Below are positions 1 through 38,553 of a stretch of 38,553 bases of DNA, in pieces. Each line of letters starts with the position of its first letter. Position 1 is the stretch's first letter. The stretch lies in NCBI GenBank assembly GCA_025363605.1, contig JANYDO010000104.1, forward strand, positions 1 through 38,553, read 5' to 3'. Made by a program: the position numbers and the translations under genes. This DNA is from Candidatus Kapaibacterium sp. (lineage in GTDB: Bacteria; Bacteroidota; Ignavibacteria; Kapaibacteriales; UBA4661). Under the pieces are notes generated by a model. The model ran no database searches, was not told the DNA's origin, and saw only the letters and a list, made by a program, of their open reading frames with translations.

Positions 1-3000
1 GCTGCACTCACGCCACCAAAACTCACACTACTTACGCTAATGAAATTAGTTCCGGAAATAGTCACCGCCGTACCAGCACCAGCATTTGTAGGCGTAAAGC
101 CAGTAATTGTGGGTGGTACGACAAACGTAAATCCTGAAAGTGATGCTGTGCCGGCTGTTGTGGTCACCGACACGCTACCAGTTGCTCCTGCGGCTACCAC
201 AGCAGTAATTTGGGTCGGGGAAAGAACGGCAAAGCTACTTGATTCTATGCCTCCAAAGCTCACACGACGCACACCCACAAAATTGACACCCTCTATCGTT
301 ATCGTCGCACCTGAAGTGGCAACAGTTGGTGTAAATCTTGTCACAATTGGTGGCGGTATGGTTGTAAAGCCGGTCGAAAGGGCAGTTCCTCCCGGAGTTA
401 TTACCGCAACATTGCCACCCCCGCTTACTACTGCCGTTATCACGCTATCGGAAACAACAGTAAAGTCTCTGGCAGCAACACCGCCGAAGCGTACACTCGT
501 TGTACCTGTAAAATTCACACCCGTAATTGTCACCGTCGTACCGGGTACAGCAGTGATAGGAGTCACACTCGTAATCACTGGTGCAGGCACAAAGACAAAT
601 CCCGACAAGGTTGCCATGCCACCCGGTGTCGTCACTGACACGATGCCACTTGCACCTGTAGTCACCAGAGCAGTAATCTGGGTAAGAGAAATCGCCGAGA
701 CCACGGCCGGCACTCCACCCAAACTCACGGAAGACGCACCCAATAAACCTGTACCACTAATAGTGATGGTCATTCCGGGTCCGGCAACGGTAGGCGAAAA
801 GCTAGTAATAATCGGTACAGGCGGGATAAATGTAAATCCTGCCAACTCATCATTCCCATCGGGAGAAACAACTTCGACGTTTCCACTAGCACCTTCGTCT
901 GCTACAACTGCCGTTATCTTTGCTGCGGAAATCACCGTAAATTCTTTTGCTTTAATACCACCAAATCGAACTTCTGTCAAGTTAGTAAGATTTGTTCCGC
1001 TAATCGTAACAGTCTGACCCGGACCGGCACTGGAAGGAATAAAACCAGTGATGGTCGGTGCGGGAATAAAGTTAAAACCGGAACGAGTGGCTGTGCCACC
1101 GGGAGTAGCAATGGCAATAGTACCACCGGCATTACCCGGCACAACAGCAGTAATCTGTGTTGGGGACACGACAGTAAAACTTGCCGCCGTGGCAGTACCA
1201 AAATTCACGGCAGTAGCACCGGTAAAATTTGTTCCAATGATTGTTATGACAGCTCCCGGTTCACCGCTTTGCGGGGAGAAACTGGTGATAGTCGGAGTCG
1301 GGAGATAGGTAAATCCTACCAGACTTGCCGTTCCGCCGGGCGTGGAGATTGTCACACTTCCGGAAGCGCCACTGAGCGATACAACAGCAGTAATCTGCGT
1401 CGGTGAATTGATAGTATAGCTATTCGCAGGAACACCACCAAAGCGTACCGATGTTGCACCCGTAAAATTCGTCCCGACAATAGTAATTGCCGTGCCTGTA
1501 CCGGAACTGGGCGGCGTGAAACTGGTAATCGTAGGAGGTAAGACAAAGGTAAAGCCCGCCAATGAACCAGTGCCGCCAGTCGAAGTCACGGAAACACTTC
1601 CACTAGCACCCGTAGAAATGGTTGCTGTAATTTGAGTTGGTGAGACAACCGTAAAACTGCTTGCCGGTACACCACCGAAGCGCACAGAGGTTGCGCCGCT
1701 AAAATTTGCCCCCAGAATGGATACCGTAAAGCTTGGTCCCGCGGTCGCCGGAGTAAAATTGCTAATTGCCGGAACAGGAATAAAGGTAAAACCCGCCAGA
1801 GTGGCCGTACCACCGGTTGTTGTTACCGAGACATTGCCGCTTGCGCCGGCTCCAACGACAGCACTAATTTGCGTTGGAGAAACAACGGTAAAACTGCTCG
1901 ACACAATGCCGCCAAAACTTGCCGCCGTTGCTCCGGTGAAGTTCGTACCCGATATTGTCACCGTTGCGCCCGCGGCTGCACTTGCCGGCACAAAACCGGT
2001 AATCGTTGGCGGAGCAACAAACGAAAAACCACTTTGAGCCGCCGTTCCGCCGGGCGTTGTCACCGATACACTGCCACTTGCCCCACCGGCAGAAACAATC
2101 GCCGTAATCTGCGTTGCCGAAACAACCGTAAAGCTACTTGCCGCTACGCCACCAAAACTCACCGTCGTTGCGCCCGAAAAGCCTGTACCCGTAATCGTCA
2201 CCAATGTCCCTCCTGCGGCAAATACGGGAGTAAATGCCGAGATAGTCGGTACGGGCGGAACAAACGTAAAGCCAGCCAAATTTGCCGTGCCGCCCGGCGT
2301 ACTTACCGATACGCTACCGGTTGCACCTGTGGATACGGTGGCTGCTATCTGGGTTGGCGAAATAACGGTGATGCTACTTGCCGCTACACCACCAAAACTG
2401 ACCGCCGTCGCACCTGAAAAATTAGTTCCGATAATTGATACCATTGTTCCCGGCGCACCACTTGTCGGTGTGAAACTCGTGATGGTTGGTGGCGGGACGA
2501 ATGTAAAACCCGCAAGAGTAGAAGTGCCGCCCGGCGTTGTGACGGAGACACTACCGCTTGCACCGCCGCCACCAACAACTGCCGTGATTTGTGTTGCGGA
2601 AATAACCGTAAAACTGCTTGCTGTCATCCCACCAAAGCTGACTGCTGTTGCACCCGAAAATCCAGCCCCGGTAATCGTTACCGTAAGCCCTGGACCAGCA
2701 CCAGTAGGCGAGAAAGAAGTAATCATCGGTCCGGCAACAAACGTAAAGCCTGTTCGCGTCCCAGTACCGCCGGGCGATGTTACCACCAAATTACCACTTG
2801 CTCCAGAAGCGACAACCGCCGTCATTAAGAACGGAGTGATAACAGTAAAACTCGCAGCCGCCGTGCCACCAAACGTCACTGCTGTTACCCCCGTAAAGTT
2901 GCTGCCGTTAATGAGTACCGTCGCTCCGGCTGCGGCACTGGTAGGCGTGAAACTCGATATGGACGGTGGATTAATAAAGGTGAAACCACCAAGTGTACCT

Positions 3001-6000
3001 GTGCCACCGGGTCCGGTAGCAGAGACGTTACCACTTGCACTGCCCACGGCAACGACTGCCGTGATTTGTGTTGAGGAAACAACCGTAAAGCTTGCGGCTG
3101 CCGTGCCGCCAAAACTTACTGCTGTTACACCTGTAAAGTTCGTACCTGTCAGCGTTACCGTCGCTCCGGCTGCGGCACTCGTAGGGGCAAAACTGGTGAT
3201 ATTTGGCGGAGCAATGAACGTAAACCCGCCAAGACTGCCTGTACCACCCGGCGTTGTAACGGCTACTGCGCCGCTTGCGCCTGCCGCCACGACAGCCGTA
3301 ATCTGCGTTGAAGACACAACGCTAAAACTCGTTGCTGCCGTACCGCCAAAGCTCACACCCGTTGCACCGCTGAAGTTTGTGCCTATAATCGTCACCGTTA
3401 CGCCTTGTGCTGCGCTTGTTGGGGTAAAAGATGTTATACTTGGTGGCGGAATAAATGTAAAGCCCCCTTGCGTGACTGTGCCGCCGGGCGTGGTAATCGA
3501 AACAATACCACTTGCGCCTGCTCCAAGAACTGCATTAAGTTGTGTTGGGGAAATGATGGTAAAGCTGGCTGCTGCCGTGCCACCAAAACTCACGGCACTG
3601 ACACCGATAAAATTTGTCCCTGTAATGACGACTGTGCCACCCGCTCCCATGCTTGTTGGCGCAAAGCTACTAATGGTCGGCACGAAAAAGAGATAGGTAA
3701 ATCCTGCTAACGCACCGGTACCGCCGGGCGTGGTCACCGAAACACTTCCACTTGCGCCCGTGGTAGGCACGGCTGTTATTTGTGTCGGCGATACAACCGT
3801 AAAACTTCCTGCTGTGGTGCCACCAAAACTCACCGATGTTGCACCCGTGAAATTCGTCCCGGTAATGGTGACTGTCTGACCTATTCCCGCGCTGGTGGGC
3901 GTAAAACTGGTGACCGTTGGCGGAAGAATAAACGTAAAACCGCCCAATGAGTTTGTGCCGCCCGGGTTTGTGACCGACACATTACCGTTTGCGCTTCCTG
4001 CTGCCACGACGGCAGTAATTTGCGTTGCCGAAACGACGATAAAGCTCGTTGCAGAAACACCTCCGAAGCTCACTGCTGTAGCGCCTGTGAAGTTTGTGCC
4101 ATTAATTGTTACCGTCTGACCCGCTCCGGCACTGGTTGGTGTGAAACTTGTCACTGTCGGTGGCGTGAAAAGGAAGGTAAAAGCTGCTGCCAGATTAGCG
4201 GTTCCGCCCGCTGTAGTTACTGACGCAGCACCACTTGACCCCGCGCCGACCACTGCTGTTATCTGCGTTGCAGAAACAACCATAAAACTTGCCGCTGCCG
4301 TGCCACCAAAGCTGACACCTGTTGCCGTAGAAAAATTCGTACCGTTAATCGTCACGGTCGCACCCGCTATAGCACTCGTCGGCGAAATGCTGCTAATAGT
4401 CGGAGGTGGTACGAAGGTAAAGCCTGCCAATGTTCCTGTTCCTCCCGGCGTGGTAACTGAAACGCTTCCCGTTGCACCTGCCGCCACAACGGCTGTTATT
4501 TGCGTAGCGGAAACAACCATAAAACTTGTCGCCGCCGTACCGCCGAAACTCACCGCCGTTGCGCCTGTGAAATTCGTGCCGGTAATACTGACGGTAAAAC
4601 CTGTTCCTATCGCCGTCGGGGTAAAACTTGTAATAGTCGGCGCAGGAATAAAAGTGAAACCTGACCGTGTTGCAATACCACCCGGCGTTGTGACTCGGAC
4701 AAGACCGCTTGTACCAGTGTTGACAACAGCCGTTATCTGGGTTGCGGAAACAACCGTGAAACTTGAGGCTGCCGTACCACCAAAGTCCACGAGCGTTGCT
4801 CCTGTAAAGTTTGTGCCGTTAATCGTTATCGTTGCGCCTAGACCGCCACTGGTCGGGGTAAAACTGGTGATGGTCGGCGCAGGAATAAATGTAAAGCCTG
4901 CGAGAGTCGCCGTACCCCCAAGTGTTGTAACGGCAACATTGCCACTTGTACCGCCGGCGGCAACCACAGCATTAATTTGCGTTGCAGAAACAACTATAAA
5001 GCTTGCCGCTGCCGTGCCACCAAAACTTACTGCCGTTACACTCGTGAAGTTCGTTCCGGTTATCGTTACCGTTGCACCCGAGGCTGCTGTGGTCGGCGCA
5101 AAGCCCGTAATCGTCGGGGCAGAAAGGAAGGTAAAGCCCGCAAGAGTTGCCGTGCCTCCCGGCGTGGTTACCGATACACTTCCCGTTGCGCCCGCCGCGA
5201 CAACAGCTGTTATCTGTGTTGCCGAAACAACCATAAAACTCGTTGCGGCAGTTCCACCAAAACTCACCGCCGTTGCACCCGTGAAGCCTGTGCCGTTAAT
5301 CGTTACCGTCAGCCCGGTTCCTCTGCTTGTCGGTGTAAAGCTGGTAATCGTCGGGGCAGGGATAAAAGTGAAGCCTGCAAGTATTCCAACGCCATCGGGG
5401 GTATTTACTCTGACGGGTCCACTACTACCGGCACCTACCACTGCCGTTATCTGTGTTGCCGAAACAACCATAAAACTTGCGGCATTGGTCAAATTGAAGC
5501 GCACTTGCGTCGCACCCGTGAAGTTTGTGCCCGTAATGGTAATGACCGTACCGACTGGTCCAGTTGTGGGCGTAAAACTCGTTACCGTTGGCGGAGGAAG
5601 GAAGGTAAAGCCCGCCAACGTCCCTGTACCGCCCGGCGTTGTGGCTGAAACACTTCCAGTAGCACCGCCCGCCGCAACCACAGCATTGATTTGTGTTGGT
5701 GAGATAACCATAAAACTTGCCGCTGCCGTACCACCAAAACTTACTGCCGTTGCGCCCGTGAAGTTTGTACCGGTAATGGTGACTGTTGCTCCACTGGCAG
5801 CGCTCGTTGGGGTAAAACTTGTGATGGTCGGCGTGAGGAAAGTAAAGGTAAACCCAGCTAAAGTCGCCGTACCGCCTGGGGTAACGACCTGCACATTACC
5901 GCTTGCACCGCCCGCTAGAACAGCATCAATTTGTGTGGCTGAGACAATCATAAAACTTGCTGCCGCCGTACCACCGAAACTCACCGCCGTTGCACCCGTG

Positions 6001-7530
6001 AAATTTGTGCCGGTAATCGTCACCGTTTGCCCAAAGGAAGTGCTTGTTGGTGTAAAACTGGTAATAGTCGGCGCGGGAATAAAGGTAAACGTCCCTGCTG
6101 ACATCACCGAACCACCCGGGGTCGTAACAGTAATGTTCCCTGTTGCCCCGCCCACTGCGACCACCGCTGTTATCTGCGTTGCCGAAACGACCATAAAACT
6201 CGCCGCCGCCGTGCCACCGAAACTCACCGCCGTTGCGCCCGTGAAGTTTGTACCGTTGATAGTTACCGTTTGCCCCGCAGCTCCACTGGCGGGAGCAAAC
6301 GAGGTTATCGTTGGTGCTGAGGGTACGAAGGTAAAACCTGCTAGAATTGCCGTACCACCGGGTGTTGTTAGCTGCACATTCCCACTTGCACCCACGCCCA
6401 CGACAGCCGTAACCTGCGTAGCGGAAACGTTCATGAAACTTGCCGCTGCCGTACCGCCGAAACTTACCGCCGTTGTACCGGAAAGATTTGTTCCCGTGAT
6501 AGTGATTGTAGCGCCCGGCGAGGCACTTGTTGGGGTGAAACTTGTGATAGTCGGCGTGAGAACATACGTAAACATTCCCGCAGACGTTGCCATTCCGCCC
6601 GGTGTGGTGACTTGAATTGTTCCGGTTGCGCCCGCCGCCACGACAGCCGTTATTTGTGTAGCCGAGACAACCATAAAACTTGTCGCCGCCGTGCCACCAA
6701 AACTCACTGCCGTCGCGCCCATGAAGTTTGTACCGGTAATCGTTACCGTAAGCCCTGTGCCGGCACTGGTCGGCGTAAAACTGGTGATGGTCGGTGGAGC
6801 GATAAACGTAAATCCGGCGAGGCTAGCCACTCCGCCCGGCGTTGTGACTTGCGCACTACCCGAAGCGCCGCCTGCTGCGACCACTGCGGTTATCTGGGTA
6901 GCCGACACCACCATAAAACTTGTCGCCGCCACGCCACCAAAGCGCACTTGCGTTGCGCCTGTGAAGTTTGTTCCGTTAATTGTTACCGTTGCGCCTATCG
7001 CTGCACTGGTCGGCGTAAAGCTGGTAACGGTCGGTGCAGGAGCAAACGTAAAACCTGCAAGCGTAGCTGTACCACCAGGTGTAGTAACCAAGACGGAGCC
7101 ACTTGCGCCAGCAGCCAAAACTGCTGTTATCTGGGTTGCCGATACAATCATAAAACTTGCCGCTGCTGTACCGCCGAAACTAACAGCGGTTGCACCCGTG
7201 AAGTTTGTTCCGGTAATGGTGACTGTTGTCCCTAAGCCGGTATAAGTCGGCGTAAAGCTGGTAATAGTTGGCACGGGAATGAATGTGAAGCCTGCAAGAG
7301 TAGCAGTACCGCCTGGGGCAGTAACCGCAACGCTCCCGCTTGCACCACCAGGAGCTACCACTGCTGTAATTTGCGTTGCTGAGACAACCGTAAAACTTGC
7401 CGCCGTTACCCCTCCAAAGCTCACTGCGCCTGCGCCAAGAAAATTTGTTCCATTGATGGTAACCGTCGTGCCTGCGGCTGCGGTTGTAGGGGTAAAACTG
7501 GTGATAGTAGGCACGGGCGGTGGCGTAATC
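1..7530 (-). repeat. About 32 tandem IPT/TIG-domain repeats, period about 240 bp
   Basis: The motif encoding SFGG (plus-strand look: CCACCAAAACT and variants) recurs every 235-245 bp, at about 13, 250, 483, 715, 958, 1195, 1434, 1672, 1908, 2150 and onward to about 7420. That is 32 units of roughly 80 codons. Units between about 4100 and 7400 look more alike than those between 1 and 1700, which suggests recent expansion of the N-terminal-proximal units (visual impression, not computed). Such arrays are prone to recombination and to misassembly. Confidence 0.85.
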
Positions 7531-8582
7531 ATACGGATACGATGATTACTTTGGTCTGCGACATACACGTTACCTATACCGTCCGCCGACAAACCAGCAG
7601 GCGCATTAAATTGTGCAGTCAGCCCTGCGGCATCCATAAATCCGGCGGTACCGCTTCCGGCAAGGGTAGAAACCACTCCCGCGGGCGTAATAGAGCGAAT
7701 ACGATTATTGCCTTGGTCAGCTACATAGACATTCCCGGCAGCATCAAGAGCAACGCCGGCAGGGTTATTAAATTGAGCCGACGTGCCTGTACCATTTGCA
7801 AATCCGGCAGCACCGCTTCCTGCAAGTGTTGTCGTGACCCCTGCGGATGTTATCTTGCGAATACGATTATTTAACTGGTCGGCAACATAGACATTCCCTG
7901 CACCATCCACGACAACGCCCGTAGGAAAATTAAACTGTGCCGCAGCACCCGTAGCGTCCATAAAGCCCGCAGTACCGCTTCCAGCAAGGGTTGAAGCAGA
8001 GCCGCTGACAGGGTCAACGACACGAATACGATGATTCAAAAAGTCTGCGACATACACATTGCCCGCACCATCCAATGCCACGCTATAAGGGAAATTAAAT
8101 CGAGAAGACATCGCATTCGGACCATCATTAAAACCGCCCATACCGTTGCCGGACAATGTCGTCACGACACCTGCGGGTGTAATTTTACGAATACGGTGAT
8201 TTCCGGCATCAGCGACATACACATTGCCCGCTCCGTCCACCGCCACACCATTGGGCTGATCGAACTGAGCAGCAGTTCCGGTTGCATTATTGAACCCCGC
8301 CACACCACTTCCGGCGAGAGTCGTCACGACACCTGCTGAGGTTATTTTGCGAATACGGTGATTGAGTTTATCTGCCACATAGATATTTCCTGCTCCATCT
8401 ATGGCTGTACCGGTGGGGGAATTAAATTGGGCAGATGTTCCGGTTGCATTGTTAAAGCCAGCCGCACCACTACCGGCAAAAGTAGAGACAGTTTGCGCGA
8501 AGGCATTATAGTGTGCGGCAGACTGCACCAGAAGCAGTGACAGTACTGACACAATGCGCATGAGGTAGAGACGGGTGTTCAT
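1..8582 (-). CDS. Giant exported NHL + IPT/TIG repeat protein (3' end outside window)
   Basis: One minus-strand frame starts at ATG 8582 and appears to stay open to the left edge. About 2860 codons are visible and the C-terminus lies outside the window. I translated the N-terminal and many repeat segments and checked the frame at positions near 8582, 5741, 2159, 494 and 59. The first 35 residues form a signal peptide ending AFAQ. Next come six NHL-type repeats (motif GNVYVAD..N.RIR.I), then about 32 tandem IPT/TIG immunoglobulin-like domains with the recurring core ITGTNFTGATAVSFGG and ITAVV..GASG.V.VTTPGG. NHL propellers and IPT domains are typical of exported adhesion or matrix proteins, and the unseen C-terminus probably carries a T9SS sorting domain (inference). 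The long plus-strand frames over the same region are antisense shadows of the repeats. Start and export are well supported; the ligand is unknown. Confidence 0.9.
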   Translation of the reverse strand, partial: MNTRLYLMRIVSVLSLLLVQSAAHYNAFAQTVSTFAGSGAAGFNNATGTSAQFNSPTGTAIDGAGNIYVADKLNHRIRKITSAGVVTTLAGSGVAGFNNATGTAAQFDQPNGVAVDGAGNVYVADAGNHRIRKITPAGVVTTLSGNGMGGFNDGPNAMSSRFNFPYSVALDGAGNVYVADFLNHRIRVVDPVSGSASTLAGSGTAGFMDATGAAAQFNFPTGVVVDGAGNVYVADQLNNRIRKITSAGVTTTLAGSGAAGFANGTGTSAQFNNPAGVALDAAGNVYVADQGNNRIRSITPAGVVSTLAGSGTAGFMDAAGLTAQFNAPAGLSADGIGNVYVADQSNHRIRMITPPPVPTITSFTPTTAAAGTTVTINGTNFLGAGAVSFGGVTAASFTVVSATQITAVVAPGGASGSVAVTAPGGTATLAGFTFIPVPTITSFTPTYTGLGTTVTITGTNFTGATAVSFGGTAAASFMIVSATQITAVLAAGASGSVLVTTPGGTATLAGFTFAPAPTVTSFTPTSAAIGATVTINGTNFTGATQVRFGGVAATSFMVVSATQITAVVAAGGASGSAQVTTPGGVASLAGFTFIAPPTITSFTPTSAGTGLTVTITGTNFMGATAVSFGGTAATSFMVVSATQITAVVAAGATGTIQVTTPGGMATSAGMFTYVLTPTITSFTPTSASPGATITITGTNLSGTTAVSFGGTAAASFMNVSATQVTAVVGVGASGNVQLTTPGGTAILAGFTFVPSAPTITSFAPASGAAGQTVTINGTNFTGATAVSFGGTAAASFMVVSATQITAVVAVGGATGNITVTTPGGSVMSAGTFTFIPAPTITSFTPTSTSFGQTVTITGTNFTGATAVSFGGTAAASFMIVSATQIDAVLAGGASGNVQVVTPGGTATLAGFTFTFLTPTITSFTPTSAASGATVTITGTNFTGATAVSFGGTAAASFMVISPTQINAVVAAGGATGSVSATTPGGTGTLAGFTFLPPPTVTSFTPTTGPVGTVITITGTNFTGATQVRFNLTNAASFMVVSATQITAVVGAGSSGPVRVNTPDGVGILAGFTFIPAPTITSFTPTSRGTGLTVTINGTGFTGATAVSFGGTAATSFMVVSATQITAVVAAGATGSVSVTTPGGTATLAGFTFLSAPTITGFAPTTAASGATVTITGTNFTSVTAVSFGGTAAASFIVVSATQINAVVAAGGTSGNVAVTTLGGTATLAGFTFIPAPTITSFTPTSGGLGATITINGTNFTGATLVDFGGTAASSFTVVSATQITAVVNTGTSGLVRVTTPGGIATRSGFTFIPAPTITSFTPTAIGTGFTVSITGTNFTGATAVSFGGTAATSFMVVSATQITAVVAAGATGSVSVTTPGGTGTLAGFTFVPPPTISSISPTSAIAGATVTINGTNFSTATGVSFGGTAAASFMVVSATQITAVVGAGSSGAASVTTAGGTANLAAAFTFLFTPPTVTSFTPTSAGAGQTVTINGTNFTGATAVSFGGVSATSFIVVSATQITAVVAAGSANGNVSVTNPGGTNSLGGFTFILPPTVTSFTPTSAGIGQTVTITGTNFTGATSVSFGGTTAGSFTVVSPTQITAVPTTGASGSVSVTTPGGTGALAGFTYLFFVPTISSFAPTSMGAGGTVVITGTNFIGVSAVSFGGTAAASFTIISPTQLNAVLGAGASGIVSITTPGGTVTQGGFTFIPPPSITSFTPTSAAQGVTVTIIGTNFSGATGVSFGGTAATSFSVVSSTQITAVVAAGASGAVAVTTPGGTGSLGGFTFIAPPNITSFAPTSAAAGATVTLTGTNFTGVTAVSFGGTAAASFTVVSSTQITAVVAVGSASGNVSATGPGGTGTLGGFTFINPPSISSFTPTSAAAGATVLINGSNFTGVTAVTFGGTAAASFTVITPFLMTAVVASGASGNLVVTSPGGTGTRTGFTFVAGPMITSFSPTGAGPGLTVTITGAGFSGATAVSFGGMTASSFTVISATQITAVVGGGGASGSVSVTTPGGTSTLAGFTFVPPPTITSFTPTSGAPGTMVSIIGTNFSGATAVSFGGVAASSITVISPTQIAATVSTGATGSVSVSTPGGTANLAGFTFVPPVPTISAFTPVFAAGGTLVTITGTGFSGATTVSFGGVAASSFTVVSATQITAIVSAGGASGSVSVTTPGGTAAQSGFSFVAPPTITGFVPASAAAGATVTISGTNFTGATAASFGGIVSSSFTVVSPTQISAVVGAGASGNVSVTTTGGTATLAGFTFIPVPAISNFTPATAGPSFTVSILGANFSGATSVRFGGVPASSFTVVSPTQITATISTGASGSVSVTSTGGTGSLAGFTFVLPPTITSFTPPSSGTGTAITIVGTNFTGATSVRFGGVPANSYTINSPTQITAVVSLSGASGSVTISTPGGTASLVGFTYLPTPTITSFSPQSGEPGAVITIIGTNFTGATAVNFGTATAASFTVVSPTQITAVVPGNAGGTIAIATPGGTATRSGFNFIPAPTITGFIPSSAGPGQTVTISGTNLTNLTEVRFGGIKAKEFTVISAAKITAVVADEGASGNVEVVSPDGNDELAGFTFIPPVPIITSFSPTVAGPGMTITISGTGLLGASSVSLGGVPAVVSAISLTQITALVTTGASGIVSVTTPGGMATLSGFVFVPAPVITSVTPITAVPGTTVTITGVNFTGTTSVRFGGVAARDFTVVSDSVITAVVSGGGNVAVITPGGTALSTGFTTIPPPIVTRFTPTVATSGATITIEGVNFVGVRRVSFGGIESSSFAVLSPTQITAVVAAGATGSVSVTTTAGTASLSGFTFVVPPTITGFTPTNAGAGTAVTISGTNFISVSSVSFGGVSA
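7530..8505 (-). repeat. Six NHL-type propeller repeats
   Basis: Six units of about 54 codons run from 8505 down to 7530. Each has the pattern T-LAGSG-AGF--G----A-FN-P-G-A-D-AGN-YVAD--N-RIR-IT. Six repeats are enough for one closed six-bladed NHL beta-propeller at the N-terminus of the giant protein, just after its signal peptide. The last blade joins the first IPT domain through a short proline-rich linker (PPPVP). Confidence 0.85.
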
Positions 8583-8697
8583 AACGTCGGGAGAAATGGA
8601 GTAGATGAAATATCGTGGGCGCTATTTTACCGAAGGTTGATAATAGAGCGAATCAAGGAAAAATTAGTGTACCGTTCGCCGATGTGCAGTGTCAGCA

Positions 8698-9822
8698 TTA
8701 GAATTGTACCTCACATTGAGGCAGCATTTTCTTAACTTTTTCAATATCATCCATCGAAAGTTTATTCCCACTTAACACCAGCGTTTTGATGTGAGTGAGA
8801 TTTCCAATCTCTGTCGGAACTTGTACAAGTTGATTACCAGCCAAATTCAGCGTTTCCAGTTTTTTGAGTGCTACCAATGTCGTGAGAACAGCCGCAAAGT
8901 TCAGCTGCGGATTGTTGCTTAACGCCAGTGTTTGGAGATTAACAAGATTACTCATTTCAGACGGTAACGATGTCAACTTGTTGCCACCCAAGTATAATTT
9001 TCTCAAGTTCGTCAACTTACCGATTTCTATCGGCAGGGCTGTTAGCCTATTACGGGTCAAATCAATGGTTTTGATGTTGGTAAGCTGACCAATTTCTTTT
9101 GGCAAAACCGCTAGCTGATTATTACTAACGTTCAGTGTCTGAACGGCAGAGAGTTTACCGATTTCTTGCGGAAGGGTCGTCAGAAGATTACTCCACGCGT
9201 CAAGTGTTTCCAGTGCCGAAAGATTACCGATTTCCAGTGGGAGTGCCGTGAGCTTATTATCTCGTAGATAGAGTGTTTGCAGGTTGGTCAATTTGCCAAT
9301 TTCCGTCGGGAGTGTTGTCAGTTGGTTGCTATTGAGATACAGCGTTTTAATGCTGATGAGCTTACCAATTTCTCCTGGGAGTGCGGTCATCTGGACGTTC
9401 CAGAGATTGAGGAGTTTGAGTTTTTTCAGATTGACGAGAACATCACAAGCAGCCGCGACGTTGAGTTGTCCATTGCCGCTCAGATCAAGTATCTGGAGAT
9501 TTCCAAGTTTGCTAATTTCCGGAGGTAAAGTCTTGAGATCGTTATTCCATAAATTGAGCGACTGCACGTTTGTAAGGCTACCGATTTCTGATGGAAGTAC
9601 GGTAAGGTCATTGCTTTTGAGATTCAATCTGTACACTTTTTCCGACTCTTTGAGTGCTTCGGCAAGCGAAAGATACTCTTTCTGCGCTTCGAGAGCGACA
9701 CTATCCAAAAGATTGCCCGGCTTCTGTGCCGCCGTCGTCGTCGGTTGCGTATAGACAGCAGACACAGACAGGAGTGACAACGTACCCAATGCGATCAGGG
9801 CAAGTAATAATCTCTTGTTCAT
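8698..9822 (-). CDS. Exported leucine-rich-repeat protein
   Basis: This is a 374-residue protein. Residues 1-26 are a signal peptide (hydrophobic core LLLALIALGTLSLLSVSAV). From about residue 55 to the end there are roughly 12-13 leucine-rich repeats of 23 residues with the consensus LTNLQTLYLRDNKLTALP.EIGK, the SDS22/Leptospira-like bacterial type. Two irregular units (QLNVAAACDVLVNLKKL and QLNFAAVLTTLVALKKL) interrupt the array with the same pattern. LRR proteins of this kind are usually extracytoplasmic protein-binding scaffolds; no enzymatic domain is visible. The gene stands alone, 115 bp from the start of the giant NHL/IPT gene. The ATG at 9822 is followed directly by the signal peptide. 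The specific partner is unknown. Confidence 0.88.
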   Translation of the reverse strand: MNKRLLLALIALGTLSLLSVSAVYTQPTTTAAQKPGNLLDSVALEAQKEYLSLAEALKESEKVYRLNLKSNDLTVLPSEIGSLTNVQSLNLWNNDLKTLPPEISKLGNLQILDLSGNGQLNVAAACDVLVNLKKLKLLNLWNVQMTALPGEIGKLISIKTLYLNSNQLTTLPTEIGKLTNLQTLYLRDNKLTALPLEIGNLSALETLDAWSNLLTTLPQEIGKLSAVQTLNVSNNQLAVLPKEIGQLTNIKTIDLTRNRLTALPIEIGKLTNLRKLYLGGNKLTSLPSEMSNLVNLQTLALSNNPQLNFAAVLTTLVALKKLETLNLAGNQLVQVPTEIGNLTHIKTLVLSGNKLSMDDIEKVKKMLPQCEVQF

Positions 9823-10859
9823 TATGATATTCCTTCGATTTTGGAGAATGACGATAATCGTGTCCGCAGTTTACCCACCGAATAAGCCAACATGATGTCT
9901 TTGACATTGCCAAGATTTTAACGTGTAGTTGCGGTACTCTGCCAGAACGTATGCCATTGACAGAGGAAGGGACAACTCAAGTACTACCTAGGTTTTGTTG
10001 GAATACTTTTCGCTTTGGTAAGGTTTAGTGCTATGGAAGAAATTAACTACCACGGTAAATGGGTTGAAGTCTTTCTACGGGTTGCAAGGACTATACATAA
10101 AGAACCCTGTAGCATCCAGCGCGGAGAGAGGTTGAGCGCTGTTGGTGTCTGTGTCTGAATCATTTTAAGCGGAATTATGCAGCATACAACGAGTCAGGCT
10201 GCAATATACATCAAAGGCGTATAATCTCCATATTTTATTCAGGTAAGAAATGGTTGTGGAGCGAAGGAAAATTTTATCTCCATCATTGTCGCCGCCTGCA
10301 ATGCGGAGAACACAATTCACAACAAACACGCTCTGCTAATCCCTTCCCCTTGTCTCCGTCTGATGTACGAACATTCACCAAAACAGTATCCAGCACATGA
10401 TGCAGCATGGCTTGACGAAGGGATATTGCTTCTATGACGGGTAACAAACTTGCTTGCGATAAGGGAGGCAAGCAACACTTGCAAGTTCGTTTCCCAAATG
10501 CTCGTTGCGGGCGAGAATTAACGCCTGTAAGTCCTTGCTTTCATTGACTCTTGCCTGCGACTAGGGATTAGGCAGCGTGTAATATCCGTTAGAATGAGAA
10601 ATCACGAGGAGACATCTGGTGCAAAAATTCACAATCTGAGCGTTTTTTTCAAGAATTTTGGGGCGAAACGACATCTGGTTGGGGTGAATGGTAATCTGTC
10701 AATATTTTCCTATCATTTCCTCGAAAAGCATTAGGCGAAATGATGAGGAATCTCTAATTTTGAACACTAACGCCCGAACATAACAGGTTACGCACTGTAA
10801 CTAATAATTCTTTCTTCTCGTATTCCTTCACTTTCCAGTACATAGTTAGGATTAACACT
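9823..10859. other. Intergenic stretch of about 1 kb with no supported gene
   Basis: No frame here has a convincing start, length or family signature. Small structures are visible: a perfect 8-bp inverted repeat ATCATTTC (10712-10719) / GAAATGAT (10737-10744), and a repeated GACATCTGGT shortly upstream of deoC (about 10612 and 10669). It probably contains the divergent promoters of the LRR gene and deoC. I see no tRNA and no insertion-sequence ends. Confidence 0.5.
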
Positions 10860-11585
10860 ATGCCCACAGCTCTCACGTCCGAACAGCAACGCCTTGCCGC
10901 CATGATAGACCACACGCTTTTGAAACCGGAAGCGACCTTGCCTGCGGTGCAAAAACTCTGCGCCGAAGCGCGGGAATATGGCTTTGCTTCGGTCTGCGTG
11001 AACCCCGCATACGTGAAGGCGGCAGTACAAGAATTGCAAGGTTCAAACGTGAAAGTCTGTACGGTGATTGGTTTCCCGCTTGGTGCAAATACGACTGAAA
11101 CCAAAATGTATGAAGCAATCGCTGCCATTGACGCGGGCGCTACCGAAGTGGATATGGTGCTGAATATTGGTGCGTTGGTAGGCGGAAATTATCAAGCAGT
11201 GGAAGATGAAATTTTTGCCTTGGCATACGTGGCACACAAACGCGAGGATAAGCCAACAGCAATTCTCAAAGTCATCATCGAAACGGCATTACTCAACGAA
11301 GAGCAGAAAATTGCGGCTTGCGAGGCTGTTACCCGTGCAGGTGCAGATTTCATCAAAACTTCGACTGGTTTTGCTGCCTCCGGCGCAAGCGTTGAAGACA
11401 TTGCACTTATGAAAAAGTATGTCGGCGAAAATGTTCAGATAAAGGCTTCCGGTGGTATTCGAGACCTTGCTTTTACACAAGCGCTCATTAGTGCTGGAGC
11501 AAGTCGTATTGGAGCAAGCGCTGGTGTTGCGATTGTGGATGCTCTTGCAGGTAAGGTTGCTACGACTGCTGCGCAGGGCTATTGA
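10860..11585 (+). CDS. deoC: Deoxyribose-phosphate aldolase
   Basis: DeoC reversibly cleaves 2-deoxy-D-ribose 5-phosphate to glyceraldehyde 3-phosphate and acetaldehyde in deoxynucleoside catabolism in the cytoplasm. The protein has 241 residues, a normal length for the short bacterial form. Family landmarks are present: IDHTLLKP near residue 16, TEVDMVLN with Asp98, LKVIIET with Lys137, and FIKTSTGF with the Schiff-base lysine at residue 166, followed by the phosphate-binding KASGGIR and GASRIGAS segments. The start ATG at 10860 fits the family N-terminus. It is not obviously in an operon, as the next gene starts 129 bp downstream. No operator was recognised. Confidence 0.96.
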   Translation: MPTALTSEQQRLAAMIDHTLLKPEATLPAVQKLCAEAREYGFASVCVNPAYVKAAVQELQGSNVKVCTVIGFPLGANTTETKMYEAIAAIDAGATEVDMVLNIGALVGGNYQAVEDEIFALAYVAHKREDKPTAILKVIIETALLNEEQKIAACEAVTRAGADFIKTSTGFAASGASVEDIALMKKYVGENVQIKASGGIRDLAFTQALISAGASRIGASAGVAIVDALAGKVATTAAQGY

Positions 11586-11714
11586 TGCTTTGCACAACAT
11601 TGAAAAGTGCATGACTTCTGGTGTTCGTTGATTCTGAAATTCATCATTCATTGATTCTTAAACTCAAGCGATTATTTTTCTCTCCTATTTTTCACTTTCA
11701 TTTGGAGCGTTTCT

Positions 11715-12458
11715 ATGAAGTCTCTTTGGAAATCTTGTAGTGCTGCTGCCGTAGGGCTTGCAGTGTTTTTTTGCGCACACGCTGTCCTTTGGGCGCAGGG
11801 TTCCTCGACAACGCAGGAGCAACGTATAACCGAACAACGGACAACGACGAACGAGGACGGAAAGGTTGCTCGTACCTCGTCGGTTATCGAAACGAAAATC
11901 GAAGACATTACGCCACCGACACGACATCTCATCTATGCCGCGCCAATCAGAATGATTTGGATGGCGAATATCGGCTATATGCACTCACTCACGAATATGT
12001 TTGCTGTTGGCGGTAATCTTGAACTGCCGACATCGGTAGATGGTCGCGTTCTGCGTGGGTTTGGCGCATCAGTCGAAGGACGTTTTTATCCGGGAGCGAA
12101 TGGTTTGCGCGGTTTCTATCTCGCACCGGGGCTGAATCTGCATACCTTTACGGTTAATCAGTACGATTACAATTTTACGCCTGTTTTGCAGCCGAATGGC
12201 ATGTGGTCGCAGCAGCAAATAAGCCAAATAACCGTCACGCCTTTTTCGCTGGAAGTCGTTGGCGGATGGGTGTTTAATTGGGGTGATTTATCGCTGGATT
12301 TTGGCTTAGGCTTCAAAACTCACTTATCCGGCGGTGTTGATCCTGCGGTCGTCACGCCAAACACCTACATCACTGAGCGCGGCATAAGCAATGTTGGGCT
12401 GGATAGTTTTAGTGGCACAATGCCCGTTTTCCGCATCAATGTCGGATATTCTTGGTAG
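11715..12458 (+). CDS. Probable outer-membrane beta-barrel protein
   Basis: This is a 247-residue protein with a signal peptide ending WAQG near residue 28, followed by a Ser/Thr/Glu-rich segment (residues about 29-65). The rest has alternating hydrophobic, aromatic-rich strands (IGYMHSLTNMFAVGGNLEL, FGASVEGRFYPG, GFYLAPGLNLHTF, FSLEVVGGWVFNWGDLSLDFGLGFKTHL) and ends in RINVGYSW. The terminal aromatic residue and strand pattern are what outer-membrane barrels recognised by the BAM complex show; DUF3575-type small barrels are the closest look-alike. Its function is unknown. It ends 18 bp before a strong hairpin that separates it from the convergent T9SS gene. Confidence 0.75.
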   Translation: MKSLWKSCSAAAVGLAVFFCAHAVLWAQGSSTTQEQRITEQRTTTNEDGKVARTSSVIETKIEDITPPTRHLIYAAPIRMIWMANIGYMHSLTNMFAVGGNLELPTSVDGRVLRGFGASVEGRFYPGANGLRGFYLAPGLNLHTFTVNQYDYNFTPVLQPNGMWSQQQISQITVTPFSLEVVGGWVFNWGDLSLDFGLGFKTHLSGGVDPAVVTPNTYITERGISNVGLDSFSGTMPVFRINVGYSW

Positions 12459-12475
12459 AAATCATTGTCTGCATA

Positions 12476-12529
12476 AAACAAGAAGGCAGTTGCAAGCGCA
12501 TCGTGAGCGCAGTAACTGCCTTCTTGTTT
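12476..12529. terminator. Bidirectional intrinsic terminator
   Basis: A perfect 16-bp inverted repeat, AAACAAGAAGGCAGTT (12476-12491) and its complement (12514-12529), encloses a 22-nt loop. A-rich and T-rich ends lie on the outer sides. It sits between the convergent outer-membrane gene (plus) and the T9SS gene (minus), so it can stop transcription from both directions. Confidence 0.85.
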
Positions 12530-12553
12530 ACAGAAAAACTGCCTTGGTATTTT

Positions 12554-15500
12554 TTATCGAACTACCTGCACCTGCTTCACAACGCGCTGTGTTGGCGTTT
12601 GGACGCTAACAAAATACACGCCTTGCGCCATATCACCCAGCGCGGACGAAAAGTCGTAATCGCCGGGGACAAGTTCCGCCGAGACAAGCGTTTTAATGGT
12701 CTGCCCGAAGACGTTGCTAATACTAACCGTTGTTTCGCCACCTTCAAAGGTTTTTACTGATACTATGAATGCTCCGGGTGTGGGATTCGGAGCGATTGCG
12801 ACGACAGGTTTGCTTTCTGCTACAAAAAGTCGTGTCCCGCCTGCATCCGAAAGTCCCGTCAGCGTGAATAGTCCGGGACGGCGCACGAGTACCGAAATGT
12901 TTGGTGCAGAAAGATTGGTGAGCGAAAGCGGCGTTGCGACGCTGTTTCCAAGCAACGCACGAAAGCGAAAGCGCTTAATAACAGAATCGCGTGTCAAGCG
13001 AATTTGTGGGTCGGATTTGAGTTGAGCGCGGAAATTCACGAGACGCTCGCCATTGCTCACAACAGATTGCAAGCGGGTTTCCTCGTCCACCGGCTCTAAA
13101 AGCGAAGCATTGAAGCGTAGTACGCCGGACACAGACGGCATTTGTGTCGGCGCGAGAGCCGGAAGGTTCTGCCGCGTCCCCAATTTTAGTGCTATCTCAA
13201 TGGTATCACCCGGCTTTGCACGGTAAAAATCATCCAGCTCCAAGAATGCCCGTGCTGTGGTTGCTGACTGCGAAAGCGACGAGCGATAAATAGCATTGCC
13301 GTCTAAACCCGCATAAATGTTTATGCCATCGCTCCCTAGCGCATAAACATCCTGTGCGGTGCTTAGGAAGCCATCATTCAGTCGCTCCCATGTTTGCCCG
13401 TCAGCACTTCGCCACACACCATTGCTAAGTGTTCCGGCATATAACATACCGCCCAAAACATGGAGTGACAGGATATAGGAACTTTTGATTTGACGCGGTG
13501 CATTGTCCAAGGGTAGCCAGCGTGTTCGTGCGCCATTTGTGCGAAACAATCCGGCATCTGTCCCAACGTAAAGGTTATCACGGAAGGTAGCAAAACAGCG
13601 TGTATAATCTTCGTCCCCTGTGCCATTATCAAGGATGATTCGCGTCCAGTTCGGTGATGCTGCAAGTGGGTTGGGAGACCAATAAGTACCACTGCCATAT
13701 GTGCCAACATAGATGCCCGCACCCGGTCCATCTTCAAAGGCATAAATGGGGTATAGTAGAGCAGACGAAGGCAAAGGTATTTCGCGCCAACTCACACCGT
13801 TGGTTGTAGAAGCATACATATAGCTTTCACTGCCGATAGCTGTTCCGGCATAAAGAACATTACGATCATCAATGGAAATAGTCAAAACACCCGGTTGAGG
13901 GCTCAGTGGTTTAGGGTTGGTATTGCTTATAGGAAATTTCGAAGTAATTGCCCATGTCAGCCCATTATCCAATGAACGATAGACACCGTTATTGTCAGGA
14001 TCGGAAGCGTAGTACAAACACGTATAAACAGCATCGGACTGTGTGGCAAAGGCATTCACATACACACCGCGAAGTCCATTATTGGCAGCTTGCCACGAAG
14101 CCCCATTATCCGCGCTTCGGAAGACACCGCTGCCTTCAGTTCCTGCAAGGATTGCACCGCGTGATTGCGTGATTGCATAGACGCGCGTGGCTGTGAGTCC
14201 TGTATTGACCGCTTGCCAAGTTACGCCTTGATTAGAGGAACGAAAAACACCGGCAAGGGTTCCGGCATACAGCGTGGAACCATTTGTGGTTAATGCTTCA
14301 ACCGTTGGCTCCGTAAAGCCTACCGTTGCGGGATCGGTGGGAAGATTCCACAAAGCACCATCTACTAAGCGCCGCCGTGCTACTCCGGCGTTCGTACCAA
14401 GATACAGGGTTTCGTTGGCAATCACCGCATTGTAAACTCGATAATAAGAAGTATTGTTATGCAAACTGTCAAGACCTTCTTCATAGAGCCAAGACTCACC
14501 ATTATTGGCTGTGATATAGACATCCGAATAGTCCACAGTGCCAGTGCTATCACGAAGATCCACTATCGCCACAAGCTGACCATTCGCACTTGCAAAACCC
14601 GAAACAATATATCCGTCCTTTTTCGGAATAGCATCGCTATTGATCGCTCGCCATGTGGCAGCACTGTCGTCTGAAATATAGACACCGTAGCCGACAGTTC
14701 CGGCAACTATGCTGCTGCCGTGAGCTGCCAAAGAGTGTACTTCAGCTTCACTGTCATCAAAGCCTTTCATCGTAGGTGTCCATTGTTTGCGTAGAAGCGA
14801 GTATTGGTATATTCCATACGATGTTCCGGCAAGCAAGCGTCCACCGTACTGAAGAAGGCTAAAGACCTCGGCTTTACGATTGATACCAGTTGTAGGTAGC
14901 GAAATCCACGTTTTTCCTGTATCGGCAGAAGCGTACAAGCCCGCATCGGTGCTGATGTATGCCAGCGTATCGCGCCCACGACCAATGGAAATAGAATTGA
15001 CTTGTAACGCTCCCTTTGCAGTTAAGCCAGTGTTGCTCGGCAGCCACACTGCACCATTGGAATTTGACCGATAAATACCGCTTCGCGTCCCGGCTAGTAG
15101 GACGTTGCCTGCTGCTACGCCTAAAGCATGTACTTGTCCACTATTCGGACCGCCGGTTGATTCCCAAAAGATAGCTGGTTTGGAAAGTCCTGTGAGCGTT
15201 ACGGCTTCTTCGATTGTGCCGGAACGTATCACCAAACGCCCTGTAAATTCACCCGCCGATTTGGGGCTAAAGCGCACAAAAACTTGTCCGCGTGAGGTGA
15301 TTGGCGAGTTTTTCGGCGTTACGATACGCACAGTATCGCTAAAAACGCCTGTCGCTGTTGTGGAAACCTTGAAGCCTACGGGAGCAATGACAGTAATGTC
15401 GGTCAAAAACGATGACCCGCTCAGACGTAAGGTTTGAACTGCCGCATCATCACCGAGGTTTACCGTACCGCAATCTAAGCGGTCAGCGTCAGGGCGAAGA

Positions 15501-16354
15501 ACGGTTGCACGAGTGGAAGAGATATAACTCAACGTCCAGCCGGGAGTGAATCGGTCATCGTTGCCGGAAATATCTTCGTCGGTCGTGAAGCGCACAACGA
15601 CGATACTATCATTCACAACAAACGAAGGCGGCAGCGTAGAGCCGGTGAATTGTCCAATAATACGCGGTTCTTCAACGCCGGCAATGATGCTGACAAAATC
15701 GTAGTCGTCCTCAATATTCAATGAATCAAACTGCAAAAGAATTTGCTTTGCATCTTTGGGGCGAATAAGCCAGAGAGCATCAAGGTTGCCTTGATAGCCT
15801 TCTTGAAGAGCTTTCCCCGTGCGGTCGCGGAACACGCTTTCTGTCGCAGTCGTAAAATCAGTGAATGTGGAATAGGTTATAGTCCAGCCCGTAGCTGTAT
15901 CGTGTCTTGTTTCGCCAGCAATGGAGGCATCGGTGATAAATTGTATTGTTACCGCGCTGTCTGGAATAGTCAATATAGAAGGGAGATTTGCTCCGCTATA
16001 CGTCGCCAAAAGTTTTGTCGTATCAAAACGCTGAAGATTGCCACCTGCGAAAATGCGAACCAAATCCCGCCCGCGCTGCGTGTTCAGCGAATCGAAGCGC
16101 AGGATAATGGTCTTCGTGCCGAGAACGTTTGCGGGCTTGATGAGCCAAAAAGCATTTAGGTTGTTAGCGTAGGGACGGCTGCGGTCAGCACCTTCACGGT
16201 CGCGGAAGGTACCGAGGGACGGCGTGAGGACTTGCGCATAACGGCTTGTCTGTGCCGGAAGACGCTCCGGTAATATGCCAACAAATGTTATCAATACCCC
16301 CCATAGCCCAAGAACAAGGCGAGAGAGAGCGGCAGTGCGTAGAATGAGGTTCAT
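12554..16354 (-). CDS. T9SS-sorted CUB / BNR-propeller surface protein
   Basis: This is a 1266-residue secreted protein. The start at ATG 16354 is chosen because it is followed at once by a signal peptide ending LPAQ. In order I see two CUB-like domains (about residues 36-285, repeated pattern LGTFRDR.G...YA.NLNA.WLI.P and ILLQFDSLN), and an Ig-like domain with LDCGTVNLGD and FVRFSPKSAGEFTG (about 290-395). A long set of BNR/sortilin-type propeller blades follows (about 400-1040, motifs YRS.DNG.TW and LYAGT). Then comes a cohesin-like domain (about 1045-1185, RAKPGDTIEIALKLG) and a Por/T9SS C-terminal sorting domain (PNPTPGAFIVSV ... GVYFVSVQT.....KQVQVVR). Such proteins cross the outer membrane through the type IX system and are anchored at the cell surface. 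The gene is last in a minus-strand series after cysS, 58 bp downstream. Confidence 0.92.
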   Translation of the reverse strand: MNLILRTAALSRLVLGLWGVLITFVGILPERLPAQTSRYAQVLTPSLGTFRDREGADRSRPYANNLNAFWLIKPANVLGTKTIILRFDSLNTQRGRDLVRIFAGGNLQRFDTTKLLATYSGANLPSILTIPDSAVTIQFITDASIAGETRHDTATGWTITYSTFTDFTTATESVFRDRTGKALQEGYQGNLDALWLIRPKDAKQILLQFDSLNIEDDYDFVSIIAGVEEPRIIGQFTGSTLPPSFVVNDSIVVVRFTTDEDISGNDDRFTPGWTLSYISSTRATVLRPDADRLDCGTVNLGDDAAVQTLRLSGSSFLTDITVIAPVGFKVSTTATGVFSDTVRIVTPKNSPITSRGQVFVRFSPKSAGEFTGRLVIRSGTIEEAVTLTGLSKPAIFWESTGGPNSGQVHALGVAAGNVLLAGTRSGIYRSNSNGAVWLPSNTGLTAKGALQVNSISIGRGRDTLAYISTDAGLYASADTGKTWISLPTTGINRKAEVFSLLQYGGRLLAGTSYGIYQYSLLRKQWTPTMKGFDDSEAEVHSLAAHGSSIVAGTVGYGVYISDDSAATWRAINSDAIPKKDGYIVSGFASANGQLVAIVDLRDSTGTVDYSDVYITANNGESWLYEEGLDSLHNNTSYYRVYNAVIANETLYLGTNAGVARRRLVDGALWNLPTDPATVGFTEPTVEALTTNGSTLYAGTLAGVFRSSNQGVTWQAVNTGLTATRVYAITQSRGAILAGTEGSGVFRSADNGASWQAANNGLRGVYVNAFATQSDAVYTCLYYASDPDNNGVYRSLDNGLTWAITSKFPISNTNPKPLSPQPGVLTISIDDRNVLYAGTAIGSESYMYASTTNGVSWREIPLPSSALLYPIYAFEDGPGAGIYVGTYGSGTYWSPNPLAASPNWTRIILDNGTGDEDYTRCFATFRDNLYVGTDAGLFRTNGARTRWLPLDNAPRQIKSSYILSLHVLGGMLYAGTLSNGVWRSADGQTWERLNDGFLSTAQDVYALGSDGINIYAGLDGNAIYRSSLSQSATTARAFLELDDFYRAKPGDTIEIALKLGTRQNLPALAPTQMPSVSGVLRFNASLLEPVDEETRLQSVVSNGERLVNFRAQLKSDPQIRLTRDSVIKRFRFRALLGNSVATPLSLTNLSAPNISVLVRRPGLFTLTGLSDAGGTRLFVAESKPVVAIAPNPTPGAFIVSVKTFEGGETTVSISNVFGQTIKTLVSAELVPGDYDFSSALGDMAQGVYFVSVQTPTQRVVKQVQVVR

Positions 16355-16412
16355 AGCGTGTGAGCGGAAAAAGAATCCGAAAAAAAAATCGTATTGAATG
16401 CTGCAACCAAAC

Positions 16413-17882
16413 TTATGCTTTCTCCAGCGCAAAGCCGTCTTTTGTGTCTTTTACCACGAAGCCGAGCGCGGCAATTGCACCACGCAAACGGTCGGATTCA
16501 GCAAAATTCTTTGATCGTTTTGCTTTCCAACGCTCTTCGGCAAGATGTTGCACTTCGGGCGGAACGTTCAGCATTTGAGCGGGACGCGCTGAGAAATGCC
16601 ATACATCGAAGATGTTATTGAGTTCTTGAAGAAAACCCAACAACGAAGCGGCTTGTGTAGCATCCACGCCACTCGCGGGATTGCGGTTCAGATAGGTGAA
16701 GAGTTCTGCCAGCGCTTTTGGTGTCTGGAGGTCGTTCGCAAGTTCTTGAAAGACCGAAGTGCGGAGGCTTTGAGCGCTTTCATGCGTAGTGGCAGGAGCG
16801 ATTGCGCCTTGCGCACGCTCCCAGAGGTCATAGATGTATTCCTGCACCCGCAGGCGCGCCTTGCGCCCCGATTCCAAACCGGCAAAGGTAAAATTCAAGC
16901 GGGAAGCGTAATGAACCGAAAGCATCAGCCAGCGTACGTCAAGCGTATCTATGCCTTTTTGCAGAAGATCGCGCAGGGTGAAGAAATTTCCTTTGGATTT
17001 GGACATTTTCTCGCCCTCTACCTCAAGAAATTCATTGTGGCACCAGTAATTCACTGGTTCTACGCCGTATCCTGCTTTGCTTTGAGCAATTTCGTCTTCA
17101 TGGTGCGGGAAGCATAAGTCCACACCTCCGGTATGAATATCAAATGGCAACTCTAAGATTTCATGCGCCATTGCGGAACATTCGATGTGCCAACCCGGGC
17201 GACCGACAACATCCTTGCCTTCAAATTCAAAATCCCATGCCGGTTCGCCCTCTTTGTGTCCTTTCCAGAGTACGAAATCGCTCACGCTTTCGCGTTCGTA
17301 TTCGTCGGCATCAATCCGCACGCCTTCTTGAAAATTATCAAAATCAATGTTGAAGAGCTTGCCGTATTTGTCTGCTTTGCGCCATGCACCGACGTTGAAA
17401 TAGACGCTGCCGCCGCGCTCGTAGGCAAAACCATTGGCAGCAATACGACGAATGAGGTCTTGCATCTGCGGGAAATAATCGGTTGCGAACGGCATTTTGT
17501 AGAATCCGCTTTTACGAATACCGACGGCTTCAATATCACGGACAAATTCGTCGGTGTAAAACTGCGTGAAACGCTTGAGATTCTGCTTCGGGTCGGCGCT
17601 TTGTTCGCCCATTTCCGTGCGCCATTCCGCTGAACCGACGGCGCTGTCTCGAATTGTTTTGTCATCAATATCGGTGACGTTCATCACCCACTGCACCTTG
17701 TAGCCACCCACCACACGGAGAACGCGCTGCAAGAGGTCGGGAAAAAGAAATGCTCGCAAATTACCGATGTGAGCGTAGTTGTACGGTGTCGGACCGCAGG
17801 AATACATTCGCACTACGCCCGCGCGGGCAGACGTGAAGGACTCAACTGAACGTGTAAGCGTGTTGGAGATATGAATCTGCAT
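16413..17882 (-). CDS. cysS: Cysteinyl-tRNA synthetase
   Basis: This class I aminoacyl-tRNA synthetase charges tRNA-Cys with cysteine. The protein has 489 residues, a normal length. I start it at ATG 17882, where the family N-terminus MQIHISNTLT begins; an upstream in-frame extension has no family character. The sequence shows the zinc ligand Cys29 in YSCGPT, the HIGH-type motif HIGN at 38-41, VTDIDDKTI, GWHIECSAM and HHEDE zinc-site segments, and EKMSKSKGN (KMSKS loop, about residue 290). The anticodon-binding helical region follows, with a typical SDRLRGAIAALGFVVKDT terminus. It lies 82 bp downstream of the CobW-like gene on the same strand. Confidence 0.97.
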   Translation of the reverse strand: MQIHISNTLTRSVESFTSARAGVVRMYSCGPTPYNYAHIGNLRAFLFPDLLQRVLRVVGGYKVQWVMNVTDIDDKTIRDSAVGSAEWRTEMGEQSADPKQNLKRFTQFYTDEFVRDIEAVGIRKSGFYKMPFATDYFPQMQDLIRRIAANGFAYERGGSVYFNVGAWRKADKYGKLFNIDFDNFQEGVRIDADEYERESVSDFVLWKGHKEGEPAWDFEFEGKDVVGRPGWHIECSAMAHEILELPFDIHTGGVDLCFPHHEDEIAQSKAGYGVEPVNYWCHNEFLEVEGEKMSKSKGNFFTLRDLLQKGIDTLDVRWLMLSVHYASRLNFTFAGLESGRKARLRVQEYIYDLWERAQGAIAPATTHESAQSLRTSVFQELANDLQTPKALAELFTYLNRNPASGVDATQAASLLGFLQELNNIFDVWHFSARPAQMLNVPPEVQHLAEERWKAKRSKNFAESDRLRGAIAALGFVVKDTKDGFALEKA

Positions 17883-17964
17883 AGCTTGGAAAATCGAATG
17901 ATAAGGACTTGTCGTTAGCACAAATCTACAAAATTTCCCCGCCGAGACAAGAAAGATTCCTGTT

Positions 17965-18951
17965 TCAATGTGGCGAATGATTGTGCTCGTGGTCAATCAT
18001 GCCAATACTACGCACCGTTCCGGCTTCAATACGTGCTCCCAGCGTTTGAAATTGCTCCTGAAGGCTCGTGAGCGAAAGATTCTGCCCGATAAGAAAAAGC
18101 TCGCTTACAGCAGAAAAAGACGGCTCAAGAGGCTGATAATTCCACGCCCCGGCAACGAAATTGACAATACTTGCTTGAGCAGAATCACCAAAGCGGACAA
18201 GACCTTTCAATCGCACAAGGTTCGGCGGAAGATTGGCGAGGAGCTTTTCAAAAGCAGAGAAATCAACGCTTTGGGGCAAAAAAACGCGGAAAGCTGTGAT
18301 TTCGTCACGGAGGAGGTGTTCTTGATGATGCGTTTCTTCGTCAGGCACGAAGCGCTCTCGGGGCGCAAAGGCTTGGAGCAGAAACGCAGTGTCGGCACTA
18401 CCATTGGTAAGGCGAGCGATTGCAGCACGGGGGTTGAGCGCACGGAGTTCTTGCTCCAGATTGCTGACAGATTCAGGCTTTCTGACCAAATCCATTTTGG
18501 AAATGAGCAAAAAATCGGCTGCTGTAATTTGGGCATTGACGATATGGAAGAGCGTTTGGAAACGGCGGAGATTGAGCGCATCCACGACACAAAGGGTAGA
18601 ATCAAGCGGGAAGCGCATAAAGGCTAAATCGCGCTGTACCTGTGCGGCATCGGCAAGACCGGTTGCTTCAATAAAAATTCGCTCGGCACCCCGTTCCACA
18701 ACTTGCGTGAGGGCAGTTTGAAAATCGTTAATCGCCGAGCAACACAGGCATCCGCCCGGCACGTCCAAAATCTCAACATTTGCGTTTGAAGCGGAAAGCC
18801 GCACCCCGTCAAACATTACCGCGCCGAAGTCGTTGACAATGATAGCAATTTTTTCTTTCAGAAGTTGACGCTCCAAGAGGCGCACAAAGAATTGTGTTTT
18901 TCCGCTCCCCAAATAGCCGGTAACGAGGTGAATACTAGGCTGGTACGTCAT
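17965..18951 (-). CDS. CobW/COG0523-family GTPase (metal chaperone type)
   Basis: This is a 328-residue G3E GTPase. Starting at ATG 18951 gives MTYQPSIHLVTGYLGSGKT, with the Walker A loop GYLGSGKT at residues 12-19. The family metal-binding motif GCLCC is at 67-71 (PGGCLCC), followed by IEATGLADA and the base-recognition segment SKMDLV. The C-terminal CobW domain ends in the His-rich tail DHEHNHSPH, which supports Zn or Co binding. Members deliver metals to client enzymes (zinc-dependent enzymes, cobalamin synthesis, nitrile hydratase); the client cannot be read from this neighbourhood. It starts 16 bp after the LysE-family gene stops, so the two are probably co-transcribed. Confidence 0.9.
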   Translation of the reverse strand: MTYQPSIHLVTGYLGSGKTQFFVRLLERQLLKEKIAIIVNDFGAVMFDGVRLSASNANVEILDVPGGCLCCSAINDFQTALTQVVERGAERIFIEATGLADAAQVQRDLAFMRFPLDSTLCVVDALNLRRFQTLFHIVNAQITAADFLLISKMDLVRKPESVSNLEQELRALNPRAAIARLTNGSADTAFLLQAFAPRERFVPDEETHHQEHLLRDEITAFRVFLPQSVDFSAFEKLLANLPPNLVRLKGLVRFGDSAQASIVNFVAGAWNYQPLEPSFSAVSELFLIGQNLSLTSLQEQFQTLGARIEAGTVRSIGMIDHEHNHSPH

Positions 18952-18967
18952 AGAGATAGTACGCACC

Positions 18968-19717
18968 TTAAAATGCGATGCTCAATTTCAAGAGGTCACG
19001 CAAAATTAACAAAAGTGCGTGTGCAAAACGCTCGTATCCCCAATATGTCCCGAATCCAATCATTGTCACGCCCAGAAGCCGATTAATTTTAACCATCACT
19101 GCACTCGAAAATATGTGGCGATAGCGCAGCGTCATCGAAGTCAAGAACACCAACCACGACAAGACTCCCGTGGCATAACCAAGCGCAAAAACAATATGCT
19201 GCATCATCACACCGGACTGCATAAAGCCATACTTGGAAGCAACGTAGGAAACAGTCGTCATCAGAGGAATAAATGTAGGATTAGCAAGATGTGTCAGCGA
19301 GAGCGCTACTCCGATGAAAAATGGTCCATAGACCGCAATACGACTCATCACGCCAAAAGTTGGCTCAGGAACGGTAACGTCATCATCGGTAGGAAGCTCT
19401 TCACTAGCTTTCGTGAGATTGGAACGGAGGCTGATAATACCATAAACAATCAAGCCCACAACAGCAACAGCCTGAACGATAGTCAGCGCGTAGGGAAAAC
19501 GTAGTAAGAAGCGATCCACAGTAGAAACGATAGTACCGGTAGCGAGGGAAAACACAAAACTGTAAATAACATCCAGCATTGCAATACCGTAGGCAATACG
19601 AAGCGCATACTGTTTACCGTGATTGAGTGCGGCACGCACAATAATCACCAGCACAGGACCGGGCGGAATAGCCACCAGCAGCCCCAGCACTATTCCCGTA
19701 AGAAGTGTCAATATCAT
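18968..19717 (-). CDS. LysE/RhtB-family inner-membrane exporter
   Basis: This is a 249-residue integral membrane protein with about six hydrophobic segments. It begins MILTLLTGIVLGLLVAIPPGPVLVIIVRAAL, which carries the PPGP motif and following helix characteristic of the LysE/RhtB amino-acid exporter family. An acidic cytoplasmic loop (ELPTDDDVTVPEP, about residues 107-120) splits the two halves. Family members export amino acids or other small metabolites by proton exchange, but the substrate is not predictable here. It is the first gene of the minus-strand series with the CobW-like GTPase and cysS, and is divergent from the YbbR-like gene. Confidence 0.85.
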   Translation of the reverse strand: MILTLLTGIVLGLLVAIPPGPVLVIIVRAALNHGKQYALRIAYGIAMLDVIYSFVFSLATGTIVSTVDRFLLRFPYALTIVQAVAVVGLIVYGIISLRSNLTKASEELPTDDDVTVPEPTFGVMSRIAVYGPFFIGVALSLTHLANPTFIPLMTTVSYVASKYGFMQSGVMMQHIVFALGYATGVLSWLVFLTSMTLRYRHIFSSAVMVKINRLLGVTMIGFGTYWGYERFAHALLLILRDLLKLSIAF

Positions 19718-19923
19718 AGAATCTCGATCGAATAGAACTCAAGGTAAATTGTCAACTTGCGTATGACAATAATTTTTTGTTCTCTGTTACGTTGAACAAC
19801 CACAAAAAGTTATTGTTTTTTGGAGGAAATTGTTCAAACTTACAGTTCTTTTTGAACATAGCAAAACAGAACAAACAAAATACCATCAGTAAAGCCACTC
19901 ATTAGAAAGCACTCAGTTCATTT
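19718..19923. promoter_or_regulatory. Divergent promoter region with inverted repeat TGTTCAAA
   Basis: This 206-bp gap separates the divergent LysE-family and YbbR-like genes, so both promoters must lie here unless they are further upstream. A perfect 8-bp inverted repeat, TGTTCAAA (19831-19838) / TTTGAACA (19851-19858), could be an operator. No specific regulator can be named. Confidence 0.4.
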
Positions 19924-20889
19924 ATGCGTTTTACGAAGCCTTTACCCGTTGCTCCGTTATCTTTATTTATCTGCACGCTCCTTGCCTGTAGCCTTTGGCT
20001 GTATGCCAGTATGCGCGAGGAATATACAACAGTGCTGGATATTCCACTGGAAATCCGCTTGCCAGCCGGACGAACGCTCGAAACAGAAATTACACCGACC
20101 TTACGTGCTCAAGTACAAGGAGCCGGATGGCAACTGGTGAATCACTTTCTTTCGTCCTCCATTCGCTGCATAGTGTATATTCCGGAAAAACGCCTTGCGC
20201 GTGAGGAAGAGCAATCGAATCTCACGATTTCTCGGCAAATGCTCACGCAAGCTATTCAAGCACCGGTCGGAATTGCGGTGCAACGCATTATGGCTGATTC
20301 GCTGCCGCTTGCGGTGGGAAGCATCACCGAAAAGCGCGTTGTCGTGCGACCGACACTGGATATTGAAACGCGCGAAGGTTTTATTGTAGCGCAAAGCCCT
20401 ACGACTACGCCGGACAGCATCGTTATTCGCGGAAGCCGTACGATACTCAATCGTCTTACATCGTGGAATACCAGTACCGTTCATTTACGCGATATGTACG
20501 AACCGACTCGCATCCCGACCACACTGAACGACACACTTTCCGGTCTGGTCACCGTGCCGCAAATACCGATAACAGTGAGCCTCGTGATACAGCAAATGGC
20601 AGAAGTGGGGTTCGATGATATACCCGTAAAACTGCTCGGCGCTCCGGCGCGCCATGCGCTTGCCATCATGCCCCTGCGTGTCTCCGTGACATTGCGAGGC
20701 GGCGTGGAAAGCATTGCAAAACTATTACCGGAAAACATCAGCGTTGTGATTGATTATAGCGATGCCATCAGCAACACGACCGGCACAATTCGTTCGCGCG
20801 TCAATACACCAAGCGACATACAGGTCATTAGCACTTCCCCTCAATTTCTTCGGGTCAGTAAGCGAATTTCGATAGCACGAAGCAACTAA
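19924..20889 (+). CDS. YbbR-like domain protein
   Basis: This is a 321-residue protein with one N-terminal membrane segment (residues about 12-30, LSLFICTLLACSLWLYA) followed directly by MREEYTTVLDIPLEIRLPAG, the typical opening of YbbR repeats. Later segments (residues about 120-310) repeat the beta-rich YbbR pattern, for example VVVRPTLDIETREGFIVAQSPTTTPDSIVIRGSR. In Firmicutes the YbbR protein CdaR regulates the diadenylate cyclase CdaA; Bacteroidota carry similar single-TM proteins whose role is less clear. No cyclase gene is next to it in this window. The start has the membrane anchor immediately after it. Confidence 0.75.
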   Translation: MRFTKPLPVAPLSLFICTLLACSLWLYASMREEYTTVLDIPLEIRLPAGRTLETEITPTLRAQVQGAGWQLVNHFLSSSIRCIVYIPEKRLAREEEQSNLTISRQMLTQAIQAPVGIAVQRIMADSLPLAVGSITEKRVVVRPTLDIETREGFIVAQSPTTTPDSIVIRGSRTILNRLTSWNTSTVHLRDMYEPTRIPTTLNDTLSGLVTVPQIPITVSLVIQQMAEVGFDDIPVKLLGAPARHALAIMPLRVSVTLRGGVESIAKLLPENISVVIDYSDAISNTTGTIRSRVNTPSDIQVISTSPQFLRVSKRISIARSN

Positions 20890-21033
20890 CACAACAAATT
20901 AACCGCCGAATATCTCGCAATTCCGTATAAAGAAACCATAATGAAGATGTAGTTTGTTCAATAAAATTTTCGTAATTTCTTGATTACAGTTTTTACTGTA
21001 TTTCTTTCCCAAGCACAGAATTCACCATAGACT

Positions 21034-24000
21034 ATGGTAAAACCTGCTCCTCGCCTTATACGACAACCATCAATGCTGCAACCATTTATCTGGTATGGTT
21101 TTCTTGCCTCATTCATGGCGTGTATTTTCCTGACACACCACACACAAGCGCAAACAGTTACGGGACTTGACCCACAAAAGCGACTCACTCAGTATATATT
21201 GGAAGTATGGCGTGAAGACCAAGGTCTTCCGCAAAATGCCGTGCAAACAATCCTCCAAACCCGCGATGGATACTTGTGGTTCGGCTCGCAAGAGGGCGTT
21301 GTTCGCTTTGATGGCATACGATTTACCGTCTTCGACAAACAACACACCGAAGGCATTAAAGAGAACAACATTTATGCTCTCTGTGAGGACAAAGAAGGTA
21401 GGCTCTGGATCGGCACATATGTAGGCGGTGTCAGTGTTTATTCCAAGGGCGTTTTCAAAAACTATGGCAAAGAGCAAGGTATCGAGGGAGACGTAGCAAC
21501 AGTTGCACAAGATAGCAAAGGAACAATGTGGGTCGGTTCCAATAACGGGCTATTTCGCTTAAATACTCAGTCGGATAAATTTGAGAAAGTAACGGGTAAT
21601 GGTGCTCCGGAGGGAATATTTGTAACGCGCATAAAAGAAACGAAAGACGGAATGTTGCTGCTCTCAACGCAACAAGGCTTTTTTACCATGTCCGGCGGCA
21701 CGTTTCGCCGTTATATGAAGACAGACGGATTGGTGCATGAGCGCGTTAATGACGTGTTCTATAATCACCGTAACGGCGACATCTGGCTGGCGACAGACGA
21801 AGGGGTACAGAAATTTGAGAACGGGCGCTTCACGACGCTCTACAACAAAGAAAATACCGGCATGACCACTAATTTCTCGCTGTACATCTATGAAGACAGT
21901 CGCGGAAATTTTTTCGTTGCCACGAATGCCGGACTCAATCGCATCCAGAACGGTCGCGCCGAGACGCTGACGGCGAAAGATGGTTTGGGTAGCGACGAAG
22001 TACAATATATCTATGAAGACCGCGAAGGAAGCGTTTGGATAGGCACCAGCGCAGGCGGGCTGAATCGTCTTAAAAATGGGAAATTCACGCCCTTTGGCGT
22101 ACCCGAAGGTTTGTCATTCCCAATGCTTTGGGGACTTTTTCAAGATAGCAAGGGGACGATTTGGATACCGACGAATGGCGGTGGTGTGAATGAAATCCGT
22201 GGCGGTCGAGTAGTCAGAGTCTATAACGATAAAGACGGCTTACCGACCAACAGCATCCGCTCAGTTGGCGAAGATGCAAGCGGCAACATCTACTTTGGTA
22301 CACAAGAAAAAGGATTAGCAAAACTGGTCAATGGGAAATTTACTGTTTTAACTCAGAAGGATGGCATCGCAGGAAATTTTGTGCGTGTGACCTACCAGCA
22401 CCCTGACGGTTCGCTATGGTTTGGCTGCCAACGCGACGGACTGACTGTACTGCGCAATGGTGTGTACACGACTTATACTACAAAAGATGGACTGCCAAAT
22501 AACACCATTTACCGCATTCTGCAGCGCCGCGACGGAAAGCTGTGGATTGCAACGCGCGGCGGCTTGGCGACCTTCGATAATGGCAAGTTCACATCCTATA
22601 CGAGCGACCAAGGCTTGTCCGGTAACGTTACGATGGCAGTCTATGAAGACAGCGACGGTGTGTTTTGGGTAGGCACGAACGGCGGCGGTATTAACCGCTA
22701 TAAGGACGGCAAATTCACCGCAGCACGAGCAAAAGACGGTATGCCCGACGACACCGAATATTCTATTTTGGAAGACGATAACAAAAACCTCTGGATGACC
22801 TGTAACAAAGGTATCATCAGAGTTTCTAAGACAGAGTTGAATGAATTCTTAGACGGCAAAAAAGAGAAAATCACATCGGCAGTGCTCTACGGGAAGCTAG
22901 ACGGAATGAGGAGCTCAGAGTGCAATGGCGGGAATCAATTCCCCTCTATCAGAGCCAAGGACGGCAAATTCTGGTTCCCGACCGTCTCCGGCGCTGCTAT
23001 TATTGACCCCAATAATATTCCGAAAAATGGACTTACACCGCCAGTAGTAGTAGAAGAATTGATTGTTGATAAGGAGCCGTACTCGGTTCACAATGAAGAT
23101 ATTACTATTCCTGCGGGCAAAACAAGTTTCGAGTTTCATTTCACAGCACTGAGTCTCCTCTTTCCGGGCAAAGTGCGCTTCAAGTATATGCTCGATGGCT
23201 TCGATAAAGACTGGATTGATGCCGGAACGCGGCGCTCGGCGTTCTACACCAACATCTCGCCCGGCTCGTACACCTTCCGCGTGAAAGCCTGCAACAACGA
23301 CGGTATTTGGAACGAAACCGGCGCAGAACTGAACTTTTACTTCCGTCCCTATTTTTATCAGACGTGGTGGTTCGGGCTGTTCTGCCTTGTGGTTGTGGTG
23401 GGCGGTGCATATCAGGCATATCGGATTCGCATTCGGAGTGCAGAAAAGCGCGAAGCCGAGCTGAGTTCACGCATTGACGAGATGGTGGTTGACCTAAAAA
23501 CGGCGCACGACGCAACACTCTTGGAAAAAGAAAGTGTTGAGAAAAAAGTGGAATTTGCCGTCCGTGAGTCCGAGCAAGCCCGGAAATACTTGGCAGTGTC
23601 GGTAGAAGAACTCTTGCAAGAAATGACCCGCTTTGCCTCCGGCAATCTCAATATCCAGATGATTCCCAAGAGCAGCGACGACATCGGGCGCTTGTACGAT
23701 GGTTTTACTAAAGCCGTTGAAAATATCGCCGTGATGATGAAACAAGTAACCGAAGCCGTGAATACAACTGCCCGCGAAAGCCGTGATATTTCGGGTTCGG
23801 TGGAGCATATGTCGCGCGGAGCGCAGCGTCAGAACACGCAAGTTTCCGAAGTCCGCGCTGCTATCGGCGAGATGGCAAACACGATTCACGACACCTCGCG
23901 CAATATTCACCTTGTTGCTTCTATTGCGACCGAATCCGGCGATAATGCAAAAGAAGGCGGTAAAATTGTAGAGCAGACTATCGAAGGTATTAACAGGATT

Positions 24001-24579
24001 AGCGAAGTCGTACAGGCTTCCGCAACGACGGTGCAGCGCTTGGGCGAACGGAGTCTTGAGATTGGCGATATTATCGAAGTTATCAATTCTATTGCCAATC
24101 AGACCAATCTTCTGGCGCTGAACGCAGCTATTGAAGCTGCCCGCGCGGGTGAGCATGGCAAGGGATTTGCTATTGTTGCCGATGAAGTCCGGCAGCTTGC
24201 GGAAAGCACAACCAAAGCCACGAAGCAGATTACCACGATGGTCAAGCAAATCCAGCAAGACATCAGCGAGACCGTTACCACAATGAAGCAAGGAACCCGT
24301 GAGACGCAAACAGGCAAGCGCCTTGCAGAGAAAGCAGGCGTAGCGCTGGGCAGCATTATTGAGCAAACCGCAAAGGTCGCTAATATCACAACGCAAGTCG
24401 CAGCCGCAAGCGAAGAACAAGCCGCCACAAGCGAGGAAATACGCCGTAACGTGGACGACATGACGCATACGCTGGCGCAGTTCACAACAGAAATCACCGA
24501 GATTGCCGATGCTTCGGAATCACTCAAAGGGCTGGCTGTGAATCTACAAAAACTTACCAGACAATTCAGGATAGAATAA
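21034..24579 (+). CDS. Regulator-type propeller / Y_Y_Y sensor fused to chemoreceptor signalling domain
   Basis: This is a 1181-residue membrane sensor. The N-terminus has a signal segment (about residues 16-40, ending TQAQ). About 14 two-component-regulator propeller repeats follow (motif ED..G.LWIGT..GG..R...G.F..), to about residue 640. A Y_Y_Y domain ends near residue 770 ([22 protein letters not shown] ... [22 protein letters not shown]). One transmembrane helix lies at about 776-796 and a coiled-coil/HAMP-like segment at about 805-900. The methyl-accepting chemotaxis domain has the canonical hairpin [21 protein letters not shown] at about 1020-1040. The propeller + Y_Y_Y part is normally the periplasmic sensor of hybrid two-component systems; here it feeds the CheA/CheW-binding hairpin instead of a kinase. 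No che genes are in the window. The start could also be the Met at residue 14. Confidence 0.92.
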
Positions 24580-24636
24580 AAATAGCGCAGGAATTAAACG
24601 AAAGAGCAGATATGTTCGTCATAATGCTTACACTCT

Positions 24637-25001
24637 GGGGATGCAATGGTTTCGACAGGGTGATGATAGAACGTATGATGCGTGTCGTGCTTCGCCGGTG
24701 GTGCACGTAAATTCAACTGGCAAAATTCAAGTGGCAACACTTACTCCTACGCAATGGCTGCTTAATTTAGAGTAACCATTACGCATCCGCCTAACGTGTA
24801 TCTGTTCGGGTTATGGTGGGTGTAAAACTTAAACAGAGCGATGTGCCGGTGCGCGAGCAGGCTTGCACATTCGACTTTCTGCTTCTAGCAATTGTCTGCC
24901 TGTCGGTTGGCGAAGACAAAAGCGAATGACATAAAACGACTACACACGTAGTATCAACGTTGTACGCACTTTGGACGCGAGTTCGATTCTCGCCATCTCC
25001 A
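24637..25001 (+). ncRNA. ssrA: tmRNA (ssrA)
   Basis: tmRNA rescues stalled ribosomes and tags the nascent protein for proteolysis. The 5' end GGGGATGCAATGGTTTCGAC (from 24637) is the conserved tmRNA start. The 3' T-arm and acceptor GTTCGATTCTCGCCATCTCC ends at 25000, and GGGGATG pairs with CATCTCC over 7 bp with one G-U. The discriminator A is at 25001 and CCA is not encoded. The tag frame reads GNTYSYAMAA with stop at 24763-24765. Its ending matches the Chlorobium-type tag ADDYSYAMAA. A -10-like CATAAT lies at 24620-24625, 11 bp before the start. One-piece form, about 365 nt. Confidence 0.96.
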
Positions 25002-25005
25002 CACA

Positions 25006-25038
25006 AAGCGGCTTGAAACATTTGGTTTCAAGCCGCTT
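25006..25038 (+). terminator. Intrinsic terminator of ssrA
   Basis: A 14-bp perfect stem, AAGCGGCTTGAAAC (25006-25019) / GTTTCAAGCCGCTT (25025-25038), with a 5-nt loop follows within five bases of the tmRNA 3' end and is followed by a T-rich run. Confidence 0.9.
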
Positions 25039-25143
25039 TCCTTTCTGCTCTATACATCTCATTACACTTTTCATACATTTTCCTTTCCCCTTTTCCGCTG
25101 AATGCCTTCGGGAGGTAGCATCTGTCCACTACGACTCTGTTAC

Positions 25144-26001
25144 TCACGGTTTCTCATTCGGACGCTTGAGTTTTTTTGTGCCTTTCAGTGCTTTCTTTTC
25201 TTCGCTTTGCAAGCGGCGTTGTACTTTTTTTATGTCCTCATCGGGTGGCAAGTTCTCCGGTTTGATGCCGCGTTCAAGTAATGCCTTGCGCACGGTGCTA
25301 TTGCTCGCTTCGTGTTCACTGGTGATAGCACTTTCGCCGCGTACATCGTCTTTTTTGATATTAAAATTGGTAATTTCGTTTGCAAAGTCTTTTGCTTTTA
25401 TCGTGATGGTCGGCAAAAAATCCGCTAATGGGCGTGAATCCGGCACGTTCAATTTTTTCTTCATGTCTTTCGTACTATAACCGCCAAAAAGCACCTTGTC
25501 GCCTTTACTACGAATACGCGCAAAACCTTGTTCGTCTGCACCTTTTTCATAAATAATGCCGGAAAGTTCTTTTTCGGAAAGCGACAATTTTTCCCGTGCT
25601 TGCAGACGCTCTACGGCTTGAATACGTGCTTCTAAAAGCTCCTGCTTGCGTGTCTGCACCGCAAAATAACTCATTGCAAAGGCAATTTCTTCTTTGCGTG
25701 GGTCGCCGTTTTGGGCTGTCAAATAGCACGCATACCGCGTCAACATTATATCTTCAATCTCTCGCTCAGTGCCAGAGCCAATTCCGACCATTTTGCTAAC
25801 GTCAGCAAAATGGTCGTGAACTTCTTGACCTGCCGTAGAACAGGCTGTTTTTGCCTTTTCAATCACAGTCGCAAAATTCCGCCATTGTGCATATCCAAGC
25901 AAGTTTTGAAGCTCACGGGCGTACCAGTATTCTACACCGTCGTGTTGGTGGGCGGCTTGCTCGAAGTCGCTTGTGAGCGAATATATGATTTCTGCTTTCA
26001 T
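25144..26001 (-). CDS. dinD: DNA-damage-inducible protein D (DinD family)
   Basis: This 285-residue protein aligns by eye with E. coli DinD over most of its length: ARELQNLLGYAQWRNF, EVHDHFADVSKMVGIGS, LTRYACYLTAQNGDPRK, SYFAVQTRKQEL, LFGGYSTKDMKKK and ANEITNFNIKKDDV. The start is taken at ATG 26001 because the first eight codons of a longer reading (MYHHQRQI) have no family match. E. coli DinD (RecA inactivator) is SOS-regulated and inhibits RecA filament activity; homologues are often carried inside restriction–modification loci. Here it lies 89 bp downstream of an MmeI-like methyltransferase on the same strand, which fits that pattern. The Lys/Arg-rich C-terminus is variable in the family. 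Confidence 0.9.
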   Translation of the reverse strand: MKAEIIYSLTSDFEQAAHQHDGVEYWYARELQNLLGYAQWRNFATVIEKAKTACSTAGQEVHDHFADVSKMVGIGSGTEREIEDIMLTRYACYLTAQNGDPRKEEIAFAMSYFAVQTRKQELLEARIQAVERLQAREKLSLSEKELSGIIYEKGADEQGFARIRSKGDKVLFGGYSTKDMKKKLNVPDSRPLADFLPTITIKAKDFANEITNFNIKKDDVRGESAITSEHEASNSTVRKALLERGIKPENLPPDEDIKKVQRRLQSEEKKALKGTKKLKRPNEKP

Positions 26002-26090
26002 TATTTGACGTTGATGATGATACAAAAAACTGTTTTTCTTCTTTAACTTTCCTTTTTGCTTCGTTTCTTCCCGCCCGCCTTCGCTGCCGC

Positions 26091-28013
26091 CTACTCCGCT
26101 TCTGCTGTGAGCGGCGCTGTGTACCGTTCGTACAGCTCAAACAAAAACGTTATCCGCTCCTGCTCCGTACTGAAGGCTTTCTGGCGGTAGCATTTATCCA
26201 CTGCTCTGTCCAAGTCCTGATGCGCTTTTACAAGCGTAGGCGGCATCGAAAGCGGGTCGTAGAGGTCGGCGAGGGACGATGACGGAAACTGCGCTCGCGC
26301 ATCCAGCACCGCCTGTGCTGCCCGCTCTACGGCTTGTTTCTGGTCTGCGGTCGGGGTTTCTGCCCACGGGAAGTTGTTGTACACGATGGTACCAGAATAG
26401 TTGAAACGACTTTCTAATCGTCCTGTTACTACTCTGACCCAAGCCATATGCATTTCACTGGATAGAATCCCGAATTGGTAAAGGGTTGCATTGGGAATAA
26501 TGGAACATCTGTTGTTTACAATGATTTCCTTGGGCATGAAGCCAATTGGAATGTAAGGTCGCGTTTCCGATGAAACTAAAGGCACAAGCAAATAATCCTT
26601 GTCCGGCTGTCGGATTTCTGCAAACAGTGTTGGAATGGCTGCCAGACGCACAGTTGCTTGCTTTGTACTTGCTAATCGCATTTGCTTTACGCCTTCTATT
26701 CGTTGCATAATAAGCGGCATTGCTCGTAGCTCTTGCGGAGCAGCATCCTTCAGCCATAAACAATAGCGTTCGATATTGTTGATAAATTCGTCTGAGCCGT
26801 AAATGCGTCGAATAAACTTGGCTGCGTGCGGCTCTTTCGCAAGTAGCTCTAACTTTTCTGCGGGTGTAAGAAAAAGAAAGCCGCCATCTACGGGCTTATT
26901 ACCATAAATCATCTCCGGCACATTGCAAAGCGGTGTAGAACGGCTTTGCACCAACGTATTTCCCGCAGGAATGAGATAGGGACTGATATTCGGAACTTCG
27001 GAAACGTGCGGTTCGCTTGTGGGCGTGTCGTACTCGTAGAGCAGACGGAGAGCGGTTTTTACGACTTCTTTTGCCGCAAAGCCAATTATCACACAATGCA
27101 CAGCCGCTTTGCCCGGAGCCTCGTTTGTCCACTTGAACGTGCGGTGCGCAAAGTGAATGGTTATTTTGCGTGCAAAGAGTTCCGCCCACAACACACCAAC
27201 TTGCTCGCCTTGTGAAATAGAGTTCGTTGAAACAAAAGCCGCTTTAATACTTGTTCCAGAGATGTATTCACTTGCTTTCAAATACCAGCCCGTTACAAAG
27301 TCAAGCAAACCTGCATTTTTTACATTCCCCGTAATTGCAGCCATATCGCTACGCTGAGAATCACTCATGTATTTTGCTCCCACAAACGGCGGATTCCCGA
27401 CGATGTAGGAACACTCCGCAGGCGGCAGCACCTCGCGCCAATCCGTGCGCAGCGCGTTCCCATGCAGGATGTGGGCGGATTCGGTAAGCGGCAGCCGCGT
27501 GAAATACGAGCCAAACTGCTGCGAGGCGCGAAGATTCATCTGGTGGTCAGCAAGCCACAGTGCGACTTCGGTAATACGCGCGGGAAATTCTTCCAGTTCA
27601 ATACCGTAGAACTGCCCCACGTTCACCCACGTCATCGCTGCAATGTCGGTAGCAAGCTGCCCCGTGCCTTTGAGCGCGTCCAGCGTCGTCAGCACGTCCA
27701 ATTCAAGAGCGCGAAGTTCGCGGTAGGCAGTCACAAGGAAGTTTCCGCAACCGCAAGCAGGGTCGAAAATACGCACCTTTGCGAGGCGACGGTGAAATTC
27801 TTCCAGTTTGGGGCGGGTGCTTTTGGAAAGTTTCAGCGTTTTAAATTCCGCACGAAGGTCGTCCAGAAAAAGCGGCTTGAGTGCTTTCAGGATATTTTGC
27901 TCCGAGGTGTAGTGCGCTCCCAAAGCGCGGCGTTCTGCGGGGTTCATGGCGGCTTGGAACATCGAACCGAAAATTGCGGGCGAAATCCGACTCCAGTCTA
28001 GCGCACAACACAA
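26091..28013 (-). CDS. MmeI-like DNA methyltransferase/restriction enzyme, C-terminal part (interrupted gene)
   Basis: This fragment is the methylase and target-recognition half of an MmeI-type (YeeA-like) class I SAM-dependent DNA methyltransferase. Visible motifs, counted from the TTG at 28013, are LGAHYTSEQNILK near 31-43, motif I FDPACGCGNFL at 83-93, the N6-adenine motif IV NPPF at 207-210, and a long TRD-like region with FNYSGTIVYNNFPWAE before the C-terminal helices. There is no real start: TTG 28013 lies just inside the inserted element with no ribosome-binding site. Reading continues without interruption into the other half at 37937-38553 if the element is removed at its 20-bp direct repeat (shared residues CCALDW). 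As it stands the gene is split and this half is probably not expressed. dinD follows 89 bp downstream. Confidence 0.9.
   Translation of the reverse strand: MCCALDWSRISPAIFGSMFQAAMNPAERRALGAHYTSEQNILKALKPLFLDDLRAEFKTLKLSKSTRPKLEEFHRRLAKVRIFDPACGCGNFLVTAYRELRALELDVLTTLDALKGTGQLATDIAAMTWVNVGQFYGIELEEFPARITEVALWLADHQMNLRASQQFGSYFTRLPLTESAHILHGNALRTDWREVLPPAECSYIVGNPPFVGAKYMSDSQRSDMAAITGNVKNAGLLDFVTGWYLKASEYISGTSIKAAFVSTNSISQGEQVGVLWAELFARKITIHFAHRTFKWTNEAPGKAAVHCVIIGFAAKEVVKTALRLLYEYDTPTSEPHVSEVPNISPYLIPAGNTLVQSRSTPLCNVPEMIYGNKPVDGGFLFLTPAEKLELLAKEPHAAKFIRRIYGSDEFINNIERYCLWLKDAAPQELRAMPLIMQRIEGVKQMRLASTKQATVRLAAIPTLFAEIRQPDKDYLLVPLVSSETRPYIPIGFMPKEIIVNNRCSIIPNATLYQFGILSSEMHMAWVRVVTGRLESRFNYSGTIVYNNFPWAETPTADQKQAVERAAQAVLDARAQFPSSSLADLYDPLSMPPTLVKAHQDLDRAVDKCYRQKAFSTEQERITFLFELYERYTAPLTAEAE
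27991..28010. repeat. attL: 20-bp core of the satellite
   Basis: CTCCAGTCTAGCGCACAACA, identical to 37937-37956. The neighbouring bases differ (left A / right G before, C / T after), so the repeat is exactly 20 bp. On the minus strand it encodes CCALDW plus two bases of a Ser codon of the MmeI-like gene in the same frame at both ends. Confidence 0.95.
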
Positions 28014-28592
28014 CGCGCTAAGTTACTATAAATCAACAGCACACGCCGTTAATTGCAAGGGTTTTTTGCTTTTCACCTACACTCGCAATGCTCGTAAAAA
28101 CACGAAGGCTTATGAAACCTTAACATCTTATTTTAACCCGCTTGTTTCCTAGTTTTCAATGGGTACGGACTTTCCGAATCCCTTTGAGCAAAGGGTGTAG
28201 CAAAACGCGACACCCTTTGTTTGAAGGGTGTAACAATTCGTTATACCCTAACCGCGTTAGGGTTCATCAAAAGCGGCGAGCCAGTCCCAAACACAAGCAA
28301 ACAAGCCATTGCCGCAAATTGCCGCATTAGAAGTCCGTAGCTGCATTTTTATTTGCAAAACGACTAGAGTTATGGCTTACTGCGTAGCGATTCCGTTTTG
28401 TGGCATTTGGTACGCAGTAAGCCTATTTTGACCTGACATTACGATTGGTGATGTCAGCTTCTCATCTTCATCATCTAATCGGCTCAGATTCGTACATTTG
28501 CTCTTTGTGCCGTAAGACCAGATGTTATAGATTGACGGGGTGAAATCGTCGCCTTCTAGGTTGTAAACTCCATTTTGTGCGGGTTCGGCAAT
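28011..28592. other. Non-coding left end of the satellite with several inverted repeats
   Basis: No gene is supported here. I see CAAAGGGTGT (28189-28198) / ACACCCTTTG (28210-28219) followed by another AGGGTGTAAC (28226-28235) and by CCCTAAC-GCG-GTTAGGG-like palindrome near 28247-28263. There is a perfect 13-bp inverted repeat GGCTTACTGCGTA (28374-28386) / TACGCAGTAAGCC (28411-28423), and CTGACAT (28434-28440) / ATGTCAG (28451-28457). The repeated AGGGTGT boxes close to attL could be integrase or excisionase arm sites. The region next to terL could also hold a packaging (pac/cos) site. Both are inferences. Confidence 0.55.
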
Positions 28593-28719
28593 AAAAAAGT
28601 CCCATGCACCCCTTAAAGTAGCATGGGACTGAGGAATCACTAAAAGTTCCGACTCGTGCCGGAATCGTCGTGCTAGAATCCTGAAAACTCCAATCGTTTT
28701 CTTTTTTGACCTGACATTA
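28426..28719. repeat. 16-bp direct repeat TTTTGACCTGACATTA
   Basis: Exact copies lie at 28426-28441 and 28704-28719; the second sits two bases after the terL stop codon. On the minus strand each copy reads TAATGTCAGGTCAAAA and could start a very short peptide (MSGQ...), of 20 and 14 residues. I do not call these peptides genes. The copies flank the terminator. Confidence 0.7.
28593..28630 (-). terminator. Intrinsic terminator after terL
   Basis: On the minus strand AGTCCCATGC (28630-28621) pairs perfectly with GCATGGGACT (28608-28599) around a 12-nt loop and is followed by six T residues (28598-28593). It lies about 90 bp after the terL stop and ends the long minus-strand packaging operon. 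Confidence 0.9.
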
Positions 28720-28720
28720 T

Positions 28721-30025
28721 TCAGTAACCGTCCATTGTTCCAATGCCATACGTCCGCGTATCAAAGCTCATTTCCCCGCTTGTTATTCGTCGATTCCGTT
28801 TTGTCGGCAGTACGCCCCAGACAGTCGGACGTATATCCATTTGTCGTAGTGCCATCGCCAAACAATCTACTTGGTCGTCGTGCAATCGGCTCGGAAATGC
28901 ACTGCACTCATGGAGAAAGTTCCGCACAAAAGGAGCGTCGTTTTTCAAATACACCCGCCCTGCTTCTATTTTTGCGGTGTGTGCCGTCATGCGCTGCACT
29001 TTGCTTTCGGTCGGTGGTACGTCTTCCATAATGTTTAATGATGTTGTCTCACGGAGTTGTTGTACCAATGATACGCCCGTTGCCTTCGGTTCAACAATGA
29101 TGCGGCTTTCGGGTGTGTAGTCATGCTCTTGCACAAAGTCTGTCAAGTGTCGGCAGAAGTCAGGGAAGGGGAGATTAGCAACGCTCACGTCACGAATGTA
29201 CAGCGAGTGCGCGGTGTGGCTTTCGGCAGGGATATGAACGCCGTAACAAAGAATGACGCTGTTATCGCTGTTCTTTTTCCCGTAGGCGCTGTCAATCACA
29301 AAGTTCCACACAAGCGGTGGCGCTTCATCGTATCGGGCAAACCATTCAGGCTTTATCACACTTGCGCCGAAGTCTATAAATTGCCCACTCATATACATCA
29401 TCTGCAAACGGCTGTCGTAGCGGCTTTGCAGGTTTTCGATATACTCTTGTGGCAAGGCAGGATTGTCGGTGGTTTTGCCCCAGATAATTTCGCGGTTGGG
29501 CTTGCTATTCAGCACAAAATGTTCGTAACCCCAATTCATGCCCTCTGGCGTTCCCGTGAGGAAGAGAGCCAGTCGTGTGGCTTTCGGCTCTCGAATACGC
29601 CCTAGAGCCTCGTAATAGACTTGTTCTTGCATGATGAACGGTTCGTCCATCCAGACGTGACTGAGGTTTGTACCTTTCAAGCTATCAGGCGCATCGCCTG
29701 TTCCTATCCAAATTCGGCTTCCCCATTCTAGCGAGAAGAGTTTATCGGAGATATTGAAATCGTACTTGATGTTACTTCTGTCGAGCAGCGATTTGATTGT
29801 GGGAATGACGGTCTTTTTAGCCATTGGAAAATTTGGACTTATCACCATCGCATCACAACCACGATTCACGATAGACAGCCGAAGCGTCTCGGCAGCGCCC
29901 GCAATGGTCTTTCCTCCGCCGTACCCCGTTATTAAAGCTCGCTCAAATACTGGGCTTGCGTGAAAGCGTCGCTGGTGGTCGCTATTCGGCGAGTAAGCTA
30001 TGGTGCGCATCTGTCGTTGGCTCAT
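28721..30025 (-). CDS. Phage terminase large subunit (TerL)
   Basis: TerL is the packaging motor: an ATPase that pumps DNA into the procapsid and a nuclease that cuts the concatemer. The 434-residue protein is complete. The ATPase domain has Walker A GYGGGKT at 34-40, Walker B WMDE at 125-128 and the coupling motif LTGTP at 156-160. The RNase H-like nuclease has Asp245 (VIDSAYG), Glu312 (IIVEPKATG) and Asp383/384 (LHDDQVDCLAMAL). A Shine–Dalgarno GGAAGGAG precedes the ATG at 30025, which overlaps the end of terS by 44 bp. It is the last gene of the operon, before a terminator. Finding a full motor in an element without any capsid gene is odd, since most PICIs carry only a small terminase. Confidence 0.93.
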   Translation of the reverse strand: MSQRQMRTIAYSPNSDHQRRFHASPVFERALITGYGGGKTIAGAAETLRLSIVNRGCDAMVISPNFPMAKKTVIPTIKSLLDRSNIKYDFNISDKLFSLEWGSRIWIGTGDAPDSLKGTNLSHVWMDEPFIMQEQVYYEALGRIREPKATRLALFLTGTPEGMNWGYEHFVLNSKPNREIIWGKTTDNPALPQEYIENLQSRYDSRLQMMYMSGQFIDFGASVIKPEWFARYDEAPPLVWNFVIDSAYGKKNSDNSVILCYGVHIPAESHTAHSLYIRDVSVANLPFPDFCRHLTDFVQEHDYTPESRIIVEPKATGVSLVQQLRETTSLNIMEDVPPTESKVQRMTAHTAKIEAGRVYLKNDAPFVRNFLHECSAFPSRLHDDQVDCLAMALRQMDIRPTVWGVLPTKRNRRITSGEMSFDTRTYGIGTMDGY

Positions 30026-30479
30026 GGTCGTTTTCTCCTTCCTTTAGTTCTAGCGAAGTGTCTGCGTTTTCAATGCGTTCCGGGGCTTCCATAAAGCTCC
30101 AAGCTACATCGCCGCTTGCTTGCGCCGAATGTTCGATTTTATCACTCATGCCTAAATAATTTTTGGCTAAGAATATCAACAACGGGGGATTGCCATTTGT
30201 GATTGCTGCACGGTGCATCGCCCGCCGTAGCGAGACTTTGAACGTGCTGTCAACATATTCCATATGATACTCTGCGAAGGTTTGGTCGTACTCTTCTTTG
30301 CAGCGCCGCGTGAGCGTATCGTGGGAAATTTTCAGCACGGCACAAACCTCTTTCTGTGTGCATCCGATTGAGCATAAGTCATGGACAAGCACCCAATCAA
30401 TTTTTATCTTCGTACTCCGCTCGGCAGCGCCGCCCTGCTTTTGCAGGGCGGTTTGCGTGGTGGTGGTGGTATTACTCAT
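29982..30479 (-). CDS. Phage terminase small subunit (TerS)
   Basis: This 165-residue protein begins with a low-complexity MSNTTTTTQTAL segment. A homeodomain-like helix-turn-helix follows at about residues 28-60 (VHDLCSIGCTQKEVCAVLKISHDTLTRRCKEEY). The next helical stretch, STFKVSLRRAMHRAAITNGNPPLLIFLAKNYLGMSDK, is a common signature of small terminases and related phage HTH proteins. TerS oligomers recognise the packaging site and hand DNA to TerL. The position directly before terL, with a 44-bp overlap, supports the call. In satellites a private TerS redirects helper packaging to satellite DNA. The start overlaps the orf256 stop by 8 bp. Confidence 0.85.
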   Translation of the reverse strand: MSNTTTTTQTALQKQGGAAERSTKIKIDWVLVHDLCSIGCTQKEVCAVLKISHDTLTRRCKEEYDQTFAEYHMEYVDSTFKVSLRRAMHRAAITNGNPPLLIFLAKNYLGMSDKIEHSAQASGDVAWSFMEAPERIENADTSLELKEGENDHEPTTDAHHSLLAE

Positions 30480-31242
30480 GGATTACCTCTTCTGGTTTGT
30501 GGTCAGGGCGAGCCGCTCGGCGCAGGGAAAATGTCCCCGGCTCGCTATCAGATTCCGCCTCCCATAACCGCCGCGCATAGTGCCAGTTAAACATACCGCC
30601 CGCGCTATGGTGCAGGGCGGTTTGCGTCTCCAGTGTTTGGCTCGCAACAAGCATGGTTGTAGCCCAATGATAGAGCGGTTTGCGGAGTAAGATAAGCCCG
30701 GCGCGATTCAGTTGCAGCATGATACCGCCGTACTCTTTTTGCAGCGCGTCCAATTTCTCCGCCGTGTTCATCATCTCGTCGTGGATAGCCTTCGCCGACC
30801 TGCTGCGCTCCTCGTAGAACGATTGCCGCTTCTTATCCGCTTCCACCTCAAAACGGCGCTGTACCTCGCGCATAGCGGCTTGTTTGGCAATAACGTCGCT
30901 GGTGATACTTTCGGATTGTGTTTGCAAGCGCTTTAACTGCTCTTGTGTGTCGCAGTGTAGCTTTTTTGCCGTTTCCACTGCTTTTGCATCCGCCTCGCCA
31001 AGTTCAAAATCACGCCGAAGATTCTGCAATGCTTCCAGCGTTTCCGCCGACTGCGTTTGCAATGCCGCTTCTAGTGCTTTGAGGCTCACCAATTCTGCCC
31101 GCAGTTGTTCAACGGTCGTGCCGCTTTTCGTGAGCGCCGTAACATCTACCATTGCTGCGAAATCTGGTATCGGTTCGTCGTGTAAGTGTAATTCGTAAGC
31201 AGGGGAAAGCTGCAACGATGCTACAAATGGGGTGGTACTCAT
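30472..31242 (-). CDS. Coiled-coil protein orf256 upstream of terS (unknown)
   Basis: I do not recognise the family. The 256-residue protein has a long predicted coiled coil at about residues 38-175, rich in Glu, Gln, Lys and Ala with heptad-spaced leucines (VEQLRAELVSLKALEAALQ, then AAMREVQRRFEVEADKKRQ). A C-terminal globular part follows (about 180-256) with LNRAGLILLRKPLYHWATTM. There is no signal peptide or membrane segment. Its ATG touches the orf199 stop (TAAATG) and its end overlaps terS, so it is translated with the packaging genes. A scaffold-like or capsid-interfering role would fit the position, but nothing in the sequence proves it. Confidence 0.8.
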   Translation of the reverse strand: MSTTPFVASLQLSPAYELHLHDEPIPDFAAMVDVTALTKSGTTVEQLRAELVSLKALEAALQTQSAETLEALQNLRRDFELGEADAKAVETAKKLHCDTQEQLKRLQTQSESITSDVIAKQAAMREVQRRFEVEADKKRQSFYEERSRSAKAIHDEMMNTAEKLDALQKEYGGIMLQLNRAGLILLRKPLYHWATTMLVASQTLETQTALHHSAGGMFNWHYARRLWEAESDSEPGTFSLRRAARPDHKPEEVIHE

Positions 31243-31842
31243 TTAGTACGCCTCGCTTTCTCGGGCATACTCAGTGATGATTGCGTCGTACTCATCGTCA
31301 AAGCTCGTGCCGTTCTGCTTCATGCGTTTTTGTATTTCGGCGTAGAGCGCATCTCGTCCCGCTTGGGTGCCGGTGTCGAATTGTGTCGTACTGGAGCGCC
31401 CCATAGAACCTGTGATTTGATTCCACGTTTCGCCCGAAAAGTCTAGGCGCGGTGCTTCTGTGGCAATGGCAGTCACCGCCGCATCAAACGAAATGCCGCG
31501 CTCGGTGGCAATCGCATTTGCGAGTGCTGCGAAGTCCGCCCGTCCACCAGTGCTTTGCAGCATCTCGAATGGTACGCCGTGACCTGTTTTGTGGAGTGCC
31601 AGTAGCTCTGTGCCACGCGTTGCAATCGCTGGTGTAGCTGAAGAAAAATCAGCGCCCGCGGTGGTGTAGTCAGCAACGCCGAAGGTGCGAAGAACAAAAT
31701 GCGAGAGCGCGTCTAATCGCTCGGTATTCACGCCCGCCGCTTGTGCTGCACGTTCAATCGTGGTAGCAGCGCTTTGGAGCGTTTCGCCCGTGCGCTTTGC
31801 TAATTGCAGCGCCGCTTGGGTGATTATTGGGTTTGTTGTCAT
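31243..31842 (-). CDS. Satellite protein orf199 (unknown)
   Basis: I do not recognise the family. The 199-residue protein is Ala/Thr-rich and soluble, with a helical N-terminus (ITQAALQLAKRTGETLQSAATTIERAAQAAGV), a middle region ADFAALANAIATERGISFDAAVTAIATEAPRLDF and an acidic C-terminus (DDEYDAIITEYARESEAY). The segment ATERGISFDAAVTAI resembles short repeats seen in phage scaffold/protease-region proteins, but this is only an impression. The start ATG 31842 lies 39 bp after orf122 and the stop abuts orf256, placing it in the packaging operon. No catalytic motif is visible. Confidence 0.8.
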   Translation of the reverse strand: MTTNPIITQAALQLAKRTGETLQSAATTIERAAQAAGVNTERLDALSHFVLRTFGVADYTTAGADFSSATPAIATRGTELLALHKTGHGVPFEMLQSTGGRADFAALANAIATERGISFDAAVTAIATEAPRLDFSGETWNQITGSMGRSSTTQFDTGTQAGRDALYAEIQKRMKQNGTSFDDEYDAIITEYARESEAY

Positions 31843-31881
31843 ATCCGTCTTTCGATAATTAAAAATTAGTTAGAGTGAAAT

Positions 31882-32250
31882 TCAGTGCATTGCGCTCTCT
31901 ACCGTCATTGTGCCGTGCATATCCACGCAAATCAATTCATCAACGTAGAAATTTTCCTGCGTTTTTTTGCCCGCAAGAATTAGTCGGGCTTCTAAATCGG
32001 CGAGTTCAGATTCAAAAAGTGCTTCCGTTGCCTTCTCGCTGGCGATTCTTGCCTTGTCAGCATCCGCTAAGGCGTATTCTAGCCCCCAGCCAATCTCGTC
32101 AAGCTCGTCAGCGGTTAGCGATAGCGGTTGATGCTCTCGCAAGATTTGAGCTACGCCACAGACTGCCGCTTTCAGAATTGCAGACGTGTGAAGAACTTGC
32201 AATTCAGCATCTTTTTTAGTGCGCTCGGATATAAATGCTTTCGTACTCAT
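31882..32250 (-). CDS. Satellite protein orf122 with C-terminal copy of a primase segment
   Basis: This 122-residue protein starts at ATG 32250, just downstream of the candidate origin. The region before that ATG is the origin inverted repeat, so longer starts are unlikely. Residues 1-90 are helical and unrecognised (MSTKAFISERTKKDAELQ ... ADLEARLI). The last 30 residues, LAGKKTQENFY.DELICVDMHGTMTVES, closely match residues 214-241 of the primase encoded at 33931-34905. At the DNA level 87 bp are shared with 5 mismatches. The primase motif VDVDGT has become VDMHGT, so the second Asp is lost. This looks like a recombination-grafted tail rather than a working domain. It is the first gene of the orf122-terL series. 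Confidence 0.8.
   Translation of the reverse strand: MSTKAFISERTKKDAELQVLHTSAILKAAVCGVAQILREHQPLSLTADELDEIGWGLEYALADADKARIASEKATEALFESELADLEARLILAGKKTQENFYVDELICVDMHGTMTVESAMH
31891..31977. repeat. 87-bp duplicated primase segment, copy 1
   Basis: It matches 34180-34266 in the same orientation with 82 of 87 bases identical. The five differences cluster within about 30 bases. It forms the 3' end of orf122. Confidence 0.93.
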
Positions 32251-32313
32251 AGTGATTCTTTGAAAATGATTAAAAAATGATAGCGGATGTTCCGCCGTTT
32301 GGGTCAAAAGTTG

Positions 32314-32576
32314 TAATTCGTAGTACTTTATAGGGATTTTTCTTACCACAATCACCACATCACCATAACTTGTTGAAAATAAACATTTTAAGTGTGGTAA
32401 CTGGTTCTGACCACATCTGCTTTCTTGCTACCACATCTGCTTTCTTGTTACCACATGTGGTAATCGTGGTGAGATGTATTTACCGGTTCTTACCACGCTT
32501 AACGACTGCAAAAACAATGCTTTACGGTGATGTGGTAATTGTGGTAAGAAAAATCCCTATAAAGTACTACGAATTA
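32314..32576. other. Candidate replication origin: 51-bp inverted repeats with TACCAC iterons
   Basis: Arms 32314-32364 and 32526-32576 are 51-bp inverted repeats with one mismatch, centred on 32445. A second inverted pair, AAGTGTGGTAA (32390-32400) / TTACCACGCTT (32490-32500), shares that centre. Between them are two tandem 20-bp units beginning CCACATCTGCTTTCTTG (32411-32430, 32431-32450) and a perfect 16-bp palindrome TTACCACATGTGGTAA (32448-32463). TACCAC/GTGGTA occurs at least eight times. It lies exactly between the helicase stop and orf122. Iterons next to a primase–helicase pair are the usual form of satellite and phage origins. An operator for the downstream operon is the alternative, and both could be true. 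Confidence 0.75.
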
Positions 32577-33902
32577 TTCGTGCTTTGCTATATTTGCCAG
32601 TTGTTGCGCGGCATACATATACACCATTTTTTTACCAAGCCGTTTCTTCGCCCGTGTAAAGCCTAGTTTCCGAAGTGCCTGACCAAGATTGCGGATGTTC
32701 AGTGATTTTCCTGTTTTCGATTCTAGCAATGCGCTAATTTCACTGGTCATGTAAAAATCTTTTGTACCGGCCTCTGCCGGCGCGATAGGCTCAAACCATT
32801 GCAGCAAAACGTTTTCCTCAAGACTCGTACTCTCAAACTGTTGATTCGTGTCGGCAATAGTTTTCAATTCGGCACCGTCAAACCAATACTTTGCGCCTTG
32901 ATTGTAGAGGTGCAACGCCTGTGCATATAGTCCAAGCGTGTTCACCTCCTTATCTGTGATGCTGGTGGTTTGCACTACCCAGAAACGTCGGTTTCCTGTT
33001 GCGTCTCGTAAAAAGTCATCCGTGTTTACGCTTGCGCAAAAACTGCAAATGCGTTTCAATGTCTCGGCGTATGTGGCGTATGGGCGGCGTACTGAGATGC
33101 TCGGAGCGGACACTATCGTTTTCAGAAATGACACATCCGCCCTTGTGCTGCTATCCAATTCGTCTAAAATCGCAATGAACTTTTCAGCAATCATTATCCG
33201 ACTGTCTTTGTTGCTGTCGCTAATGGTTTCGGTTGCAGAACAATACGCCCGTAAGTCTTTCGGGAATAGCTTCAAAAGGAACTTTGTCTTTCCGACACCT
33301 TGTTCGCCCATCAGCGTCAGAATACCGTGATTTGCTATGTTGTGCAGTCCACAAGCGACGGTCGCAATTTGCCAACGGAGAAAATATAATTGCCATAGCT
33401 GTTGATGTTCAGGAATAGTTTGCACCATTGCTGCGGTCTCGGCGATATAATCGTGTCCATCCCATTTCGGCAATTTTTCGAAGAATGACGCAATCGGATT
33501 GAACGACGGGGCATTACTCAGCAGTACCGCTTGGACAATCTCGCTTCCAACAGATAAAAAGTCGGACTGTCTCGCCAAGTCCCGCCGAATCGTGGCGATA
33601 AATCTATCATCTACATCTGCATAACTATTCGGCTTGTGGTTCTCAGGGTGCTTGAGTGCGTAGGCTATGCGTCCTGTGATTACGTTGTAGTGCGAGTCGT
33701 ATTTGCCCGTAACGTGTTCCTCAGTTTCCGCCCACACATTGCGCCTTTTACCACGCCGTGAGGAGTTCGGACTTTTCGAAGGTGTTGTCTTTGCCTCTTG
33801 TTCCGGGTCTTGTGGTGACTCTGGCTCGTTAGCAGTGTTTTCGCGGATAAATTCACGATTATCGCGGTCAATTTCCTCGTTAGTTCGTTTAATCAGTTTC
33901 AT
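32574..33902 (-). CDS. VapE-like replicative helicase/ATPase
   Basis: This is a 442-residue protein of the virulence-associated E (VapE/D5-like) group. The start is ATG 33902; the preceding in-frame codons overlap the primase end. An N-terminal basic, low-complexity segment (about 20-55) precedes the conserved domain. Motifs are Walker A GEQGVGKT at 199-206, Walker B ILDELD at 245-250, and the hallmark SVNTDDFLRDATGNRRFWVV at 291-310 with the arginine-finger pair RR at 305-306. Such proteins unwind DNA for phage, satellite and pathogenicity-island replication and usually pair with a primase, here 28 bp upstream. The stop codon is the edge of the candidate origin's right arm, which couples helicase and origin physically. 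Confidence 0.9.
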   Translation of the reverse strand: MKLIKRTNEEIDRDNREFIRENTANEPESPQDPEQEAKTTPSKSPNSSRRGKRRNVWAETEEHVTGKYDSHYNVITGRIAYALKHPENHKPNSYADVDDRFIATIRRDLARQSDFLSVGSEIVQAVLLSNAPSFNPIASFFEKLPKWDGHDYIAETAAMVQTIPEHQQLWQLYFLRWQIATVACGLHNIANHGILTLMGEQGVGKTKFLLKLFPKDLRAYCSATETISDSNKDSRIMIAEKFIAILDELDSSTRADVSFLKTIVSAPSISVRRPYATYAETLKRICSFCASVNTDDFLRDATGNRRFWVVQTTSITDKEVNTLGLYAQALHLYNQGAKYWFDGAELKTIADTNQQFESTSLEENVLLQWFEPIAPAEAGTKDFYMTSEISALLESKTGKSLNIRNLGQALRKLGFTRAKKRLGKKMVYMYAAQQLANIAKHE

Positions 33903-33930
33903 AACTTTTAGTGATGTGAGTGTGAAAAAA

Positions 33931-34905
33931 TTAGCAAATCCAGTGTTGTTGGGGTGTCCAGACGTGCGCAGCGTTGTTGCCAAAGTATAGCTTGGTGATG
34001 TCCGTGCCGGAGCGGTCACCGTCGTACTCGCAAATCAATTCTTCCAACGCAGCGTGATAATATGCCGCGTTGCGCTCAAATCCTGCCATCGGAAACACAA
34101 TGCGAAATCGGTGGGATTCGGGCGTGTGGGATGCTGTCGTGTAAAGGAACAAGCAATTTCGCGTCAAACGGTGTTGTAGTGCGCTCTCTACCGTCATTGT
34201 GCCGTCCACATCCACGCAAATCAAGTCAGCACCGTAGAAATTTTCCTGCGTTTTTTTGCCCGCAAGCACACAGGGAATGAAGCAAAAACCACAACGCACA
34301 ATCTCTATTAACTGCGATAGAGTAAGGTTTTGATGCACAAAGGTTTTGAGAAAGTTCGCCCATTTTTGCCCATCGTGAACGCCGTCAGTGAGCAGTGTTT
34401 TATTCATCGCCCATTCCGACACGTTCACACGGTAGCACCGTTCGTGCGCAGCGTCAGGGAACTCAGCAAGGACACGCTGCTCCGCTTGCGGACGTGTTAA
34501 ACCGCCGTCGTACTGGTGAATTGCAGCACGTTCCTCGTGGGAACAATCTGCAAATGATGCGATGATAGGTTCGGAGCGAGAAGTAAGGTTTTGCGTAGGT
34601 CGGCGCGGCGGGGTGAACGGTATGAAATCATCTCGTTTGGCGCTCGTTAGTTCGCGGGTGTCAATGTTGTGCTGCCGGAGCAAATGAATCAACGTGCCGA
34701 AGGTAATATTGCGGAGCGGTTTGCGGAGTCGGCGCTCGGTATCGCCGCGTTTTTTGTCCAGTGCAACGATACCGGCTTCGGTCAAAATGTGCAGTGCTAT
34801 TTCGGCACCAAACTCGGAAACGAGTGCGGCAATGACCCGCAAATAATCTTTGTAATCAGTATGTCCAAGCTGTGATATTGCTTGGATTAATGCGGAATTT
34901 TGCAT
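33931..34905 (-). CDS. AEP-like primase of the satellite
   Basis: This 324-residue protein starts at ATG 34905, preceded by AAGGAC at a good ribosome-binding distance. Residues 1-110 are a helical accessory region. Residues about 210-324 hold the archaeo-eukaryotic primase-like signature as in BT4734-type primases: LICVDVDGT with Asp232/Asp234, then SHTPESHRFRIVFPM (His265, Arg266, Arg268) and DRSGTDITKLYFGN with Asp302. It would make primers for element replication together with the adjacent VapE-like helicase. An 87-bp part around the DxD motif is duplicated at the 3' end of orf122. The protein ends soon after the last motif, so the catalytic core is C-terminal and short. Family assignment is by motifs only. 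Confidence 0.8.
   Translation of the reverse strand: MQNSALIQAISQLGHTDYKDYLRVIAALVSEFGAEIALHILTEAGIVALDKKRGDTERRLRKPLRNITFGTLIHLLRQHNIDTRELTSAKRDDFIPFTPPRRPTQNLTSRSEPIIASFADCSHEERAAIHQYDGGLTRPQAEQRVLAEFPDAAHERCYRVNVSEWAMNKTLLTDGVHDGQKWANFLKTFVHQNLTLSQLIEIVRCGFCFIPCVLAGKKTQENFYGADLICVDVDGTMTVESALQHRLTRNCLFLYTTASHTPESHRFRIVFPMAGFERNAAYYHAALEELICEYDGDRSGTDITKLYFGNNAAHVWTPQQHWIC
34180..34266. repeat. 87-bp duplicated primase segment, copy 2 (inside primase gene)
   Basis: This is the parent-like copy. It encodes primase residues of the catalytic DxD motif (ICVDVDGTMTVES). It matches 31891-31977 directly, about 2.3 kb away. Confidence 0.93.
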
Positions 34906-34975
34906 AGTTTTGTCCTTAGAAAATGTTATGAATTGTTTGCCCGCAGCTAGGATAAAAGACTTCTGCGGGCTTTTT

Positions 34976-35266
34976 TTATGCCATAGCGGATAGGTGAGCA
35001 TCAGTGAACAAGATTCGCTTGCCCATGCTTTTGTATTGGAGTTTGCCGGAACGTACTTTTTTGGCAAGCGTCGGTAGCGATACACCGAGTTTCCGAGCCG
35101 CTTCCTTGCGGGAATAAAAGCGGACTTCGGTTTGTTGAGCCATAGGGAGTGTGCGCAGGGCTTCGGCTTGGGCTTCAAGCAAAACTTTACGCAGCATCAG
35201 TTCTAGCTGTACAGCATCAAGTACGACGATACCGCCGTTTGGGGAGTAGTGGGTGTGGGTAGTCAT
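34976..35266 (-). CDS. Excisionase-type helix-turn-helix protein
   Basis: This is a 96-residue protein starting at ATG 35266; a longer reading through the upstream hairpin (to 35452) is unlikely. The C-terminal half (49-96) is a MerR/excisionase-like winged helix: RFYSRKEAARKLGVSLPTLAKKVRSGKL followed by KSMGKRILFTDAHLSAM. The N-terminal half is a short amphipathic helix (LDAVQLELMLRKVLLEAQAEAL). In Bacteroidota elements this family serves as Xis or as an operon activator, like AlpA in Gram-negative satellites. It stands 70 bp before the primase and directly behind a long hairpin region, which makes a role in switching the replication operon likely (inference). Confidence 0.85.
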   Translation of the reverse strand: MTTHTHYSPNGGIVVLDAVQLELMLRKVLLEAQAEALRTLPMAQQTEVRFYSRKEAARKLGVSLPTLAKKVRSGKLQYKSMGKRILFTDAHLSAMA

Positions 35267-35331
35267 TGCAGCTATGAATATGGGTGACGATTGCCGCGTT
35301 ATCGCAAAGGAGAAAACAAGAAAGGTGTTGT

Positions 35332-35449
35332 GGGAGACCGATGCACGTGCTATTTTTGAATTACTACATCTAAAAATAGGTGCAAGTGCATCTGTCTCCC
35401 GCTTCTTTGCGGTGTTTTCCCACTGCGATTGAGCGGGTTTTTTATTTTT
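35332..35449 (+). ncRNA. Candidate small RNA: long hairpin plus intrinsic terminator
   Basis: Arms 35332-35357 (GGGAGACCGATGCACGTGC...) and 35372-35400 form a long imperfect hairpin (about 24 pairs, 14-nt loop). On the plus strand it runs into CCCGCTT (35398-35404) / GAGCGGG (35431-35437), with an inner GCGGTG / CACTGC stem, then TTTTTTATTTTT. The terminator polarity is plus-strand, opposite to every gene of the element, so a separate antisense-oriented RNA is implied. No promoter could be assigned. The hairpin could instead be an operator for the HTH gene. Confidence 0.45.
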
Positions 35450-35542
35450 CAAAGGGCAGGTGTTGTTTCCCGTCCTTTCTGAATGTAAAAATATGGAATT
35501 TTTCGGGTAAGTCGGACTTACTCAGTCCTTACCCTATTGTTA

Positions 35543-36214
35543 TTATTTCACAAGATACGGCAAGACCGCTTGCGAAGCCGATTCAGCGTCCAGAGTTCCT
35601 TGTTTTCCACTGCCGCTTATCATTTTTGATAATGACGTTTCGCCCCATTTTTCTGAGGCTGCGGGAACAAACTTCATGGCGAGCTGTGCTAATGGTTTCG
35701 GTTGCATATTTAATGTTGCCCGCAAGGTGTCCATGATAAGTGCTACGTCCGTCTTGCTGCACAACCATTGAAGTTCCCCATCTATAACAACGGCAAAGGC
35801 TTGTCGTAAATTGTCTCGTAATACTATTGCTGTGTCTTGCGTTGGTGCTGGTACGGTGGTAGCAGCACTGCGTAATCGTTCTTGCAAAAGGGCTTGCAAG
35901 CCGCCAGCCTCATTCGGAAGCCGCGAAATGAAGTATTCGGTGAATGTTTTCGGGTGCGCTTGTGCGATATACTCTGGGAAGGTCGTGTCTGCCAGTTCTG
36001 GCTTGCTGTGGAGTATTTTTGCTAGTCCATCAGCAAACTTCGCAGATGCTTCATCAAACGAAGTAATCGTATGCTGCGTGTCCCGCCAAAAGTCATCGTA
36101 TGCGTAGCACATTAAGTCGCGTTCAACAGCGGATATTGTCCAGTCGGCGTACTCTTGCCAGTCTTCGCGTGTCCATGCGGAATAGTCTATTGGTCTCTCG
36201 CAGTTATTTTCCAT
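35543..36214 (-). CDS. Satellite protein orf223 (unknown)
   Basis: I do not recognise the family. The 223-residue soluble protein starts MENNCERPIDYSAWTREDWQEYADWTISAVERDLMCYAYDDFW, which is acidic and aromatic-rich. The middle is helical (PNEAGGLQALLQERLRSAATTVPAP), and a segment around 130-175 (DTAIVLRDNLRQAFAVVIDGELQWLCSKTDVALIMDTL) resembles a small alpha/beta domain. It ends GKQGTLDAESASQAVLPYLVK. It lies between hicB (27 bp) and the HTH gene (277 bp), the place where satellites often keep regulatory or helper-interference genes. No motif allows a function. Confidence 0.8.
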   Translation of the reverse strand: MENNCERPIDYSAWTREDWQEYADWTISAVERDLMCYAYDDFWRDTQHTITSFDEASAKFADGLAKILHSKPELADTTFPEYIAQAHPKTFTEYFISRLPNEAGGLQALLQERLRSAATTVPAPTQDTAIVLRDNLRQAFAVVIDGELQWLCSKTDVALIMDTLRATLNMQPKPLAQLAMKFVPAASEKWGETSLSKMISGSGKQGTLDAESASQAVLPYLVK

Positions 36215-36241
36215 ATCTTTGTAGGGGTTGAAATATTTGTT

Positions 36242-36418
36242 TCACCAAAACTTTGCCGCGCCGTAATGCTCAATAAAGAAATCAATAGCAGAACGAGTAT
36301 CGGCAAGGGCTTCCTCATACGTTTCGCCTTGTCCAACGATAGCGCCCGCCTTGAAACCAAGCGGATAGCCTACAAAGCCGTCTTCGTGCTGTTCAATAAT
36401 GATTTTAACAGGACTCAT
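36242..36418 (-). CDS. HicB-like small protein (no HicA partner seen)
   Basis: The 58-residue product reads MSPVKIIIEQHEDGFVGYPL followed by FKAGAIVGQGETYEEALADTRSAIDFFIEHYG, the partial RNase H-like fold of HicB antitoxins (E..DGF.G..P....VGQG.T.EEAL.N...AI). ATG 36418 is preceded by AAGGAA at normal distance. HicB normally follows the small RNase toxin HicA; the 50 bp upstream up to the integrase and the 27 bp downstream contain no HicA, so the gene is solo. It lacks the C-terminal DNA-binding domain of longer HicB forms. It may be a regulator, an anti-toxin decoy or a remnant. Confidence 0.82.
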   Translation of the reverse strand: MSPVKIIIEQHEDGFVGYPLGFKAGAIVGQGETYEEALADTRSAIDFFIEHYGAAKFW

Positions 36419-36468
36419 TGCTTTGTTCCTTGAAGTATTGATAAACTGTTTTTACGGATTTTGTGTGT

Positions 36469-37749
36469 TTAGGTGCGCTTGGTTCTTTTCGCCTTCGGTG
36501 CGGGTGCTGGTTCGTTTGTCCAGATTGCATCCATTCCGGCTTTCACGGTTTTGTCATCCAACTCTAGGTATTTTTTCATCATGGCATTGGTCTTGTGACC
36601 TGTGACCTTCATCACGGTTTCCGCTCCCATGCCACGCGCAATAGACAGCGAGACAAAGGTACGCCGAGCGGTGTGTGTGCCGACAAGTTTCCACTTCGGT
36701 ACGGTCTTGATAATCGTTTCATTGCCACGTGAGCGAGTGACGGTAGTGGGCGTATCGATGCCACACTCACGGCAGCACTGCTTGATATAGCGATTGGTAT
36801 TCGTGTTGGAGATAGTCGGCACTTTGCCGAGCGCTTGGTACTTGTTGGCAATAGCATTTGATAAAGTATTCATCGGAATCTTTAGCAAAGTCCCCGTCTT
36901 TTGTGTTCTCAGTACCCAGTAGCCGCCTTGCACGTCTTCGTGTTTGAACCTAATAATATCGCTGAATCGTTGCCCTGTGGCGGTTTGGAAGAGGAAACAG
37001 TCTCGCACTTTTTCCAGAGAAGGTGCGTGAGAAAAGTCGTGATTCCACAGCGCAATCAATTCCGATTCATCAAGAGCGATAACTTCAATTTCGTCTGTTT
37101 CTAACATTGTGAATTTGCCGTACTTCGTGCTGGTGTGATATTCCCTATCGGCAGCCCATTTCATAAAGAGCTTCGTCATTTTGAAGAGCTTGTTGATAGT
37201 GTTATTCAGCAATCCAACTTTTTCCAGTAGGTACGGGCGGAATTGGTCTTGGAACTTTAAGTCTATCGTGTCAAAGCGCAAGGCGTAACCCTCAGTCTCT
37301 GCGAAATCAGCAAGGTACTTGCGAAGGGTTCTGAATTTATTCCATGTGTTTGTTTCCCATTCCTTTTTTTTCAAATCCAAAAATATATCATACACCGTAA
37401 GGAAGTCGGATTGCTTTTCCGGCTCAAAGATTGCCCTCAGAGAAAGCCGAGCGCGGTCAAATACCTCTTCTGCCATATCCGCCTTGCTTGTGTTTGTCAG
37501 CAGCGTTATCGCATGGTCTGTGACCTCTTGTGAGTATTTATTCAGGAGTTTGTTTAGCTCCGCGCTCCCTGCCATTTGTGATTTTGCGCGTTGTTCTTTT
37601 TTGTCCCACATCTTTGCAGCTATGGTTTGCCGAGTAGAGATAACGATAGCACGTTTGTTGCCACGTGGTATGCCACGAATGTAGAGCATGATAGCAAATT
37701 TGCCGAATTTGTCTGGCTTGGAATCAAGATAGAAATTTACTTTTGCCAT
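36469..37749 (-). CDS. int: Tyrosine-type integrase of the satellite
   Basis: This 426-residue site-specific recombinase is of the Bacteroidota phage/transposon type. ATG 37749 is chosen over the GTG two codons upstream. The order is an arm-binding N-terminal domain (1-105, MAKVNFYLDSKPDKFGKFAIMLYI), a SAM-like core-binding domain (about 110-210, with KKEWETNTWNKFRTLRKYLADF) and the catalytic domain. Catalytic residues are Arg261 (TATGQRFSDI), Lys284 (TQKTG), His359 and Arg362 (THTARRTF), His385 (VTGHKT) and the nucleophile Tyr394 (MMKKYLEL). All are present. It lies 187 bp inside attR and reads inward, which is the usual layout. The C-terminus is Lys/Arg/Pro-rich. Confidence 0.95.
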   Translation of the reverse strand: MAKVNFYLDSKPDKFGKFAIMLYIRGIPRGNKRAIVISTRQTIAAKMWDKKEQRAKSQMAGSAELNKLLNKYSQEVTDHAITLLTNTSKADMAEEVFDRARLSLRAIFEPEKQSDFLTVYDIFLDLKKKEWETNTWNKFRTLRKYLADFAETEGYALRFDTIDLKFQDQFRPYLLEKVGLLNNTINKLFKMTKLFMKWAADREYHTSTKYGKFTMLETDEIEVIALDESELIALWNHDFSHAPSLEKVRDCFLFQTATGQRFSDIIRFKHEDVQGGYWVLRTQKTGTLLKIPMNTLSNAIANKYQALGKVPTISNTNTNRYIKQCCRECGIDTPTTVTRSRGNETIIKTVPKWKLVGTHTARRTFVSLSIARGMGAETVMKVTGHKTNAMMKKYLELDDKTVKAGMDAIWTNEPAPAPKAKRTKRT

Positions 37750-37756
37750 AATCACC

Positions 37757-37787
37757 GCCTGAAACTAATGGGAGAAAAACAAAAGTA
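37757..37787 (-). promoter_or_regulatory. Possible integrase promoter and ribosome-binding site
   Basis: On the minus strand TACTTTTG (37787-37780) matches the Bacteroidota -7 element TAnnTTTG, 31 bp before the integrase ATG. A clear -33 box was not seen. AGGCGG just before the start could act as ribosome-binding site. Confidence 0.35.
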
Positions 37788-37863
37788 CAGAAAAGCGCCC
37801 TGAAAACCTACACTTTTTCTTTTCTGTGGTTGTTTTTTGGCAAAAGAGAAAGAAAGAAAGCCC

Positions 37864-38553
37864 TTAAAAGCCAGCAATAGAGAGGCATTTAATAAAAGAA
37901 GAAAAATACAGAGAAAGGATAATAAAGCGCGTTATGCTCCAGTCTAGCGCACAACATTCCATCAGCGTTTCGCGCATAGAGCGGTCAAATTGCGCAATTT
38001 GGAGGTGGTCGCGGAATAAGCCGCCGTTCACGTAGGGGAGAGCTTGAAGCTGCTCGTCGAGCGTTTTCATGCGCTTCTGCGGCGCTGTATTCAGCACTTG
38101 GAAAATTTGGGAAAGATGAATGCCGAGGTCGCTTCCATCCTCGCTTGTGCGGGTTTCGATAAATTCCAAAAACGCATTTTTCTCAAAAATCGCGGTGTCT
38201 TCGGCAAACATACAGAAGAGCAAGCGCACCAGCAGCATTTCGAGGTCGTGTCCCTCAAATCCACATTCACTGAGGCGGTCGTGCAATCTGCCCATGCGCT
38301 GCGCCGCTTCGACGTTCACAGGGTCTTCGCTGGAAAAAGTACGCTTTTCGTAACCCGCCATAAATCCGAAATGACGGACGTTCTGGACAAATTCGCTGAT
38401 GGGAAACTCGTGAAAATGGTTGGGATCGGCGGATTCCAAGTCGTAGAGCCGGAAGCGGGCAAAATCCGAGACCAGCACGTACTTGGGCAACTGCGTGTCT
38501 TTCAATCCCGGAAAATACTCCAACGCCTGATGGAAAGCGCGGTCAAGATTTTT
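37864..38553 (-). CDS. MmeI-like protein, N-terminal part (interrupted, 5' end outside window)
   Basis: The frame is open to the right edge and continues beyond it, reading KNLDRAFHQALEYFPGLKDTQ at the edge. The sequence LPKYVLVSDFARFRLYDLES ... FGFMAGYEKRTF ... LLVRLLFCMFAEDTAIFE ... LPYVNGGLFRD is typical of the helical spacer domain between the nuclease and methylase parts of MmeI-family enzymes. True coding ends at the att core (CCALDW). The 23 residues after it (ITRFIILSLYFSSF...) are read from element DNA and stop at 37864. Joined to the other half, 838 codons are visible, which fits a family length near 920 with the nuclease region outside the window. Whether the PD-(D/E)XK motif is intact cannot be seen. 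Confidence 0.88.
   Translation of the reverse strand, partial: KNLDRAFHQALEYFPGLKDTQLPKYVLVSDFARFRLYDLESADPNHFHEFPISEFVQNVRHFGFMAGYEKRTFSSEDPVNVEAAQRMGRLHDRLSECGFEGHDLEMLLVRLLFCMFAEDTAIFEKNAFLEFIETRTSEDGSDLGIHLSQIFQVLNTAPQKRMKTLDEQLQALPYVNGGLFRDHLQIAQFDRSMRETLMECCALDWSITRFIILSLYFSSFIKCLSIAGF
37937..37956. repeat. attR: 20-bp core of the satellite
   Basis: CTCCAGTCTAGCGCACAACA, identical to attL at 27991-28010 and in the same orientation. It encodes the same CCALDW residues in the N-terminal half of the MmeI-like gene. Confidence 0.95.

Follow-up and report, generated by a model that had tools for sequence, protein, structure and literature searches.

A putative PICI-like phage satellite that carries both terminase subunits without recognisable head genes and interrupts an MmeI-type restriction-modification gene

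The window (the whole stretch of DNA analysed, 38,553 nucleotides) contains a 9.95-kb element at 27991-37956, delimited by exact 20-bp direct repeats (CTCCAGTCTAGCGCACAACA) with a spacing of 9,946 bp (Table 1). All annotated genes of the element are on the minus strand and the coding share is 89%. Read from the right, the gene for a tyrosine integrase is followed by those for a 58-aa protein, orf223, an HTH_17 protein, a primase and a VapE helicase; an iteron-rich origin region, orf158, orf199, orf256, terS, terL and the doubtful orf87 come next, the last being an 87-codon ORF that stands alone between terL and att repeat 1. Pfam, PHROG and TIGR families identified no portal, protease, capsid, tail or lysis gene among the ORFs, so that the 9.95 kb between the att repeats hold no recognisable structural or lysis gene. 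The description of the element as capsid-less, made without boundaries in an earlier note on this DNA, therefore stood: bar chance-level tape-measure matches of orf256, no ORF other than the terminase genes matched a head or tail family. Searches of the element with Pfam and PHROG likewise returned no relaxase or mobilisation family and no repressor family or divergent master repressor. No Bro-network or AlpA gene was recognisable within the element, the 58-aa protein had no Pfam match, and an Rfam scan of the element gave no match.

Insertion has split an MmeI-type (type IIL) restriction-modification gene at the CCALDWS motif. When the two flanks were joined at the repeat, a single open frame of 838 codons resulted, incomplete at the contig end only; intact orthologues in the same-genus genomes G003, G005, G006 and G007 have open frames of 924 to 1029 codons. 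DNA alignment ran unbroken across the insertion point in five relatives with an empty site (G003, G005, G006, G007 and G009), too small a sample for the PICI criterion of an att site never used by prophages. Collectively, the repeats, the two halves of the restriction-modification gene and the unbroken relatives fix the ends of the element and show that the site exists empty. Between the tmRNA gene and the MmeI-type gene, positions 25144-26025 encode a BRO-N domain protein (PF02498, 2.3e-9), DinD-like by eye. Elsewhere in the window, a 1181-aa protein (21034-24579) appeared by eye to combine a beta-propeller sensor of the two-component-regulator type with a methyl-accepting chemotaxis signalling domain, not a kinase, and 40-8540 is a large repetitive region with long plus-strand open frames containing short repeats rich in valine, proline and threonine.

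Table 1 Features of the element and its insertion site, and related elements of the same genus. Values after family or locus names are E-values unless given as a percentage.
Feature	Location	Strand	Evidence or remark
att repeat 1, CTCCAGTCTAGCGCACAACA, terminase side	27991..28010		exact 20-bp direct repeat; core partly kept in MmeI genes of intact relatives
att repeat 2, integrase side	37937..37956		exact 20-bp direct repeat
Tyrosine integrase, inward	36469..37755	-	PF13102 2.8e-10, PF00589 4.2e-8; 46% identity to L121 integrase
58-aa conserved protein, common to sister elements	36242..36418	-	L124 4e-22, L040 2e-7
orf223, unknown	35543..36214	-	no significant Pfam or PHROG match
HTH_17 excisionase/regulator	34976..35452	-	PF12728 1.5e-6; PHROG excisionase 9.9e-7
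Primase-like protein	33931..35178	-	PHROG DNA primase 9e-9
VapE/DUF5906 replicative helicase	32574..34019	-	PF05272 4.5e-36, PF19263 2.1e-9; PHROG helicase 5.2e-55
Putative replication origin	32314..32576		7 GTGGTAA iterons; 55-bp inverted repeat, 96%
orf158, small protein, C-terminus copied from primase segment	31882..32358	-	92-bp repeat, 92%
orf199, unknown, two G.SFD motif copies, abuts orf256	31243..31842	-	AF2 pLDDT 52, mostly helical
orf256, coiled-coil protein, overlaps terS start	30472..31242	-	AF2 pLDDT 68, long helix 85-211
terS, terminase small subunit, 165 aa	29982..30479	-	weak PHROG; match to prophage terS
terL, terminase large subunit, 434 aa	28721..30025	-	Pfam, PHROG, TIGR matches; all motifs
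orf87, unknown, may be no gene	28377..28640	-	ORF alone; no Pfam or PHROG match
3' part of interrupted MmeI-type gene (MTase, TRD, C-terminal domains)	26091..28013	-	PF20473 6e-95, PF20466 1.3e-76, PF20467 1.6e-35
5' part of same gene (N-terminal, helicase-spacer domains), ends at contig edge	37937..38553	-	PF20464 4.7e-21, PF20465 8.6e-26
L121 element	G006:C4 7438-15403		7.9 kb; 69-bp repeat at 3' end of tmRNA gene, region syntenic to window
L125 element, second in G006	G006:C28 6216-11917		related integrase, protease-like + major capsid
L040 sister element	G007:C128 4616-15395		primase-VapE, SLT transglycosylase, NikA-like mobilisation domain
L124 sister element	G004:C39 5173-16464		primase-VapE, SLT transglycosylase

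The earlier note had described TerL as complete, with its motifs and nuclease acidic residues kept and its gene overlapping terS, and both the profile matches and a motif check confirmed this. TerL matched the Pfam families Terminase_3 (1.9e-10), Terminase_6N (1.2e-9) and Terminase_6C (1.4e-5), the PHROG annotation 'terminase large subunit' (4.2e-35) and, above cut-off, TIGR01630. Its motifs are Walker A GYGGGKT (residues 34-40), Walker B HVWMDEP (123-129) and LTGTP (156-160), and the nuclease acidic residues lie in VIDSAYG (243-249), IIVEPKA (309-315) and LHDDQVD (381-387); D245, D384 and D387 were invariant in an alignment with 8 homologues. The overlap between terS and terL is 44 bp. For TerS the profile matches were weak, with E 0.006-0.03 for four PHROG terminase small subunits, but in prophages L031, L072, L076 and L077 the product of the gene immediately before terL is homologous to it (E 7e-10 to 5e-5). 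Neighbouring genes overlap or abut from orf199 through orf256 and terS to terL, an arrangement consistent with one operon.

Directly behind vapE lies a region with seven GTGGTAA iterons in 263 bp, compared with 16 in the whole window and about 4 expected there by chance. These iterons sit within the 55-bp inverted repeat (96% complementarity), and the folding z-score was -13.1. On these features we predict that the region is a replication origin. A 92-bp segment of the primase gene (34175-34266) is duplicated with 92% identity at the end of orf158 (31886-31977), which gives orf158 an apparently primase-derived C-terminus.

The two genes upstream of terS were examined by structure prediction, the earlier note having proposed this as a way to reveal capsid or portal proteins. 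No sign of either was seen, in models that were poor: both were made without homologues, and the orf199 model was too weak for a fold search. A search of viral and PDB libraries with the orf256 model gave no significant fold match. Neither protein matched a portal, capsid or protease family; the tape-measure matches of the coiled-coil orf256 were at chance level (E 0.25 and 0.89), and orf199 had no homologue at E < 0.05 among 149 genomes. A match of orf199 in viral contig L079 (57% over 35 aa) was rejected, as this contig is from a large phage and the matching stretch belongs to an unrelated protein of 405 aa. Within orf199 a helix-G-x-SFD-helix motif was observed twice. In phage head proteases and scaffolds, motifs of the G-x-SFD type are located close to the C-terminus, and by this analogy the motif would fit a capsid-adapting role. 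The position of orf256 is, we infer, like that of the SaPI cpm/ppi genes.

The closest integrase relative found (46% identity) belongs to the L121 element of G006, a genome of the same genus. Besides an inward integrase and a homologue of the HTH_17 protein (E 1.6e-16), this element encodes proteins resembling a primase/helicase and a prohead protease, together with a major capsid protein of the HK97 type (PF05065, 7.7e-15; TIGR01554 above cut-off). The capsid protein of L125, the second element in this genome, is 90% identical to that of L121, and no terminase match was found in either. L125 sits between the integrase and the YqaJ-like gene of another mobile element, which is present uninterrupted elsewhere on that contig (L127 9282-11169). 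An integrase, an HTH_17 protein and primase-VapE are common to the L040 and L124 elements, as is a homologue of the 58-aa protein, and neither had a terminase or capsid match; in L040 an iteron cluster comes directly after vapE. Homologues of the HTH_17 protein were found in all four elements. Judged by gene content, the host genus harbours several small elements with one backbone and differing late genes. Sister elements with a capsid gene but no terminase suggest piecemeal swapping of head and packaging genes among the satellites of one genus.

TerL homologues in 391 genomes of the class aligned over part of their length, with about 25-43% identity. Those with sufficient flanking sequence were mostly in prophages, with portal-type genes directly downstream of terS-terL, or upstream of them in one clade. 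Four of these loci (L064, L068, L073 and L074) have terS-terL at the end of a head cluster, with head-morphogenesis genes directly upstream. The earlier note would have abandoned its view had the homologues been found mainly in full prophages with the same neighbours. The first half of this proved true and the second did not: the homologues are flanked by portal, MuF or protease genes, all absent from the element. In a tree of 43 TerL proteins the window TerL stood alone on a long branch, indicating that it was not recently taken from any sampled prophage. The phylogeny was meant to reveal the helper type, and this isolated position left cos or pac unassignable; a weak sequence match to the solved TerL 4zni (E 2e-5), which we take to be that of Thermus phage P74-26, only hints at a headful type. 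The 391 genomes, and viral contigs searched with single proteins, yielded no second element that pairs terS and terL with a lack of head genes. Viral contig L043, with VapE and TerL, was discarded because it looks like a fragment of a bigger phage genome, rich in further genes, and unlike an element of 10 kb. The 5-kb contig L057, from the same taxonomic order, has a phage-like gene arrangement (VapE, small genes, terS, terL); its TerL and that of L033 share 54% identity, and as a 700-aa portal-sized gene follows terL in L033, L057 is probably a phage.

No helper phage was identified. Searching the host genome for a portal with PF04860 and with the G001 portal as query gave no match in an assembly of 567 pieces. 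One contig of this assembly (G000:C62, L102, 1-4170) contains prohead protease-like, HK97-type capsid and connector-like genes; this 4.2-kb piece may be part of a prophage, possibly a helper, or of another satellite. Its gene content shows that phages with HK97-type heads have entered this strain, and nothing more.

We propose, with a probability of roughly 0.55, that the element is a PICI-like phage satellite that carries a complete terminase and borrows the portal, head and tail of a helper. Several observations point this way: the closest integrase relative, L121, and L125 are small elements of the same gene order, with an inward integrase, protease-like and capsid genes and no terminase match; the backbone, including VapE, recurs in L040 and L124, and L040 has iterons after vapE; and the element is 89% coding on a single strand, keeps the catalytic motifs of TerL and has an empty site in five genomes. 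Its chief weakness is that no second satellite with terS and terL was found in the genomes and contigs searched. We use the term PICI-like rather than PICI because the divergent repressor pair of Gram-positive PICIs was not found and dependence on a helper is a prediction. In the proposed cycle, an active helper phage would cause the element to excise, restoring the restriction-modification frame, and the excised element would replicate from the iteron origin. Its own TerS would mark its own packaging site, and its own TerL would dock on the helper portal and fill helper heads with satellite DNA; a possible role of orf199 and orf256 is to adapt the head or portal of the helper. The satellite would thus bring along the whole motor and borrow only head and tail.

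The main alternative is a head-deleted prophage. In this explanation, which we consider unlikely, a temperate phage integrated in the MmeI-type gene lost everything from portal to lysis beyond terL, with both att sites left; an internal deletion would spare these sites and leave the host gene in frame. Both the TerL homologues in full prophages and the phage-like gene order of L057, whose TerL relative in L033 precedes a portal-sized gene, are in line with such an origin, but the integrase is directed inward, and its closest examined relatives, like those of the HTH_17 protein, belong to small satellite-like elements and not to phages. The iteron origin also follows vapE, a position shared with the satellite-like L040. 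The element is 89% coding and holds no recognisable remnant of head, tail or lysis genes, although such remnants would also be missing after a clean deletion.

The intact ATPase and nuclease sites argue against an interference module, in which the terminase would mainly compete with the helper terminase for portals rather than package DNA; a decoy would not need them. This possibility, suggested by the single putative operon from orf199 to terL and by the common interference of satellites with helper reproduction (PMC6092414), appears highly improbable to us. Slighter still is the chance that orf199, orf256 or both are very diverged head proteins of a cryptic cf-PICI: their position directly upstream of terS-terL is that of the head-morphogenesis genes in L064, L068, L073 and L074, yet portal, capsid and protease families are unmatched in the element, and both proteins are short (199 and 256 aa) with weak models that are nearly all helix, as opposed to the beta-rich HK97 capsid. 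We give just as little credence to transfer by another route such as conjugation, with the terminase genes as passengers. The NikA-like mobilisation domain protein of the sister element L040 would favour it; in the window element relaxase and mobilisation matches are missing and the terminase is the only recognisable transfer function.

If the element is a satellite with its own motor, a satellite can replace the whole terminase of its helper and not the TerS specificity subunit alone, and the locus would be a natural case in which to test how far a portal depends on the motor that belongs to it. A wider generalisation is put forward tentatively, as something short of an even bet: that satellites swap in a full packaging motor of their own, that genus mates carry protease and capsid instead, each at its own att site, and that the att site used here switches an MmeI-type restriction-modification gene. 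The enzyme, which both cuts and methylates, would be off while the element is integrated and have its frame restored on excision, a possible satellite-controlled switch. If read correctly, such an insertion would couple the excision of a satellite to restriction and modification in its host.

Compared with known satellites, the element resembles SaPIs of the pac type in having terS after the replication genes, an origin after the primase/helicase and, immediately ahead of terS, two genes of no assigned function. In SaPIs this position is occupied by genes for capsid size and TerS interference. Unlike the present element, they borrow the helper TerL and have a divergent Stl repressor with the integrase on its side; here terL is present, all genes are on the minus strand and no divergent regulatory pair (Stl/Rpr) of the Gram-positive PICIs was found. 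In cf-PICIs, terS and terL also occur with integrase and replication genes, but these satellites also have genes for capsid, protease, portal and connectors (summarised in PMC10690885), whereas no ORF here matched a major capsid protein, protease, portal or connector. The lack of portal, capsid, tail and lysis genes between the att repeats distinguishes the element from a complete prophage. The SpyCI of Streptococcus pyogenes, such as SpyCIM1, are similarly satellite-like islands that interrupt a protein-coding gene of the host, and their excision restores it; they differ in targeting the 5' end of mutL and in having no terminase subunit at all (PMC4129442).

The layout fits that of Gram-negative PICIs, which have integration, Bro, replication and late zones and an inward integrase, outward in prophages (PMC10111431). 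The element shows this integrase direction and the order integration, replication, late. It shares with Gram-negative and helper-embedded PICIs (EcCICFT073, 11capE) its small size, single strand, HTH_17/AlpA-type protein, primase, DUF5906 and late genes. As in PICIs, where rep genes precede the origin (PMC6092414), its primase and VapE/DUF5906 module is followed by the iteron cluster with the 55-bp inverted repeat, the putative origin. It differs in its host group, in its late zone of terS and terL without capsid, and in having no recognised AlpA or Bro-network gene (orf223 and the 58-aa protein had no Pfam match). Gram-negative PICIs carry assorted captured phage late genes, and 21 of 29 reference PICIs have a capsid gene (PMC10111431). 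Together with the protease-like and capsid genes of L121 and L125, found without terminase, this makes the division drawn in the earlier note, TerS only in classic PICIs and everything in cf-PICIs, too sharp. The published satellites that we found carry terS only, a capsid gene whether accompanied by terminase or not, the complete set of both, or no gene of either kind; one with terL and no capsid did not appear in the open-access literature searched, which is incomplete. The element is thus a new combination in a known modular zone, and not clearly an evolutionary intermediate.
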